NCBI RefSeq assembly: GCF_004328705.1
Contig: NZ_CP035319.1
Span: 3,162,001 to 3,226,000, forward strand
Source: Rhodococcus sp. ABRD24
GTDB taxonomy: Bacteria > Actinomycetota > Actinomycetes > Mycobacteriales > Mycobacteriaceae
Reading direction: 5' to 3'
Length of the DNA: 64,000 nt
Below the pieces are notes generated by a model. The model was not told where the DNA came from. It worked only from the letters and a program-made list of their open reading frames with translations, and did no database searches. The translations under genes were made by a program, and so were the position numbers. Below are positions 1-64,000 of this stretch, in pieces. Every line of letters begins with the position of its first letter. Within the stretch, counting starts at the first letter, position 1.

Positions 1-120
1 GTCGGATTCTTGGTACTCGGCGGCAGCTTCGTCGTTGCCGCTGTCATAGCCGCGGTCACCATCCCACGAGGGCTGTCGACGAATCCCACCCCGTCGCGAG
101 AGCTAGGGCGAGTCTCCTAG
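1..120 (+). CDS. C-terminal end of a membrane protein (partial)
   Basis: Frame 1 is open from the window edge to a TAG at 118-120, giving 39 residues. The first about 20 are strongly hydrophobic (valine, alanine, isoleucine and glycine rich), followed by a short polar tail with several arginines. This is the look of the last transmembrane helix and cytoplasmic tail of a transporter or other polytopic membrane protein. Too little is present to name the family; a major facilitator protein is one guess only. Confidence 0.5.
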   Translation, partial: VGFLVLGGSFVVAAVIAAVTIPRGLSTNPTPSRELGRVS

Positions 121-331
121 CTTCGGGAGGCGCTCGAGCTGCGTATGGATCGCCGGAAGATCCACGCCTGCAAGGTAGGTCGGGATGAGCTGGGCCTAGG
201 AAAGTGTCCAATGATCATGCCCGGCGTTGTTCAGCAGGCATCGTCAGTCGACCGAGTAGCGGGCACGGGCGGGCCCGCGGTTGGCGTTCGGTCGACCCTC
301 GGCGGAAGGATTTGCCGCGTATGATCAGCAG

Positions 332-592
332 ATGCACTCTGGTGCGCAGGCAGACAAGATTCGAGAGATCGTTGTCGAGGCTCTCGGAACAGTCGCGCCG
401 GAGGTGGATTCCGAACTGCTGGTGCCGGATCAGCCGCTTCGCGATCAGGTCGACCTCGACTCGATGGACTGGTTGAACTTTCTGGTGGGTTTGCGCGCGG
501 CGCTGGGGGTGGACGTGCCGGAATCCGATTACCCCCGTTTGGTGACGCTGGACGATCTGGTTTCCTATTTGCAGGACAAGCAGACTCGGTGA
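332..592 (+). CDS. Acyl carrier protein
   Basis: An 86-residue acidic protein with the acyl carrier protein fold signature. The phosphopantetheine attachment motif LDSMDWLNFL has Ser44 in the D-S-M context, with the usual downstream helix and a C-terminal LDDLVSYL helix. It would carry an acyl group as a thioester in the cytoplasm for a fatty-acid or polyketide-type enzyme. The ATG at 332 is chosen because it opens directly on the first ACP helix; a TTG at 281 would add 17 non-ACP residues. A GGAAGGA lies about 20 bases upstream, so the ribosome site is not ideal. No synthase or transferase gene is adjacent, so the partner is unknown. Confidence 0.85.
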   Translation: MHSGAQADKIREIVVEALGTVAPEVDSELLVPDQPLRDQVDLDSMDWLNFLVGLRAALGVDVPESDYPRLVTLDDLVSYLQDKQTR

Positions 593-617
593 CAGCGAGT
601 GGAGTGATGGCCTGACG

Positions 618-1772
618 TCACTCCGGCTCCGCCGGGGGTCGCCGGAAAGGCAACCCCAGTGCCGTCCGCTCGCAGACCCGCACGAGATCGGTCGACGTGA
701 CGACCCCGACGATCTGCTCGCCGTCCACGACGGCGAGCAGATCCAGGCCGGGGCGCAGCATTGCGGATGCGGCCACCGTCGCGAGGTGGTCGTCTCGGTG
801 CACGCGGGCCGAGTCCGGCAGCGGCCGTGCAAGCGATCCGATGGTTCCTGCCCGGTCGGCTGCCGATGCGCGGGACAGGTCGCGCAGAGACAGCACGCCC
901 ACCGGCCGACCCTGCCGGTCGACCACTGGAAACGTGCGGTGATGCATCGTCGGCAGGACATCGGCGAGGAAGGTGCTCACCTGGTCGTTCGCTTCCGCGA
1001 CGTCGGGGGAGGTGGTCATGATGTCGCCGACTCGGAGGTCGCCCATCTGGTGGCGCATGGATGCACTGGCCAGCTCTGCATTGGCGGCGGTTCGCAGGAA
1101 CCAGCCCAGCAGCATCAGCCACAGCCCCGCCCCGCTGCCGAGGAACACGGCCTGCACCGCACCGAGAGCGATCAGGGCGAGCCCGATGGCGCGTCCGCTG
1201 CGGGCCGATCCGGCTGCCGCGCTCAGTCGGTCGCCGCTCCTGCGCCAGAGCGCGGCGTGCAGTACGCGACCGCCGTCGAGGGGAGCGCCGGGCAGCAGAT
1301 TGAACACGGCCAGAACCACATTCGCTGTGCCGAGCCAGGCAATCGATGCCGTGACCACCGGATCGACGTGGGAGTTCAGGACCGTGGCGAGGAGCAATGC
1401 GGCGATGCCGATGGTGAGGCTTGTCAGTGGTCCCGAGAGGGCTATCCTCAGCTCCGAACGCGGGTCCGCCGGTTCCCCGCGGAGCTCGGACATCCCCCCG
1501 AGCAACCACAGAGTGATGCGCTCCACCGGCACACCGTCCCGCACCGCGACGATCGAGTGCGCCATCTCGTGTGCGGCAAGCGAAACGAGGAAGACCGCGG
1601 CCGCTAGTGTCCCGACCGCCCAGTACTCGGCTGCGCTGCGGTCGCTGAACTCCGTGGGGAGGACGGACGTGGCGAGAATGCCGGCGATCAGGGCCAGCGT
1701 CACGAGCAGAGACCAGTGCAGATAGAGCCGAACTCCGAATACCCGGCCAGCCGGAATGGACCACTTCAGCAT
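618..1772 (-). CDS. Site-2 protease (M50 family) with CBS domains, Rip3-like
   Basis: A 384-residue intramembrane zinc metalloprotease. Several hydrophobic segments surround the zinc motif HEMAH (His68, Glu69, His72) and the second metal-binding motif N-x-x-P-x-x-x-x-DGG, with Asp166. After residue about 250 the protein leaves the membrane and carries two CBS repeats, which in this family bind adenosine nucleotides and probably gate activity. The architecture matches M. tuberculosis Rip3 (Rv2625c). The substrate is unknown; members cleave membrane anti-sigma factors or other single-pass proteins. The neighbouring genes give no clue to a partner. Confidence 0.88.
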   Translation of the reverse strand: MLKWSIPAGRVFGVRLYLHWSLLVTLALIAGILATSVLPTEFSDRSAAEYWAVGTLAAAVFLVSLAAHEMAHSIVAVRDGVPVERITLWLLGGMSELRGEPADPRSELRIALSGPLTSLTIGIAALLLATVLNSHVDPVVTASIAWLGTANVVLAVFNLLPGAPLDGGRVLHAALWRRSGDRLSAAAGSARSGRAIGLALIALGAVQAVFLGSGAGLWLMLLGWFLRTAANAELASASMRHQMGDLRVGDIMTTSPDVAEANDQVSTFLADVLPTMHHRTFPVVDRQGRPVGVLSLRDLSRASAADRAGTIGSLARPLPDSARVHRDDHLATVAASAMLRPGLDLLAVVDGEQIVGVVTSTDLVRVCERTALGLPFRRPPAEPE

Positions 1773-1813
1773 CCGGCCACCTCCGATCCGCGCAGTCCCT
1801 GTATTCGACCCCG

Positions 1814-2329
1814 TCAGCGGGCGGGTTCGGCAGGGTCGTTGGTCACGAGATCTGGCAGTGCGGCGTCGCGCTCGAGCCCGAACCAGAAGTGTTCACCGGC
1901 ATCGAAGACGAGATTGCTCTTGCCGTTCATGACGCCGATCACCGTGTCGGCGTCCACCTTCTTGAAGTGGTCGAAGATCGGGAGCCCGTCGTAGACCATC
2001 GTGGCGGTCACCTCGCCGCGGAAGGCTACCTCCCATAGGCTCGCCTCGCCGTGCCCGGTCCCCACATCGGAAAACAGCTGACCAGATTTGCTGCGGCACA
2101 GCAGTGGTTGCACATCCGTCTCGCTCGTGAACGCCTTTCCGTACCAGCGGGCGCGGTCGAGGAGCGAGCCGGTCCGGTGTCCGGTGTCGAAAGCGAAACC
2201 GCGCCAACGATATCCGATGAGATCGGCGGGACGGCATGGTGCGAGCCGGTCCCACAGCGCGTCGAACTCGCGTGGGTCGATCCGGTCGCCCCGTGCCCGC
2301 AGCGCCGCGACCTCGTCGTACACAGTCAT
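1814..2329 (-). CDS. GXWXG / DUF4334 domain protein
   Basis: A 171-residue soluble protein. Its N-terminal part carries the GXWXG-type motif (GYRWRG, about residue 39) and the C-terminal half matches DUF4334, with the characteristic N-G-K-S and an aromatic HFWFGLER ending. Proteins of this family are common in actinobacteria and are thought to bind lipidic ligands, but no activity is established. The gene stands alone, about 40 bp downstream of the start of the site-2 protease gene on the same strand, so the two could be co-transcribed with this gene first. Confidence 0.75.
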   Translation of the reverse strand: MTVYDEVAALRARGDRIDPREFDALWDRLAPCRPADLIGYRWRGFAFDTGHRTGSLLDRARWYGKAFTSETDVQPLLCRSKSGQLFSDVGTGHGEASLWEVAFRGEVTATMVYDGLPIFDHFKKVDADTVIGVMNGKSNLVFDAGEHFWFGLERDAALPDLVTNDPAEPAR

Positions 2330-2678
2330 GCCGATCCTCCTGCGCCCGTTCCGAACGTGAGTACCGCCTAGATCACCTCGCTCGACCGTACCGCGGGAGC
2401 GCCCGCTGCGGTGGGTGAGGCGGACCGGTCGGTTCTACCGGTCGCGAACGCGCAGTCCGCGCGAAGATCACAATGCGAGCACACTTTCCGCGCACAGGTC
2501 ACAACTCGGGAAAGCCGTGCTTCCAGCCATTGCGGGAGCCGCCGCCGCGCGTAGTATCAGTAGTGCGGATCGAGTGAGTAGTCGGTAACGGTGAAAGTCT
2601 CGTGAAACAGAGATCCGGCCGAGGATGTGAAAGCATCCCCGGCCGAACCCCTGTTCGGGGACATTCGCGTGAGCCTCG
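2330..2678. other. Intergenic region between gatD and the DUF4334 gene
   Basis: About 350 bp without a credible gene. It holds the gatD terminator (2616-2645), a second small C4/G4 hairpin at about 2648-2661, and the presumed promoter of the minus-strand DUF4334 gene. I examined 2541-2670 as a possible structured RNA on the plus strand but could not match it to a known class. Confidence 0.5.
2616..2645 (-). terminator. Terminator of murT-gatD
   Basis: A 12-position stem (2616-2627 with 2634-2645, one A-C mismatch) around a 6-nt loop, 34 bp beyond the gatD stop. On the minus strand the stem is followed by a short T-containing stretch. Confidence 0.6.
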
Positions 2679-3392
2679 TCAGCGCACCCGCAACCGCTCG
2701 CGGCGTAGCTGCTCCACCTCGGGCAGATCCATCGGTGCCAACTCGTCCACTCCGAGGGTGCGCTTCAGTATCAGGTCCGCCAGTTCGGGGTTCCGGGCGA
2801 GCACGGGCCCATGCATGTAGGTGCCGATCACCGAACCCTGTGTGACGCCTTCGAAACCGTCGCCGACTCCGTTGCCCACGCCGTGGGTCACGCGGCCCAC
2901 GGGTTTGGCATCGGCTCCGAGAGTTGTTCCGCCGCGGTGGTTCTCGAATCCGGACAGGGGAGCGGTGAGGCCGTCGATCAGCGGCGTCGTGATGACCTCG
3001 CCGATCGAGCGCGTCGCCTGCGGGGTAGTGGTGGCATCGAGCATCGAGACGCCCTCGACGCGCTCGCCGGCCGATGTCTCGTACCAGTGCCCGAGAACCT
3101 GGATCGCCGCGCAGATCGCCAGCACGGGCGCACCGCGCTCGGCCGCGCGTTGCAGCCCCGGGTAGGTGTTCAGGTGCCGGGTCGCGAGGCGCTGCGCGAA
3201 GTCCTCGGCGCCGCCCAGGGTGTAGACATCCAGCGAGTCCGGAACCGGATCGCTGAGTGTGATGTCGACGATCTCGGCGTCGTACCCGCGCATGCGCAGG
3301 CGCTGTCGCAGGATCAGGGCGTTGCCGCCGTCGCCGTACGTGCCCATGACGTCGGGCAGGACCAGGCCGATGCGGACCGTCGACTCAGACAT
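2679..3392 (-). CDS. gatD: Lipid II isoglutaminyl synthase, glutamine amidotransferase subunit GatD
   Basis: A 237-residue class I glutamine amidotransferase of the CobB/CobQ type. It liberates ammonia from glutamine and passes it to MurT, which amidates the D-glutamate of lipid II. The nucleophile is Cys94 in LAICAAIQ, the catalytic histidine is His194 in TYMHGP, and Arg128 sits at the position known to hold glutamine in staphylococcal GatD. The ATG at 3392 is preferred over an upstream in-frame start because it opens directly on the Rossmann-like first strand. It overlaps the murT stop by 8 nt, so the two are translated as a coupled pair. The orthologue in M. tuberculosis is Rv3713. Confidence 0.93.
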   Translation of the reverse strand: MSESTVRIGLVLPDVMGTYGDGGNALILRQRLRMRGYDAEIVDITLSDPVPDSLDVYTLGGAEDFAQRLATRHLNTYPGLQRAAERGAPVLAICAAIQVLGHWYETSAGERVEGVSMLDATTTPQATRSIGEVITTPLIDGLTAPLSGFENHRGGTTLGADAKPVGRVTHGVGNGVGDGFEGVTQGSVIGTYMHGPVLARNPELADLILKRTLGVDELAPMDLPEVEQLRRERLRVR

Positions 3393-4641
3393 CGCGGCTG
3401 TTCTCCTTCGCAATCGCGGTGTTGAGGTCACGGAACGCCGTGTAGTTGGCCAGCACCTCGACCCGACCGGGCGGGCACGACCCGATCGCCTTCAACGGGT
3501 CCGGCTCGAGCGTGTGCTCGACGCCCGCATACGTCAGGCGGACCGCCAGATCGGTACCGCGTTCGCCGGCGGCCACCACCTTCACGCCCTCGAAGTGCTC
3601 GAAGCGCACGTCCCACAGCCACGACAGGTCCTCGCCGTCGGGCACCTGGCCGTTGACGGCAATGACGAGGCCGTCGACACTGTGGTCGATCATCGACAGC
3701 GCCTCTTGCCAGCCGGCCGGGTTCTTCGCCAGCAGCATGTGCACGGAGTGCGCGCCCACCTGGACGGTGCTGTAGCGGCCGGCGACCTCCTCGACGATCG
3801 AGGCGGCGGCGACGGCGTCCTCCGCCCTCGTACCCATCGCGACGGCCGCGGCCACGGCCTGCGCGGCGTTGCCGCGGTTCGCCTTGCCAGGCAGGGTCAG
3901 CTTCATCGGCAGCACGAGCCCGTTCGGGCCGTACAGGTTGTCGTCGTCGAGCCACCAGTCCGGCGTCGGACGCGCGAAGTCGGAACCGGTGCTGCGCCAG
4001 TGCGGGCCGTCCCACACGATCGGCTCGCCGGTACGCGGGCAGCTGACGGAATCGCTGGCCCAGCCGCCGCCAGCGGCCACCCAGACCACGTTCTTGCAGT
4101 CGTAGGCGACCGAGGCGACCAGCACGTCGTCGCAGTTCGCGATCACGACTGCATCGGGGTGACGCTCGAGACCGGCGCGCAGCTTGCGCTCGATCATGTT
4201 GATCTCGCCGACGCGGTCGAGCTGGTCGCGGCTGAGGTTGAGCAGCACCACGACCTCGGGGTTCACGGCGTCGCACACGTGCGGGACGTGCAGTTCGTCG
4301 ACCTCGAGCGCCGCCAGGGGAGCGTCGACGCGGGCGGTGAGTGCGGCGACGATGCCAGCATCCATATTGGCACCGTCGGCCTGCGTGGCGACCTCGTCCA
4401 GGGTCGCCAGCGCGGCGGCGGTCATACGGGTGGTGGTGGACTTACCGTTGGTGCCGGTGATCACCACACTGCGGCGTCCGCGGCCGAGCTGCTGCATGAG
4501 CGTCGGGTCGATCTTGAGCGCGATAAGGCCGCCGATCATCGAGCCCTTGCCGCGTCCGGCCTTCTGCGACGCCCATGCCGCTGCCGCCGCTGCGCGCAGT
4601 GCGAGGCGTCCGCGCAGGTTGATCCGAGTTCTAGTTCCCAC
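3385..4641 (-). CDS. murT: Lipid II isoglutaminyl synthase, Mur-ligase-like subunit MurT
   Basis: A 418-residue ATP-dependent ligase that activates the alpha-carboxylate of lipid II D-glutamate and receives ammonia from GatD. The P-loop GTNGKST lies at about residues 63-69, followed by the Mur central domain with conserved N-x-x-x-D-Q-L-D-R-x-G-E. A cysteine pair region (about residues 200-230) resembles the zinc ribbon seen in MurT, and a DUF1727 domain is at the C-terminus. I chose the GTG at 4641, which puts the family's usual basic N-terminus first; the open frame continues 20 codons further upstream but into sequence unlike the family. M. tuberculosis Rv3712 is the same size. Confidence 0.93.
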   Translation of the reverse strand: MGTRTRINLRGRLALRAAAAAAWASQKAGRGKGSMIGGLIALKIDPTLMQQLGRGRRSVVITGTNGKSTTTRMTAAALATLDEVATQADGANMDAGIVAALTARVDAPLAALEVDELHVPHVCDAVNPEVVVLLNLSRDQLDRVGEINMIERKLRAGLERHPDAVVIANCDDVLVASVAYDCKNVVWVAAGGGWASDSVSCPRTGEPIVWDGPHWRSTGSDFARPTPDWWLDDDNLYGPNGLVLPMKLTLPGKANRGNAAQAVAAAVAMGTRAEDAVAAASIVEEVAGRYSTVQVGAHSVHMLLAKNPAGWQEALSMIDHSVDGLVIAVNGQVPDGEDLSWLWDVRFEHFEGVKVVAAGERGTDLAVRLTYAGVEHTLEPDPLKAIGSCPPGRVEVLANYTAFRDLNTAIAKENSRDV

Positions 4642-4708
4642 GTGCCGAGTTTTCCACAGGCCGATCCCGGACGCCCTCCGGCGCCGAGGTTGCCGCTCCA
4701 CAAACAGC

Positions 4709-4740
4709 GATGCCGCGCTCCCGATTGGGAGCGCGGCATC
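4709..4740 (-). terminator. Terminator of the SHOCT membrane protein gene
   Basis: A perfect 14-bp stem (4709-4722 with 4727-4740) closed by a GATT/AATC tetraloop. On the minus strand it is followed by a T-containing stretch. It separates the SHOCT gene from murT on the same strand. Confidence 0.75.
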
Positions 4741-4782
4741 ACGAAAACCCGAGCGGCCGGAGCCTGGTATGGGTCAGACGAC

Positions 4783-5160
4783 TCAGCCGAGAGCCTTGGT
4801 CTTGAGCGCCTGGAACTCGGCCTCGGTGATGGTGCCCGAGTCGAGCAGCGCCTTCGCGTCGGCGATCTGCTCAGGTCCGGACTTACCCGCCACCTGACGG
4901 ATGTAGGCGTCCTGCGACTCCTTCATATGCTGCGCCGCCGCGATGGAACGCTTCGTCATGTCGTCGCCCTTGACGATCAGATACACGAGGGCGGTGAGGA
5001 ACGGAAGGATGATCAGGAAGACCACCCAGATGGCCTTGGCCCAGCCGGAACTCTTGTGATCGCGGAACAGGTCCGTGATGATCGAGAACAGGAGCATCAG
5101 GTACGCGATGAACGCGAAGCTGACGAGAATCACCCAGAGAAAATCCAAGAAAGAGTCCAT
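4783..5160 (-). CDS. SHOCT-domain membrane protein with a phospholipase-D-nuclease-like N-terminus
   Basis: A 125-residue protein with two N-terminal transmembrane helices (about residues 4-30 and 40-62) of the PLDc_N type and a C-terminal SHOCT motif (Q-I-A-D-A-K-A-L-L-D-S-G-x-I-T-x-x-E-F). SHOCT modules are short helical oligomerization tails attached to many unrelated membrane proteins; no enzyme activity is expected here. The ATG at 5160 is favoured over the one at 5175 because a GGAG lies 9 nt before it. The gene is followed by a perfect hairpin terminator and is probably a single-gene unit. Confidence 0.8.
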   Translation of the reverse strand: MDSFLDFLWVILVSFAFIAYLMLLFSIITDLFRDHKSSGWAKAIWVVFLIILPFLTALVYLIVKGDDMTKRSIAAAQHMKESQDAYIRQVAGKSGPEQIADAKALLDSGTITEAEFQALKTKALG

Positions 5161-5464
5161 GTCGGACGGCTCCATTCACGTGTTCGATCGAAAGTGCTCC
5201 TGACTTTCGCACACCCAGCGCCGCAACGGCGTCGTTCGACACGGGTGAGATCCAAGTCGCAACTATTCGGTTGAAGGGCGGGGGCTGAACCGCCAATCCG
5301 TACTCCGACACATCCGTTTGACACGCTTGCGTCGCCCAGTCGCGGTAGATCGAACGCCCAGTCCGATTCCCGCCAGCGCCGGGCGTTCCTGCCGAGCAAG
5401 GTGGACGGAGGCGATCGCCTGGCCGGTCGGCCCTTCCACCACACTTCTCGGAAAAGGACTGAGC

Positions 5465-6223
5465 ATGTCTTCACGCTTCGAATCCAAGGTCTTGATCGTC
5501 ACTGGCGGGTCGTCCGGCATCGGACTCGCGGTGGCGCGCCGTCTCGCCGCCGAAGGCGCCGCCGTGATCATCGGCAGTCGGCGCAAGGACGTCGGCGAGA
5601 AGGCTGCGGAGAGCTTGCGCTCCGCCGGTGGCACGGCGATCTTCGTCCCGGCGGACGTCTCGATCGAGGAGGATGCCGCGCTGTTGGTCACGACCGCGAT
5701 CACCGAATTCGGACGTCTGGACGGCGCTTTCAACAATGCGGGTGGTGTGAACGCGTCCGGGCCGATCTCGACTGTCGACGCCGACACCTGGAACGCCGAA
5801 TTGGCGCAGAACGTCACCAGCGTCTTCAACTGCCTCAAGCACCAGATCCCAGCCGTTCTCCAGACCGGCGGCGCGATCGTCAACAACGCCTCGAACATGG
5901 GCGTCGTCGCGCTGCCGGAGGCCGCTCCGTATGTGGCGGCCAAGCACGCCGTCGTCGGGTTGACGCGGTCCGTGGCACTCGAGGTCGCAGACCGCGGCGT
6001 GCGCGTCAACGCCATCACCACCGGGGGTGTCGACACGCCCCTGGCCCGCGGGTCGATGGCCACCACCGACGAGGCACTTGCCTACATCGAGTCCTTGCAC
6101 CCGGTGAATCGCATAGCGCAACCAGAGGAGATCGCGCCGTTCGTGGCGTTCCTGCTGAGCGACGAGGCATCGTTCATCACCGGTGCTGCCCTCGCAATCG
6201 ACGGTGGATTCACTACGCGCTGA
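5465..6223 (+). CDS. Short-chain dehydrogenase/reductase (SDR)
   Basis: A 252-residue classical SDR oxidoreductase. It shows the nucleotide-binding TGGSSGIG near residue 12, the structural NNAGG, the catalytic serine in the N-N-A-S-N-M strand, and the YVAAK tyrosine-lysine pair. The C-terminus ends with the usual I-D-G-G-F-T-T-R. It would oxidize an alcohol or reduce a ketone with NAD(P)(H); the substrate is not predictable. An AAAAGGA precedes the ATG at 5465 by a few bases. The gene is alone between the SHOCT gene and a bidirectional terminator. Confidence 0.88.
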   Translation: MSSRFESKVLIVTGGSSGIGLAVARRLAAEGAAVIIGSRRKDVGEKAAESLRSAGGTAIFVPADVSIEEDAALLVTTAITEFGRLDGAFNNAGGVNASGPISTVDADTWNAELAQNVTSVFNCLKHQIPAVLQTGGAIVNNASNMGVVALPEAAPYVAAKHAVVGLTRSVALEVADRGVRVNAITTGGVDTPLARGSMATTDEALAYIESLHPVNRIAQPEEIAPFVAFLLSDEASFITGAALAIDGGFTTR

Positions 6224-6241
6224 GCAGCATTCGACGAACAT

Positions 6242-6285
6242 GCCGACGGCCGGCCCCGAGGTGATCTTCGGGGTCGGCCGTCGGC
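6242..6285. terminator. Shared terminator between SDR and alkA
   Basis: An 18-position stem (6242-6259 with 6268-6285, one G-T pair) around an 8-nt loop, lying between two converging genes, so it probably acts in both directions. Confidence 0.75.
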
Positions 6286-6292
6286 TGCGGGA

Positions 6293-7756
6293 TCAGATCT
6301 CGGTGGGTGTAGCGCATCGCGGCACGGGGACGTGGGCGGGGCGTGTCGCGGCCAGATGATGTACCCCATAGGTGCGCCACGGACGCCAGGCAGCGGTGTC
6401 CCAGCGCTCGGGTGCTTCCTGATCGACGATGTCACAGGTCGAGAGCACATCGGGATCGCCGAGGCCGCGCATCCGAATGTAGCGCGCCATCTCCGCCGTG
6501 ACGCCGGGCAGACACGCGAGCGCCGCTTCGGTCGCGTTCCGGTCGGCACCTGGATCCAAGCGCACCGTGCCGTCCATGAGGGCCCGCGCGACCGCTCGTG
6601 TGGCCCGTCGGCGTTCGGCACACAACTCCGTCATCGGGGCGTCGGCCAGTTCGGCGGCCGACGGGAACACGTGAGTGATGGTGCCGCGGGGGACCGTCAG
6701 TGATGTGCCGTACCGCTGTACCAGCGACGTGGCTGCTGCGCGTCCCCCCGAGACCACCCGGATCGCCAGTTCGTGCGGGTCCGCGGTGCCCGGGGCCCGC
6801 AGTCCGGGGCGTGCGGCTACCAGTGGGGCCAGCGCCGGATCCCCGCTCAGGTGCTCGGCGACGGCGCGCGGATCGGCGTCGAGATCGAACATTCGACGCA
6901 TCCGGTGTGTTGCGGTGGTGAGGTCGCGCAGATCCTCGAGGCACAGGTGGCACGCCATCCAAGAGTCGCCGAGCGCCTCGTCCACGTCGGCGACGCCGAG
7001 CCCGTGCGGCAGTCGCAGGGTGCGTCGGTAGTGACGGTTACCCCGCGCCCCGGTGATCTCCTCGACCCCGGTGACGGCACGCGCCTCGAGATAGTCGAAG
7101 ACGGCGGCCGCATCGTACGGACCTCGGAACGGCAGGCGCAGGGCGATGCCGGGTGCGGTGCTCGCGGGGGCGATCGAACCGAATCGCGCCGTACTGCCCG
7201 GGGCTGCCGCCCGCAGCTCACTCGGGGTGACTGCGTATATGTCCCGGACCGTGTCGTTGAACTGTCGGACGCTGGAGAACCCTGCCGCGAATGCGATGTC
7301 GGTGATCGGCATGGCGGTGGTCTGCAGCAGGGTTCGCGCGGTGTGAGCCCGCTGGGCCCGGGCGAGCGCGATAGGGCCCGCGCCGAGTTCCGCCGACAAC
7401 TGCCGCTGCACCTGCCGGGCGCTGTATCCCAGACGCTCGGCCAGGCCGGCGACGCCCTCCCGGTCGACGACCCCGTCCGCGATCAGCCGCATTGCCCGCC
7501 CGACGACGTCGGCGCGGGCGTTCCACTCCGCTGAACCGGGCACCGCGTCCGGGCGGCATCGACGACAGGCGCGGAACCCCGAACCCTGCGCTGCCGCGGC
7601 CGTCGCGTAGAAGCGGACGTTCCGGCGCTTGGGTGTGGTCGCCGGACAGCTTGGCCGGCAATAGATACCGGTAGTGGCGACGGCGAAGAAGAACTCTCCG
7701 TCGAAGCGTGCATCGCGGCTGCACACGGCCTCGTATTTGCTGTCGTCGCCGATCAC
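6293..7756 (-). CDS. alkA: Ada-type regulator fused to AlkA DNA-3-methyladenine glycosylase
   Basis: A 487-residue three-part protein for adaptive repair of alkylated DNA. The N-terminal Ada zinc domain has all four cysteines (Cys33, Cys37, Cys64, Cys67), one of which takes the methyl group from methylphosphotriesters. An AraC-type helix-turn-helix follows (about residues 85-180), then an AlkA domain with the helix-hairpin-helix region and the G-D-P-D loop containing the catalytic aspartate region near the end. There is no Ogt methyltransferase domain. The architecture equals M. tuberculosis Rv1317c. The start is the GTG at 7756; the frame stays open for 104 more codons, but that part is arginine-rich non-homologous translation. 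A GGAG close to the GTG is at a short spacing, so the start is less certain. Confidence 0.88.
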   Translation of the reverse strand: MIGDDSKYEAVCSRDARFDGEFFFAVATTGIYCRPSCPATTPKRRNVRFYATAAAAQGSGFRACRRCRPDAVPGSAEWNARADVVGRAMRLIADGVVDREGVAGLAERLGYSARQVQRQLSAELGAGPIALARAQRAHTARTLLQTTAMPITDIAFAAGFSSVRQFNDTVRDIYAVTPSELRAAAPGSTARFGSIAPASTAPGIALRLPFRGPYDAAAVFDYLEARAVTGVEEITGARGNRHYRRTLRLPHGLGVADVDEALGDSWMACHLCLEDLRDLTTATHRMRRMFDLDADPRAVAEHLSGDPALAPLVAARPGLRAPGTADPHELAIRVVSGGRAAATSLVQRYGTSLTVPRGTITHVFPSAAELADAPMTELCAERRRATRAVARALMDGTVRLDPGADRNATEAALACLPGVTAEMARYIRMRGLGDPDVLSTCDIVDQEAPERWDTAAWRPWRTYGVHHLAATRPAHVPVPRCATPTEI

Positions 7757-7903
7757 ATCTCCAGGATGCCGGGGGAAATGCGGGTCCCGCTGGCGGAAAT
7801 CGGACGTAGCGTCCGGACACCTGCCGGTCTCAGCGCCCACTCCTCGCGCGCTCGGGAACTCCGCACCCGAAGAGAGAGGGCGCCAGACGGGATCTCGAAA
7901 TGC

Positions 7904-7938
7904 CGAAGAGGCCGCACCCGGACGATGCGGCCCCTTCG
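7904..7938 (-). terminator. leuA terminator
   Basis: A 13-position stem (7904-7916 with 7926-7938, one A-C mismatch) with a 9-nt loop, 13 bp beyond the leuA stop. Confidence 0.7.
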
Positions 7939-7950
7939 TCGAGTCGGAAC

Positions 7951-9855
<1,905 letters not shown>

Positions 9856-9897
9856 TCAGACCCCGCCGCGGCAGCCAAGAAGGAGTGCGCGCTGCAT
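9856..9897 (-). CDS. Leucine leader peptide of leuA
   Basis: A 13-codon reading frame, M-Q-R-A-L-L-L-G-C-R-G-G-V then TGA, lies 96 bp upstream of the leuA start on the same strand. Its three consecutive leucine codons are CTC, CTT, CTT; CTT is uncommon in this GC-rich genome, which would make translation sensitive to charged leucyl-tRNA. An AGGAG lies about 12 nt before the ATG. Downstream, before leuA, is a 6-bp hairpin (9785-9799). Leader-peptide control of leuA has been predicted before in actinobacteria; the exact mechanism (transcriptional or translational) is not shown by the sequence. Confidence 0.7.
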   Translation of the reverse strand: MQRALLLGCRGGV

Positions 9898-9987
9898 AAG
9901 GGCACTGTACTCCTGGGTCCTGCTCCCACGCGCGGAGTGGGGAGGGAATTCACACCGAGGGCGGGCCGACCGTGATCGACTGTGTGG

Positions 9988-10344
9988 ATGACAGCACAGG
10001 TCGACGCGGCCCGGACATACGTAGCCGCGCTCCTCAGCCACGACGGCGATTCGGTTCCCTATGCGCCGGACGCGGTGCGATACGAATTGGGACTCAAGAC
10101 CGGCCGCTCCGGGAATCACCTGCGCCGCAGCCTCTCGCGTGGCCCACAGTTTCGGGTGATCCGCGCGATCCGCGACGAGCAGTACCGCGTCGACGGCGAC
10201 CTCGTGATCGCCGACTATCTGATCGACGCCGGCTTGTTCGGCCGCACGCTGGCTACCGCGCGGGTCCATGAGACCTTCGTCATACCGGCCGACGATCCCC
10301 GGATCCACCGAATCGAGGCCAAGATAAGACTGGCCGGTCGGTAA
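9988..10344 (+). CDS. Conserved hypothetical protein, possible NTF2-like fold
   Basis: A 118-residue soluble protein divergent from leuA. The pattern of an N-terminal helix with A-R-T-Y-V-A-A-L-L-S-H-D, a middle basic stretch, and C-terminal strands ending in H-R-I-E-A-K-I-R resembles small SnoaL/NTF2-like (DUF8021-type) proteins that form cone-shaped ligand pockets. No catalytic residues can be assigned. The ATG at 9988 is chosen; a GTG at 9982 is equally possible since neither has a strong ribosome site. Confidence 0.6.
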   Translation: MTAQVDAARTYVAALLSHDGDSVPYAPDAVRYELGLKTGRSGNHLRRSLSRGPQFRVIRAIRDEQYRVDGDLVIADYLIDAGLFGRTLATARVHETFVIPADDPRIHRIEAKIRLAGR

Positions 10345-10351
10345 CGGGTGA

Positions 10352-10585
10352 TCAGTCCGGGAGCTGGCGCATCTCGACGAGCGTCAACCCCAGGGAGTCG
10401 AAGCGGGCGATCATCCCGCGCAGTTCGGTGGGGCTGCGCACCGGACCGTACAGCGTCGTGTGTGCGCGGGCGGACTCGGAGACGCGGAGCTCGGGGAACG
10501 CCGCGAGCACCCGCTCGGACAGTTCGCCCCCGACGAGAAATGCGTAACGCACGGTGGCCGGCCAGCCCGAGTCGGATGTGGACAT
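10352..10585 (-). CDS. Small hypothetical protein
   Basis: A 77-residue protein of unknown family with no signal peptide or membrane segment. The ATG at 10585 has GGGAGG a few bases upstream, a strong argument that it is translated. It contains L-V-G-G-E-L-S-E-R and a C-terminal amphipathic helix region, and its content (S-A-R-A-H-T-T-L-Y-G-P-V) looks like a compact alpha/beta domain. It converges on the preceding gene with 7 bp between the two stop codons. Confidence 0.6.
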   Translation of the reverse strand: MSTSDSGWPATVRYAFLVGGELSERVLAAFPELRVSESARAHTTLYGPVRSPTELRGMIARFDSLGLTLVEMRQLPD

Positions 10586-10696
10586 CACGCCTCCCTCGGC
10601 AGTCGTCGGATGTGCCCCGCCGGGTCGCCGGCGCGGTCCATCGAGAATGCCGCGCGTACGTCGGGTGTACCTCACCCTCCGGTGGTGAAACCGCCG

Positions 10697-13324
10697 TCAG
10701 AGCAGACCGAGGGTGTGCGCTGCGGTGACCGCGTCGCGGCGGGTGCTGACACCGAGCTTGCGGTAGATCCCGCGCAGGTGCGTCTTGACGGTGTTCACCG
10801 ACACGCATAGGTCTGCCGCGATCTCCTCGGCGGTGCGCCACGTCGGTAGTTCCGCGAGTAGGTCGAGTTCGCGCCGGGTCAGCTTCTCGGTGGTCTTGTT
10901 CGACGCGCGGGGCAACGACGACCACACTCGGCCGGCGAAATCGTCACGCGCCCCGAATCGTCCGTGACTGGCGGACAGCAGTTCCCGGCTCGCCGCCGCC
11001 ATGTCGTGGAAGGGGCGCAACACGGTTTCGGGCTCGGCCAGTCGCAGTGCCTCGGCAAGGGCGTTGTGGGCACGGGCATCGTGGTTGCGGCGACGTGCGA
11101 GCTCCGCCTCCACCAGCCATGCCGTCACCAGATTGGTTGCCGCGGCGCACAGCAGCTCGCCGTCGAGGACGGGCCGTAGTTCCGCTCGCGCCCGCTCGAA
11201 GTGGTTGCCGTACAGATGAAAGATCGCCTCGAGGAGCGCGACGTCCCCGGTTCGTCCCAGTGTGGACCTTGCGGCCGTCAGAAGTTCCCGACCCCAAGCG
11301 GTCTCACCGATGTCGAGGTACACCAACAGCATCGACGGAAAGACGGCCGCAATGGCACCGGGAGGCCGCGGCGCGGGACGTCGCAGGGTGGTCCTGCCGT
11401 GCAGGGCTGCAATCGCGGCGCGCCGATCGTCTGCGTTGTCGATGGCATACAGCGCCAATGCGATGGAGGCGTCTTGATGGAGGTCCGATTGGGGATCGGT
11501 CTCCGTAGTCACGACCGATGCTGCCAGGTCGGCCGCATCTGCGCTCTCGTTCCGAAGGTAGCGGCACAGTGCATGAACGAGCACTGCTCGATTCGACTCG
11601 GATGTAGATGAACCCAGTGCTCGGGGAAGTACCTCGGCGGTGAGTTCGGTGGCCTCGCTGATGCGGCCACTGCAGACGGCGAGGACTGCGAGGGTGGTCC
11701 TCGCCTGAGCCGCGGTGCGCGGGGATCGGCTCTCGCGTGCATGGATGAGGGCGGTTCTCAAACTCTCCTCGGCGTCGGCGAGGCGGCCGAGGTGCAGTTG
11801 ACCGCGTCCGCGCTGTAGCAATACGAAGGCATCGAGATCGGCATCCCCGGAGTTCCCCATATCGACAAGGCAGAGGCGATCGAGCGCCGGCGCGATGTCA
11901 CCGACGTACGACGCCGTCTGCACGCGCAGCGACTCCCTCAGGAGCGTGACCCTGTCGCGTGCGCAGTCAGGGGGCGGCCACTCGTCTTCGAGCGAGGCAA
12001 GGATGGATGCCGCGACCCTCGGATTCCCGGCATCGAGGAATCCGGCTGCGCGGATCAGGCGGGTGATCGGGTTCTTGCGGACCTCGCGTGGCGCGTCGAC
12101 GAGCAAGCGTTCGACGGCGGCACCGTGACCGTCCTGGATCAGCGTCAATCCTGATTCGGCGAGCATCGCGACGACGTCGTCGTGATCGCCGGCCGTGATG
12201 CCGTGCTCGAGTGACAGCAGCGTATTGCCGAACTCCGCGTACCACTGGGCCGCGACGTGTTCGAGATCTGCGACCGCCTCGTGGCCCAACCGGCTGATCT
12301 CGGCGCGCAGATAGCTGCGAAGCAGGGGGTGATAGCGGAAGGTCTTGGGAGAAAGGTCGGTTCGCGTCACAAGGAAGTTTCGATGCTCGAGGGCGTCTAT
12401 GACGTCGTGGGCGTCGCCGCGACCGGTGAGTTGTTCCGCGAGCGCCACAGTGAAGTCGTTCGGAACCGACGTGCGCAGGAGGAAGTCCCGTTCCCTTTCG
12501 TCGAGTCCGATGAGAACCTGTTCGATGAGGTAGTCCGCGACCGCGCGGCGATCACCGGTGAAGTTCGCGATCAGAGTTCCCGGATCGGGGTGCTCCGCCA
12601 ACGACATTCCAGCGAGACGAAGTCCGGCTGCCCACCCCTCGGTGCGTTCCATCAGGGCGGCCAGCTGGGGATCGGAGAGCCGCACAGTGTGTTCGGCGAG
12701 CAGTTCCGCGGCTTCGTTGCCGGTGAACGCGAGCTCCTCGAAGGTGAGGTCGAATACCCGCCCCTCCAGTCGAAGTTGCTGGAAGGCGAGAGGTGGCTCG
12801 AATCGGCCGCAGACGACAATCTTCAGCTTCTCGGGCGGAGCCCTCAGGATTGCCTCGAGTTCGGCCAGCGCCGCGGGTTCGTGCAGCAGATGGGCGTCGT
12901 CGATGATCAACCACAGCGGCTCGTCGAGCCCACGCAGCGCATCGACGATCGGAACCGGTTGCATACGTGCTGGAGTCGAGAGCTCGAGGCAGGCCTGTCG
13001 TAGTCCGGAATGCCCGGCATTGGCAAGCGCTCGGGTGAGCGATGCGTGCATCGTGTCTGCAGTGTTGTCCCGTTCTCCCACCGTGGTCCATGCAATCGCT
13101 GGGGAGTGAAGGCGGGTCCGGAGGCGCCGCGCCCAGGTGGACAGCAGAGTTGTCTTTCCCGAACCTGCTGGTGCGCAGACCAATGCGATTCGGGCCGAGC
13201 CGTTTTCGGTGGTGAGCGCGGCATCGAGAGCGTCTACGAGTCGAGTTCGGGACACGACTCGATCGCCGCGAAACGCTGGGATATCGGCGCCCGCAGTGGA
13301 ATTCCCGTCCTGTGCGATTGACAC
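10697..13324 (-). CDS. LuxR-family ATPase regulator (LAL/MalT type)
   Basis: An 875-residue large ATP-binding LuxR-type transcription factor. The N-terminal STAND-type ATPase has Walker A APAGSGKTT (residues 51-59) and Walker B LWLIIDDAH. A long helical TPR-like middle (about residues 330-780) follows, then a C-terminal LuxR helix-turn-helix beginning at L-T-R-R-E-L-D-L-L with the T-V-K-T-H-L recognition region. Such proteins bind an inducer in the middle part and multimerize with ATP. The start is GTG 13324, with GGGAGG 8 nt upstream. No target operon is evident nearby; the flanking genes are hypothetical. Confidence 0.88.
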   Translation of the reverse strand: MSIAQDGNSTAGADIPAFRGDRVVSRTRLVDALDAALTTENGSARIALVCAPAGSGKTTLLSTWARRLRTRLHSPAIAWTTVGERDNTADTMHASLTRALANAGHSGLRQACLELSTPARMQPVPIVDALRGLDEPLWLIIDDAHLLHEPAALAELEAILRAPPEKLKIVVCGRFEPPLAFQQLRLEGRVFDLTFEELAFTGNEAAELLAEHTVRLSDPQLAALMERTEGWAAGLRLAGMSLAEHPDPGTLIANFTGDRRAVADYLIEQVLIGLDERERDFLLRTSVPNDFTVALAEQLTGRGDAHDVIDALEHRNFLVTRTDLSPKTFRYHPLLRSYLRAEISRLGHEAVADLEHVAAQWYAEFGNTLLSLEHGITAGDHDDVVAMLAESGLTLIQDGHGAAVERLLVDAPREVRKNPITRLIRAAGFLDAGNPRVAASILASLEDEWPPPDCARDRVTLLRESLRVQTASYVGDIAPALDRLCLVDMGNSGDADLDAFVLLQRGRGQLHLGRLADAEESLRTALIHARESRSPRTAAQARTTLAVLAVCSGRISEATELTAEVLPRALGSSTSESNRAVLVHALCRYLRNESADAADLAASVVTTETDPQSDLHQDASIALALYAIDNADDRRAAIAALHGRTTLRRPAPRPPGAIAAVFPSMLLVYLDIGETAWGRELLTAARSTLGRTGDVALLEAIFHLYGNHFERARAELRPVLDGELLCAAATNLVTAWLVEAELARRRNHDARAHNALAEALRLAEPETVLRPFHDMAAASRELLSASHGRFGARDDFAGRVWSSLPRASNKTTEKLTRRELDLLAELPTWRTAEEIAADLCVSVNTVKTHLRGIYRKLGVSTRRDAVTAAHTLGLL

Positions 13325-13654
13325 CCGACGTGCCTCCCATATCACGAGCTTGCGTCCGGGCGAGTATCTCGGACGACCCGTCTGCCGAAGCTTAACGCGG
13401 GCAGGTGATTCTCGCGTGCGAAGTCGCTCAGTCCTTTGGTCCCAATGTGTTTCTCGATGCGTGGACTGTCCGATTCGACGATCACTTCCGGCGGCTGCCA
13501 CGTGCAGGGGTTCGGTGTCGATGCCGCAACCATTCGGTCCGAATGCCGCGGTGCCGGTCGTCCGGGTGGCTATCGTCCGGAGTGTGGAGTTCCTGTGGCC
13601 CGCTCCATTGTGCTGCTCGGCGATGCGGACCGGATAGGGGGTGCGATCGTGGTG
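13325..13654. other. Divergent intergenic region
   Basis: About 330 bp between the LuxR-type regulator and the small membrane-anchored protein. It must contain both promoters. Several overlapping frames are open, as expected in GC-rich DNA, but none has a plausible ribosome site or family resemblance. I see no clear repeat or operator. Confidence 0.5.
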
Positions 13655-14095
13655 ATGCGCGTTCTGGTCGGTGTCGCCATCATCGCGGCGCTGTGCGGAT
13701 TCGGTGTCGCGCTCTACCGGTTCGTGTCCGAGTTGCCGCGGACGCCCACGAGCCGTCCGATCGTGAGCGAGTCGTTCACCATCGGCGATCGGCCGTCGAC
13801 GTGCAGCGATCTGTTCGGGGTGTGCGACTACAACTTGCAACTGTCGTACAACCGCTGGGGCAGGCAGTTGGATGTTTTCCAGGACGCGCCCACCCTCGGC
13901 CCTTACGGTCGGGAGCTGGGGTTCGCGGCGTCGGCGCTGCTGGGTTTGCAGGCATGCGACGTGGCGCGAACACCGGGGCGTACCTACCTCGAATTTCTGG
14001 ACCGAGCGAATGTCGAGCACCCCGAGGCGACCAGCCCTCAGCTCTTTCCGTTCTGGGATCTGGCCACCCGGGAGCTCTGCCCGATGGCGCGGTGA
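13655..14095 (+). CDS. Putative membrane-anchored or secreted hypothetical protein
   Basis: A 146-residue protein with one N-terminal hydrophobic helix (about residues 2-24, V-L-V-G-V-A-I-I-A-A-L-C-G-F) followed by an extracytoplasmic domain. That domain has four cysteines, including a C-S-D-L-F-G-V-C-D loop that may form a disulfide. I do not recognise the family. In-frame GTGs at 13649 and 13652 are alternative starts; GGGGG at 13637-13641 would suit them slightly better. A strong terminator follows. Confidence 0.6.
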   Translation: MRVLVGVAIIAALCGFGVALYRFVSELPRTPTSRPIVSESFTIGDRPSTCSDLFGVCDYNLQLSYNRWGRQLDVFQDAPTLGPYGRELGFAASALLGLQACDVARTPGRTYLEFLDRANVEHPEATSPQLFPFWDLATRELCPMAR

Positions 14096-14103
14096 CGCGA
14101 TGC

Positions 14104-14147
14104 CGCCATCGGCCCCGCCCCGGTGGCCTGGGGCGGGGCCGATGGCG
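14104..14147. terminator. Strong hairpin terminator
   Basis: A perfect 18-bp GC-rich stem (14104-14121 with 14130-14147) and an 8-nt loop, starting 9 bp after the stop codon. No T-run follows. It lies between converging genes and may serve both. Confidence 0.8.
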
Positions 14148-14277
14148 AGAAGCTGCGATTCTGGCAGGTGGTCCGAGCCCCGATGGCCACGCGGATAGGC
14201 TCGGACCACTCTGGGCGGCCGATGGTGTGAACGGTCGTCAGTTCGGAGTCACACAATCAGGGCATTGACGATCGCGC

Positions 14278-14736
14278 TCAGCGCTCCAGATCCTGGCGAG
14301 TCACTTCCTTCACCTCTGACACATTGAACCGGCCGTCATAGATCGGCCCCTGTCCGGTGGTCGGTCCCTGGTACTGCAGGAAGAGGATGCGGCAACCGTT
14401 GTCCGTCTTCATCTCGTACTCGAAGTGGGGGTCCTGCATGTACACGAGGTCGCCGGCCCGCAGGATCGTGTCACCGTAGTAGCACTCGCCTTCGATCACG
14501 TACCACATCTGGGCGAACTCGTGCATGTGGAGCGGGAAGCCTGCGCCCGGAAGATAGTTGATGATGCCTGCATTCGGCTGCGTGGGATCCTCTTCGGACG
14601 GGTGAAAGACCATCTGGGTGGTGTTCTTGAACCGCCCCATCTTCGCCTCGACGCTGTCCGGCCGACGGATGATGGGCGGGTTGTGCGACTCGAGTGCTTC
14701 CTCGACGGTGATGACCGGCTTCTCGGCAGTAGACAT
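14278..14736 (-). CDS. Cupin-domain protein
   Basis: A 152-residue single-cupin protein. The metal-binding set is H-M-H-E-F (His70, His72) with a further histidine near residue 104 in Q-D-P-H-F-E, and the two conserved glycine turns around P-G-A-G-F and G-D-L-V-Y. It may be a small dioxygenase, an isomerase or a ligand-binding protein. An AGGAGG precedes the ATG by 6 nt. It is transcribed divergently from the IclR gene; the shared promoter region has repeated GTTCAG half-sites, so it is probably under the same control as the enamidase-like gene. Confidence 0.8.
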   Translation of the reverse strand: MSTAEKPVITVEEALESHNPPIIRRPDSVEAKMGRFKNTTQMVFHPSEEDPTQPNAGIINYLPGAGFPLHMHEFAQMWYVIEGECYYGDTILRAGDLVYMQDPHFEYEMKTDNGCRILFLQYQGPTTGQGPIYDGRFNVSEVKEVTRQDLER

Positions 14737-14828
14737 GCTCGTCCTCCTAGTTTCTGTTCAGGGCTCCGGACGTCGGAGAGATGGAGCGCAGGCTCGTGCG
14801 CCCCTCAGTTCCTTGCCTCTTTCATATC

Positions 14829-14854
14829 GTTCAGCTAGACTGAACGCTGTTCAG
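14829..14854. promoter_or_regulatory. Candidate IclR operator array
   Basis: Three half-sites are arranged as GTTCAG-N5-CTGAAC-N3-GTTCAG, making two overlapping perfect inverted repeats. Further GTTCAG copies occur at 14757-14762, before the cupin start, and at 14982-14987, just before the IclR start. The array sits between the divergent cupin and IclR genes, the usual place for an IclR-family operator. Confidence 0.65.
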
Positions 14855-14989
14855 AACCAAGTTAACGATGGCATGGATTGCAGTTGGTGGTCAAGTGCGA
14901 ATATGCGGTTACATCCGCCATGAAGAGTGCTTGACGTCACACGGCAACTATGCCAGTCTCTGTTCCGTCAACCAGAATGGTGTTCAGCT

Positions 14990-15742
14990 GTGTCGAACGA
15001 AACCTCTCGCTCTGTAGAGCGTGCTCTCTGCATCCTGTGTGAACTAGCGAAGGCGGATACGCCGGTGGGAATCAGTGAAATATCGCGACGAACCGGCTAT
15101 TCGAAAAGCACGGTTCATCTGGGGCTCCGAACGATGCGCGAGCTGAGCTTCGTTGTCCAAGATCCAGAAAGTGGGCGGTACAGCCTGGGCTTGGCAGCCG
15201 CCCAGCTCGGGGTTGCCGCCCAGGAGAACTCGCAGCTGGTGACGATGTTGTCTGCACCAATGTCCGAGCTCGCGGTTCGCTCGAGCGAAGCTGTATCGCT
15301 TGGCGTTCGTGTGGACTCGGAAGTTCTCTTCATCAAGCGTTTCGAGACCTCGCATGTGTTGGGAACGAGTATCCGCGAAGGGACGCGCATGCCTCTGCAT
15401 GCGTCGGCTTCCGGCAAGGCACTGCTGATGGGGATGAGCAACGAAGAAATATGCAGTCTCTTCCCTGACGAGAATCTGCCGCGAGAGGACAGTCACGCCG
15501 AAAGGGGCCGGACCCAGCTTCTCGACGAGATCGACAAGGCCAGGGAAGTTGGCTACGTAACGAGTGCGGACGAGTGGCGACTCGGTATATCTGCTGCCGC
15601 CGTGCCTGTCCAGATTGGAAGCGAGGTCGTCGCTTCGGTGAGCATTGCCGGCCCGACCTCGCGCTTCCGCGCCGACCTCTGGGTCACCGACCTGCTCTCG
15701 CTTGCAGCGCCGCTGACCGCAAACACCAAACGCGACCAATAG
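14990..15742 (+). CDS. IclR-family transcriptional regulator
   Basis: A 250-residue IclR regulator. The N-terminal winged helix-turn-helix (about residues 5-65, with I-S-E-I-S-R-R-T-G-Y-S-K-S-T-V-H) is followed by the IclR effector domain with R-M-P-L-H-A-S-A-S-G-K-A-L-L. Members bind small aromatic or aliphatic acids and act as repressors or activators of catabolic operons. GTG 14990 is used as the start because translation begins there with the usual V-S-N-E-T-S-R-S-V-E-R-A-L; 21 upstream codons look non-coding. Its neighbours (cupin, enamidase-like hydrolase, transporter) are likely targets, together with autoregulation. Confidence 0.9.
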   Translation: MSNETSRSVERALCILCELAKADTPVGISEISRRTGYSKSTVHLGLRTMRELSFVVQDPESGRYSLGLAAAQLGVAAQENSQLVTMLSAPMSELAVRSSEAVSLGVRVDSEVLFIKRFETSHVLGTSIREGTRMPLHASASGKALLMGMSNEEICSLFPDENLPREDSHAERGRTQLLDEIDKAREVGYVTSADEWRLGISAAAVPVQIGSEVVASVSIAGPTSRFRADLWVTDLLSLAAPLTANTKRDQ

Positions 15743-15779
15743 GCGACCCCTTCAGTCGCCGAACGACTTAGGAGTATTT

Positions 15780-16946
15780 ATGAGACGCAGCCTGGCAGTG
15801 ACGGGCATCGGGACACTCATGAGTGGAGACTTGGCTTCTCCCACGATCGCCGCTGACACCGTCTTCATAGAAGACGGCAAGATCGCCGGAATCGGTGCCC
15901 AGAGTGACTTCGACGCCGATCGATGGCTGGACGCGGCGGGAGCCACTGTCCTGCCAGGGTTGATCGACAATCACATCCACCCGGTCTTGGGTGACTACAC
16001 GCCCCGGCAGTCCCAAGCGGATTATCTTGCTGGCTTCGTCCATGGTGGCGTGACTTCAGCAGTCTCTGCTGGTGAGGTACACACCCCCGGGCGCCCCAAG
16101 GATCGAGCTGGCACGAAAGCGCTCGCGATCTTGGCGCACAAGGCCTTTGCCGATCACCGGCCGTTGGGACTACGTGTCTACGGCGGAGCCCTCCTTCTCG
16201 AAGAAGGGCTCACGCCGGAGGACTTCGTTGAACTGGCCGACGCCGGGGTGCATCTCGTGGGGGAGATCGGAATCTCGGGCGTGAAAGATCCCGAAACAGC
16301 CGCCACGATGACTCGATGGGCGCACGACGTCGGCATGAGCGTCATGGTCCACGTAGGCGGCAAGTCGGTGCCGACCAGTCGGGCGATCGACGGCGAGTAC
16401 TGCGTGCAGGTACAACCTGATATCGCAGCCCACGTCAACGGCGGACCCACCGCTCCCACGATCGACGATGTCAAGCTGATCCTCGATCAAAGCTCATCCG
16501 CTGTCGAACTGGTTTACAACGGAAATCAGCGAGCAGCGAGCGACATCGCTGCGCTTCTAGCCGAGACGAACCAGCTCGACCGCCTTGTGCTGGGAACCGA
16601 CTCGCCGGCTGGCGCGGGCATCGCGCCAGCCGGAATCATGCGACTGCTTGCAACCATGTGCTCCCTGGCCAAGATCTCCCCTGCTTCTGCCATCGCGACA
16701 GCAACGGGCAACACCGCAAGAGTTCGGGGCATTCCCGGCGGCTTCATCCGCATCGGTGAGAACGCAGATCTCGTCATCGCCGATGCGCCGGACGGGGGCC
16801 AGGCGAGCGATATGGCATCCGCCCTCGAATTCGGGGACACGCCTGCGGTAGCCGCAGTCGTCATCGGTGGAGAGATAAAGGTTACCCGTAGCAGAAACAC
16901 CGCCCCTCCGCGCCGTACTCCGGTTTTTCCGAAACTGATTGAGTGA
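15780..16946 (+). CDS. Enamidase-like metal-dependent amidohydrolase
   Basis: A 388-residue amidohydrolase. From memory of the sequence of Eubacterium barkeri enamidase, similarity runs through the whole length: the N-terminal S-G-D-x-x-S-P, GDYTPRQ after the first metal motif, PGRPKD-x-AGTKALAI, LTPEDF, NGGPTA and the final V-T-x-S-R-N-T-x-P. The metal ligands are all present: His65 and His67, Glu162, His191, His218 and Asp274. Enamidase hydrolyses 1,4,5,6-tetrahydro-6-oxonicotinate to 2-formylglutarate and ammonia. The exact substrate here is not proven, and another cyclic enamide or lactam is possible. GGAG lies 6 nt before the ATG. The gene is 37 bp after the IclR gene and 104 bp before a transporter gene. 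Confidence 0.82.
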   Translation: MRRSLAVTGIGTLMSGDLASPTIAADTVFIEDGKIAGIGAQSDFDADRWLDAAGATVLPGLIDNHIHPVLGDYTPRQSQADYLAGFVHGGVTSAVSAGEVHTPGRPKDRAGTKALAILAHKAFADHRPLGLRVYGGALLLEEGLTPEDFVELADAGVHLVGEIGISGVKDPETAATMTRWAHDVGMSVMVHVGGKSVPTSRAIDGEYCVQVQPDIAAHVNGGPTAPTIDDVKLILDQSSSAVELVYNGNQRAASDIAALLAETNQLDRLVLGTDSPAGAGIAPAGIMRLLATMCSLAKISPASAIATATGNTARVRGIPGGFIRIGENADLVIADAPDGGQASDMASALEFGDTPAVAAVVIGGEIKVTRSRNTAPPRRTPVFPKLIE

Positions 16947-17050
16947 CAGGAAAGTTCAGAACGAAACTCATCAATCAGTCGGCCCAATAAGTAGCGGAAT
17001 TGAGATTCTGTAAGAACTCCGCGAAAGCCGGATCACGGAACAGGGAAAAG

Positions 17051-18376
17051 ATGTCAGATAAATCGACAAGCCGTCGGGTTGTACTGTCAAGTTTGGCTGG
17101 TACGACTTTGGAGTGGTATGAGTTCTTCATCTATGGAACGGCCGCCGCTCTAGTATTCAACAAAGTGTTCTTTCCGAGTTTCGACTCGTTGATTGGCACA
17201 CTGTTGTCGCTCTCCACATTTGCCGTGGCGTTCATTGCTCGGCCAATTGGTGCAGTAGTATGCGGTCACTTCGGAGATCGTCTGGGCCGCAAGAGGATGC
17301 TTGTGGTGACCCTGATCATCATGGGTGTGACAACGTTCGCGATGGGTCTCCTCCCCAGTTACGCCACCATCGGGATTGCGGCGCCGGTGCTGCTGGTCGT
17401 ACTTCGTCTCATTCAAGGACTGTCCCTCGGAGGCGAGTACAGCGGTGCCGTCCTGATGAGCGTCGAGCACGCCAGTGAAAACCGGCGCGGACTCTTCGGT
17501 GCAATTATCAATGCGGGAGCACCCCTCGGGCTGTTGATGGGGAATGGCGTCTTTCTGGCGATCAGCTTCCTCGATGATTCCGCTTTCATTCAGTGGGGAT
17601 GGCGAATCCCATTCATCAGCAGTGCGCTCCTCGTCTTCATTGGTATGTACATGAGGCTGAGGGTTGAGGAGAGCCCCGAGTTTGCTCGCCTGGAGAGTCA
17701 GAATGCAGTGCGCAAGACTCCACTGCTTGAAGTATTGAGAAACCATGGCAAGACCGTGCTCGCCATGTCGCTTTCCTATATTATCAATGGAGCAATGTTC
17801 TACACTGCGGCGGTTTTCTCGCTCACCTATGGTCAGAATCACTTGGGGTTGGAGAGATCGTTGATGCTATCCCTGGTGATGGTGGCAACGGCTTTTTCCA
17901 TCGGGGGCATCATCTACTGTGGATGGTTGTCCGACCGGTTCGATCGCAAAAAGATGTTCATGACCAGTATCTTCGGTCTTACCTTTGCTCCCATCGCATG
18001 GTTTGCGCTTCTTGACACGCGTTCGGTTCCGCTGATGTTCTTAGGGTTCGCGATTCTCTACCTTCCCTATTGTCTCAACTACGGAACGATGCCGACCCTG
18101 TACGCGCAGGCTTTCCCGGCCCATGTTCGATACAGTGGTATGGGGCTCGGATATACAATCGGAACTATTTTGGGAAGTGCAATCGCCCCCCTGATTGCGA
18201 CCTACCTTCTCGATCGAACTGGAAATTGGCCGGCCATCGCCACCTACCTCTTTGCGATGGGCGTCATCTCGTTCATTGCGGCTTCCTTTCTCCCCGGAAA
18301 GGCCAAGCGTGATGGGCAAGACCAGCCCGACCTGTCCCGCCAGGACGTCGGCAGTCGCGAATCGGCGCACCCGTAG
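17051..18376 (+). CDS. MHS-family (MFS) transporter
   Basis: A 441-residue, 12-helix major facilitator protein of the metabolite:H+ symporter type. It has the family hallmarks S-L-A-G-T-T-L-E-W-Y-E-F-F at the start of helix 1, the loop 2-3 motif G-D-R-L-G-R-K, the R-L-I-Q-G-L-S-L-G-G-E-Y-S-G helix 4 region, and E-E-S-P-E-F in the central loop. It probably imports an organic acid for the enamidase-like pathway. The ATG at 17051 has GGGAAAAG just upstream. Codon use is somewhat more AT-rich than in neighbouring conserved genes. Confidence 0.88.
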   Translation: MSDKSTSRRVVLSSLAGTTLEWYEFFIYGTAAALVFNKVFFPSFDSLIGTLLSLSTFAVAFIARPIGAVVCGHFGDRLGRKRMLVVTLIIMGVTTFAMGLLPSYATIGIAAPVLLVVLRLIQGLSLGGEYSGAVLMSVEHASENRRGLFGAIINAGAPLGLLMGNGVFLAISFLDDSAFIQWGWRIPFISSALLVFIGMYMRLRVEESPEFARLESQNAVRKTPLLEVLRNHGKTVLAMSLSYIINGAMFYTAAVFSLTYGQNHLGLERSLMLSLVMVATAFSIGGIIYCGWLSDRFDRKKMFMTSIFGLTFAPIAWFALLDTRSVPLMFLGFAILYLPYCLNYGTMPTLYAQAFPAHVRYSGMGLGYTIGTILGSAIAPLIATYLLDRTGNWPAIATYLFAMGVISFIAASFLPGKAKRDGQDQPDLSRQDVGSRESAHP

Positions 18377-18444
18377 GCCATATCCGGAAATGACCCTCAC
18401 AATGGCGCTCCACGTTCGCCATTGGCGCCGCGACGCAAGAAGAT

Positions 18445-18475
18445 GGCCGCCCACTCCGCCCAGGGGTGGGCGGCC
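18445..18475. terminator. Terminator between the MHS transporter and ltrA
   Basis: A 13-position stem (18445-18457 with 18463-18475, one T-G pair) with a 5-nt loop, between converging genes. Confidence 0.7.
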
Positions 18476-18547
18476 GCCGTCGCGCATGCGGGCCGCGCGG
18501 CCACTCGCCCTCCGCCGTCCTGGGAGGTGCCGTAGGGGGTGCCGCGG

Positions 18548-19744
18548 TCAGTGCCGGATCCTGCGCCGCCGCTCCGCGTACCTGAGCATCTCGTACGCGA
18601 TGAGTGCGAGCAGCACCACGGTGAGCAGGCCGAGCGTGACGAGTGCGGGCAAATGCCATGCCACCGGGATCAGCGCGAACAGCACCACGACGGTCGCCGT
18701 CCGGATCAGGCTCAGTGACCCGGCTCCGTACAGCTTGAAGTAGACCAGTGCCGCCAGGTAGAGCGCCGCGCCGCCGTACAGCGTCACCAGTGGCCAGCCC
18801 TGCAGCGGATCCGTCAGGCGGTGGTGATTGTCATCGCCGACGTAGTAGAGGATCTTCTTGAGTCCCAGTGAGAGCATCACGATGCCGATGACCATCGGTA
18901 GGTGGGCATAGCTGTAGCAGCGCTGCGCGATCCGGATCCGTCGGTCGCCGGCGGATTCCTCGAAGGCGTGCTCCACCATGAGCGAGGTGACGTCGAAGTA
19001 CGCCCACCACAGCAGCGAGGACACCGCCAGCCCGAGCAGCGACGCGACGATGATGGCCCACGTGATGGGCAGACTCGCGACGCCGATGCCGATCGAGACG
19101 ATGGACTCGCCGAGGGCGACGATGACAATCAGCCCGTGACGCTCCGCGAAGTGACTCACCGATCGCAGCCGCCAGCCGGTGCCACCGACGAGGGTGCCGA
19201 GATAGTCGCCTGCGAGCGCAAGGAACCACATCACGGTCTGCCAGGGGCCGGTCAGCTGAGACGCGATCAACAGGAATGTCGTGCCGATGAACATCGATGG
19301 CACGAACCGCATCACCTGCCCGCGCAGCTGCGGGTCGTCCCTGCTGATTACCAGGAAGATCAGGATGTGCAGGACCCGCACCACGAAGTAGCCGACCGCG
19401 AACACCACCGGTCCGTCCAGCCCGCCCGGTAGATCGTCGAACGCTTCCGGGATGGTGAGAGCGACGATGAACATCGCGCTCATCGCAGCCAACATGACCA
19501 CGCGCACGGCACCCTCATCGGCGCGCACCAGGTTTGCCAGCCACGAGTAGCCGACCCAGCTCCACCACAGCACCGCCATCACGAGGACGCCGTGCAGCAG
19601 AGTGCGCCCGCTGGGGTCATCCGCGATCAGGTCCGTGACCCGGGTGAGCGCGAAGACGAAAACCAGGTCGAAGAACAACTCGAGCGGGGAGACCGATGCG
19701 CGTTCCTCGGTGGGGCGGGTGGTCAACCGTCGGGTGAGATCCAC
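18548..19744 (-). CDS. Low temperature requirement protein A (LtrA) family membrane protein
   Basis: A 398-residue polytopic membrane protein with about ten hydrophobic helices. The N-terminal [14 protein letters not shown] motif and the [18 protein letters not shown] segment define the LtrA family. The Listeria member affects growth in the cold, but the molecular role is not known. The start is taken as GTG 19744, which gives the typical family length; the frame continues another 123 codons upstream without similarity. It is divergent from aspartokinase. Confidence 0.85.
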
Positions 19745-19880
19745 ACCTGCGATGCTGCCATCCGTTGCACGGAACTGTCGGGTCAGCCGTGGGCGAGGAC
19801 GCCCTGCACCCGAACAGATGCTCGTCGGTAAGCTCGGCAGCTGGACTTGCACCAATTCATCTAGCCGGAGGTACACACGC

Positions 19881-22219
<2,339 letters not shown>

Positions 22220-22235
22220 CGGCGCAGCCACTTTC

Positions 22236-22273
22236 GGCGATGCCCTGTACCGGATTCGGTACAGGGCATCGCC
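22236..22273 (+). terminator. lysC-asd terminator
   Basis: A perfect 16-bp stem (22236-22251 with 22258-22273) with a 6-nt GGATTC loop, starting 17 bp after the asd stop. It is followed by a short TTT. Confidence 0.85.
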
Positions 22274-22288
22274 CGTTTCGGGGAATCC

Positions 22289-22630
22289 TCAGTCGAGTTC
22301 GGCGATCGCGACCAGCCCGCCCAGGTACTCGGAATCGGAGTACGCCCTGGCCAGGATCGCGCCAAGCTCGGCGAGCGCGTCGTGGTCGGGGCCGTACGCG
22401 ACGAACATCCCCGCTTCGGGATCGGTGCGGAAGCGGTCCTGCAGGTGCGGCGCATCGCGTTCGGTGACGGCGTGGGCTACCGACGCCCAGTCGTATCCGG
22501 AACCGTCGAAGCCCTCCACCTGCTCGAATACCGCCGCCACCTTGCCGAAGTGCTGGTCCGTCAGCATCAGCGACCAGTTGCCCGGTGTCGTCTCGAAAAG
22601 TTGCAGTGGCTCGATGGAAGGCGATGTCAT
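22289..22630 (-). CDS. Imm51-like immunity protein (orphan)
   Basis: A 113-residue acidic protein resembling the Imm51 family of polymorphic-toxin immunity proteins. It has an N-terminal strand region ending L-M-L-T-D, a central G-F-D-G-S-G-Y-D-W-A-S-V-A segment, and a C-terminal G-G-L-V-A-I-A-E-L-D. Family members are secreted-toxin antidotes that act in the producer cytoplasm. No toxin gene with a matching C-terminal domain is present in this window, so it may be an orphan kept for protection or recruited to another role. The assignment rests on motif resemblance only. Confidence 0.6.
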   Translation of the reverse strand: MTSPSIEPLQLFETTPGNWSLMLTDQHFGKVAAVFEQVEGFDGSGYDWASVAHAVTERDAPHLQDRFRTDPEAGMFVAYGPDHDALAELGAILARAYSDSEYLGGLVAIAELD

Positions 22631-22802
22631 GCGTGCATTGAAGCAGAACGGACCGACAGGTGTGTACGTGTGCCAGGGTTGCCTGCATAGCCGAGTCCTA
22701 CTGCTCTCCAGTTTGATTCGATGCATGTGCGCATCGGCGGTGGTAGATGCGATCCTCCTCGCAATTGGGGCCGAGGAGCGTCCAAGGAGCACTATGTTCC
22801 GG

Positions 22803-23258
22803 TCATGATCGTGTGACCAACGTGCTCTGCACTGACGCCGCGACACCCGACAGCAGCGACACGGTCGCGATACCGACGACGAGGTAGATCGCTCCGCTGG
22901 CGGTCTGCGACTTGGTGGTGCCGTCCACGCTGAACGGCCAGAGCGCCGCAGCGGCCGTTGCGAGCACCCCGATCCAGGTGAAGAAGGTCGATGCTCGCGG
23001 CGTCGATATCAGGAGCAGGTGCAGCAGGCCGGTGGCGAGCAGCGCCGCGACGGCGGAGTAACCGGCGACGGTGGCCACCTGCGAGTCCCATGGGGTGTGT
23101 GGCGGCGTGATCACGGGCGTGTCGAGCGGGCCGCGCACCGCCAGGACCCCCACGATGGCGGCCAACGCCGCGACAACAGCGGTGGCGACACCGCCCGCCC
23201 AGAGCTTTCTCGCGTTGACCCCGGTGCGGGCTACCCGGGCTGTCGGTTCCGTGCTCAT
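22803..23258 (-). CDS. DUF6069-type four-helix membrane protein
   Basis: A 151-residue integral membrane protein with four predicted helices (about residues 20-42, 65-85, 92-110 and 122-145) and a P-x-x-x-W-D loop after helix 1. The pattern fits the actinobacterial DUF6069 family, whose function is unknown. It is transcribed divergently from the next membrane-protein gene. Confidence 0.65.
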   Translation of the reverse strand: MSTEPTARVARTGVNARKLWAGGVATAVVAALAAIVGVLAVRGPLDTPVITPPHTPWDSQVATVAGYSAVAALLATGLLHLLLISTPRASTFFTWIGVLATAAAALWPFSVDGTTKSQTASGAIYLVVGIATVSLLSGVAASVQSTLVTRS

Positions 23259-23451
23259 CGAGTGCTCCTCACGGATCTCGAACCGGCGGTTCCCTGCCGT
23301 CCAGATTAGGCCGACAGGCGTGGTCCGCGGTCATCCTCGGCGGGTGAACCGGGTTTCGGAGGAACCGAACGTCCGGAGCGTCTGCCTCGGCTTCTCCATC
23401 GCTCGTGAACGTGCCAGGATTCGTCGACAGGACAGCAGAAGGGGTCGCGTA

Positions 23452-24414
23452 GTGACGAAGGTGAGATGGGGTGTCTCCGGGCTGTTGCTGATCCTGGTGG
23501 CCGTGCTGGTGCTCGGGTCGGTTCTTGCGAGATACACCCGATCCGAGGTGCTCGACACCGACCGCTACGTCGCCACCGTCGGCCCGTTGGCCTCCGACCC
23601 GGCAGTGCAGGACGCAGTCGGCGATCGCATCAGCGGCATCATCCTCGATCGGATCGACCTGGATGCGCTCACGACCGAGGCCCTGACCTCGCTGACCGAG
23701 AACCTTCCCCGGGGGTCGGGCATCATCGTCGGCTTCTCCCCGGTCCTGGCGAAGCAGGCGGAGGACTTCGTCCGGGAGGCGGTCGACTCGATGGTCGCGA
23801 GTGATCGATTCGCGTCGCTGTGGACCACCGCCAACAGGGCCGCGCACCGGACCCTCGTCGCGGTCGCGACCGGCGAGATCGGTGGGCGTGCCGTGCAGGT
23901 CGACGAGTCCGGAACCGTCAGTGTTCCGTTGCAGCCCTTCGTGGAAGCGGCACGCGACCGACTGATCGAACGGGGCTTCACCTTCGCCGACCGGATATCG
24001 GACACCGATGCCGAGTTCGTGCTCTTGCAGTCGGACAACTTGGCCTCGTCGCAGCGCGCGGTTCGTGCGCTCGATGCGGCCGCGACGTGGCTGCCGTGGG
24101 GGTCGCTGATCGCGGCCGCCGGAGCGGTGCTCATCGCGCCTCGCGGCGGGCGGCTGCGGGCGGTGAGCCTGGCGGGCGTCGCGGTAGCTGTTGCGATGTC
24201 GGTACTGGCGCTGGCCCTGGTGATCGTGCGGTGGATGTATCTCGACGATCTGTCCGCGCAGGCTTTCTCGCCGCTTGCCGCGGGGGCCGTGGTCGATGCC
24301 TTCGCCGGCCCGCTGCGGACGACGCTCGTGTGGGTCTTCCTCGGCGGTGTCGTGGTGGCCGTCGGTGCCCGGCTGATCGGGTTGCGGGAGCTTCGGACCG
24401 ACGCGGGCGGTTAG
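23452..24414 (+). CDS. Membrane protein with an extracytoplasmic domain
   Basis: A 320-residue protein with an N-terminal transmembrane helix (about residues 6-26) and three more near the C-terminus (about 215-235, 240-262 and 290-310). The 180-residue domain between them is outside the membrane. The domain starts with E-V-L-D-T-D-R-Y-V-A-T-V-G-P-L-A, a pattern seen in conserved actinobacterial membrane proteins of unknown role, and has no obvious catalytic site. GTG 23452 is preferred to upstream in-frame starts because the first helix follows at once; an AAGGGG lies upstream. Confidence 0.7.
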   Translation: MTKVRWGVSGLLLILVAVLVLGSVLARYTRSEVLDTDRYVATVGPLASDPAVQDAVGDRISGIILDRIDLDALTTEALTSLTENLPRGSGIIVGFSPVLAKQAEDFVREAVDSMVASDRFASLWTTANRAAHRTLVAVATGEIGGRAVQVDESGTVSVPLQPFVEAARDRLIERGFTFADRISDTDAEFVLLQSDNLASSQRAVRALDAAATWLPWGSLIAAAGAVLIAPRGGRLRAVSLAGVAVAVAMSVLALALVIVRWMYLDDLSAQAFSPLAAGAVVDAFAGPLRTTLVWVFLGGVVVAVGARLIGLRELRTDAGG

Positions 24415-24507
24415 TTACCGGATCGGCGACCTCGCTCGATGTCGGATGGACTCGGCTGTAGAGGTCGTTTGTAAGCGTCGAGGCCCCGCCCCGCGAGCTA
24501 CTCAGCT

Positions 24508-24771
24508 CTATCCCTGATCGACAATAAGCCCGCTGCTTTCGAGTAGCGTGTTCTCCATGTGAGCCAGCCCCGAAGCTGCTGCCGTTATAGCTTCGACCAG
24601 TTCACGTACGAGGAAGAATTCTGCCGGAGTCGTATACCCGGGACCTCGAATATCTGTCTTGATTTTCTCGATGAGACGCTCCGTATCGGCCAGTCGATGC
24701 AATTCTCTACCCATGCTTTCGACCTTGGATTCGAGTGAATCGATATTGTGATTCGCGCGGGTGGGACTCAT
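24508..24771 (-). CDS. Small hypothetical protein
   Basis: An 87-residue mostly helical, acidic protein without membrane segments. The stretch N-I-D-S-L-E-S-K-V-E-S-M-G-R-E-L could form a short coiled coil. I do not recognise the family. Its DNA and the following 250 bp are visibly less GC-rich than the surroundings and use more AT-ending codons, which suggests acquisition. The ribosome site is weak, so the call is moderate. Confidence 0.45.
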   Translation of the reverse strand: MSPTRANHNIDSLESKVESMGRELHRLADTERLIEKIKTDIRGPGYTTPAEFFLVRELVEAITAAASGLAHMENTLLESSGLIVDQG

Positions 24772-25178
24772 GGCAATCCGCCTGTTCGGGTCCGGTTGCC
24801 GACCGCGATCAGGTCATAGCCGTTTCTGGTCCGTGGCCCAATTTTGGGCATGCTTGGGCGACCCGGTCAGCAACTCTGGTAATTCTTATTCTTTGGCAGC
24901 GCTGTGTTTTCATCGTCCGCCGATCAACGTGCAACGTCAAGGCCGTTATGTACCTTTTTCGTGGGTCGGTGAATCCGCCCCAATTCAGAAGATCTTGGCA
25001 GTGTCCGTGTCCGTGTCCGGGCGGTCGACCCTCCTCGGTTGGCTCGTGCGCGTCGGTCCGAAGCCGACGGTTGTCGGCTCGCGGCAGGCGATGATGGGGT
25101 TCGGTCGTCGGGCGTCGTGCATGGCGAACGCTGTAACTCCGCGGTGGGGGCGGGCGCAGGGGCTGCGGGTTGTGGAGG
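24772..25178. other. Low-GC intergenic stretch
   Basis: About 400 bp without a credible gene. The first 220 bp are AT-richer than average. A short tandem GTGTCC triplet repeat lies at about 25001-25018. The open frames have no ribosome site and no recognisable similarity; I take this as non-coding or as remains of acquired DNA. Confidence 0.45.
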
Positions 25179-25469
25179 TCAATCGGCGGAGCGGAGCCTG
25201 ACGGTCGTGATCAGAACGGTCGCGAGCAGCAGTACGGTTCCTAGCACGGACAGGGCTTTCATCGGTCCAGGAATGTCGGTCGTCAGCGAACCGATGTTCA
25301 TCAGCACACAGGCGAGCGTTGCCGTGACAAGTCCGATCGCATACCGGGTGCGGTACTTGCCTGCCGGTAGCTGTCGGGCAGCGGGCGTGGTGGCTTTCGT
25401 CCTGCTGGTGACGAGCAGGGCCGCGCCGACGACGAGGATCGGCAGGCCGACCAGGAAGTAGACAGTCAT
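25179..25469 (-). CDS. Small membrane protein
   Basis: A 96-residue protein with three hydrophobic helices (about residues 3-21, 44-62 and 70-90) and a basic loop after the first. The family is not recognised. The ATG at 25469 has GGAGAG about 10 nt upstream. It lies downstream of the YihY gene on the same strand, 144 bp away, so the two may be co-transcribed. Confidence 0.6.
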   Translation of the reverse strand: MTVYFLVGLPILVVGAALLVTSRTKATTPAARQLPAGKYRTRYAIGLVTATLACVLMNIGSLTTDIPGPMKALSVLGTVLLLATVLITTVRLRSAD

Positions 25470-25613
25470 CGGGAAAGTTCTCTCCTTCAATTTCGCCGCC
25501 GCCAGACGGTTCGTCACCGTTGCGACGTCCGCTACACCATGCTCGAGAATAGGCACCCCGTCGCCTTCGGCTGGGAATTCGGGTACAGCGGGCGCCGCAC
25601 CCAATTCTGCGAG

Positions 25614-26591
25614 TTACCCGTCCGGCGCTTGCCCGTCGGTCGGGTAGCGCAGGCCCGATGGCTGGGCTAACTTCCGCTGGGTGGCGTCTTCCGCTCGGGA
25701 AGCGGGGGCACTGTCTGTGAGTCCGGTCGTCGGTCCTCGAAGGAACCGTCCGATCGGCCCCTCGTCGAGCGCGAGGGCCTTCGTGATCACCGCGGCGCTG
25801 ACGATGATCCCGCAGGCCACGAACATCCAGCCGATCGCGGTGAACACCAGACCCAGCTCGCCGAACTTGGCTACGGCGCTCGCCACCGTCCGCGGCAGCA
25901 CGATGTTGCCGCCGACCCGCAACGCGGCCAGACCCGCCGCGGTTATCGTCCCGGTCGCCCACAGCACGCGCGCCGACAGCCGACGCTCGGTCAACAGGTA
26001 CGGCACCAGCGTCCACAGACCCATCCAGACCAGGAACTGTGCGATCAGTGCCAGCGTGCCTCCGACGTATGCGACGTCGCGCAGCACGCGCGTAGTGCCT
26101 ACGAGCGCAGCGGACGACGCGACGGTCATCAGTACGGCCACCCACCGCCACCAGTTCGTGATGCGGAGCGTCGGCACGTGCCAAATCCGCCCGTACATTC
26201 GTCCGAGGGCTCGTGCGAACGACGTCCCGGAGAGCACCACCATGAGGAGCCCGACGATGCCGAACGCCGCGGACGTCGGCTGGTCGGTGTTGAAGGTGCC
26301 CGGGTGGACGTCCACGGCGTCGACATCGATGCCGAACTGGTCGAAGAACCCCTTCGTGAACGTGTCATGCCGGCTGAGCGTGGACACCGCGATGATCACC
26401 GGCAACACCGATGTGAACGACTGGGCGGCGAGCGTCATCGACCGGTCCACCAGTTCGATGTCGACCAGGCCCGAAAGGACGCGCTCGACAGTCCGTCCAG
26501 GCGCGGTGCCGCGCAGCCAGCCCTGCGCGGATTCCGATCGCGCCGCGAGAGCCTCCCGCGCCAACGCGACATTGAACTTCGACGGCTTCAC
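25614..26591 (-). CDS. YihY/BrkB-family membrane protein
   Basis: A 325-residue integral membrane protein with six helices spread over residues about 55-280. It shows the YihY/virulence factor BrkB pattern, including an early L-A-A-Q-S-F-T-S-V-L-P-V segment and G-T-S-F-A-R-A-L-G-R-M-Y-G-R-I-W. Once annotated as ribonuclease BN, the family is now regarded as a transporter or envelope protein of unknown substrate. The start is GTG 26591. The C-terminal 50 residues are polar and probably cytoplasmic. Confidence 0.82.
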   Translation of the reverse strand: MKPSKFNVALAREALAARSESAQGWLRGTAPGRTVERVLSGLVDIELVDRSMTLAAQSFTSVLPVIIAVSTLSRHDTFTKGFFDQFGIDVDAVDVHPGTFNTDQPTSAAFGIVGLLMVVLSGTSFARALGRMYGRIWHVPTLRITNWWRWVAVLMTVASSAALVGTTRVLRDVAYVGGTLALIAQFLVWMGLWTLVPYLLTERRLSARVLWATGTITAAGLAALRVGGNIVLPRTVASAVAKFGELGLVFTAIGWMFVACGIIVSAAVITKALALDEGPIGRFLRGPTTGLTDSAPASRAEDATQRKLAQPSGLRYPTDGQAPDG

Positions 26592-26899
26592 AGCACCCCG
26601 CTCCGGCTCGGCGGGAGCGCGGCGTGACCGGTCCCGATGGATCCCGTCAGCGTAGGTGAGCCGTCGGGTTCGGGTGGATACGGCCGTGCCGGTCGGCTCC
26701 GCGGACGTACGGTGTCGGCCGCGGAGTCCATCGCGGCGCGCGCGGTCGTGACAATTCGTCCGAGTCGTCTGGTACGTGGCCCTGGAATCGGGATGGTTCC
26801 CCGGAAAATAGCAGCAGCGCAGCGACTCCGGCGTACGGTCGGGACGACGCGTTTCCGTGTGCTCCGGTCCGGCGGCGACGACGAGGAGTGTGACGTGAC
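26592..26899. other. Divergent intergenic region upstream of the multicopper oxidase
   Basis: About 300 bp holding the promoters of the YihY gene and the multicopper oxidase. A GAGGAG at about 26880-26885 serves the oxidase start. I found no convincing copper-sensor operator or other element by eye. Confidence 0.45.
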
Positions 26900-28747
26900 A
26901 TGAGTGGAGGAATCTCCCGTCGTGCCTTCGCTCGCGGGCTCGCGCTGAGTGCGGGCTTCGGGGCGGTGTCGGCGGGCATGGCGGCGGTGCGCGCCCAGGA
27001 TCTCGGCGACCTCGGCAACATCGACCCCTCCCGCCCGCTGCTGTTCGCCTCGCCCCGGCTCGAGCCGTTTCGCGACGAGCTGCCGCTGCTGCCGGTCCTG
27101 ACCGGCTCGCAGCTCGAGCTGCGAGCGGGCAGCACGATGCACCGCTTCCACCGCGACCTGGACCCGTCCCCCGCCTTGGCCTACGGCGGTATGGACTACC
27201 TCGGACCCACGGTGGAGGCGCACACCGGCGATCCGCTGACGGTGGCCTACCGCAACGAGATCGGCGTGCATCCGCTCGCCGCCGACTTCGATACCACCCT
27301 GCACGGGGTGACCGAACAGGACCGAACTGCGGTGCCCACGTCGATGCACCTGCACGGGGCGGTCACTCCGCCCGAGCACGACGGGCATCCAGCGTTCCTG
27401 CAGCGGCCCGGGCAGGGGCACGTGCACCACTATCCGAACGGTCACGAGGCCACTCAGCTGTGGTACCACGATCACGCGATGGGGATCACCCGATTGAACG
27501 TGTACGCCGGGCTCGCCGGGATCTTCTTGCTTCGTGACGAATTCGACACGGGCACAAAGACTAACGCGTGGGGTCTGCCGTCGGGGGAGTTCGAGATCCC
27601 GCTGATCCTGCAGGAGAAGATCTTCACCGCCGACGGACGGCAGAGCATCCGTGCCACGCCGCTGGTGCCGCAGGGGCGCTGGGACGGCGGCACCCCCGGC
27701 GACGTCGGTGTCGTCAATGGCAAGATCTGGCCGGAACTCGCGGTGGCGCGGGGGATGTATCGGCTCCGACTGGTGAACGCTGCTTCATTCAGCGTTTGGA
27801 ACCTGTTCTTCGGCAACCGGATGCGCTTTTGGATCCTCGGCATGGAAGGCGGCATGCTGCCCACCCCGGTGCCGTCGGACCACGTGCGCCTCGCGCCTGG
27901 CGAACGCGTCGACCTGCTTGCCGACTTCGGGATGCTCGAGCCCGGGGCAACGGTGGAACTGCGCAACGACGAGCCGCCGCCGCTCGCTGCGTCCCAGCGT
28001 GGGGCACGGCCGATGCCGCTGTTCTGCCGGTTCCGGGTGGGGGAGCAGCGGGGGTTCGCCGGCGTGGTGCCGCAGACTCTGCGTGGCGGTGCTGGGCAGC
28101 CCGCCGACCTCGAGCCCGTCCCGGCGCCGCAGGTGCAGCGCACCGTCACCGTCATGCAGCTGATCGATCCGTCTACCGGCGGCACGATCATGTCGCTGAA
28201 CAACCTGCTGTTCGGCGACCCGGACGTCGAAACACCCCGGCAGGGCACCGTCGAGCAGTGGAACATCGTCAACGTCACTCCCGAGCCGCATCCGATTCAC
28301 CTGCACCTGGTTACCTTTCGGGTCTTGGGTCGGCAGCACATCGACATCGCGCGTTACGCGCGGCAGTATCCGCAACCGCCGATCGGCACCAAGTGGACGC
28401 CGCCCGCCGACGAATTCGTCACCTCCCCGCTGATACCGCCGGAGTCGTGGGAGACTGGATTCAAGGACACCGTCGTCGCGAATCCAGGTTCGATCACCAG
28501 GATCGTCGTGGTGTTCCCGACCGCGGCCGGGCTCGGCTTCGATCCCGACACCACGTTCGGGGGCCCAGCACCGGTTCCATCCACACACGACATGCCCGAC
28601 ATGCCGGGGCACCAGATGCCCGCCCACGCCGGACGCGACAGCGCCCCGGCGGGCGCCGGGACGCTGCAGGGATACGTGTGGCACTGTCACATGCTCGATC
28701 ACGAGGACCACGACATGATGCTCGGATTCCGGACTGTCGCAGAGTGA
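26900..28747 (+). CDS. Tat-exported multicopper oxidase
   Basis: A 615-residue three-cupredoxin oxidase. A twin-arginine signal (S-R-R-A-F-A-R-G then a hydrophobic stretch, cleavage near residue 32) directs folded export. All copper motifs are present: H-L-H-G and W-Y-H-D-H in domain 1, H-P-I-H-L-H and H-C-H-M-L-D-H-E-D-H-D-M-M in domain 3, giving type 1, 2 and 3 sites. The axial methionine is likely in the last motif. Possible activities are cuprous or manganese oxidation or phenol and bilirubin oxidation. A late M-P-D-M-P-G-H-Q-M segment is methionine and histidine rich and could bind copper. The gene is monocistronic. Confidence 0.9.
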   Translation: MSGGISRRAFARGLALSAGFGAVSAGMAAVRAQDLGDLGNIDPSRPLLFASPRLEPFRDELPLLPVLTGSQLELRAGSTMHRFHRDLDPSPALAYGGMDYLGPTVEAHTGDPLTVAYRNEIGVHPLAADFDTTLHGVTEQDRTAVPTSMHLHGAVTPPEHDGHPAFLQRPGQGHVHHYPNGHEATQLWYHDHAMGITRLNVYAGLAGIFLLRDEFDTGTKTNAWGLPSGEFEIPLILQEKIFTADGRQSIRATPLVPQGRWDGGTPGDVGVVNGKIWPELAVARGMYRLRLVNAASFSVWNLFFGNRMRFWILGMEGGMLPTPVPSDHVRLAPGERVDLLADFGMLEPGATVELRNDEPPPLAASQRGARPMPLFCRFRVGEQRGFAGVVPQTLRGGAGQPADLEPVPAPQVQRTVTVMQLIDPSTGGTIMSLNNLLFGDPDVETPRQGTVEQWNIVNVTPEPHPIHLHLVTFRVLGRQHIDIARYARQYPQPPIGTKWTPPADEFVTSPLIPPESWETGFKDTVVANPGSITRIVVVFPTAAGLGFDPDTTFGGPAPVPSTHDMPDMPGHQMPAHAGRDSAPAGAGTLQGYVWHCHMLDHEDHDMMLGFRTVAE

Positions 28748-29067
28748 TCGACGGCTCCGTCGCGGTTCGATCTGACGCGTCCCCGGACCCGACGACGTCA
28801 GCTATGAGCCCGGCTGTCTGTTCCCTCTGCCCGGTTACCGACCAGCAGCCTTCGCCGCTGCCACGCCGTCAGCTGGCCGTGGATGGATCGGCCCAGAATC
28901 GAAATCAGCGAAGGTGCTCGACAGCGACCGAAACACGATGCGTCCGTGGAGACTCGACGCGTCGATCGGTGGGACCGCCCCGATTCGCTGGTGACGACGC
29001 CCGACGCCCGACGCCCGACGCCCGACGCCCGGCGAACAGGTGGGCGAGGACGTCGCGGCGGTACATG
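28748..29067. other. Intergenic region between the multicopper oxidase and IclR genes
   Basis: About 320 bp between convergent genes. It holds the GACGCCC tandem repeat (28996-29030) and no credible gene. No strong terminator hairpin was found, although the repeat itself cannot pair with itself strongly. Confidence 0.45.
28996..29030. repeat. Tandem repeat, 5 x 7 bp
   Basis: Five perfect consecutive copies of GACGCCC, followed by a partial GGCG. It is intergenic. The unit is not a multiple of three and no frame through it looks coding. It could vary in copy number between strains. Confidence 0.85.
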
Positions 29068-29862
29068 TCAGCCTCGTGGCAATGCCTGCACGATCCGTGT
29101 GATGTGTTCTCCGGCTTCGCATACCTTGTCGATCTTCACGCGGAGTGACTCGTCTTCGAACTCGTCAGCCCGTCCACCCACGCTGATGGACGCGAGGACC
29201 GACCCGTCCCGCCCGAGAATCGGTGCCGCCACTGCGGCCACCCCTGGCAAATAGTCGGAGTTGCTGACGGAATACCCTACCTCTCTAATCTTGTCGAGGT
29301 GTTGGACGAGTTCATTCACATCAGTGATCGTCCGATCGGTGATCGCCGGGAGTTCTTCCTTGATCCACCTGTCCTGCAATACTTTCGAGTTCGCAAGCAT
29401 GACAGTTGGGCCCGCCGCAGCGTGATACGGCAGCACCGACCCGACATTGATTCCCGCGACGACGAGCGTATTCCTTCCCTCCAGGAGATCTATGCACACC
29501 GCACCCTGTTCGGCAGGCACCATCAAGTACGCGGTATTGCCGAAAGCTGCGGCAAGATCGGACAAGAATGGTCTTGCTGCGGAACGGATATCGAGTTTCG
29601 CCAACGCAGCGGAACCGATCTCGAACACCGGCATCGCGATTCGGTAGGCACCTTCGCCGGTCCGATCCACCCATCCTGCGTGGATCAGTGTGGCCATCAG
29701 GCGATGCACCGTGGTCTTGTTCATCCCGCTCGCCGCTGTGAGGGCGTTCAAAGTCCAGACCGGCCGGTCGGCGCCGAAGTGCTCGAGCAGTGCGCAGGCC
29801 TTGAGGACGGCCCCCACAGTATCGCGACCTCCCGGCGATTCGTGCTCGATAGGCACAGTCAC
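29068..29862 (-). CDS. IclR-family transcriptional regulator of the hydratase-lyase operon
   Basis: A 264-residue IclR regulator. The winged helix-turn-helix (about residues 12-75, with G-M-N-K-T-T-V-H-R-L-M) is followed by an effector domain containing V-G-S-V-L-P-Y-H-A-A-A-G-P and a late S-I-S-V-G-G. It starts at GTG 29862 and is divergent from the lyase operon with 147 bp between, the standard layout for local control. A GAAATCGATTCC near-palindrome (29977-29988) in the shared region is a candidate operator. The inducer is probably the operon's substrate. Confidence 0.88.
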   Translation of the reverse strand: MTVPIEHESPGGRDTVGAVLKACALLEHFGADRPVWTLNALTAASGMNKTTVHRLMATLIHAGWVDRTGEGAYRIAMPVFEIGSAALAKLDIRSAARPFLSDLAAAFGNTAYLMVPAEQGAVCIDLLEGRNTLVVAGINVGSVLPYHAAAGPTVMLANSKVLQDRWIKEELPAITDRTITDVNELVQHLDKIREVGYSVSNSDYLPGVAAVAAPILGRDGSVLASISVGGRADEFEDESLRVKIDKVCEAGEHITRIVQALPRG

Positions 29863-29932
29863 TGATACTCACTCGCTTTCTTTGGTTGCACGGCCAGTGT
29901 GGCCACCATACGAACAGAGTCACCGGTCGGGG

Positions 29933-29988
29933 TTGACTTTGTGACTTGAACCACCCTACGGTGCGTACCGCAATACGAAATCGATTCC
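29933..29988 (+). promoter_or_regulatory. Candidate promoter and operator of the hydratase-lyase operon
   Basis: TTGACT (29933-29938) and TACGGT (29957-29962) are separated by 18 bp and make a plausible promoter. A 12-bp imperfect palindrome, GAAATCGATTCC (29977-29988), lies at the expected transcript start, where a bound IclR protein would block. The lyase GTG follows 22 bp later. Confidence 0.45.
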
Positions 29989-30009
29989 GCATGGCGAAAC
30001 GGAGCGACT

Positions 30010-30879
30010 GTGTACCGTCGGACTTTGAAAGACCTCACATCACACGGCCTCGTCTACGCCCCAGGCGTATGGGACGGCCTTACTGCCCGACTGGCAGACC
30101 AGGCGGGATTCAGCGCCCTGTGCGCCTCGGGCTTCGCGGTCTCGGCCGCGCTCGGACTCCCCGATGCCGAGCTCTACACCCAGACCGAGAACTTGCAGGC
30201 AGTCCGCACGATCCTCGAAGCGTCGAAACTGCCACTGGTGGCCGATATCGACACCGGGTACGGGAATGCGGTGAACGCCGCACGCACCGCTGCCAAATTT
30301 GCCGCCGCGGGCGTCGGTGGCATGTTCATGGAGGACCAGGTCTCTCCCAAATCCTGCCCGATCTGTGTTGGCAATCCCGTCGACCTGATCAGCGTCGCCG
30401 AGGCGACTGGCAAGATCCGCGCCGTCCGCGACTCGATTCCTGACGACATCCTCCTGATCGCCCGTACCGATGCGCGCGGGGACGACGCCATCCGCCGTGC
30501 CCAGACCTATGTCGCGGCCGGCGCAGACATGATCATGCCGGTCACCAAGACCTTCGAAACTGTCGAACAGTGGCAACGCTGCCACGAAGAAGTCGGGGTT
30601 CCACTGATGGCTACCCTGACCGCCTCGACCTGGACCGAACGCGAGTTCACCCCCGAGGTCCTCGACCAGATCGGTGTCCGACTGGCCCTGCTGCCCACCC
30701 AAGTGCTGATGGCTGCGGCCGGTGCTGCCCGCGCAACACTGAAGCGATTGGCCGCCGGCGAACCACCCGCCGAGGTCGGCGCAGACGCACTCGAGCACCA
30801 CGAATTCATGGAACTGATCGGCTTCCCCGAGGTCGAAGCCATGCAGAAAAAGTACCTACCGTCCGGCCAGGAGCAGTGA
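30010..30879 (+). CDS. PEP mutase/isocitrate lyase-superfamily lyase (dimethylmalate/methylisocitrate lyase-like)
   Basis: A 289-residue TIM-barrel lyase. Superfamily residues are visible: V-A-D-I-D-T-G-Y-G (Asp79, Asp81), the magnesium-binding E-D-Q at 108-110, and the flexible loop with K-S-C (Lys114, Cys116). Relatives cleave 2-methylisocitrate, isocitrate or 2,3-dimethylmalate to a keto acid plus an acid by retro-Claisen chemistry. The loop reads K-S-C-P-I-C instead of the usual K-x-C-G-H, so the substrate is probably not isocitrate. Because the next two genes encode an aconitase-like hydratase, a 2,3-dimethylmalate or methylmalate-type substrate is the best guess. GTG 30010 has GGAG 5 nt upstream. 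Confidence 0.82.
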   Translation: MYRRTLKDLTSHGLVYAPGVWDGLTARLADQAGFSALCASGFAVSAALGLPDAELYTQTENLQAVRTILEASKLPLVADIDTGYGNAVNAARTAAKFAAAGVGGMFMEDQVSPKSCPICVGNPVDLISVAEATGKIRAVRDSIPDDILLIARTDARGDDAIRRAQTYVAAGADMIMPVTKTFETVEQWQRCHEEVGVPLMATLTASTWTEREFTPEVLDQIGVRLALLPTQVLMAAAGAARATLKRLAAGEPPAEVGADALEHHEFMELIGFPEVEAMQKKYLPSGQEQ

Positions 30880-30884
30880 TCGCC

Positions 30885-32141
30885 ATGGGGTACACGATGA
30901 CGGAGAAGATACTGGGTCGCGCCTCGAGTCGGCACGCGGTTCGCGCCGGTGAAAACCACGCGGTGAAGCCCGCTCGGATGATCGCCTACGACTTTCCCGG
31001 CTACACCGACGTGATGTTCCGCCAGATGCACAACGACTTCGGGATCACCGAATTGCAGGACCCGAGTCGCTATATCGTTTTCATCGATCACATGCTCACC
31101 AAGCACAACGACACGGAAGCCGAAGTCCACCAGGTTACTCGAGATTGGTGCGATTTCTACGGCATCGAGCTGCACGAAGGGCGCGGCATCGGTCACCAGC
31201 TGACTGCCGAACTCGGCCTCGCTATTCCCGGCGAGTTCCTCGTGCATTTCGACGGCCACATCAGTGGGGTTGGGGCTTTTGGGGCGCTCGGCTGGGGTAT
31301 CCGACGAGATCTCATCGAAGCCTGGGTCACCGGCCAGGTGTTCGTCGATATCCCAGCCACTACTCGATTCGACCTCCTCGGTGAGTTCCCACGTGGCGTC
31401 GATAGCCGCGACCTCGTCCACACCATCATCGAAATGGTCGGCGCCGACGGTTGCGCTCACCAAGTGATGGAATTCGGTGGACCGGGGGCACGCTCGATGG
31501 CCATCGATCACCGCCAGGGCCTCTGTGGAATGGCAATGTTCACCGGAGCCGTCTCCGCGGTATTCGAACCGGATGAGATGTCGCTGGCCTACGCGAATGA
31601 AGTCGCCCGCCGCAACTTCGATCCGGTGTATCCCGATACCGACGCCATCTATACCGCCCGCCACACGATCGACCTCGCGACCCTGACCCCACGGGTGGTA
31701 TTGCCCGGCTCGGCTCGCGTTGCCAATACCAAGACGGCAGAAGAGCTTGCTGGCACACCCATCACGAGAGCCTTCATCGGCTCATGCGCCAGCGGTCGAA
31801 TCGAGGATCTGCGTGCTGCGGCGCTGGTGCTTGACGGGGGAAAAGTCGCGCCAGGCGTCGAACTCAACATCGTGCCGACTTCCCAGCGAGTGTACGACCA
31901 GGCCGAGGAAGAAGGCATCCTCGATGTGCTTCGGCAGGCTGGTGCGCACATCAATCAGTCGAGTTGCGACTTCTGCTTCGGTTACCAGAAACCACTGCAG
32001 GCCGGCGAGAACTGCATCTCAACCGGTGTCCTGAACATCGCGGGCCGGATGGGCAGTTCCGACGCCAACATATACATGGGGTCGCCGTACACAGTCGCAG
32101 CCAGCGCCCTGGCAGGCACAATTCAGGAATCGGTCCAGTGA
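30885..32141 (+). CDS. Aconitase-family hydratase, large subunit (isopropylmalate/dimethylmaleate dehydratase-like)
   Basis: A 418-residue iron-sulfur hydratase subunit of the LeuC/DmdA type. It starts M-T-E-K-I-L-G-R-A-S and keeps the three [4Fe-4S] cysteines: Cys301 in GSCASGR, and Cys361 and Cys364 in S-S-C-D-F-C. LeuC proper is about 470 residues; this shorter form matches archaeal-type and dimethylmaleate hydratase subunits. It would add water across a substituted maleate double bond in the cytoplasm. The ATG at 30885 has AGGAG 11 nt upstream, 5 bp after the lyase stop; a GTG overlapping that stop (30876) is also in frame. Confidence 0.85.
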   Translation: MGYTMTEKILGRASSRHAVRAGENHAVKPARMIAYDFPGYTDVMFRQMHNDFGITELQDPSRYIVFIDHMLTKHNDTEAEVHQVTRDWCDFYGIELHEGRGIGHQLTAELGLAIPGEFLVHFDGHISGVGAFGALGWGIRRDLIEAWVTGQVFVDIPATTRFDLLGEFPRGVDSRDLVHTIIEMVGADGCAHQVMEFGGPGARSMAIDHRQGLCGMAMFTGAVSAVFEPDEMSLAYANEVARRNFDPVYPDTDAIYTARHTIDLATLTPRVVLPGSARVANTKTAEELAGTPITRAFIGSCASGRIEDLRAAALVLDGGKVAPGVELNIVPTSQRVYDQAEEEGILDVLRQAGAHINQSSCDFCFGYQKPLQAGENCISTGVLNIAGRMGSSDANIYMGSPYTVAASALAGTIQESVQ

Positions 32142-32671
32142 GTTCCTACCCGCCACCTCCCGACATCATCGAAGGCAAGATCGCTTGGATCTTTGGCCAC
32201 GATTTCGATATCGATCTCGTCGTCGGCGTGTCCAATATCAAGTCCTACAATCCCGACCATCTGCGTTCGGTGTGCATGAAGGAATACGATCCGACGTTCA
32301 CCGATCGCGTCTGCCCCGGCGACATCATCGTCGGGGGTCGCAACTTCGGCTATGGCCATCCGCACTATCCGCCCATGGTCGCTCTCCGGAATGCCGGTAT
32401 CGCCGCCATAGTCGCAGAGTCCTTCTCGCCCGGTTTTTGGCGCGGCGAGACCTTCAACGGCATGCCGTTGATCACGGTCCCCGGTGTATCGACCGCAGTA
32501 CGGGTTCACGATTCCGTAGCCCTCGACTGGCGCGCTGCCACTCTGCGACTGTCCGACGGAACCCGCCTGGTCGGCACCCCGCCCAATCCTCGGACCGTAC
32601 AGGTCATCGAGGCCGGCGGTTCCTACAACCTCCTGCTCGCTGAGCGCGCACGCGAAAGACAGGCTCAATGA
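32138..32671 (+). CDS. Aconitase-family hydratase, small subunit (LeuD/DmdB-like)
   Basis: A 177-residue swivelling domain that completes the active site of the large subunit. The key substrate loop reads G-R-N-F-G-Y-G-H-P-H-Y-P-P (residues 67-79), where ordinary LeuD has G-x-N-F-G-C-G-S-S-R-E-H. The serine and arginine that normally bind the substrate carboxylate are replaced by histidines and aromatic residues. GTG 32138 overlaps the large-subunit stop by 4 nt (GTGA), so translation is coupled. The fold is clear but the altered loop argues for an unusual substrate. Confidence 0.82.
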   Translation: MSSYPPPPDIIEGKIAWIFGHDFDIDLVVGVSNIKSYNPDHLRSVCMKEYDPTFTDRVCPGDIIVGGRNFGYGHPHYPPMVALRNAGIAAIVAESFSPGFWRGETFNGMPLITVPGVSTAVRVHDSVALDWRAATLRLSDGTRLVGTPPNPRTVQVIEAGGSYNLLLAERARERQAQ

Positions 32672-34017
32672 TGAACACCGAACCTTCCCTCGAGGCCAGT
32701 GACCTTCGCCCCTCCGAACCACTCCCGGCAATACCGTTGAAAAAGTCGAGTTCCGTGGCCCGGCGCGCCGCCATTGCAGGCGGTGTCGGCACCCTCATCG
32801 AATACTATGACTTCGCGGTGTATGGCTTCCTCGCCATCACCATCGCGCCCCTCTTCTTCCCGTCGGACAGTTCCTCGGTGTCGATTCTGTCCACTCTGGC
32901 TGTTTTCGGCGTTGCCTACGTCGCTCGTCCGCTCGGCGGGATCTTTTTTGGTCGCCTCGGCGACCGCCGCGGACGTCGGTCCGCACTCGTTATCACCGTC
33001 GTCAGCATGGGCGTGGCCTGCGGCATTCTCGGCCTACTCCCGACTCACTCCAATGTCGGCGTCGTCGCCCCCGTCTTACTGGTACTCGTCCGGCTTGCCC
33101 AAGGATTCTCTGCCGGCGGTGAAGTCGGCGGCGCGGCTACTTACATCGCCGAATCGGCACCGACCGGAAAGCGCGGATTCTTCGGGTCCTTCACACCGGT
33201 CGGTTCGACACTCGGCTTCGCCGTGGCTGCCGCAGTCGTTGGCGTGGTGGCCCTTCTCACCACGGAAGAACAGATGGAGTCGTGGGGTTGGCGCATCCCA
33301 TTCTTGCTCGCACTTCCCCTCGCCGCTCTCTGTCTCCGGGTCAGGATGAAGCTGGAGGACACCCCTGAATTTGAGGAGATGGCCGAAAAGCAGCAGGTCA
33401 CAAAGAGTCCGCTACTTGACACCATCACCCAAAATCCGCTGGCAGTCCTCCGAGTCGTGGGCATCGCCATCGCCATGAACGGTTCCGGCTACATCGGATT
33501 GACGTACTTCAGCGTATATCTGATCAACGACGTCGGGTTTTCGAAGGACACCGTCTACTGGACATCGGCCATCAGTATTGCTCTGGCCTGCACCACATTC
33601 CCGCTCAGCGGCATGCTCACTGATAGATGGGGCCGCAAACCGATACTGATTGGCGGCTACCTCGCTTTTGTCGTGATCGCGCTCCCTGCCTTCATCATCA
33701 TGAGCTCAACATCCAGCATTCTTGTCATCGGCATCGTCTACTTCGTCTATATGGTGCTCAACGGGGTCGTGCAGGTCCCCGCTTTCCCCCTGTTCACGGA
33801 ACTCTTCCCCCGTACGGTCCGCTACACCGGAGTATCCCTGGGCTTCAATATCGGCACCATTGCCGCTGGTGGAACAGCGCCCTACGTCGCCGCCCAGCTC
33901 GTCGAATCGACCGGCAACGCAATGTCACCCGCCTACTGGGTCATGGGAGTTTGCGTCATCGGCCTCCTCACGGTCCTCACGGTCCGTGAGACCGGACAGA
34001 AGGAACTCCCGGCATGA
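32668..34017 (+). CDS. MHS-family (MFS) transporter
   Basis: A 449-residue, 12-helix metabolite:H+ symporter. Family motifs include G-T-L-I-E-Y-Y-D-F-A-V-Y in helix 1, G-D-R-R-G-R-R in loop 2-3, and G-F-S-A-G-G-E-V-G-G-A in helix 4. It overlaps the hydratase small-subunit stop by 4 nt (ATGA) and the ligase start by 4 nt, so it belongs to the operon. It presumably imports the dicarboxylic or tricarboxylic acid that the operon degrades. A second MHS gene of the same family lies at 17051-18376. Confidence 0.88.
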   Translation: MMNTEPSLEASDLRPSEPLPAIPLKKSSSVARRAAIAGGVGTLIEYYDFAVYGFLAITIAPLFFPSDSSSVSILSTLAVFGVAYVARPLGGIFFGRLGDRRGRRSALVITVVSMGVACGILGLLPTHSNVGVVAPVLLVLVRLAQGFSAGGEVGGAATYIAESAPTGKRGFFGSFTPVGSTLGFAVAAAVVGVVALLTTEEQMESWGWRIPFLLALPLAALCLRVRMKLEDTPEFEEMAEKQQVTKSPLLDTITQNPLAVLRVVGIAIAMNGSGYIGLTYFSVYLINDVGFSKDTVYWTSAISIALACTTFPLSGMLTDRWGRKPILIGGYLAFVVIALPAFIIMSSTSSILVIGIVYFVYMVLNGVVQVPAFPLFTELFPRTVRYTGVSLGFNIGTIAAGGTAPYVAAQLVESTGNAMSPAYWVMGVCVIGLLTVLTVRETGQKELPA

Positions 34018-35738
34018 GCACCCACGACCCGGAAACGGCACCAACCGATGAGTCCCAAAAGAGCGCGGTCGCCGCACAGTTCGAGGCCCGGCCCCGCTTG
34101 TGCACACTCATCGAAGCCTGGAGTAACCGGGTCCGACACGATCCTGACTCTCCAGCCCTGGTGTACTTCGACAACACGCTCTCCGTGCGCCAGGCCGATG
34201 ACTTCGCGAATGCGCTCGCAGTTGCCCTCGCCGAACTCGGCGTGGGGCACCGCGATCGGGTGGGCATCCACCTCCAGAACATTCCGCAATATGCGCTTGT
34301 TCTACTCGCACTGTGGAAACTCGGCGCGACCGCGCTCTTGATCAACCCAATGTACCGCGGCCGGGAGCTGCGGGAGTTGGTCACCGATGCGGAACCGCTC
34401 GGGATCATCACCACCGACCACGATGTGCAGGCGGTCAGGGAGAGCGTCACCGGAACGACGGTTCGGTGGGTGCTCGGGACCGCAGAATCCGATCTGCAGT
34501 CGCGTGACGATCCCCGGGTTTTCGGCTCGCCCTCCGGGAGCTCAGAATCAGAGGGGCTCACCCGAGATGCTCCGGCAACGACAGCAACACCATTGGCGTC
34601 CCCCGAGATCGATCTACTGCGGCTCGCTGACGAGTACATCGGCAAACGTCCTCCTCAGGTCAGACTTGGCAGCGACGATTTGGCGTTCCTCGCCTACACC
34701 TCAGGCACGACCGGGCCTCCGAAGGGTGCGATGAACACACACGCCAACGTGCTCGCGGTGACCACCAACTTCGCGCGACTCGCTGGCATCGCCCCAGGAG
34801 ATGTCGTCTTCGCGCTCGCTCCGTTGTTCCACATCACCGGCGCCGTCGTCATCGCTTCGCTCGCCCTTACCGAACAAACCACCCTGGTGTTCGCTGGGCG
34901 CTTCCAGAACGACGTGGCTGTCGATGCCATGCATGAGCACAGGGTCACCTACACCATAGGATCGATCACCGCCTTCAACGCGATAATGAACTCCAATTAC
35001 GCTTCTGCCGAGCACTTCTCCCACGTGAAGACGCTGTTCAGCGGGGGAGCTCCGGTGCCGCCGAGTACGGTCGTCCGATTCCAGGAACGGTTCGGCCACT
35101 ACATCCACAACGCCTACGGCATGACTGAAACCTCATCGGCAGTCGCCGCAGTACCGCCCGGCACATCCGCGCCGGTGGATCCCGGCAGCGGAACACTGTC
35201 AATCGGACGACCATTACCCGGTGTGAAGTTGGAAGTGATCGACTCCGAATGCCGGCCACTCCCACCCGGACATCAAGGCGAACTCGTCATTACCGCCCCA
35301 CAAGTGGTCTCCGGGTACTGGCGCAAACCAATGGATTCCGACGCGATTATGCTCGGGGGAAGGCTCCGATCCGGTGACAGCGCAATCGTGGACGAACATG
35401 GCTGGGTCTACCTAGTAGACCGGATCAAGGACCAGATCAACGTCTCCGGGTACAAAGTATGGCCACGAGAAGTCGAGGACGTGCTCCACGCGCATCCGGC
35501 TGTACTCGAGGCGGCGGTCGTGGGAGTTCCCGACGAGTATCGCGGGGAGTCGGTAGCCGCCTACATCTCGCTGAGGGATGGGCACAGCATCGGCCCCGAC
35601 GATTTACTGTCGTTCGCCCGCGAGCGCCTTGCGCCCTACAAGCGCCCCAGAACCGTCAAAATCGTTGCGGAACTACCGAAAACGCAAACGGGTAAAATCC
35701 GCAGACGCGCACTGCGTGATCCTGAATTGTCCTCGTGA
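34014..35738 (+). CDS. Acyl-CoA synthetase (AMP-forming)
   Basis: A 574-residue ANL-superfamily ligase. The AMP-binding signature Y-T-S-G-T-T-G-P-P-K-G-A, the Y-G-M-T-E-T-S motif, the hinge D-R-I-K-D-Q-I-N-V-S-G and the C-terminal catalytic lysine in T-Q-T-G-K-I-R-R-R are all present. It would activate an acid to its CoA ester. A variable stretch at about residues 150-200 (poorly conserved, serine and proline rich) is longer than in typical members. It starts at ATG 34014, overlapping the transporter stop. It may activate the propionate-like or acetate-like product of the lyase, or the substrate itself. Confidence 0.88.
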   Translation: MSTHDPETAPTDESQKSAVAAQFEARPRLCTLIEAWSNRVRHDPDSPALVYFDNTLSVRQADDFANALAVALAELGVGHRDRVGIHLQNIPQYALVLLALWKLGATALLINPMYRGRELRELVTDAEPLGIITTDHDVQAVRESVTGTTVRWVLGTAESDLQSRDDPRVFGSPSGSSESEGLTRDAPATTATPLASPEIDLLRLADEYIGKRPPQVRLGSDDLAFLAYTSGTTGPPKGAMNTHANVLAVTTNFARLAGIAPGDVVFALAPLFHITGAVVIASLALTEQTTLVFAGRFQNDVAVDAMHEHRVTYTIGSITAFNAIMNSNYASAEHFSHVKTLFSGGAPVPPSTVVRFQERFGHYIHNAYGMTETSSAVAAVPPGTSAPVDPGSGTLSIGRPLPGVKLEVIDSECRPLPPGHQGELVITAPQVVSGYWRKPMDSDAIMLGGRLRSGDSAIVDEHGWVYLVDRIKDQINVSGYKVWPREVEDVLHAHPAVLEAAVVGVPDEYRGESVAAYISLRDGHSIGPDDLLSFARERLAPYKRPRTVKIVAELPKTQTGKIRRRALRDPELSS

Positions 35739-36189
35739 GTCCGGAGCCACCATCTCGAGGGTCACCGGCAAGTTCGCCGGGGAGATGACAGCGGGCCGCG
35801 CGGCGTACGGGCTCATCGTGGTTTGTGCAACTGGCTGAAAGAGCTGTCCGAGGCGACCAACACGGTGTGGGAACCCGCGGTCGCGCAGACCTGTGCAATC
35901 GACTTGATCCGCAGCAGGTTTCGATTCGATCCTCGAAGCATCGGGGCGCGATGTCTCTTGAACTCAAGGCTGTTTTCGCGGCTACGGTCGAGGCTGCGGC
36001 CAAGGGTGTCTGGTGGACCGATGGGTGAATCTTCGAGCCGGTATCCCGGATCAGGACACTCAGGGCTTTTCAGTCGGTATGGTGTTGCACGAATGCCGCG
36101 CTGAGGTGATCTTCGGCAGCTTCATCGACGGGCGATAACGAGCACGTTCAGTGGTGCCGGCATGTTCATGCTTTGGGGAGGATTTTCGG
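35739..36189. other. Intergenic region before the mycolyltransferase
   Basis: About 450 bp without a credible gene. It holds the end of the catabolic operon and the promoter of the mycolyltransferase. A strong GGGGAGG ribosome site sits at 36175-36181. The open frames here (for example at 35823) have no family resemblance. No clear terminator was found after the ligase gene. Confidence 0.5.
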
Positions 36190-37239
36190 ATGAGGAATGT
36201 GAAGATCGGGCGCGCGCGTGTTCTGGCGGCTGCGATTATCGTGACCGCCGCGTCGGTGCTCGCGGCGCCGGCAACAGCTTTCGCCGGGGGCGCCACCACG
36301 TCGCCGGCAAAGGACGCGACGATGACGGCGACCGGCGCATACCTCGTGAGCACCACCAAGAACTCCGACCGCAAGGTCACGATCTCGGTGTACTCGCCGT
36401 CGATGGACCGGAAGATCCCGCTCGAGGTCATCCTCCCCGCAGACACCAGTCAGCCGCGCCCGACGCTCTATCTCCTCAACGGCGCGGGCGGCGGTGAGGA
36501 CTCGGCTACCTGGCAGCGGAAGACCGATGTCATGAACTTCTTCCGGGACAAGAACGTCAACGTCGTCACCCCCCTCGAAGGCGCGTTCAGCTACTACACC
36601 GACTGGGTCAAGGACGATCCGACGCTCGGCCGCCAGAAGTGGCAGACCTTCATGCTCGAGGAACTGCCGCCCGTCATCGACGCCGAGTTCGACACCAACA
36701 AGGTGCAGTCCATCGCGGCGATCTCCATGACCGGTACCTCGGTACTCAACTACGCAATCGCCAAGCCTGGCTTCTACAAGAGTGTCGGTTCCTTCAGCGG
36801 CTGCGCCGAGACCAGCACCTGGGTCGGTCAGAATGCGATCCAGTTGGTGACCGGTGTGCGCGGGGGAGTCGACATCACCAACATGTGGGGCCCCCTCGAT
36901 GGACGGGGTTGGATCGACAACGATCCGGTCGTCAATGCCGAAAGGCTCCGCGGGACCGAGCTCTACATCACCACCGGCTCCGGACTGCCCGGCCCGCACG
37001 AGACGTTGAACGGTCCGGGTATCAACGGTCAGATGGGGGCGCTCGCCAATCAGGTCATTGTGGGCGGTGTGCTCGAGGCCGGAACCAACTACTGCACTTT
37101 CAACCTGGCGAACCGTCTCGCCCAGCTGAAGATTCCGGCGACCTTCGACTTCAAGCCCGGCGGCACCCATTCATGGGGCTACTGGCAGGACGATCTGCAC
37201 AACTCCTGGCCGATGATCGCCCGGTCGATGGGGATTTAG
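36190..37239 (+). CDS. Secreted mycolyltransferase (antigen 85 family)
   Basis: A 349-residue alpha/beta hydrolase exported by a Sec signal peptide (about residues 1-32, ending A-F-A). It matches the Corynebacterineae antigen 85/Fbp/Cmt esterases that transfer mycolic acid between trehalose monomycolates and to arabinogalactan. The nucleophile is Ser179 in A-I-S-M-T-G, in place of the more common G-L-S-M-x-G; the acid and the histidine in H-S-W-G-Y-W follow near the end. It starts at ATG 36190, 8 nt after GGGGAGG. A 21-bp hairpin terminator follows. Confidence 0.9.
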   Translation: MRNVKIGRARVLAAAIIVTAASVLAAPATAFAGGATTSPAKDATMTATGAYLVSTTKNSDRKVTISVYSPSMDRKIPLEVILPADTSQPRPTLYLLNGAGGGEDSATWQRKTDVMNFFRDKNVNVVTPLEGAFSYYTDWVKDDPTLGRQKWQTFMLEELPPVIDAEFDTNKVQSIAAISMTGTSVLNYAIAKPGFYKSVGSFSGCAETSTWVGQNAIQLVTGVRGGVDITNMWGPLDGRGWIDNDPVVNAERLRGTELYITTGSGLPGPHETLNGPGINGQMGALANQVIVGGVLEAGTNYCTFNLANRLAQLKIPATFDFKPGGTHSWGYWQDDLHNSWPMIARSMGI

Positions 37240-37259
37240 CCCGCAGCACTTCGGCACTT

Positions 37260-37302
37260 CGGCAGAGGCCGTCGACACCTCAGGTGTCGACGGCCTCTGC
37301 CG
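37260..37302 (+). terminator. Mycolyltransferase terminator
   Basis: A perfect 21-bp inverted repeat (37260-37280 with 37282-37302) with a one-base centre at 37281; in RNA the inner pairs would open to form a small loop. It lies 21 bp after the stop and 55 bp before the furA promoter. Confidence 0.8.
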
Positions 37303-37356
37303 TGACGTGGCCCGAGGACTTGCGAGCACTCTCGGCGAAACTGGAGCCAGTTGTTC

Positions 37357-37386
37357 TTTTGACTTATTCCAGAAAAGGCGGATACT
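37357..37386 (+). promoter_or_regulatory. furA-katA promoter with FurA box
   Basis: An AT-rich stretch centred on TTGACTTATTCCAGAAAA (37359-37376) closely resembles the autoregulatory site upstream of mycobacterial furA. TTGACT (37359-37364) and GATACT (37381-37386) form a promoter with 16-bp spacing. The predicted transcript start falls at or next to the furA ATG (37393), so the mRNA may be leaderless. Confidence 0.7.
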
Positions 37387-37392
37387 GGGCTC

Positions 37393-37947
37393 ATGCAACC
37401 TGGAGAGCGCGACGTCGAGCCCCGCACACGGCTGCGGGAAGCGGGTCTGCGTGTCACCGCTCCTCGCGTTGCGGTTCTGAACACCGTTGCCGCGAATCCA
37501 CATTCGGATGCGGAGCAGGTCGCTGCCGAGGTGCGCCGTCAGCTCGGTTCGGTCTCGAGACAGGCTGTCTACGACGTCCTCGGGGCCTGCGTCCGTGCGG
37601 GGTTGCTGCGCCGGATCGAGCCCGCAGGCTCGTCGGCGCGGTACGAGACCCGCACCGCGGACAACCATCACCACCTGGTGTGCCGCGCCTGCGGCGCGGT
37701 CGTCGACGTCGATTGCGTCGTCGGTCATGCTCCCTGCCTGGAGCCCTCGAGTGACCACGGGTTCGTAATCGACGAGGCCGAGGTCGTGTTCTGGGGTCTG
37801 TGTTCCGAATGCCGGAAGGATTCGGCGAAAACCGGGGCACGGGCCGATGCCAGCTCACAGAATCAAGACGATGTACCCGGATCGGGTGGGTCGATCACTT
37901 CGAAGACAGCCACAGCCCATCAGTGCCAAGGAGGCTTCGCAAAATGA
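37393..37947 (+). CDS. furA: FurA-type peroxide-sensing repressor
   Basis: A 184-residue Fur-family repressor that controls the adjacent catalase. The N-terminal winged helix ([11 protein letters not shown], about residues 15-80) is followed by the metal region with H-H-H-L-V-C-R-A-C and a second pair, C-S-E-C. Typical FurA is about 147 residues; the last 40 residues here are polar and low-complexity and run into the katA start, so the tail may exist mainly to couple translation. The stop overlaps the katA ATG by 4 nt. No ribosome site precedes the ATG, in line with a leaderless message. Confidence 0.9.
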
Positions 37948-39410
37948 CGTCCGCACAGTCACGTCCGACGACGAACAACTTCGGAATCCCCGTCGCCAGC
38001 GACGACGAGTCGCTCACCGCGGGGACGCAGGGACCGATTCTTCTGCACGACCACTACCTGATCGAGAAGCTGGCGCAGTTCAACCGCGAGCGGGTGCCCG
38101 AGCGCATCGTGCATGCCAAGGGCGGTGGTGCATTCGGCGAACTGGTCATCACCGGTGACGTCAGCAAATACACCAAGGCGAAGTTCCTGCAGCCCGGCAA
38201 GAAGACCGAGTCGCTGGTGCGGTTCTCCACCGTCGCCGGCGAGCAGGGCAGCCCCGACACCTGGCGCGATCCGCGCGGGTTCGCGATGAAGTTCTACACC
38301 GAAGAGGGCAACTACGACCTCGTCGGCAACAACACGCCGATCTTCTTCATCAAGGACCCCATCAAGTTCCCCGACTTCATCCGCTCACAGAAGCGGTTGC
38401 CGGGTTCGGGTCTGCGTGACCACGACATGCAGTGGGACTTCTGGACGCTGCGTCCGGAGACCGCGCATCAGGTGACCTGGCTGATGGGGGATCGCGGCAT
38501 CCCGAAGACGTGGCGGCACATGGACGGTTTCGGTTCGCACACCTACCAGTGGGTCAATGCTGCCGGTGAGCGCTTCTGGGTCAAGTACCACTTCAAGACC
38601 GACCAGGGCATCGAGTTCCTCACGCAGGCCGAGGCAGACACGCTCGCCGGCTCCGACCCGGACTACCACCGCGCCGATCTGTACAACGCGATCGACCGCG
38701 GTGAGTTCCCCACCTGGACCATGAAGGTCCAGGTCATGCCGGTCGCGGAGGCGGAGGGCTACCGCTTCAACCCATTCGACCTGACCAAGGTGTGGTCCCA
38801 AAAGGACTACCCCCTGATCGAGGTCGGCAAGTGGACCCTCAATCGCAATCCGGAGAACTTCTTCGCGCAGATCGAGCAGGCGTCGTTCGAGCCGTCGAAC
38901 GTGGTGCCGGGCATCGGATTCAGCCCCGACAAGATGCTGCTCGGCCGCGTGTTCTCCTACGCCGACGCGCACCGGTACCGGATCGGCACCAACTACGCCG
39001 ACCTCCCGGTGAATGCACCCAAAGCGCCCGTGAACTCCTACTCCAAGGAGGGCGCGATGCGCTACAGCTTCAACTCCGCCGACACCCCGGTATACGCGCC
39101 CAACTCGTATGGCGGACCGCACGCCGATCCGTCGGCCGCCGGCGACGAGGGCCTGTGGGCGTTCGACGGCGAGGCAGTGCGCGCCGGATACATTCAGCAC
39201 CCGGAGGACGGCGACTTCACCCAGGCCGGAACCTTGGTCCGCGAGGTGCTCGACGACGCCGCCCGTGAGCGTCTGGTGAGCAACATCGTCGGCCATGCGC
39301 TCGGCGGTGTCAGCGAGCCGGTGCTGCAGCGCGTCTTCGAGTACTGGAAGAACGTGGACGCCGAGCTCGGCAAGAAGGTCGAGGAAGGCGTGCGCGCCGG
39401 CCAGAAGTAA
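37944..39410 (+). CDS. katA: Catalase (monofunctional, haem)
   Basis: A 488-residue clade 3-size monofunctional catalase that dismutates hydrogen peroxide. Motifs are the N-terminal [13 protein letters not shown], the distal histidine in E-R-I-V-H-A-K-G, the asparagine in Y-D-L-V-G-N-N-T-P, and the proximal haem tyrosine in [14 protein letters not shown]. It starts at ATG 37944 with AAGGAGG upstream, overlapping furA by ATGA. In mycobacteria furA pairs with katG, a catalase-peroxidase; the pairing with a monofunctional catalase here is a rhodococcal or streptomycete-like variation. A 15-bp terminator follows. Confidence 0.95.
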
Positions 39411-39425
39411 CGGCCGTACGAACCA

Positions 39426-39462
39426 GGAAGGATCCGCCCCGTGTGTCGGGGCGGATCCTTCC
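39426..39462 (+). terminator. katA terminator
   Basis: A perfect 15-bp stem (39426-39440 with 39448-39462) with a 7-nt loop, 16 bp after the katA stop. Confidence 0.85.
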
Positions 39463-39493
39463 GCGTTCGAGGACTTCTCGGCCTACCTACTCG

Positions 39494-39556
39494 TCAGGGG
39501 AGGAGTCCCCACCAGTAGATGATGGTTGCTGCCAGCCACAGAATCACCGTGTCCAT
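39494..39556 (-). CDS. 20-residue membrane peptide (candidate)
   Basis: A short frame on the minus strand reads M-D-T-V-I-L-W-L-A-A-T-I-I-Y-W-W-G-L-L-P then TGA. GGGAGG lies 5 nt before the ATG, an optimal ribosome site. The peptide is one hydrophobic helix with three tryptophans, the kind that inserts in the membrane and modulates a larger protein. It does not match a known small subunit that I can recall. It is transcribed towards katA, with its own promoter presumably in 39560-39700. Short peptides arise by chance, so the call rests on the ribosome site and composition. Confidence 0.5.
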   Translation of the reverse strand: MDTVILWLAATIIYWWGLLP

Positions 39557-39956
39557 AACCGCCTCCCGGGCACTCGAGGATTACTTCCATCATGCCCCTC
39601 GGAGTCGACGCTGACCAACGGCGGCGACGACCGGTTGCGGAGCAATGACTGCCACGGGCAGATTGTGTGGTTTCGAATGACCGCGTCGACACCGTTGCCG
39701 TGTGTGGAGTGTGGCCTCACCGCCGCCGCGGCGGCGGGCGGGTCACGGTTTCGAGAAACCCTGCCAGGAAATCGATCGGCAACCGCTCGGCGGCGGGGGC
39801 CGGTAGTTCCTCGACGGGGGCGCCGGCCCCGCGATGGTCCGTCGTGTCCGTCGAACCCGCGTGTCGGTGGTCGTTGCTACGGTTCAGGGTGCGGGGTCCG
39901 ACACTTCCGGTGTCGGGCCCCGACTCTGTTCGTCAGCGTGAAAGGTGTTCTCCCAC
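39557..39956. other. Intergenic region before the YdjM-type hydrolase
   Basis: About 400 bp with no credible gene. It would carry the promoter of the 20-residue peptide on the minus strand and of the hydrolase on the plus strand (an AAAGG lies at 39941-39945). No repeat or hairpin stood out. Confidence 0.45.
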
Positions 39957-40772
39957 ATGGTTATGGGTCCTACCCATGCAATGTCCGGTGCCGTGGTCGG
40001 CCTCGCCGTCGCGGATCTGTTGCCGACCGACTGGGGAGGGCCGACCTCGACCGCGGAGACGTTTGCGTTCGCCGGTGTGTGCGCCGGTGCCGCGCTGCTG
40101 CCAGACCTGGACACCAACCAGTCCACCGTCGCCCGCTCGTTCGGGCCCATAAGCCGGGCGCTCGCCGCCGGTATCGACGCGATCTCGCTCGCGGTGTATC
40201 GGGTGACGAAGGGCCGCAGGGACGGTCCGCGGCGAGGTGGGCATCGCACGCTGACGCACACCGCACTGTTCGCGGTGGGGCTCGGAGCAGGTGTCTCCGC
40301 ACTGGTGGGACAGTTCGGCCGGCCCGCGATCATCGTCACTCTCTTCTTCACGCTGGGGCTGGCGCTGCGCGGATTGGCGGGGGACTGGGCGCGGGACAAG
40401 GGCTGGCTGGTCGTGACTGCGGCGGCCGCCTTCCTGTCGATCCTGACGTGGCAGTGGTTCCCGGACCAGGTGGGCTCTACCGGGCTCGGGGTGGCGGTGG
40501 CTCTCGGCTGCGCTACGCACTGTCTCGGCGACATGATCACCAAGGAGGGTGTGCCGTTTCTGGCGCCGTTCGTGCCGTTCGGCGGCCGCCGTTGGTGGGA
40601 GATCCGTCTGCCGTCCTTCCTGGCGATCCGTGCGGGCGGCGGATTCGAGAAGGTGATCCTCGGTCCGTTGCTGACGGTCCTCGCCGTTGCGCTCGGGGTG
40701 TGGGCGGTGGATGGGGCGCCCCAGGCGATCACCGATGCCCTCCGGACGTCGGTGCAGGGCGTCGAGAAGTGA
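39957..40772 (+). CDS. YdjM-type membrane-bound metal-dependent hydrolase
   Basis: A 271-residue membrane protein of the YdjM/DUF457 family. Metal-binding residues typical of the family are visible: H-A-M-S-G near the N-terminus, L-P-D-L-D-T-N in the first loop, H-R-T-L-T-H-T in the middle and C-A-T-H-C-L-G-D later, with about four hydrophobic helices around them. The E. coli member is LexA-regulated, but the reaction is unknown. The ATG at 39957 is used; another ATG lies two codons downstream. Confidence 0.82.
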   Translation: MVMGPTHAMSGAVVGLAVADLLPTDWGGPTSTAETFAFAGVCAGAALLPDLDTNQSTVARSFGPISRALAAGIDAISLAVYRVTKGRRDGPRRGGHRTLTHTALFAVGLGAGVSALVGQFGRPAIIVTLFFTLGLALRGLAGDWARDKGWLVVTAAAAFLSILTWQWFPDQVGSTGLGVAVALGCATHCLGDMITKEGVPFLAPFVPFGGRRWWEIRLPSFLAIRAGGGFEKVILGPLLTVLAVALGVWAVDGAPQAITDALRTSVQGVEK

Positions 40773-40907
40773 CGCGTCCGGACGATTCACCCAGGCAGTA
40801 TTACGGAACCACTGGCATCGGAACCGGACTTGTTCTAGTTTGACTCGAGATCATGCGCGGCGGGCTGGTGATGCCGCTTCCCCGACGAGAGATTCGGAGT
40901 CGAACCT

Positions 40908-42710
40908 GTGGATGCCGGCGAGTACAAGATGTCGACGAGCCCGTCGCGTAACGGAATGTCCCGCAGGGGATTCCTCGGCAAGGCGGCCGGGGCAGCGGCG
41001 GGCGCCGCGGCCCTGACGGGAATGGGCTGGTCCCCGGTCTTCGCGCTACCGCCGGCCGGCTCGACTGGTTCCGGTGGTGGACCGGTGTCCGCTCTTCCGG
41101 TGCCGCCGACGTTCCCGTCGGACATCCCGCTGACCCAGCAGGCCTACGTCAACTGGGCCAAGGACATCCGGTTCGACGCCGTCTGGACGGCGATCGCGCG
41201 GACGCCGGACGACGTGGTGCGGATCGCGAACTGGGCCAAGGACAACGGCTTCCGGGTCCGGGCGAGGGGCACCATGCACGGCTGGAGCCCGCTCACCGTC
41301 GTGCCGGGTGAGAGCGTCGAGAAAACCCTGCTTGTCGACACGATGACTCACCTGAACTGGGTGAACGTGAACCCGTCCGGTACCCCGGCAACTGTGACGG
41401 CCGGCGGGGGCGCGAGTCTCGAGGCGATCCTTACCGCGCTGCAGCAACACGGCCTCGGTTGGGCGAACTCGCCCGCCATCGGAGATCTCTCGATTGCCGG
41501 CGTCCTCGCGATCGGCGCACACGGCGCCACCTACCCAGCGGCGGGTGAGACCGTGACGCCCGGTCAGTCGTATGGCTCGCTGTCGAATCTGGTGACTGCG
41601 ATGACCGCAGTGGTGTGGGACGAGAACATCGATCGATTCGTGTTGCGCGATTTCACCCGCGCCGATCCCGAGATCACCGCGCTGCTCACTCATCTGGGCC
41701 GCAGCTTCGTCACCGCGGTGACCCTGCAGGCCGGCGCCAACGTCCGGCTGCGCTGTCAGAGCATTATGGACATCCCGTGGCAGGAGATGTTTGCGCAACC
41801 GGGAGCGCCGGGCCGGACGTACGAGAGTTTCGTCGAGCGGTCGGGTCGCGTCGAGGCGATCTGGTTCCCGTTCACCGACAAGCCGTGGCTGAAGATCTGG
41901 ACCCCGACGCCGGTTCGGCCGCCGGAGTCGCGGGAAGTGTTCGGCCCCTACAACTACTTTTTCACCGACAACCTGCCCGAACCGCTCACCGATCTACTCG
42001 GACAGGTGGCCGCGGGTATCCAGGCGGCCACGCCGGCGTTCGGAATCGGGCAGTTGGTGGCCGTACAGGCCGGCCTGGCGCTCACCGACACAGACGACCT
42101 GTGGGGTTGGTCCAAGGACGTGCTGTTCTACCTGCGGCACACCACGATGCGGGTCACCGCGGGCGGCGGCGTGGTCGTGACGAAGCGTGCCAACATCCAG
42201 AGAGTGATCAACGAGTTCACGACATGGCACAACCGGCGGATGAGTGAGTTGGCTGCCGAAGGCAAGTATCCGATCAATGGTCCGTTCGAAGTCCGGATGT
42301 GCGGCGTCGACGACCAGTCCGAGGTACTGGTGGAATCGGCTGGGCCGCCGAATATCTCCGCGGTCCGTCCGCGCCCGGACCACCCCGACTGGGACACCTG
42401 CATCTGGATGAACGTCGTCACACTCCCCGGAACGCCGGGTGCGTCCGCATACTTCCGGGAGATGGAGCGCTGGATGGCAGACAACTACTCGGGCGACTAC
42501 GCGACGTTCCGATCCGAGTGGGCGAAGGGCTGGGGCTTCACGGACCAGGGCGGGTACCGCGATCCGGAGTGGCTAGGGGAGACGCTGCCGGCCGCGTACA
42601 CCGAGGGGATTCCCGCATCCGGGAACTGGGCGGCCACTCGCGCCTCGCTCAACGCGCACGACCCGCACCGGGTGTTCGCCAACAGCTTCCACGATCGTCT
42701 GCTTCCGTAG
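40908..42710 (+). CDS. VAO-type cholesterol oxidase (covalent FAD), Tat-exported
   Basis: A 600-residue FAD oxidase of the vanillyl-alcohol oxidase fold with a cholesterol-oxidase substrate domain. It oxidizes 3-beta-hydroxysterols to the 3-keto-4-ene form. The N-terminal S-R-R-G-F-L-G (residues 18-24) plus an alanine-rich stretch is a twin-arginine signal. The FAD domain has R-A-R-G-T-M-H-G-W-S-P, with His124 a likely covalent FAD site, and I-G-A-H-G-A-T-Y. The whole matches Brevibacterium-type class II cholesterol oxidase. GTG 40908 has GGAG 8 nt upstream; an ATG at 40929 would still keep the Tat signal. Confidence 0.88.
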   Translation: MDAGEYKMSTSPSRNGMSRRGFLGKAAGAAAGAAALTGMGWSPVFALPPAGSTGSGGGPVSALPVPPTFPSDIPLTQQAYVNWAKDIRFDAVWTAIARTPDDVVRIANWAKDNGFRVRARGTMHGWSPLTVVPGESVEKTLLVDTMTHLNWVNVNPSGTPATVTAGGGASLEAILTALQQHGLGWANSPAIGDLSIAGVLAIGAHGATYPAAGETVTPGQSYGSLSNLVTAMTAVVWDENIDRFVLRDFTRADPEITALLTHLGRSFVTAVTLQAGANVRLRCQSIMDIPWQEMFAQPGAPGRTYESFVERSGRVEAIWFPFTDKPWLKIWTPTPVRPPESREVFGPYNYFFTDNLPEPLTDLLGQVAAGIQAATPAFGIGQLVAVQAGLALTDTDDLWGWSKDVLFYLRHTTMRVTAGGGVVVTKRANIQRVINEFTTWHNRRMSELAAEGKYPINGPFEVRMCGVDDQSEVLVESAGPPNISAVRPRPDHPDWDTCIWMNVVTLPGTPGASAYFREMERWMADNYSGDYATFRSEWAKGWGFTDQGGYRDPEWLGETLPAAYTEGIPASGNWAATRASLNAHDPHRVFANSFHDRLLP

Positions 42711-42741
42711 GCTCCCCTCCCTCGGAAGTGGGCTGATGAAG

Positions 42742-42775
42742 GTGGCGGTGCCGGGCTCGACGTCGGCGCCGCCAC
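42742..42775 (+). terminator. Cholesterol oxidase terminator
   Basis: A 12-position stem (42742-42753 with 42764-42775, one T-G pair) with a 10-nt loop followed by TTTCGTT, 32 bp after the stop codon. Confidence 0.7.
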
Positions 42776-42897
42776 TTTCGTTGATCTCAACCGGGTATCG
42801 ACGGTCGCATGGGGTTGCCCCTCGCCCTACTGGCAGAACCCCTTCCTGTCCGACCACGCATTCACGCTCTGGGCACCCACAGCCATATAGTTCTTTC

Positions 42898-43704
42898 ATG
42901 CAGAAGAAGGCTACGACGACGATCCTTCGTCCCGCATATGCCCTCGACTCGGTCGACAACGCACTGCGACTGCTGCAAATGCTGCGCGATTCCGGTGCGC
43001 TGCGACTCAAGGACGCCGCCGAGGAACTGGGCATCTCTCCGTCGACGGCGCACCGGCTGCTCGCAATGCTCGTCTACCGGGGTTTCGCCGTCCAGGACGA
43101 GAAGCGCCGGTACCACCCGGGGCCCGCAATGGGCGTCGGTCCTGCGCGGCACGGCTGGACCCGCGAGTTCACCGACGTCTGCCGGCCACACATGGAGGCC
43201 CTCGCTGTCGGGTGCGGGGAGACGGTCAACCTCGTCATCCGCGTCGGCGCCCAGGTGCGGTTCTTGTACTCGGCCGAGAGCCGGTCCCTACTGCGTGTGG
43301 GCGATCGGCAGGGGCAGGTTCTGCCTGCCGAGCACACCGCGGGCGGACGCATCCTGCTCGCCGAACTACCCCGGCCGGTGCTCGAACAGCTGTACCTGCG
43401 CCCGGACGAGGAGCCCGGCGCCGACCATGCGGGCGACAACCGGATGGCGGCGTCCGACTTCGCGGCGTTCGTACGCGAGCTCGACGCCGTCCGGAACGTG
43501 GGCTTCGCGGTGAATGTCGAACAGACGGAGGCGGGGGTAACGGCGATCGGTGTCGCGATCCGCAACGGTCGTGGCCGGATCCTCGGCGCGTTGACGGCGA
43601 CTGTCCCGGCCGCCCGCTATCGGCGGCAGTTACAGGGGGACCTCGTCGCGCGCCTGCACGCCGCGGTGCGTGGCATTTCGGTGGACGTCGCCGATCTCGA
43701 GTGA
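42898..43704 (+). CDS. IclR-family regulator of gentisate degradation
   Basis: A 268-residue IclR protein with the winged helix-turn-helix at about residues 15-75 (L-G-I-S-P-S-T-A-H-R-L-L) and a C-terminal effector domain with S-L-L-R-V-G-D-R-Q-G. It sits directly upstream of the gentisate dioxygenase gene on the same strand, 104 bp apart, with no terminator between them. It probably controls that operon in response to gentisate or its precursor. The ATG at 42898 opens on a lysine-rich N-terminus; the ribosome site is weak. Confidence 0.88.
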   Translation: MQKKATTTILRPAYALDSVDNALRLLQMLRDSGALRLKDAAEELGISPSTAHRLLAMLVYRGFAVQDEKRRYHPGPAMGVGPARHGWTREFTDVCRPHMEALAVGCGETVNLVIRVGAQVRFLYSAESRSLLRVGDRQGQVLPAEHTAGGRILLAELPRPVLEQLYLRPDEEPGADHAGDNRMAASDFAAFVRELDAVRNVGFAVNVEQTEAGVTAIGVAIRNGRGRILGALTATVPAARYRRQLQGDLVARLHAAVRGISVDVADLE

Positions 43705-43808
43705 ATCCTCGATGATTCCGCACAGCAGAATCTACTGGCTCGGTTCGCGGACCCCGCCCTACGTTGAGGCCACGCCGGAAACACGCGGCACGCCTCACGA
43801 GGAGACCG

Positions 43809-44879
43809 ATGACCGACATCGAGAACACCGACCCGGAGCTGGCGCAGCTCTACACCGATTTCGCCGCCGAGAACCTCAACCCGCTGTGGACGCAGCTCGG
43901 AGACCTCATGCCGATGGTGCCGACGTCCAAAGCTGTACCGTTCGTATGGAAGTGGTCCACGCTGTACCCGCTGGCGCAGCGTGCCGGGGATCTCGTGCCG
44001 GTCGGCCGGGGCGGCGAGCGCCGCGCGATTGCGCTCGCGAATCCGGGTCTGGGCGGCGTGCCGTACGTCACCCCCACTCTGTGGGCGGCGATCCAGTATC
44101 TCGGCCCGCGGGAGACCGCGCCTGAACATCGGCACTCGCAGAACGCTTTCCGCTTCGTCGTAGAGGGCGAGGGAGTGTGGACGGTCGTCAACGGCGATCC
44201 GGTTGCGATGCGGCGCGGCGACTTCCTGCTGACTCCGGGCTGGGCGTTCCACGGCCACCACAACGAGACCGACCGGCCGATGGCGTGGATCGATGGCCTC
44301 GACATTCCGTTCGTCCGCTACACCGATACCGGGTTCTTCGAGTTCGGTGCCGACGGCGTCACCGACGAGTCGACCCCCGATATCTCTAGGTCGGAGCGTC
44401 TTTGGGCGCATCCGGGGCTGCGCCCGCTGATCGGGCTCGACGCCCGCACCAGCTCGCCCATCGCGTGCTATCGCTGGGAGCACACCGACCGCGCGCTTTC
44501 CGAACAGCTCGCGCTCGAGGACGAAGGCCATGCCGCAACTGTAGAGCCCGGGCACGCCGCCGTCCGATACACGAACCCGACCACCGGGGGCGATGTGATG
44601 CCCACCATTCGCGCCGAGTTCCACCGGCTGCGGCCCAGTGCGGCGACTCGCACCCGCCAGGACGTCGGTTCGACGGTGTTCCAGGTCTTCGAGGGCGAGG
44701 GCCGCTTCCGCCTCGGCGAGCACACCCATGATGTCGCGAAGGGCGACATGATAGTTGTCCCCTCGTGGGTGCCGTGGTCCCTCGAAACTGACGCGGGCAT
44801 AGATCTTTTCGCATTCTCGGATGCTCCGATCGTGGAGCGTCTGCACTTTCACCGTACCCATATTTCTGAAGGAGCTTGA
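43809..44879 (+). CDS. Gentisate 1,2-dioxygenase
   Basis: A 356-residue bicupin iron(II) dioxygenase that opens the gentisate ring to maleylpyruvate. The N-terminal cupin keeps the metal histidines in E-H-R-H-S-Q-N-A-F-R-F (His107, His109) and W-A-F-H-G-H-H (His148); the second cupin near residue 300 is degenerate, as usual. A GAGGAG lies 4 nt before ATG 43809. 1-Hydroxy-2-naphthoate dioxygenase is a close relative, but the two following genes complete the gentisate route, which decides the call. It is the first enzyme gene of a three-gene operon. Confidence 0.9.
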   Translation: MTDIENTDPELAQLYTDFAAENLNPLWTQLGDLMPMVPTSKAVPFVWKWSTLYPLAQRAGDLVPVGRGGERRAIALANPGLGGVPYVTPTLWAAIQYLGPRETAPEHRHSQNAFRFVVEGEGVWTVVNGDPVAMRRGDFLLTPGWAFHGHHNETDRPMAWIDGLDIPFVRYTDTGFFEFGADGVTDESTPDISRSERLWAHPGLRPLIGLDARTSSPIACYRWEHTDRALSEQLALEDEGHAATVEPGHAAVRYTNPTTGGDVMPTIRAEFHRLRPSAATRTRQDVGSTVFQVFEGEGRFRLGEHTHDVAKGDMIVVPSWVPWSLETDAGIDLFAFSDAPIVERLHFHRTHISEGA

Positions 44880-44884
44880 GTACC

Positions 44885-45706
44885 ATGCGTCTTGCAACCC
44901 TCCGCCTCGACGGCGGCACCGCCGCGGTACGCGTCGATTCCGGCAGCACCGCGACCGTCATCGACGGCTACACGGACCTGTCTGCACTGTTGAGTGATCC
45001 GAACTGGAAGACGATCGCTGCGAACGCGTCGGGGCCGTTGGTGGAGCTGGCCGGAGCGGACTACGCGCCGGTGGTCCCCAGCCCGGGGAAGATCGTGTGT
45101 GTGGGCCTGAACTATGGCACGCACATTACGGAGATGGGTCGGGAGCTGCCGGAGTACCCGACGCTGTTCTCTAAGTTCAAGGAAGCCCTTACCGGACCGT
45201 ACGATGACGTGATCGTTCCCGCCTACGCTGCGGCGCAGCTGGATTGGGAGGCCGAACTGGCCGTTGTCGTCGGCCAGCGGGCGTACCAGGTTGCCGAGGC
45301 CGACGCCGACGTGTACATCGCCGGCTACTCGGTGATCAACGACTACACGATGCGCGACTACCAGTACCGCACGCTGCAGTGGGACCAGGGAAAGACGTTC
45401 GAGAAGACCAGCGGGTTCGGCCCCTTCCTCGACACCGACTACCGTCTCGGCACCCGCATCGAGACGCGACTCGAGGGCGAGGTCATGCAGTCGGCCACCA
45501 CCGATGATCTGGTGTTCACACCGGCCAAACTGGTCGAGTACATCTCGCACATCGTCACCCTGCAGCCCGGCGACGTCATCATCACCGGCACCACCGGCGG
45601 CGTCGGCCACGCCCGCACGCCCGCACGCTACATCGGCGACGGCGACACCGTCGAGGTCAGCATCGAGGGGCTCGGCTCGGTGCGCAACAAGACCATCGTC
45701 AAGTAG
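44885..45706 (+). CDS. Fumarylacetoacetate hydrolase-family enzyme, probable fumarylpyruvate hydrolase
   Basis: A 273-residue FAH-fold hydrolase that would split fumarylpyruvate to fumarate and pyruvate. Metal ligands appear in W-E-A-E-L-A-V-V-V-G (two glutamates) and the later D-Y-T-M-R-D (aspartates); G-L-N-Y-G-T-H-I-x-E and the terminal T-G-G-V-G-H-A-R-T-P are family signatures. It begins 5 bp after the dioxygenase stop with GAAGGAG upstream, so it is co-transcribed. A maleylpyruvate hydrolase is the alternative, but an isomerase gene follows, favouring fumarylpyruvate. Confidence 0.9.
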   Translation: MRLATLRLDGGTAAVRVDSGSTATVIDGYTDLSALLSDPNWKTIAANASGPLVELAGADYAPVVPSPGKIVCVGLNYGTHITEMGRELPEYPTLFSKFKEALTGPYDDVIVPAYAAAQLDWEAELAVVVGQRAYQVAEADADVYIAGYSVINDYTMRDYQYRTLQWDQGKTFEKTSGFGPFLDTDYRLGTRIETRLEGEVMQSATTDDLVFTPAKLVEYISHIVTLQPGDVIITGTTGGVGHARTPARYIGDGDTVEVSIEGLGSVRNKTIVK

Positions 45707-45714
45707 GAGGGTTC

Positions 45715-46431
45715 ATGGCGTTCAACGATCTCGATCTGTCCGAACGGCTGGACCTCGCCCGCCGCGGGACCGCGTACTTCGCGCAGCGCCTCGCTGATCT
45801 GCCGGACGGGGGCCTGTCGGGTCCGAGTCTGCTCGACGGGTGGACTCGGGCGCACCTGGTGGCGCACGTCGGCTACAACGCGGCCGCGCTGTGCCGACTG
45901 CTGGATTGGGCGGCGACCGGCGTGGAGACACCGATGTACGAGTCGGCGGAGCAGCGGGCACAGGAGATCGCAGAGGGTGCGACGCTGAGTCCCGCGGCGA
46001 TACGGAACCTGTTCGAGCACACAGTGGCCCGTCTCGACGGGAGTTGGCGCAGCCTGCCCGACGCGGCGTGGAACGCGGAGGTCCGCACCGCCCAGGGGCG
46101 CACGGTCCCGGTGTCGGAGACGGCATGGATTCGCAGCCGGGAGGTGTGGATCCATGCCGTCGACCTCGGTAACGGCGGCCGGTTCGGGGACTTCCCGACG
46201 GTGGTTCTCGAGTCGCTGCTCGCCGAGATAGTCGGCATGTGGCGGCGCAAGGGCGAGGGTGGGGGATTGGTCCTGCAGGTCGACGGCGCTGCTTCCGTCG
46301 CGGTCGATGAGACGGCGGAGACGCGTCGGGTGTCCGGCTCGCTCGCCGGAGTGGTTCGCTGGGCCGCCGGGCGCGGCGCCGTCGGGGTCACGGTGGCCGG
46401 CGCGGACGAAGGTCCGCCGCGCTGGCTCTGA
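45715..46431 (+). CDS. Mycothiol-dependent maleylpyruvate isomerase
   Basis: A 238-residue isomerase of the MDMPI/DinB-like type. It converts maleylpyruvate to fumarylpyruvate using mycothiol, the low-molecular-weight thiol of actinobacteria. The zinc triad is His51 (A-H-L-V-A-H), Glu143 and His147 (R-E-V-W-I-H), in line with the Corynebacterium enzyme's ligands. A SCP2-like C-terminal domain follows. The gene starts 8 bp after the hydrolase stop and ends the gentisate operon. Confidence 0.92.
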   Translation: MAFNDLDLSERLDLARRGTAYFAQRLADLPDGGLSGPSLLDGWTRAHLVAHVGYNAAALCRLLDWAATGVETPMYESAEQRAQEIAEGATLSPAAIRNLFEHTVARLDGSWRSLPDAAWNAEVRTAQGRTVPVSETAWIRSREVWIHAVDLGNGGRFGDFPTVVLESLLAEIVGMWRRKGEGGGLVLQVDGAASVAVDETAETRRVSGSLAGVVRWAAGRGAVGVTVAGADEGPPRWL

Positions 46432-46543
46432 CATCACGACAACCGAGCCTGTCGAGGGAGTCAAGTTCCAGGCGCGGCGATTGTGGAAACTGTTTCGGCA
46501 AATGTTTACACGTCAACGGAACCTGTCAAGTTTCTTTTCCACG

Positions 46544-46972
46544 TCACCCCTGGACGTCGTCGAGCTCACGACGAACGAGTAGCTGCAGAAGCTCCCGGTT
46601 GATGAACAAGCGGTCACGTCCAACCCTGAGGTCCTGGAGAAGACCCTCGCTGGCTAGTGCATTGAGCCAGCTCGTGGCGGTAGGTCTCGAGACATCACAC
46701 CGCTCCATGACGGTGCCGATCCGGCAGTACGGTTGTTCGAATAGGGCCGCCTGAAACTCCGAGTCGGCAGCACCCCGTGAGGCAGCACGCGCTCGGCGGG
46801 TGAAGTCGTCTTGGAGGTCTCTGATGGCGATGATCTTCTTGAGCGTTGCCCGTGATGTCAGCTCGATGCCTCTGAGGACATAGAGCAACCACTCTTCCCA
46901 CGCGGATTTCTCAGTGACCGCGAGGAGTAGCCGATAGTACGACGACGATCGCGAGGGCGTTGCGGACTCGCT
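46544..46972 (-). pseudogene. Fic-family protein, C-terminal remnant
   Basis: The minus-strand frame is open for 142 codons below an in-frame TAG at 46973-46975. It encodes the C-terminal part of a Fic protein: the W-E-E-W-L-L-Y-V-L-R-G-I-E segment, the following helices, and a winged-helix region with S-R-P-T-A-T-S-W-L-N. The catalytic H-P-F-x-x-G-N-G-R is missing, and no ATG or ribosome site begins the frame. Fic enzymes transfer AMP to target proteins; this copy cannot. It lies just downstream of the 3' end of tRNA-Pro, a common integration site for mobile DNA. Confidence 0.72.
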
Positions 46973-47033
46973 CTATGAGGCGATTCGCACGGCTCGCTGA
47001 AACCACTGCGGACCCACTGCAGACCGGAAACGA

Positions 47034-47071
47034 GTAGAGGCCCTATCCGATCTCTCGGATAGGGCCTCTAC
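47034..47071 (-). terminator. tRNA-Pro terminator
   Basis: A perfect 17-bp stem (47034-47050 with 47055-47071) with a TCTC/GAGA tetraloop, 14 bp beyond the tRNA 3' end on the minus strand; the transcript then runs through a TTT. Confidence 0.85.
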
Positions 47072-47085
47072 CTGCTTTAACACTG

Positions 47086-47159
<74 letters not shown>

Positions 47160-47213
47160 TGTTGAACCTCGGTTAGCTTACAGCACCGATCTCGCGGGGG
47201 TTAAATCGTATGG

Positions 47214-48194
47214 TCAGCGGCCTAGAACGGCGCTTTCCACGGCGGCGGATCCGCGGGCTTCAGCGGTGGTGTTACGCGGTGCCGGCACCAGCGTCAGCAG
47301 TGTCGCCTCGGGGCGGCAGCAGAACCGTGCCGGAGCGTATGGCGAGGTGCCGATACCGGCGGAAACGTGCAGTCGGGTGTGCGCACCCCACCGCGACGGG
47401 CCCTTGACCCGGGACCGGTCCAGCTGGCAGTTGGTGACCAGGGCGCCGTAGAACGGCAGGCACAGCTGACCGCCGTGCGTGTGGCCGGCGAGCACGAGGT
47501 CGTAGCCGTCGTCGGCGAACCGGTCCAGCACCCGCGGCTCGGGGGAGTGTGTGATGCCCAGCTTGAGGTGCGCGAGCGGATTGGGTGGTCCGGCGATGGT
47601 GTCGTACCGGTCCCGTTTCAGGTGCGGGTCGTCCACGCCGGCCGCCGCGATCCGCACACCGGCGACCTCGAGTTCGCGGCGGACGTGTGTGACGTCGAGC
47701 CAGCCACGCTCGGTGAATGCGGCCCGCAGGTCGCCCCATGGCAACGGTGCGCCGAGCACCCGGCGGTGCTCCTTCTCGAAGTACTTGAGCGGATTCTTCA
47801 GCTTGGGTGCGAAGTAGTCGTTGCTGCCGAAGACGAACAGGCCCGGCCGCGCCAGCAGCCCACCGAGTGACTGCACTACTGCGGGCACCGACTTGAGGTG
47901 CGAGAGGTTGTCGCCGGTGTTGACCACCAGGTCCGGTTCGAGCCGGTCAAGTTCGCGCAGCCAGTTCTGTTTGAGTTTCTGGTTCGGCATCATGTGCAGG
48001 TCGCTGATGTGCAGCACGCGCAGGGTCGACGACCCCGGTTCCAGCACCGGCATCGTGGCCTCCCGCACCGTGAACGCGTTGCGCTCGATCAGTGACGCAT
48101 AGCCGATACCGGCGACGGCGGCGCCCGCGGTTGCGAGCGCGGTCCGCGTCAGGACGCTGCGAGTGGAGATACTGCGAGACGGATCAGACACCAT
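47214..48194 (-). CDS. Metallophosphoesterase
   Basis: A 326-residue calcineurin-like phosphoesterase. It has D-L-H-M-M, G-D-N, G-S-N-D and the terminal G-H-T-H-G-G-Q, the usual bimetal ligands of the family. An N-terminal hydrophobic stretch (about residues 12-33) suggests a membrane anchor or signal. The substrate is unknown. M. tuberculosis has the related Rv3683 beside ponA2. The ATG at 48194 follows an open frame that extends further upstream but antisense to the YqeY gene, so the longer form is rejected. Confidence 0.85.
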   Translation of the reverse strand: MVSDPSRSISTRSVLTRTALATAGAAVAGIGYASLIERNAFTVREATMPVLEPGSSTLRVLHISDLHMMPNQKLKQNWLRELDRLEPDLVVNTGDNLSHLKSVPAVVQSLGGLLARPGLFVFGSNDYFAPKLKNPLKYFEKEHRRVLGAPLPWGDLRAAFTERGWLDVTHVRRELEVAGVRIAAAGVDDPHLKRDRYDTIAGPPNPLAHLKLGITHSPEPRVLDRFADDGYDLVLAGHTHGGQLCLPFYGALVTNCQLDRSRVKGPSRWGAHTRLHVSAGIGTSPYAPARFCCRPEATLLTLVPAPRNTTAEARGSAAVESAVLGR

Positions 48195-48257
48195 TTCAGG
48201 ATACGGGTCTGTGCAATGAAGGTGCAGTTCACCGCTCCGAGCGCGTACCGTTCGGCC

Positions 48258-48734
48258 ATGGCTGATTCGACTCCCGCTCTCAAGTCCACGCTCCGTGCCG
48301 ACCTCACCGCCGCGATGAAGGACAAGGACGCACTGCGCCTGGCTACGCTGCGCATGATCCTGGCCGCGGTACAGACGGAGGAGGTTTCCGGCAAGGAAGC
48401 CCGCGAGCTCACCGACGACGAGGTGCTCAAGGTCCTCGCTAAGGAGTCGAAGAAGCGCGGTGAGGCGGCCGAGGTCTACACCGAGGCCGGACGCGGTGAA
48501 CTCGCCGCGAAGGAGCGGGCTGAGGCGCAGATCATCGACGCCTACCTGCCCACCCCGCTCACCGACGCCGAGCTCGCCGATGTCGCTGACACCGCGATCG
48601 CCCAGGTTGCCGAGGAGCTCGGTGAGCGTCCCGGGCCGCGTCAGATGGGTCAGGTCATGAAGGCCGCCACCGCGCTCGCTGCCGGCAAGGCGGACGGCTC
48701 CCGTGTTTCCAAGGCGGTCAAGGACCGCCTGTAG
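48258..48734 (+). CDS. GatB/YqeY domain protein
   Basis: A 158-residue helical protein of the YqeY family, related to the tRNA-binding tail domain of GatB. It starts L-K-S-T-L-R-A-D-L-T-A-A-M-K-D-K-D and contains the typical E-R-A-E-A-Q-I-I-D-A-Y-L-P. A role in tRNA-dependent amidation has been suggested but not proved. Divergent from the metallophosphoesterase, 63 bp apart. Confidence 0.85.
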   Translation: MADSTPALKSTLRADLTAAMKDKDALRLATLRMILAAVQTEEVSGKEARELTDDEVLKVLAKESKKRGEAAEVYTEAGRGELAAKERAEAQIIDAYLPTPLTDAELADVADTAIAQVAEELGERPGPRQMGQVMKAATALAAGKADGSRVSKAVKDRL

Positions 48735-48986
48735 ATCCCGGCCGGACTGGCGCGAACTCTGGTCCCGGCGCACCGAAAAATCGGATGTGCCTGAGGATTC
48801 GGGCAATTTCCTCCCCAGGCGATGACTCCTGACCAGCATGTTCGGGGTGCTGCGCAAAATGGCCAGTCCGGTTGCGCTGCGCGAATAGTCCCAGCTAGGC
48901 CCCGCTGCCTACCGTTCCTGCACACGTCACGGACCCGACGGTGAAACATCCCGCTCGGTCACGTGCCAGTCGCAGAGGAGAACGGT

Positions 48987-50126
48987 ATGACCGCCATTGC
49001 CCCGAAGCTCAGCCACGACGAACTGCTCGAAGCGCGTCGCGCGAGCGGAGTCGCGATGTTCAACGACAACCGGATGAAACTCGGCATCTTCGGGTCCAAC
49101 GTCAGCCACGGCCTGATGGCCACCCACGCCGAGACCACCTACGAGCTCACGTGGGCGCACGGTAAGAAGATCGCGCAACTCGCCGATCGACTCGGCTTCG
49201 AGGCGATGCTGCCGGTAGCCCGCTACCGCGGTATGGGCGGGGAGACGAACTTCAACGGCTCGAACTACGAGACGCATGCATGGGCGGCCGGGATCGCAGA
49301 GGCCACCGAGAACATCATGGTGTTCACGACCATTCACGTGCCCACCAAGCATCCGATCGTGGCCGCGAAAGAATCGGTCACCGTCGACCACATCTCGAAC
49401 GGCCGGCACGGACTGAACATGACCATGGGCTGGTACAAGGCCGAGATGGAGATGTTCGGCGGCACACAGCGCGAGCACGACGTCCGCTACCGATACGGAT
49501 CCGAGTGGATCGAGATCGCCAAGCGCATGTGGACCGAGGGTGAAGGCGTGAACTTCACCGGCGAGTTCTTCGAGATCAAGGACGCGTTCTCGTCGCCCAA
49601 GCCGATCCAACAGCCATACCCGGTGCTGGTGAACGCCGGCAACTCACCGGCCGGGCTCGAATTCTGCGCCCGCGAATGCGATTTCAACTTCATCGCCTTC
49701 TCCGATCCTGCCGAGGCGAAGGACACCGCGTCCCGCGTCCGCTCGATCGCACACGAGCAGGGTAGTGACCTCGGCATCCTGAGCTACGGCAACATCATCT
49801 GCCGCGATACCGAGAAGGAGACCAAGCAGCTCCTCGACCACATCCTCGAGCAGGGTGACTGGGATGTCGCGCGTCAGGTGTCGAGCGGATTGGGCAGCGA
49901 GAGCGGATCTTTCGACAAGATCAAGGCGATGCAGGAGCGGTTCATCCTCGGCTACGGTGGCTACCCGTTGATCGGCACTCCTGAGCAGATCGTCGAGCAG
50001 CTGCTCGAGCTCGAGCAGGCGGGCGTCGGTGGCATGATGGTCGGCTTCCTCGACTACGCCCAGGAACTCGAGTACTTCGGCGAGCGCGTCATGCCGCTCA
50101 TGCGTGAAGCGGGACTGCGGGAATGA
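48987..50126 (+). CDS. LLM-class flavin-dependent monooxygenase (RutA/SfnG-like)
   Basis: A 379-residue bacterial-luciferase-like monooxygenase using FMNH2 supplied by a reductase. It keeps the TIM-barrel start M-K-L-G-I-F-G-S-N, a H-I-S-N-G-R-H-G-L-N-M-T-M-G-W segment and an F-N-F flavin-binding region, most like the pyrimidine oxygenase RutA and dimethylsulfone monooxygenase SfnG group. An ideal GAGGAG precedes ATG 48987. The next gene supplies the FMN reductase and the third an aldehyde dehydrogenase, so the pathway probably turns a small N- or S-containing organic compound into an aldehyde and then an acid. Confidence 0.85.
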   Translation: MTAIAPKLSHDELLEARRASGVAMFNDNRMKLGIFGSNVSHGLMATHAETTYELTWAHGKKIAQLADRLGFEAMLPVARYRGMGGETNFNGSNYETHAWAAGIAEATENIMVFTTIHVPTKHPIVAAKESVTVDHISNGRHGLNMTMGWYKAEMEMFGGTQREHDVRYRYGSEWIEIAKRMWTEGEGVNFTGEFFEIKDAFSSPKPIQQPYPVLVNAGNSPAGLEFCARECDFNFIAFSDPAEAKDTASRVRSIAHEQGSDLGILSYGNIICRDTEKETKQLLDHILEQGDWDVARQVSSGLGSESGSFDKIKAMQERFILGYGGYPLIGTPEQIVEQLLELEQAGVGGMMVGFLDYAQELEYFGERVMPLMREAGLRE

Positions 50127-50156
50127 CGGTCCGGACGCTCGGAAAGTGACTGTCGC

Positions 50157-50720
50157 ATGAAGCTTCTCACCGTCTATGGAAGCCCGACACCGCCGGGCAA
50201 GCTGGCCCGGGCGCTAGGTCTGATCGAGGAGGATGTGCGGGCACGGTTTCCCGGATGGCAGGCTGAACGGCTCTCTCCACAAACAACGACCGATCCCGTC
50301 GTTGCGATCTGGGAGGCCGACGCGGTGGATCGCGTGCGGGAGGCCGACGCCGTCGTGCTCGCCTCGCCTGTGTTCCGCGGCTCGCTCTCCGGCACACTGA
50401 AACTGCTGCTCGATACCCTGCCCGGCGAGGCGCTGCGGTCGAAGCCGGTGGGTGTCCTCACCGTCGCCGCTGCGCCGCACCACTTCCTGTCCGCCGAGCG
50501 GCACCTGCGCGACATCCTGGCTTGGTTCGGCGCTCTCACGGTGCCCAACAGTGCATTCTTCGTCGACCGGGCATTCGCCACCGATGAGGTCTCCGACGAC
50601 GTGCGCTGCGATCTCGGTGAGTTCACCGAACAACTGACCGTGCTGACCGAGCGGCTGTCCGGACACCGGTTCGGGCCCGACCCCCTGCACGTGCGCATGT
50701 CCCCACCAGCCGGGCGCTGA
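50157..50720 (+). CDS. NADPH-dependent FMN reductase
   Basis: A 187-residue flavodoxin-like reductase. The N-terminal phosphate loop (Y-G-S-P-T-P-P-G-K) and A-D-A-V-V-L-A-S-P-V-F-R-G-S match the NADPH:FMN reductase family (MsuE/SsuE type). It starts 30 bp after the monooxygenase stop and is the likely source of reduced flavin for it. Confidence 0.87.
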   Translation: MKLLTVYGSPTPPGKLARALGLIEEDVRARFPGWQAERLSPQTTTDPVVAIWEADAVDRVREADAVVLASPVFRGSLSGTLKLLLDTLPGEALRSKPVGVLTVAAAPHHFLSAERHLRDILAWFGALTVPNSAFFVDRAFATDEVSDDVRCDLGEFTEQLTVLTERLSGHRFGPDPLHVRMSPPAGR

Positions 50721-50754
50721 GTCCCGCACCGACACCTGCGAGAAAGAGGACTAC

Positions 50755-52227
50755 ATGACTATGACGACTGATCGGCAGCTCCCGCAGCTGCGTAACGACA
50801 CCGCCCGCAACTACATCGGCGGCCAGTGGGTCACTTCCGCCACGAAGGGCACCTCCTATTCTCCCGCCACCGGTGAATCGCTGGGGACGTACTACGAAGC
50901 CGACGAGGTGCAGGTTCGCGAGGCGATTCGTATTGCCAAGGACACGTTCGCAACCCATATCTGGCGGCGGGACCGCCAGCTGCGCGCCCGGGTGCTCAAC
51001 GAGATGGCCGACCGGATCGAGGCGGCATCCGGTGAGCTGGCGATGCTGCTCGCCCGGGAGAACGGAAAGATTCTGCCGGAGGCCGATTTCGAGCTGAGCC
51101 TCACCCCGTCGAAGCTGCGGTACTACGCGGCGCAGGCACTGACCGACACCGGTCGCGGCGGCCGGGTCCGCGACGGCGTCTACTCGCTCCTGCTGTCCGA
51201 GCCGGTCGGTGTCGCGGGTGTCGTAGTTCCATGGAACTCCCCGGTGGTGCTGTCGGTGCGTTCGTTCGCGCCGGCCCTCGCGGCGGGCTGCACGGTGGTG
51301 ATGAAAATGGCGGCGCAGACAGCGCTGGTCAATGCCCGACTCGCCGAGCTCCTTGCGGACTGCCCGTCGTTGCCCGACGGTGTCCTCAACATCTTCACCG
51401 AATCTGGCAGCGACGGAGCGAAACTGCTCGTCTCGTCGCCCGATGTCGCGGCGCTGAGCTACACCGGCAGCACCGCGGTGGGCCGCCAGATCATGGCGGA
51501 CGCCGCAGCCAACCTCAAGCGGCTGTCCCTCGAACTGGGCGGCAAGACGCCGATGATCGTTTTCGACGACGCTGACCTCGACACCGCGGTGGGGACCATC
51601 GTCGCCGGCATCACGACGTTCACCGGACAGTTCTGCATGACCGGCAGCCGTGTGCTGGTGCACGCTGCGGTTGCCGATCAGGTGCGGACGATGCTCGCCG
51701 CTGCGCTCGGGAACGTCCGCGTCGGGCCGGGCGACGCGGACGGCTCGCACATGGGTCCGCTGATCGACATCGCGTCGAGAGACCGGCTGGACGCGCTCGT
51801 CGAGCAGCACCTGTCCGGCGCGGACGTGATCGTCCGCGGCGGCCGCCCCGAGGACGAAGCGCTGGCGGCCGGAGCCTACTACCGGCCGACACTGCTCGGC
51901 GTCGGCGATACCGATTCCCCACTCGTACAGCAGGAGCTGTTCGGACCCGTCGCAACTTTCGAGGTGTTCGAGTCCGAGGAGGAAGCCGTTCGAATGGCCA
52001 ATGCCACCGAGTACGGGCTGGCTGCGTCGGTGTGGACTCGCGACGGAGCCCGCGGCCTCCGGATGGCCGACGCGCTCGACGCAGGCACGGTGTGGACCAA
52101 CGGATGGGCCGTCGTGGTCGACCAGTTCGAAGAGGGTGGCTACAAGCAGAGCGGCCTCGGCCGTCTCAACGGGCACCGCGCGATCGAAGAGTTCCAGGAG
52201 TACAAGCACGTAGTCCAGGTGGTCTGA
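50755..52227 (+). CDS. Aldehyde dehydrogenase
   Basis: A 490-residue NAD(P)-dependent dehydrogenase that oxidizes an aldehyde to its acid. The catalytic Cys294 (F-T-G-Q-F-C), general base Glu260 (L-E-L-G-G-K), Asn161 and the cofactor lysine Lys184 are all in place. It starts 34 bp after the reductase gene with an AGAGGA upstream, so it belongs to the monooxygenase operon. A near-perfect terminator shared with the AraC gene follows. Confidence 0.92.
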   Translation: MTMTTDRQLPQLRNDTARNYIGGQWVTSATKGTSYSPATGESLGTYYEADEVQVREAIRIAKDTFATHIWRRDRQLRARVLNEMADRIEAASGELAMLLARENGKILPEADFELSLTPSKLRYYAAQALTDTGRGGRVRDGVYSLLLSEPVGVAGVVVPWNSPVVLSVRSFAPALAAGCTVVMKMAAQTALVNARLAELLADCPSLPDGVLNIFTESGSDGAKLLVSSPDVAALSYTGSTAVGRQIMADAAANLKRLSLELGGKTPMIVFDDADLDTAVGTIVAGITTFTGQFCMTGSRVLVHAAVADQVRTMLAAALGNVRVGPGDADGSHMGPLIDIASRDRLDALVEQHLSGADVIVRGGRPEDEALAAGAYYRPTLLGVGDTDSPLVQQELFGPVATFEVFESEEEAVRMANATEYGLAASVWTRDGARGLRMADALDAGTVWTNGWAVVVDQFEEGGYKQSGLGRLNGHRAIEEFQEYKHVVQVV

Positions 52228-52239
52228 GTTCCCGACTAG

Positions 52240-52276
52240 GAGTGGGGGGGCGCCGCAAGTCGGCGCCGCCCCACTC
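52240..52276. terminator. Bidirectional terminator between aldehyde dehydrogenase and AraC genes
   Basis: A 16-position stem (52240-52255 with 52261-52276, one G-G mismatch) with a 5-nt loop, between convergent genes. Confidence 0.8.
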
Positions 52277-52293
52277 CCGCACCGTCTACCGGA

Positions 52294-53307
52294 TCAGAAC
52301 CGGTTGCGTCGCAGAGTCTCCGACGGTGTCTCGCCGTACATGTCCCGGTACAGCGAGGAGAACCGACCGAGGTTGTAGAAGCCCCACGCGGTCGCGATGT
52401 CGGTGACGGTGACCTCCGCGGTCGCCGGGTGGAGCAGATCCTCATGGGCCGACTTCAATCGAACGTCACGGATGTACTGGATCGGTGTCCGGTCCAGATT
52501 TCGCAGGAACTGGTTCTGCAGCGTGCGGGCACTCGTCCCGGACGCGTTGGTCAGGTCCGACAGGGTGGGCAACGTCCGGGCATGGTCGTGGATGTAGTCC
52601 AGTGCGCGTTGCAGCGTTTCGGGAATTGCCGAATCCGACGGTTCGTCGAGGAGCATCCGGTGCGGCCCGGTAGCGGCCATGAGCAGATTTGTCAGTGTCA
52701 TCGATTCCAAATGTCGGCGAGAATTCTCGTGGTGTGTGAGAATTCCGCCATCGTCCCATTCGGCACGCACGAATTCGATGCACCGGAGTAATCCGCGTCC
52801 GGCGGCCGAATTCAGGTCGACCACTAGATCGAAATCCAGGGGTGCAGTGATTCTCGTGCGGGTCAGTTCGGCAAGATGACCCTCGAGGTCGGCGCGCGGC
52901 ACCCGCAATGCGAATTGCGCGGTGTCGGAATCCCACTCGATGGTCTGTGCGTGGTGGGGTAGGAGCATTGCCGCGCCGGACATTGCCGAGGTCTCGCCGC
53001 TGACCGCATCGCCGCGCGATATGCGACTGCCTCCGGCGAGGGTGATGTTGACGTGGTACCAGTACTCGCTGGGAGGAAGGGTTATGGTCGCTCCCGCACC
53101 GTAAGTGAGGTACCCGAAGGTGATCGAGCCGTTCTGGACGGCGTTGAGCCGGGCGTCGAGTCGAGTCGCGCTCCGCGGTTCGAGTAGGTGGGGTTCGTAG
53201 ACCTCGGATACTACGGTCTGCGCGAGATCGACGTCGTCGGTGCGCAGGCGCCCGTGCTGGACGAGCGGTTCCGCGGGCGAGAACGGCAGGGGCACGGCCA
53301 CCTCCAT
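52294..53307 (-). CDS. AraC-family transcriptional regulator
   Basis: A 337-residue AraC/XylS regulator. The N-terminal 200 residues form an AraC-binding-like ligand domain, and the C-terminal double helix-turn-helix includes L-T-N-A-S-G-T-S-A-R-T-L-Q-N and A-T-A-W-G-F-Y-N-L-G-R-F-S-S-L-Y-R. Regulators of this type often govern oxygenase operons. It converges on the monooxygenase-reductase-aldehyde dehydrogenase operon, its most likely target. Confidence 0.88.
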   Translation of the reverse strand: MEVAVPLPFSPAEPLVQHGRLRTDDVDLAQTVVSEVYEPHLLEPRSATRLDARLNAVQNGSITFGYLTYGAGATITLPPSEYWYHVNITLAGGSRISRGDAVSGETSAMSGAAMLLPHHAQTIEWDSDTAQFALRVPRADLEGHLAELTRTRITAPLDFDLVVDLNSAAGRGLLRCIEFVRAEWDDGGILTHHENSRRHLESMTLTNLLMAATGPHRMLLDEPSDSAIPETLQRALDYIHDHARTLPTLSDLTNASGTSARTLQNQFLRNLDRTPIQYIRDVRLKSAHEDLLHPATAEVTVTDIATAWGFYNLGRFSSLYRDMYGETPSETLRRNRF

Positions 53308-53587
53308 GAACTGATTTCGCTATTCAGCGCCGTTGGTTGCGGCCCCTGCTATTGGACAGCGCCCATAGTATCCATTCAGCCCGCATATTTCGACCCCCTC
53401 ATTCCCGTGGCTAGATTATGTGACCGGTAATCGGGAGGATCTTTTGTTTTCCGAACTAGGCGATAGAACGCCCAGGGCGCGAAGGTTTCTGGTCAGGCGC
53501 GCGACAGGGCAAGCTTCTCGGAAAAATACGCGGCGAGAAATCGGTGTGGCCGGCGTGCTCGGGGAAATGGCGAGAGGTGCGGAAACG

Positions 53588-55915
53588 TCACCCGCCGGGC
53601 GACGGCGTCGGACGCGGTGCCACTCGTGCCGGTGGGGCCGCGGGCACGGCAGAGCCGTCACTGACGTAAATCGTGACCGATGATCCCGGCACCGCTAGCC
53701 CCGCGGGGGAGCTACCGGTGACGTTGCCCTTCGTGGCGTCGGATTTGGTGATGACCGGGTTGACGGTGAAGCCCGCGGCCTTCAGCGCAGCCGCAGCTGC
53801 GTCCTGCGTCATTCCCTTCACGTCCGGCACCTGAGCGTTCTGCGACCCGCGGACGTATTTGTCGCTCACGGGAGGGAGGGTGGTGGGGCCGAAGTTGCCG
53901 ACCACCGGCATCATCGCCTGGAACCACGTGCGGGCGGGTTCCGTGCCGCCGTACAGGTTGCCGTCGCTGCACGGACGCAGTGGGCCCGAGCAGATCTCGC
54001 CAGGCGTCGGCGAGTCGCCGTACACCAGGACGCTGCCGGCCAGGTTGTTGGTGAAGCCGACGAAGCCGGAGGACATGTGTGACTCGGTGGTCCCGGTCTT
54101 GCCGGACATCGGCAGCTTCCAGCCCGCGGCGGCGGCGGCCCCGGCGGACGTACCGCCGGGCGCGTCGTCCTTGCTCAGCGCCACCGACAGGGTGTCGGCC
54201 AGACCTGGATCGACCACCTGCTCGCACGCCTGCTGGGTGATGGGAACCTGCTTGCCCTCGCGATCGGTGATTGAATCGATCGGGCTCGGCGGGCACCATT
54301 TGCCGTGGGAGGCAAGGGTGGCGGCCACGTTCGCGAGCTCGAGCGGGTTCACCCACGTCGGGCCCAGTGTGAACGAACCGAGGTTCTGTGCCTTCTGCAT
54401 GTCTGCCATGCTCTGGTCACCGAACCCGGAGGACCCGGTGGCCGTGTACGACCGCAGCCCCAGCCGGACCGCCATGTCCACCGTCGGGGTCACGCCCGTC
54501 GCCTCGATGAGCTTGACGAACGCGGTGTTCGGTGACTTCGCAAGGGCGTCGGTCACCGACATCTTCGCCGGATAGTTGTTGGTGGCGTTCTCGACGCAAT
54601 ACGTGGCGGCGGGACAGCCGCGGGCGCCGCCGTTGCCCATACCGCGGGCCTCGAAGCGTTGGGGTACGTCGAGCACTGCGCTGGTCCCCAGGCCCTTCTC
54701 CATCGCGGCCGCCACCGTGAAGATCTTGAAGATCGATCCGGCGCCGTGTCCGACCAGTGTGTACGGCTGCGGCTGCACGGTCTGCTCCGCTGAGGTGTCG
54801 AGGCCGTAGGTGCGGCTCGATCCCATCGCCAGCACCCGGTGCCGATCCTGGCCCGGCTGTACCACGTTCATCACGTTCGCGATCCCGTCGAGCTTGGGGT
54901 CGGCATTGGCGACCAGAGCGGCAGTGGTGGCGTTCTGCACGGCCGGATCGAGCGTGGTCTTGATCGTGTAGCCGCCCTTACTGATCTGGTCGCGACTGAT
55001 GCCGGAGGCGGCCAGATACTGCAGCGCGTAGTCACAGAAGAAGCCGCGGTCGCCGGCGGCGATGCAACCGCGGGGCAGAGCTTTCGGCTCGGGAAGCACA
55101 CCGAGTGGGGCGTCTTTGGCTGCCCGGATCTCGTTCGCCCGGTCCGGGATGTTGACGACCATCGTGTCGAGGACGGTGTTGCGGCGTTCGAGCACGCCCT
55201 GGGGGTTGGTGTACGGGTTGAGAGCCGAGCTGGACTGCACCATGCCGGCGAGCATCGCGGACTGCGTGAGACTCAGGTCCTTGGCGTCCACGCCGAAGTA
55301 GGTTTGCGCGGCGTCCTGCACGCCGAACGATGCGTTGCCGAACGGCACCAGGTTGAGGTAGCGGGTGAGGATCTCGTCCTTGGTCAGCTTCTTGTCCAGC
55401 GTCAGCGCCATCCGGATCTCGCGGATCTTGCGGGCCGGGGTCGTCTCGATAGCTGCGCGTCGCTCGGCGTCGTTCTTCGCCACCACCAACAGCTGGTAGT
55501 TCTTCACGTACTGCTGGTCGATGGTTGAGGCACCCTGCTGGACCTCGCCGCTCGTCGTGTTCGTCATGAACGCGCGCAGCGTGCCCTGCCAGTCGACGCC
55601 GTGGTGATCGGCGAACCGCTTGTCCTCGATCGAGACGATCGCAAGTTTCATCTCGTTGGAGATCTTGTCGCTCGGAACCTCGAACCGGCGCTGCTCGTAG
55701 AGCCACGCGATCGGATTCCCGGCAACGTCGGTCATTGTCGAGACGGCTGGGACAGTGCCCTCGACGAGTTCGGCGGAAACGTTGTCTACAGCGTCCGCGG
55801 CACGGTTCGACGCGAAGCCGAACCCTCCTGCCAGCGGAAACATCACTCCTGCAAGCAGGACTCCGGCGAGTGCGGAACAGCCCGCGAGCTTGGCGATCGT
55901 TTTGGCTCTCGACAC
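53588..55915 (-). CDS. ponA2: Bifunctional penicillin-binding protein PonA2 (class A, with PASTA domain)
   Basis: A 775-residue peptidoglycan synthase anchored by one N-terminal helix (about residues 13-35). The glycosyltransferase-51 domain shows S-I-E-D-K-R (Glu97) and Q-Q-G-A-S-T-I-D-Q-Q. The transpeptidase has S-I-F-K (Ser394, Lys397), S-P-N and K-T-G-T. A C-terminal PASTA repeat (V-P-D-V-K-G-M then V-T-I-Y-V-S-D-G) may bind muropeptides. The last 20 residues are proline-rich. It matches M. tuberculosis PonA2 (Rv3682), which supports wall integrity under stress. GTG 55915 is used as the start; the ribosome site is weak. It is divergent from whiB4. Confidence 0.93.
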   Translation of the reverse strand: MSRAKTIAKLAGCSALAGVLLAGVMFPLAGGFGFASNRAADAVDNVSAELVEGTVPAVSTMTDVAGNPIAWLYEQRRFEVPSDKISNEMKLAIVSIEDKRFADHHGVDWQGTLRAFMTNTTSGEVQQGASTIDQQYVKNYQLLVVAKNDAERRAAIETTPARKIREIRMALTLDKKLTKDEILTRYLNLVPFGNASFGVQDAAQTYFGVDAKDLSLTQSAMLAGMVQSSSALNPYTNPQGVLERRNTVLDTMVVNIPDRANEIRAAKDAPLGVLPEPKALPRGCIAAGDRGFFCDYALQYLAASGISRDQISKGGYTIKTTLDPAVQNATTAALVANADPKLDGIANVMNVVQPGQDRHRVLAMGSSRTYGLDTSAEQTVQPQPYTLVGHGAGSIFKIFTVAAAMEKGLGTSAVLDVPQRFEARGMGNGGARGCPAATYCVENATNNYPAKMSVTDALAKSPNTAFVKLIEATGVTPTVDMAVRLGLRSYTATGSSGFGDQSMADMQKAQNLGSFTLGPTWVNPLELANVAATLASHGKWCPPSPIDSITDREGKQVPITQQACEQVVDPGLADTLSVALSKDDAPGGTSAGAAAAAGWKLPMSGKTGTTESHMSSGFVGFTNNLAGSVLVYGDSPTPGEICSGPLRPCSDGNLYGGTEPARTWFQAMMPVVGNFGPTTLPPVSDKYVRGSQNAQVPDVKGMTQDAAAAALKAAGFTVNPVITKSDATKGNVTGSSPAGLAVPGSSVTIYVSDGSAVPAAPPARVAPRPTPSPGG

Positions 55916-56212
55916 GTCCTACAGAGTACGTGGAACCGACCGACTGCCCCGATGGACAAGAAGAACGGGCCGGTCGGTTATGGACGAACGGCCCCCGCGT
56001 CCCGGGCAAATGCCGCGAAGTGTGCACGGTCGTACCAGAAATTATCGGTCTGATCTTGCGCGCCGAGCTTTCTTTACCTAAATTCGACTCCAGTCGGTGT
56101 GTGATACAGCTAACACTGGATTAGGAATGTGGTGCAGTCCTCGCGTGATAGCGGGAGATTGCGTGAATCCTGAGCGTCGTGGGGAACGGCGTTCGGACTG
56201 AAGGGGAACCTA

Positions 56213-56536
56213 ATGCACATGACCACCCCCGCCGTGCGGCTCGACTACGAGGAGGCAGAAGCCCGGATCCAGTGGGTCACGCAGGCGCGATGCCGTGAAG
56301 TGGACCCCGATCAGCTCTTCGTCCGCGGTGCTGCTCAGCGCAAGGCCGCAACCATCTGCCGGCACTGCCCGGTGCTCATGCAATGCGGCGCCGATGCGCT
56401 CGACAACCGGGTCGAGTTCGGTGTCTGGGGAGGGATGACCGAACGTCAGCGTCGAGCGCTGCTCAAGCAGCACCCTGAGGTGGAGTCCTGGGCGGACTTC
56501 TTCGAGGCACAACGTCAGCACCAGTCTGCTGTCTGA
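56213..56536 (+). CDS. whiB4: WhiB4-type iron-sulfur regulator
   Basis: A 107-residue WhiB protein. The four [4Fe-4S] ligands are Cys27, Cys49, Cys52 and Cys58, followed by the G-V-W-G-G turn (residues 70-74) and a basic M-T-E-R-Q-R-R tail for DNA binding. In mycobacteria WhiB4 senses oxygen and nitric oxide and controls redox and cell-wall genes. It is divergent from ponA2, as in the M. tuberculosis order. An AAGGGGA precedes ATG 56213; a second ATG at 56219 is also possible. Confidence 0.93.
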   Translation: MHMTTPAVRLDYEEAEARIQWVTQARCREVDPDQLFVRGAAQRKAATICRHCPVLMQCGADALDNRVEFGVWGGMTERQRRALLKQHPEVESWADFFEAQRQHQSAV

Positions 56537-56600
56537 TCGAATTCGGTCGTCGGCCCTTGTCGGGGAGTAGGTCCGACCCGCCAGTAACAGTCGTGAAAGC

Positions 56601-57740
56601 TCAGGCCTGCCGGGTGAGCTGATCCCCGACCGCGCGCAATGCCTCAAGATCGGATACCTCGAACGGCAGGGACGGCACTCCGATGATCGGCACCCGGGGG
56701 TGCGCGGCGGTGAACCGGCCGAGGAGCCGGACCTCGCGCTTCGCGGTCACCGCACGGTGCGCGTGCACTCGCAGAACCGCGGCCGTCAGTTCGTCGCCGG
56801 CTCCGGCCGGTTCGGCCTCGTCGAGAAAGTCGGCCGCGGTGAGCGCGTGGTCGGCGGACAGCGAACACAGTGTTGGGTGCGTGCGGTTGAGGACCAGTCC
56901 GGCGAGCGGCATCCCGTCGGAGGAGAGCCGGTCGACGAAGAACGCGGCCTCGCGCAGTGCATCGGGTTCTGCGGCAGCGATGACGACGAACTGGGTGCCC
57001 TCCTGTCGGAGCAGTTCGTACGTGCGGCTCGCGCGTTCGCGGAATCCGCCGAACATCGAGTCCAGCGACTGCACGAACGCCGACGCGTCGGCGAGCATCT
57101 GACTGCCGACCACCGTCGAGATGCCCTTGAGCGCCAGGCCCATCGCCCCGGTCACCAGACGGCCGATTCCGCGACCCGGTGCGGTGAGCAGCCGGATCAT
57201 TCGGCCGTCGAGGAATGCGCCCAGCCGCTGCGGGGCATCGAGGAAATCCAGGGCGTTGCGCGATGGTGGGGTGTCCACGATCACCAGGTCCCAGCGCCCG
57301 TCGGCGGCGAGCTGGCCCAGCTTCTCCATTGCCATGTACTCCTGTGTTCCGGAGAACGATGTGGCGACGGTCTGATAGAAGGGATTGGCGAGAATCTGCT
57401 GCGCCTTGTCGGGCGTCGAATGCTCGATCACCATCTCGTCGAACGTGCGGCGCATGTTCAGCATCATCGCGTGCAGCTCGCCGGTGGAGCCGGGAGCCAG
57501 ATCCACCAGTTGTGGCTCGTTGTCGAGGGCCTCGACGCCCAGCGCCTGCGCGAGCCGGCGTGCTGGGTCGATCGTCAGCACGGCCACCCGTCGGCCCTGT
57601 TCCGCGGCCCGAAGCGCCATCGACGCCGCGGTGGTGGTCTTGCCGACACCACCGGCGCCGCAGCACACCACGATCCGCGTCTTCGGATTCATCAGCACAC
57701 CGGCCATGTCCAGTGCCGGTGCGGTGCGCGGCGGGTTCAT
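56601..57740 (-). CDS. ArsA-like ATPase (Rv3680 type)
   Basis: A 379-residue P-loop ATPase of the ArsA/Get3 family with the deviant Walker A motif [13 protein letters not shown] near residue 30 and a D-T-P-P-S-R-N switch. It overlaps the upstream ATPase gene by 4 nt (ATGA) and forms a pair with it, as Rv3679-Rv3680 do in M. tuberculosis. The pair probably works as a heterodimer or as a dimer of related halves. No arsenite-binding cysteine set is evident, so a role in arsenite efflux is unlikely. Confidence 0.88.
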
Positions 57741-58777
57741 CGCACGCCCTGTTCGGTGAGGCACTCGGCGAGCTCGTACAGCCCCCCGAGATCGACGCCG
57801 TCTGTCAGCGCGGGCAGGTACATGCGGGCCACCTTCACGTCGTCGAGCTGCGTCGCGCTCTCGTCCTGGGCGGCCAGCGTGGCCGCGTGCTCGATGGTCT
57901 CGGTGAGGAGCCCGGCGAAGTCGCCCTCCGACAGCTCGACGCCGGCCTTCGATAGACCGGCGCGCACCGCGTCGGCATCGACCCGGCCCTTTGCCGCATC
58001 GGCCAGCGCGCCGTCCGGCAGGTACTGAGTGTTGGACCGGTTGACGATCACCGTGCCCAACCGCAGTTCGGCCGCCTGCAGTTCGGCAACCGCGTCGGCG
58101 GTCTCCTGCACAGGCAGGGCCTCGAGCAGCGTCACCAGGTGCACGGCCGTGGCGTTCGAGTGCAGCAGCCGCACCACGCCCTGACTCTGCGAGTGGATCG
58201 GCCCGCCCTTCGCGAGGTCCGACATCGCGCGGGTGACGTCGAGGAACTTGCCGATCCGGCCGGTGGGCGGCGCGTCGACCACGACAGCGTCGTACACGGG
58301 CCGACCGGACTTGTCGGTCCGCACCGCGCACTCCTTGATCTTGCCGGTGAGCAGAACGTCGCGCAGGCCCGGTGCGAGGGTCGTCGCGAACTCGATTGCG
58401 CCGATCTTCTTCATCGCACGGCCCGCGAAGCCGAGGTTGTAGAACATGTCGAGGTACTCGAGGAACGCGGTCTCGAGGTCGATCGCGAGAGCCACCACCT
58501 CGCCACCACCGTCCGCAGTGGCGATCTTGGTCTCCTGTGGCGGAAGCGGAGGCACGTCGAACAACTGCGCGATGCCCTGCCTGCCCTCCACCTCGACCAG
58601 CAGCACACGCCGGCCCTTGGCGGCGAGGGCCAGAGCCAACGCTGCCGCCACGGTGGACTTGCCGGTGCCACCCTTACCCGATACGAAGTGCAGTCGCGCC
58701 GCGTCGGCATTGGGGGGCCATGCCGGCTCGTCTGCGTGCGGCCGCTCCTGCGCGGCTCTATCTGTCGGTGCTGCCAC
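57737..58777 (-). CDS. ArsA-like ATPase (Rv3679 type)
   Basis: A 346-residue ArsA/Get3-family ATPase. The deviant Walker A is [10 protein letters not shown] near residue 35, with D-A-P-P-T-G-R in the switch II position. It is first in a two-gene operon with the Rv3680-like ATPase and is translationally coupled to it. The gene is divergent from the DUF4177 gene with only about 54 bp between. The biological role of the pair in actinobacteria is only partly understood. Confidence 0.88.
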
Positions 58778-58831
58778 GGCACGAGCCTATATATCGAGGG
58801 GCGCGAATGTACGGGGGATAGGCTCACCGGT

Positions 58832-58996
58832 ATGAGCGAATTGACTACCTGGGAGTACGCGACCGTGCCGCTGCTGACGCACGCGACCAAGGCGATCCTC
58901 GATCAGTGGGGCGGCGACGGCTGGGAACTGGTCGCCGTGCTCCCCGGCCCCACCGGTGAGCAGCACGTGGCCTACCTCAAGCGTCCGAAGGGCTGA
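58832..58996 (+). CDS. DUF4177-type small protein
   Basis: A 54-residue protein. W-E-Y-A-T-V-P-L-L-T-H and the central D-Q-W-G-G-D-G-W-E-L-V-A-V are the DUF4177 hallmark (an alpha/beta mini-domain of unknown role). It begins at ATG 58832 just upstream of, and probably with, the RidA gene, whose GTG starts 5 bp after its stop. The same small gene is found at this place in mycobacteria. Confidence 0.85.
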   Translation: MSELTTWEYATVPLLTHATKAILDQWGGDGWELVAVLPGPTGEQHVAYLKRPKG

Positions 58997-59001
58997 GGGT
59001 C

Positions 59002-59472
59002 GTGGCAGAGAAGGCGCAGTCCTGGACCGCACGCCTCGCGGAGTTGGGGATCGAACTTCCGCCGGTGGCCGCTCCGGTCGCCGCGTACGTGCCGGCGGTG
59101 CGTACCGGCGACCACGTCTACACCTCGGGCCAGCTGCCGTTCGTGGACGGCAAGCTGTCCTTGACCGGCAAGTTGGGGGCTCACGTTTCCGACGCCGATG
59201 CCAAGGCCGCTGCCCGCACGTGCGCACTCAACGCGCTCGCCGCGATCGATGCGCTGGTCGGCCTCGACTCGATCGTGCGGATCGTGAAGGTCGTCGGCTT
59301 CGTTGCTTCGGCGGAGGGTTTCACCGGTCAGCCCGGTGTTGTCAACGGAGCGTCGGAGTTCCTCAGTGAGGTGTTCGGCGATGCCGGCATCCACGCACGT
59401 TCCGCGGTGGGGGTCGCCGAGCTGCCGCTGGGCGCGCCCGTCGAGGTGGAGTTGATCGCTGAGGTTCGCTGA
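59002..59472 (+). CDS. RidA-family enamine/imine deaminase
   Basis: A 156-residue RidA/YjgF-like protein of the Rv3678c type. The R-T-G-D-H-V-Y-T-S-G-Q-L-P-F-V-D-G strand and the family's C-terminal R-S-A-V-G-V-A-E-L-P-L-G-A-P-V-E-V-E are present. The family removes reactive enamines and imines made by pyridoxal-phosphate enzymes. This longer group may have a different substrate. The start is GTG 59002, 5 bp after the DUF4177 stop. Confidence 0.87.
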   Translation: MAEKAQSWTARLAELGIELPPVAAPVAAYVPAVRTGDHVYTSGQLPFVDGKLSLTGKLGAHVSDADAKAAARTCALNALAAIDALVGLDSIVRIVKVVGFVASAEGFTGQPGVVNGASEFLSEVFGDAGIHARSAVGVAELPLGAPVEVELIAEVR

Positions 59473-59496
59473 GTCCTGACGCCATCTATGTGAACT

Positions 59497-59525
59497 GAGC
59501 CGCATTCCCGAATGGAATGCGGCTC
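59497..59525 (+). terminator. ridA terminator
   Basis: A 12-bp stem (59497-59508 with 59514-59525) plus two further pairs including one T-G, a 5-nt loop, and a following TTGTTTTC. This is the most classical Rho-independent terminator in the window. Confidence 0.88.
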
Positions 59526-59540
59526 GGTTGTTTTCGCAGG

Positions 59541-60164
59541 TCAACCGATGAGAGTGCGGATACACCGCGCCGCGAGATCGGCGGGCCCGTCGGGTCCGGT
59601 ACTGGGGGCGTCGGTCGCGGCCCACGTCTCGACCGCGATCCGCATCGCGGCGTTCGCGGAGGCGGCGGTGAGCCGGACCGTCAGCGGATCGGCCGTCGGC
59701 CCCATCAGCTCCGCGAGCGCCGCGACCAGTCCGTCCTCCGAATCGGCCTGCACGCGCAGCCACACCGCGCGGAGTCCGGGTTCGTCGTGCACGGTCCGCA
59801 GCAGGCCGCGAGTCCACTCCAGCATCTCCTCGGTGACGTCGTCGGACACGGTGAGGGCGCGTCGCGTCGCCCGCTCGAGGGCGGCCTGCACGGACTCGTC
59901 GCGCCGGGCGTCCCCGTCGTCGGTGAGGTAGGTGATCCATCCGGTTACCCCGCCCGCCAGCAGGGGGGCGACGGCGTCCTCCTTGGTGCGAAAGTAGCGG
60001 TAGAACGTGCGCAGACCGATGCCGGCCGCCGCCGCGATCTCCTCGGCTGTCACCGCGGACGCGCCCCGCTCGGAAAAGAGCTCCGCTGCGCGACGGGAGA
60101 TCTCGAGTTGCGTCTCCGCCTTCCGTCGCTCGGTGAGCGACGTCGTGGGCTGTGCGCCGGCCAT
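59541..60164 (-). CDS. TetR-family transcriptional regulator
   Basis: A 207-residue TetR repressor. The N-terminal helix-turn-helix (about residues 15-60, with T-A-E-E-I-A-A-A-A-G-I-G-L-R-T-F-Y-R-Y-F) is followed by a helical ligand domain. A GAGGAG lies 8 nt before ATG 60164. It is divergent from the SDR gene with 136 bp between, so it is the likely regulator of that gene and of itself. Confidence 0.9.
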   Translation of the reverse strand: MAGAQPTTSLTERRKAETQLEISRRAAELFSERGASAVTAEEIAAAAGIGLRTFYRYFRTKEDAVAPLLAGGVTGWITYLTDDGDARRDESVQAALERATRRALTVSDDVTEEMLEWTRGLLRTVHDEPGLRAVWLRVQADSEDGLVAALAELMGPTADPLTVRLTAASANAAMRIAVETWAATDAPSTGPDGPADLAARCIRTLIG

Positions 60165-60300
60165 GTACGGGGCTCCTCTGCTGGGCTGCAGATCGCAGAC
60201 TACCGGTCCTGTTCCAGCCAAAATGATGACACAACGTGCCAATACTGCTTAGTGTGCCAGTTATCGGGACAACACTGATTCTATGCGGACAGGAACGAAC

Positions 60301-61065
60301 ATGAAGCGGTTCGAAGGTCGACGAGTTCTGGTCACCGGCGCGGGATCCGGGATCGGGCAGGCCGTGGTGGCACGGATTCTCGAGGAGGGCGGCATCGTCA
60401 CCGGTGCCGATGTGTCCGAGTCCGGTCTGGCCGTCACCGCCGAACGCGCCGGGGATGCCGGGACCGCCGATCGGCTCCGCACTGCGGTCGCCGACATCTC
60501 CGACGAGGCCTCGGTTCGTGAGAGTCTCGGCGGGGCGATCGCGGATCTCGGTGGGCTGGACGTACTGGTCAACGCGGCCGGGATCCTGCGGTCGTCGCAC
60601 ACCCACGAGACCGCGCTCGAGTTCTGGAACAAGGTGATCGGCACCAATCTCACCGGCACGTTCCTCGTGACCCGGCAAGCGCTGCCAGCGCTCCTCGAGA
60701 CCGGTAAGGGTGTCATCGTGAACTTCAGTTCCACGTCCGCGCAGTTCGCGCACCCCTACATGGCGGCGTATGCGGCGTCCAAGGGTGGCATCCAGTCCTT
60801 CACCCACGCGATCGCGCTCGAGTATGCCAAGCAGGGCTTGCGGGCCGTTGCGGTTGCACCGGGCAGTATTGCGTCCGGTATGACCAGCAACCCGGGCTTC
60901 CCGGAGGGCGTCGACGCGAGTCTGATCGGCAAGCTGTACCCGTGGATCGGCCAGGGATTCGCAGGCCCCGATACGGTCGCGGGCGTCGTCGCGATGCTGG
61001 CCTCGGACGACGGTGCGTTCGTCACCGGCACCGAGATCCGGATCGACGGCGGTACACATATGTGA
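60301..61065 (+). CDS. Short-chain dehydrogenase/reductase (SDR)
   Basis: A 254-residue classical SDR with T-G-A-G-S-G-I-G near residue 10, N-A-A-G-I, the serine in F-S-S-T-S-A, the Y-A-A-S-K pair and a C-terminal I-D-G-G-T-H-M. The ATG at 60301 is favoured over the upstream 60283 ATG by AGGAA 5 nt before it. Probably induced by a compound that releases the divergent TetR repressor. Confidence 0.87.
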   Translation: MKRFEGRRVLVTGAGSGIGQAVVARILEEGGIVTGADVSESGLAVTAERAGDAGTADRLRTAVADISDEASVRESLGGAIADLGGLDVLVNAAGILRSSHTHETALEFWNKVIGTNLTGTFLVTRQALPALLETGKGVIVNFSSTSAQFAHPYMAAYAASKGGIQSFTHAIALEYAKQGLRAVAVAPGSIASGMTSNPGFPEGVDASLIGKLYPWIGQGFAGPDTVAGVVAMLASDDGAFVTGTEIRIDGGTHM

Positions 61066-61204
61066 GTGCGCTTGCTGCGCACCAGGTGTCGGGGCGGAGC
61101 GGCGCGCCGCCGGGGGAGTCGTACAGTGATGTTCGGTTGTCGCCGGACGCACTGTCGGTCCCCACGATGGCGAGCCCGCACGGTCCCTGGAGAAAGGTGC
61201 GTCC

Positions 61205-61990
61205 ATGACGCTGCAGCACCCCGCGTACGCCCAACTGCGTCAGATCACGCCGGTCGCCGCGGTGATGCTCGAGAACAACCCTGGAATGTACTCACTCGAC
61301 GGCACCAACACGTGGGTCCTGCGGGCGCCGGGACGCGACGACTGCATCGTCGTCGATCCCGGAGACGACGATCCCGAGCACCTGGCGCGGGTGGCGGGAG
61401 TCGGGACGGTGGCGCTGACGCTCGTCTCGCACCGGCATCACGATCACACCGGCGGCCTCCAGCGGTTCCACGAACTGACCGGGGCTCCCGTGCGTGCCGT
61501 GCATGAGGAGTTCCATCGCGGCGCCGGTGGGGCATTCGAACGGGACGAGGTGATCGAGGCAGCCGGACTCGCCGTGCGTGTGCTGCACACTCCCGGCCAC
61601 ACCGCGGACTCGGTGTCGTTCGTGATCGAGGGGGAGGGTTCGGTGCTCACCGCCGACACCATCCTCGGTCGCGGTACCACGGTGCTCGATGCGTCCGACG
61701 GCAACCTGCGCGACTACCTGGACTCGCTGGACCTGCTCATCGGGCTGGGCCCGGGTCGGACGGTTCTTCCGGGGCACGGGCCCGAACTGCCCGACCTCGA
61801 GACCGTGGCCCGGTACTACCGGGCGCACCGGGAGGAGCGGCTCGCGCAGGTCCGCGACGCGCTCGACACCCTGGGTTCCCATGCCGACGTCCGGGCTGTG
61901 GTCGAGCACGTCTACACCGATGTCGACGAGACCCTGTGGCCCGCCGCGGAGCAGTCGGTGCGGGTGCAGTTGGAGTATCTGCGCAGTTGA
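61205..61990 (+). CDS. Metallo-beta-lactamase-fold hydrolase (Rv3677c type)
   Basis: A 261-residue MBL-fold hydrolase. The zinc motif S-H-R-H-H-D-H-T-G-G, the later G-H-T-A-D-S and G-H-G-P (zinc histidines) and a C-terminal winged-helix-like tail match the LACTB2/RNase-like branch. M. tuberculosis Rv3677c is in the same position. It may be a nuclease or a thioesterase. The ribosome site AAAGGTG precedes ATG 61205. Confidence 0.88.
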   Translation: MTLQHPAYAQLRQITPVAAVMLENNPGMYSLDGTNTWVLRAPGRDDCIVVDPGDDDPEHLARVAGVGTVALTLVSHRHHDHTGGLQRFHELTGAPVRAVHEEFHRGAGGAFERDEVIEAAGLAVRVLHTPGHTADSVSFVIEGEGSVLTADTILGRGTTVLDASDGNLRDYLDSLDLLIGLGPGRTVLPGHGPELPDLETVARYYRAHREERLAQVRDALDTLGSHADVRAVVEHVYTDVDETLWPAAEQSVRVQLEYLRS

Positions 61991-62025
61991 GCGGGGTTCT
62001 GCGACTGCAAACAGGTGCAACGAAA

Positions 62026-62053
62026 CCGCCCGCCCCACAAGGGGGACGGGCGG
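62026..62053. terminator. Terminator between the MBL-fold hydrolase and crp
   Basis: A stem of 7 bp, a C-A mismatch and 3 more bp (62026-62036 with 62043-62053) with a 6-nt loop, between convergent genes. Confidence 0.65.
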
Positions 62054-62075
62054 CTGCGTCGATTCTGCGTTCGCG

Positions 62076-62750
62076 CTAGCGAGCGCGGCGCGCCAGACGC
62101 TCCGAGTCGGAGATCAGCACGCTCTTGCCCTCCAGACGGAGCCATCCGCGGTGCGCGAAGTCGGCCAGAGCCTTGTTCACGGTCTCGCGGGAGGCGCCGA
62201 CGAGCTGGGCGATCTCTTCCTGCGTGAGGTCGTGCGTCACGCGCAGCGAACCGGCCTCCTGCGTGCCGAAGCGCTGGGCGAGCTGCAGCAGCGCCTTGGC
62301 GACGCGCCCCGGGACGTCGGTGAAGATGAGGTCCGCGAGGTTGTTGTTGGTGCGGCGCAGACGACGCGCGAGGACGCGAAGCAGCTGCTCGGCGATTTCG
62401 GGGCGCTGATCTATCCACGATTTCAGCGCGTCGCGATCCATGCTCACGGCGCGGACCTCGGTGACGGTGGTAGCCGTCGACGTACGCGGACCCGGGTCGA
62501 AGATCGACAGCTCGCCGAACATATCGGACGGGCCCATGATCGTCAGCAGGTTCTCGCGGCCGTCCGGCGAGCGGCGACCGAGCTTCACCTTGCCTGAGAC
62601 GATGATGTACAGCCGGTCACCGGGCTCACCTTCGTTGAAGATGACGTGCCCGCGGGGGAAATCGACGGGCTGAAGCTGCTTGACCAGCGCAGCCACCGCC
62701 GACGGCTCGACTCCTTGGAAGATGCCGGCTCTGGCCAGGACCTCGTCCAC
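62076..62750 (-). CDS. crp: cAMP receptor protein (Crp)
   Basis: A 224-residue CRP/FNR regulator equal in length to M. tuberculosis Rv3676. The cyclic-nucleotide domain has [16 protein letters not shown] (cAMP phosphate-binding arginine and serine or threonine), followed by the dimer helix and a C-terminal helix-turn-helix with [11 protein letters not shown]. It acts as a global regulator on TGTGA-N6-TCACA sites. GTG 62750 has AGGAG 5 nt upstream. A candidate Crp site lies 100 bp upstream (62850-62865), suggesting autoregulation. Confidence 0.94.
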
Positions 62751-62849
62751 GTGCGCTCCTTTGGAAAAAAACTGTTCATCAATGCAAGTTGCTGCACATC
62801 GACTGGGTCTCATGCAACGAGTACAGGGATGAAGTCTACTTGGCGACGC

Positions 62850-62865
62850 TGTGGGACGAGTCACG
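62850..62865. promoter_or_regulatory. Candidate Crp-binding site
   Basis: TGTGG-N6-TCACG fits the Crp consensus TGTGA-N6-TCACA with two mismatches, one in each arm, and the correct 6-bp spacing. It lies between crp and the small membrane-protein gene. Confidence 0.5.
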
Positions 62866-62938
62866 GACACTGCGGAGAGTTCGTCGACTTTGTGAAAATT
62901 CTTTGGGCGCGATGGACTCAGGGGTTCACCCGGGAGGC

Positions 62939-63211
62939 TCAGCTGGCGCGGCGTGTGTTCTCTCCCGCGTCGGTGTCGCGGTCGGTGGAGGTCCCACCGC
63001 CGCGCTTGCGGCGTCGGTTGAATCGGGCGAGAGCGTGAGGGAACCCCTCGCTGGCGAGGGTTGCGACCTCGGCCTGGCTTGCCTGGTCGAGAAACTCCTC
63101 GACCTCCTGTTCCCGCACGGTGAGCCGACGCAGACGGAACTCGACGCGCTCCATGGCGAGTGCGAACAGCATCAGTAGCACCGGAAACAGCACGACAGCC
63201 AGACCTTGCAT
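62939..63211 (-). CDS. Small membrane protein (Rv3675-like)
   Basis: A 90-residue protein with one N-terminal helix (about residues 3-20) and a long basic, coiled-coil-like cytoplasmic part ([15 protein letters not shown]). A positional homologue, Rv3675, sits between crp and nth in M. tuberculosis. Function unknown. The ATG at 63211 is used; a GTG at 63250 would add 13 residues. Confidence 0.65.
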
Positions 63212-63293
63212 ACCGGGAAGTAAACACTGCAAAGGTCTCAGAATCGACACAGTCCGGAATCCGATCGGCAGCCCAGTACGTAGAGTTGTCCGG

Positions 63294-64000
63294 GTGCATG
63301 CGACCCCAGCTGATGGCCCGGATGCGGGCGCGGGCCTGCCCGCCGGGAACGAATCTCGGCTGGCGCTCGTGCGCCGCGCGCGGCGGATGAACCGCCGTCT
63401 GAAGGAGGCGTTCCCGCACGTCTACTGCGAGCTCGATTTCACCACGCCGCTCGAGCTGACGGTTGCGACGATCCTGTCCGCGCAGTGCACGGACGTGCGG
63501 GTCAACCAGGTAACTCCGGCACTTTTCGCGCGCTACCCCGATGCCCGCGCGTATGCCGAGGCCGATCGAGTGGAGCTCGAGGAGTACATCCGGTCAACCG
63601 GTTTCTACCGGAACAAGGCGAACTCGATCATCGGCCTCGGGCAGGCCCTCCTCGAGCGCTACGACGGCGAGGTCCCGGGCAAGCTGAAGGACCTCGTGAC
63701 GCTGCCGGGGATCGGCCGCAAGACAGCGAACGTCGTCCTCGGCAACGCCTTCGGCGTGCCTGGAATCACAGTCGACACCCACTTCGGACGGCTCGTCCGG
63801 CGGTGGAGGTGGACCGAGGAGACCGACCCGGTCAAGGTGGAGCACGCCGTCGGAGCGCTCATCGAGCGCAAGGAGTGGACCGATCTGTCCCATCGGGTGA
63901 TCTTCCACGGCCGGCGTGTGTGTCACTCGCGCAAGCCCGCCTGTGGGGTGTGTGTCCTGGCGAAGGACTGCCCGTCCTTCGGGGCCGGCCCCACCGACCC
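63294..64000 (+). CDS. nth: Endonuclease III (partial, runs off the window)
   Basis: The first 235 residues of a base-excision DNA glycosylase/AP lyase that removes oxidized pyrimidines. The helix-hairpin-helix [11 protein letters not shown], the catalytic aspartate in T-V-D-T-H-F-G-R and the iron-sulfur cluster C-x6-C-x2-C-x5-C are all present. The start is GTG 63294, giving the [10 protein letters not shown] stretch known from M. tuberculosis Nth. A TAGAGT (63281-63286) 7 bp before it and the lack of a ribosome site suggest a leaderless message. The stop lies beyond position 64000. Confidence 0.95.

Follow-up and report, generated by a model that had tools for sequence, protein, structure and literature searches.

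An aconitase-type hydratase and PEP mutase-superfamily lyase in a Rhodococcus operon: a probable new offshoot of an established enzyme pairing

The window, which is the whole 64,000-nucleotide stretch of Rhodococcus sp. ABRD24 DNA analyzed here, contains an operon whose hydratase and lyase probably represent a new branch of an established hydratase–lyase partnership and not the dimethylmaleate pathway as known. The two enzymes depart from their families at the active site: the hydratase has GHPHY, VLN, and DGH where canonical members have GSSREH, NRNF, and DSH, and the catalytic loop of the lyase reads KSCP rather than KxCGH. On balance, we favor a reading in which this co-specialized, noncanonical pair serves an accessory catabolic module for import, hydration to an α-hydroxy acid, cleavage, and CoA activation. 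The MHS carrier would import an unsaturated organic acid, to which the [4Fe-4S] hydratase would add water (the direction we infer), with His74 or a neighbor in the GHPHY loop perhaps replacing the usual serine base. The metal-dependent lyase, with Cys116 as acid, would then cleave the resulting α-hydroxy acid. Of the two products, one would be an α-keto acid, probably pyruvate, and the other a carboxylic acid that the acyl-CoA ligase may convert to a CoA ester for further breakdown. The IclR regulator presumably controls the unit. The best-fitting candidate for the substrate is an unsaturated dicarboxylate with a bulky substituent.

More tentatively, with a likelihood a little short of even, the genes represent an aconitase-superfamily branch in which a histidine loop (GHPHY) replaces the serine base, co-inherited with a lyase lacking the GH of its loop, and providing for the catabolism of an acid for which no such route is known. 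Such a branch, spanning two phyla and having no equivalent of Ser642, would force a different acid–base chemistry on a textbook Fe-S fold. Among titles and the beginnings of abstracts, in a collection outside which most subscription journals fall, we found no description of a GHPHY hydratase or of an operon of this type; one may exist elsewhere.

Operon layout and gene neighborhoods

As originally predicted, the lyase, two-subunit hydratase, MHS carrier, and ligase genes form one unit with a divergent IclR gene; all are intact, and the family profiles agree with the assignments (Table 1). The predicted 4-nucleotide overlaps at three of the four junctions were also confirmed (large/small, GTGA; small/MHS and MHS/ligase, ATGA), and the lyase/large-subunit junction is a fourth if the large subunit starts at GTG. 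The MHS carrier scores 396.5 bits against TIGR00883, below the curated cut-off of 443.45. The candidate operator in the window, TACGAAATCGATTCCGCA, aligns with perfect palindromes on a Rhodococcus opacus plasmid (L001, TGCGGAATGCATTCCGCA) and in L029 (TGCGGAATGCGTTCCGCA). The G+C content of the operon is 0.60–0.63, as compared with 0.67–0.69 in the left flank (25–28.5 kb); it is 0.63–0.65 in the right flank at 36–39 kb and 0.68–0.69 further out. This makes a weak case for recent acquisition, as the right flank and positions 24000–25499 (0.63) are also low.

Table 1. Features of the operon and its divergent regulator in the window.
Feature	Position	Strand	Evidence
IclR-family regulator, divergent	29068..29862	-	PF01614 2.7e-29, PF09339 4e-13
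Candidate IclR operator, imperfect palindrome	29974..29991	.	Suggested by alignment with other loci
PEP mutase/isocitrate lyase superfamily lyase, 289 aa	30010..30879	+	PF13714
Aconitase-type hydratase, large subunit	30876 (GTG) or 30885 (ATG)..32141	+	PF00330 9.6e-71
Hydratase, small subunit, 177 aa	32138..32671	+	TIGR02087 96.6 bits, below curated cut-off 108.95
MHS-family metabolite/proton symporter	32668..34017	+	TIGR00883 1.3e-118; PF00083, PF07690
AMP-forming acyl-CoA ligase	34014..35738	+	PF00501 1.1e-83, PF13193 2.1e-23

The gene order lyase, large subunit, small subunit, MHS carrier is shared by 11 of the 12 chromosomal loci examined in actinobacteria (the window and L025–L034) and by the R. 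opacus plasmid; no MHS gene was found in the twelfth locus, L035. All 12 chromosomal loci have an IclR gene in the stretch retrieved, and in eight (the window and L025–L031) it is directly divergent from the lyase gene. Given its retention across loci, the grouping exceeds chance.

Acyl-CoA ligases of three distinct groups adjoin the core in 10 of the 12 chromosomal loci. Ligases 72–73% identical to that of the window occupy the same place in L025–L028, while the other two groups occur in L030–L031 and L032–L034 (27–36% identity between groups). The recurrence of ligases beside the actinobacterial core suggests the release of a free acid. L029 and L035 yielded no ligase adjoining the core, and the only match on the R. 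opacus plasmid is 27% identical and ~3.8 kb away. In the proteobacterial loci, an adenylate-forming gene occurs only in L002 and L153, beyond the regulator (L152 carries no annotation). An acid product is therefore not forced, as the ligase is missing or distant in several loci. The matches of the window ligase among solved structures are spread over many ligase types and do not indicate its specificity. The genes flanking L025–L027 and the TPP-enzyme genes beside L030 and L031 were seen within close relatives only.

Active sites of the hydratase and the lyase

The hydratase belongs to the aconitase superfamily by fold and cluster ligands, having the PF00330 domain and, in alignments to 1aco and 4nqy, the three Fe-S cysteines (Cys301, Cys361, and Cys364 of the large subunit, numbered from the ATG at 30885). 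Predicted models of the hydratase and the lyase both have the expected folds. The residues lining the aconitase cluster site are also kept in structure and family alignments (Asp68/His69, His104, Asp123, His125, and Glu196), and hydratase chemistry is therefore still likely. Other large-subunit positions are replaced in the 1aco, 4nqy, and family alignments: Ser166 by Gly124, Asn446 by Val382 (a site assigned from 4nqy, 1aco being gapped there), and Arg447 by Leu383. In the small subunit, GHPHY (residues 73–77) takes the place of the GSSRE of LeuD and aconitase, such that His74, Pro75, and His76 align with Ser642, Ser643, and Arg644 of aconitase. In aconitase, Ser642 acts as the general base according to excerpts of PMC8184944; the window hydratase has no equivalent serine, and His74 aligns there. 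The original prediction thus named the families rightly, as the profiles attest, and missed that the active-site motifs typical of these families are altered.

The hydratase is not a 3-isopropylmalate dehydratase LeuCD by its scores (TIGR02083, 258 bits against a cut-off of 610.65; TIGR02084, 65.5 against 245.85). It also differs from the methanogen isopropylmalate/citramalate isomerase and homoaconitase (4nqy, 4kp2, and 3vba) in replacing the general-base serine and the Arg447- and Ser166-type positions. Most of the named homologues among the matches listed bear the name 3-isopropylmalate dehydratase or 3-isopropylmalate/(R)-2-methylmalate dehydratase, and names of this type are put in doubt for GHPHY proteins. 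Aconitase X (cis-3-hydroxy-L-proline and mevalonate 5-phosphate dehydratases) is likewise a superfamily branch that departs from the canonical active site. However, aconitase X has a serine that is possibly homologous to Ser642 and is required for activity (excerpts of PMC8184944), whereas the window hydratase has the canonical cysteines and has lost the serine.

The lyase fits the PEP mutase/isocitrate lyase superfamily in fold, metal-site aspartates, and catalytic loop cysteine, retaining Asp79, Asp81, Glu108, Cys116, and Arg152. Cys116 corresponds to Cys191 of isocitrate lyase, the proposed catalytic acid, whose serine mutant is inactive (excerpts of PMC7609661). Assignment as methylisocitrate lyase PrpB was rejected (TIGR02317, 186.5 bits against a cut-off of 354.4; no PrpC or PrpD among the operon proteins). 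PrpB and the petal death protein have KxCGH, unlike the KSCP of the window lyase, which lies in a separate clade. The window lyase differs from phosphonopyruvate hydrolase and PEP mutase in keeping the loop cysteine, and it scores low against their models (111.7 against 374.4 bits and 110.5 against 319.55 bits, respectively).

Motif pairing, phylogeny, and distribution

We compared loci having a GHPHY hydratase and a KxCP lyase (class A) with loci having a GSSR hydratase and a KxCGH lyase. In the 41 loci for which each of the three genes could be read, the lyase loop is altered, to KxCP, in 18 of 18 GHPHY loci and canonical in 23 of 23 GSSR loci; the window and 52 chosen loci yielded 51 rows, and the 10 that were incomplete at length limits, lacking at least one of these genes (L004, L037, L038, L042, L089, L090, L091, L145, L148, and L154), count in neither figure. 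The small-subunit motif is GSSREQ in L078 and L085. None of the remaining methylitaconate-isomerase loci screened, a set excluding the short loci L043–L070, matched all three proteins. The GSSR/KxCGH pairs of actinobacteria and others (L036, L039–L041, L140, and L155–L157) resemble the window in gene pairing but have canonical motifs throughout. The GHPHY/KxCP pair offers a simple handle for re-annotation and for a substrate hunt.

Class A is a single clade in both the lyase and the large-subunit trees and splits into actinobacterial and proteobacterial groups in each, which fits joint inheritance of the two enzymes. The window lyase and large subunit belong to this separate clade, and not with ordinary LeuCD and methylisocitrate lyase. 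Both trees omit seven near-duplicate loci (L026, L027, L034, L073, and L081–L083), and the large-subunit tree omits frames of at least 520 amino acids. The motif switch in the two enzymes is a single, ancient event, so that the 18/18 and 23/23 counts reflect conservation and not repeated covariation.

The class A gene set has a patchy presence and is probably an accessory module. It is present in one of 14 genomes of its genus. In the phylum, 157 of 396 genomes have a homology match at E ≤1e-12; two are strong, and the other matches listed are at most 38% identical. The order survey gave 12 strong and seven weaker matches, the latter comprising four canonical pairs (L036 and L039–L041) and three loci without a complete readable set (L037, L038, and L042). 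The Rhodococcus genome itself has two further aconitase-domain genes, LeuC- and AcnA-like by size, and another PEP-mutase-family gene with KRCGH; the window set is therefore not housekeeping. A housekeeping LeuCD or PrpB set was rejected on these copies and on scores far under the equivalog cut-offs. No PrpF family member was found in this genome.

Candidate reactions

It is possible, though we consider it unlikely, that the hydroxy acid has no second carboxylate, its leaving half being activated by a ketone, α-keto acid, lactone, or amide, and that the bond is broken by a retro-aldol or hydrolytic reaction, not a retro-Claisen one. Both enzymes would therefore have dropped the residues that handle that carboxylate, in keeping with the changes near the substrate in both and the unchanged metal side of the lyase. 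Genes of lactonase-like, GlcD-like, or FAH-family type accompany the proteobacterial class A loci and may point to a different substrate, and the neighbors in L035 are likewise of FAH-family, GlcD-type, or lactonase-like kind. The lyase tree places phosphonopyruvate hydrolase, which also lacks KxCGH, next to class A as a long branch, and a hydrolase-like reaction may therefore apply. However, the recurrent actinobacterial ligases hint at an acid product, and the large subunit retains Arg388 (Arg452 of aconitase). The small subunit also has a lysine, Lys35, that hardly varies within class A and to which a carboxylate could bind instead.

The original prediction held the pair to be the one that ends nicotinate fermentation in Eubacterium barkeri, with methyl- or dimethylmaleate hydrated and then cleaved to pyruvate and acetate or propionate by enzymes of the DmdAB and 2,3-dimethylmalate lyase type. 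This now appears improbable. The protein families, gene clustering, and plausible reaction order do match E. barkeri, and the window lyase retains the catalytic cysteine and metal site. However, the E. barkeri nicotinate locus, which we recovered (L072) and whose genes we take from synteny to be dmdA, dmdB, and dml, has canonical motifs throughout (GSSREH, NRNF, DSH, and KKCGH), and both of its hydratase genes exceed the cut-offs of NCBIfam 3-isopropylmalate dehydratase models. The E. barkeri proteins are less similar to those of the window than to those of the actinobacterial locus L041 (lyase, 34% versus 44% identity; large subunit, 34% versus 39%; small subunit, 26% versus 36%). The lyase tree puts the E. 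barkeri enzyme among KxCGH lyases, outside the window clade, across a branch supported at 98/97 that also parts the window lyase from that of A. niger, itself a long branch. In the large-subunit tree, the class A clade that includes the window is supported at 100/100 and does not contain E. barkeri; the deep branch that places E. barkeri elsewhere is weak (74/72). Acetate or propionate, moreover, would hardly require a dedicated acyl-CoA ligase. Nothing found speaks positively for methyl- or dimethylmaleate; either is an unlikely substrate, and is made less likely by the altered serine and arginine sites. The remainder of the prediction, a regulated unit that imports, hydrates, cleaves, and activates, with hydratase and lyase acting in sequence, is still plausible. 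In excerpts of PMC9804861 and PMC8471276, dimethylmalate lyase is the name of a methylcitrate-cycle gene.

We give little credence to the idea that the hydratase is a LeuCD-like isomerase, shifting the hydroxyl group to give an isomer on which the lyase acts, perhaps for biosynthesis. The four classical aconitase-family enzymes do isomerize by sequential dehydration and hydration (excerpts of PMC8184944), but the MHS-type carrier and IclR regulator favor catabolism, and the operon encodes neither a synthase nor a dehydrogenase. That the residue changes are drift in a hydratase no longer catalytic is scarcely credible: although the general-base position is among those replaced, the cluster ligands are conserved, and GHPHY is present in 240 of 240 homologues listed (the best 120 of 648 and the best 120 of 1678).

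Organization of the operon

The operon lies in the window (G000 contig 1, positions 3162001–3226000; 5.1-Mb genome) and is best read as a catabolic hydration–cleavage–activation module with a co-specialised enzyme pair, of which the hydratase is serine-less, and with an unsaturated acid as its predicted substrate class. A putative unsaturated acid would be hydrated by the hydratase, the product cleaved by the lyase, and the cleavage-derived acid activated by the acyl-CoA ligase. The original prediction described the gene arrangement correctly: the genes are intact and match the expected families, and 4-nt overlaps occur at three junctions (four if the large subunit begins at GTG).

Features of the window and of the E. 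barkeri nicotinate locus (L072)
Feature	Coordinates	Description
Operon (+)	30010–35738	five genes
Lyase		PEP mutase/ICL family
Hydratase large subunit		aconitase large subunit family
Hydratase small subunit		LeuD/DmdB-like; TIGR02087 96.6 bits, below cut-off 108.95
Carrier		MHS; TIGR00883 396.5 bits, below cut-off 443.45
Ligase		AMP-forming acyl-CoA ligase
Regulator (−)	29068–29862	IclR, divergent
Repeats	29000–29034	short run, CGACGCC-type, directly downstream of IclR gene
Esterase, putative	36190–37239	PF00756
FUR-family regulator, then catalase	37393–39410
FAD protein	40956–42710	cholesterol-oxidase-type; PF09129, 5.7e-163
Gene row	42898–46431	IclR regulator, cupin protein, FAH-family hydrolase, mycothiol maleylpyruvate isomerase
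L072 lyase	12586–13455	near mii
L072 hydratase	15215–16504, 16520–17011	near mii

Active sites of the hydratase and lyase

The small-subunit loop of the window, NFGYGHPHYPP, aligns without gaps to NFGCGSSREHAP of isopropylmalate isomerase (3vba), placing His74, Pro75, and His76 at aconitase Ser642, Ser643, and Arg644. In the large subunit, Ser166 is replaced by Gly124 and Arg447 by Leu383 (alignments to 1aco and 4nqy), and Asn446 by Val382 (in the 4nqy alignment alone, as 1aco is gapped at this site). Cysteines 301, 361, and 364 are retained, as are His104, Asp123, His125, Glu196, and Arg388 (1aco alignment) and Asp68/His69 (4nqy alignment), the last two corresponding to positions 100/101 in the reference numbering. 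We take Arg447, Asn446, Ser166, and Arg644 to belong to the 20 active-site residues of aconitase. One paper (PMC8184944) names Ser642 as the general base, describes more than 15 of the 20 residues as identical in other aconitase subfamilies, calls all 20 completely conserved except in AcnX (figure legend), and reports that AcnX still requires a serine possibly homologous to Ser642. Judged by these substitutions, the window hydratase is non-canonical.

The lyase, likewise non-canonical, has KSCP in place of KxCGH, and retains Asp79, Asp81, Glu108, Arg152, and Cys116. The last is equivalent to Cys191, the proposed catalytic acid of isocitrate lyase (PMC7609661).

Small subunits that are LeuD-like yet lack GSSR also occur in Roseomonas (L154; NFGHHNHVEV) and in an actinobacterium (L037; FGIPSHPP), and these two may mark additional serine-less branches.

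Motif linkage and the E. barkeri locus

We compiled a motif table of 51 rows, 41 with all three genes. Among these 41, each of the 18 GHPHY loci (class A) combines LN at the position of Arg447 with DGH and KxCP, and each of the 23 GSSR loci (canonical) combines RN with DSH and KxCGH, the small-subunit motifs of L078 and L085 having been re-read. GHPHY occurs in 240 of 240 homologues among the matches listed in searches with window and Variovorax queries (the best 120 each of 648 and 1678). Fifteen class A representatives form single clades in the lyase (98/96) and large-subunit (100/100) trees. A 98/97 branch parts class A from all KxCGH lyases; phosphonopyruvate hydrolase falls on the class A side, on a long branch. 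Because class A arose once, the linkage shows co-inheritance of a specialised pair and not repeated coupled evolution.

The E. barkeri VPI 5359 locus was located through the methylitaconate isomerase sequence of that species; from synteny and recall, we take its lyase and two hydratase genes to be dml, dmdA, and dmdB. The proposal of hydration followed by cleavage in the window operon holds in outline, but its specific claim, that this is the enzyme pair ending E. barkeri nicotinate fermentation, is unsupported. The E. barkeri motifs are canonical (KKCGH, NRNF, DSH, and GSSREH), whereas the window has KSCP and GHPHY. Identities to the E. barkeri lyase, large, and small subunits are only 34%, 34%, and 26% for the window, and higher (44%, 39%, and 36%) for a canonical actinobacterial locus (L041). 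Both E. barkeri hydratase genes pass the NCBIfam thresholds for 3-isopropylmalate dehydratase (models TIGR02083 and TIGR02084); the deep branch placing E. barkeri elsewhere in the large-subunit tree is weak (74/72). Canonical pairs outside clostridia (L036, L039–L041, L140, and L155–L157, one a haloarchaeal plasmid) may be functionally closer to DmdAB/DML.

Partner genes and distribution

Of 12 chromosomal loci from actinobacteria, 10 have an acyl-CoA ligase gene next to the core, downstream in the window, L025–L028, and L030–L031, and divergent and upstream in L032–L034. These ligases fall into three groups with 27–36% identity between groups. Because different ligases have been recruited repeatedly, cleavage may release a free acid that would then need activation. 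No single account fits all loci, since no ligase gene adjoins the core in L029, L035, or the R. opacus plasmid (L001), and lactonase-like, GlcD-like, and FAH-family genes accompany class A in proteobacteria. Transport genes are MHS in actinobacteria versus branched-chain-type ABC or TTT-type in proteobacteria.

At E < 1e-70, close small-subunit relatives are present in 12 of the 298 sampled genomes of the order and in 1 of 14 from the genus, and the multicopper oxidase gene flanking one side is matched in all 14; the operon is therefore accessory in its genus. Its G+C content (0.60–0.63, against 0.67–0.69 at 25–28.5 kb but 0.63–0.65 immediately to the right) hints weakly at recent acquisition. 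Class A is also found on replicons from the plasmid collection, in Rhodococcus, Azospirillum, Variovorax, and Comamonas. In the copy of a Polaromonas record, the large subunit is split over two frames, and no lyase gene was found within the stretch examined.

The putative esterase has six matches in its own genome and 5–11 in each of 13 other genus genomes (E ≤ 1e-60). About 7 kb from the operon, the gene row starting with an IclR regulator is, by its families, likely a gentisate pathway.
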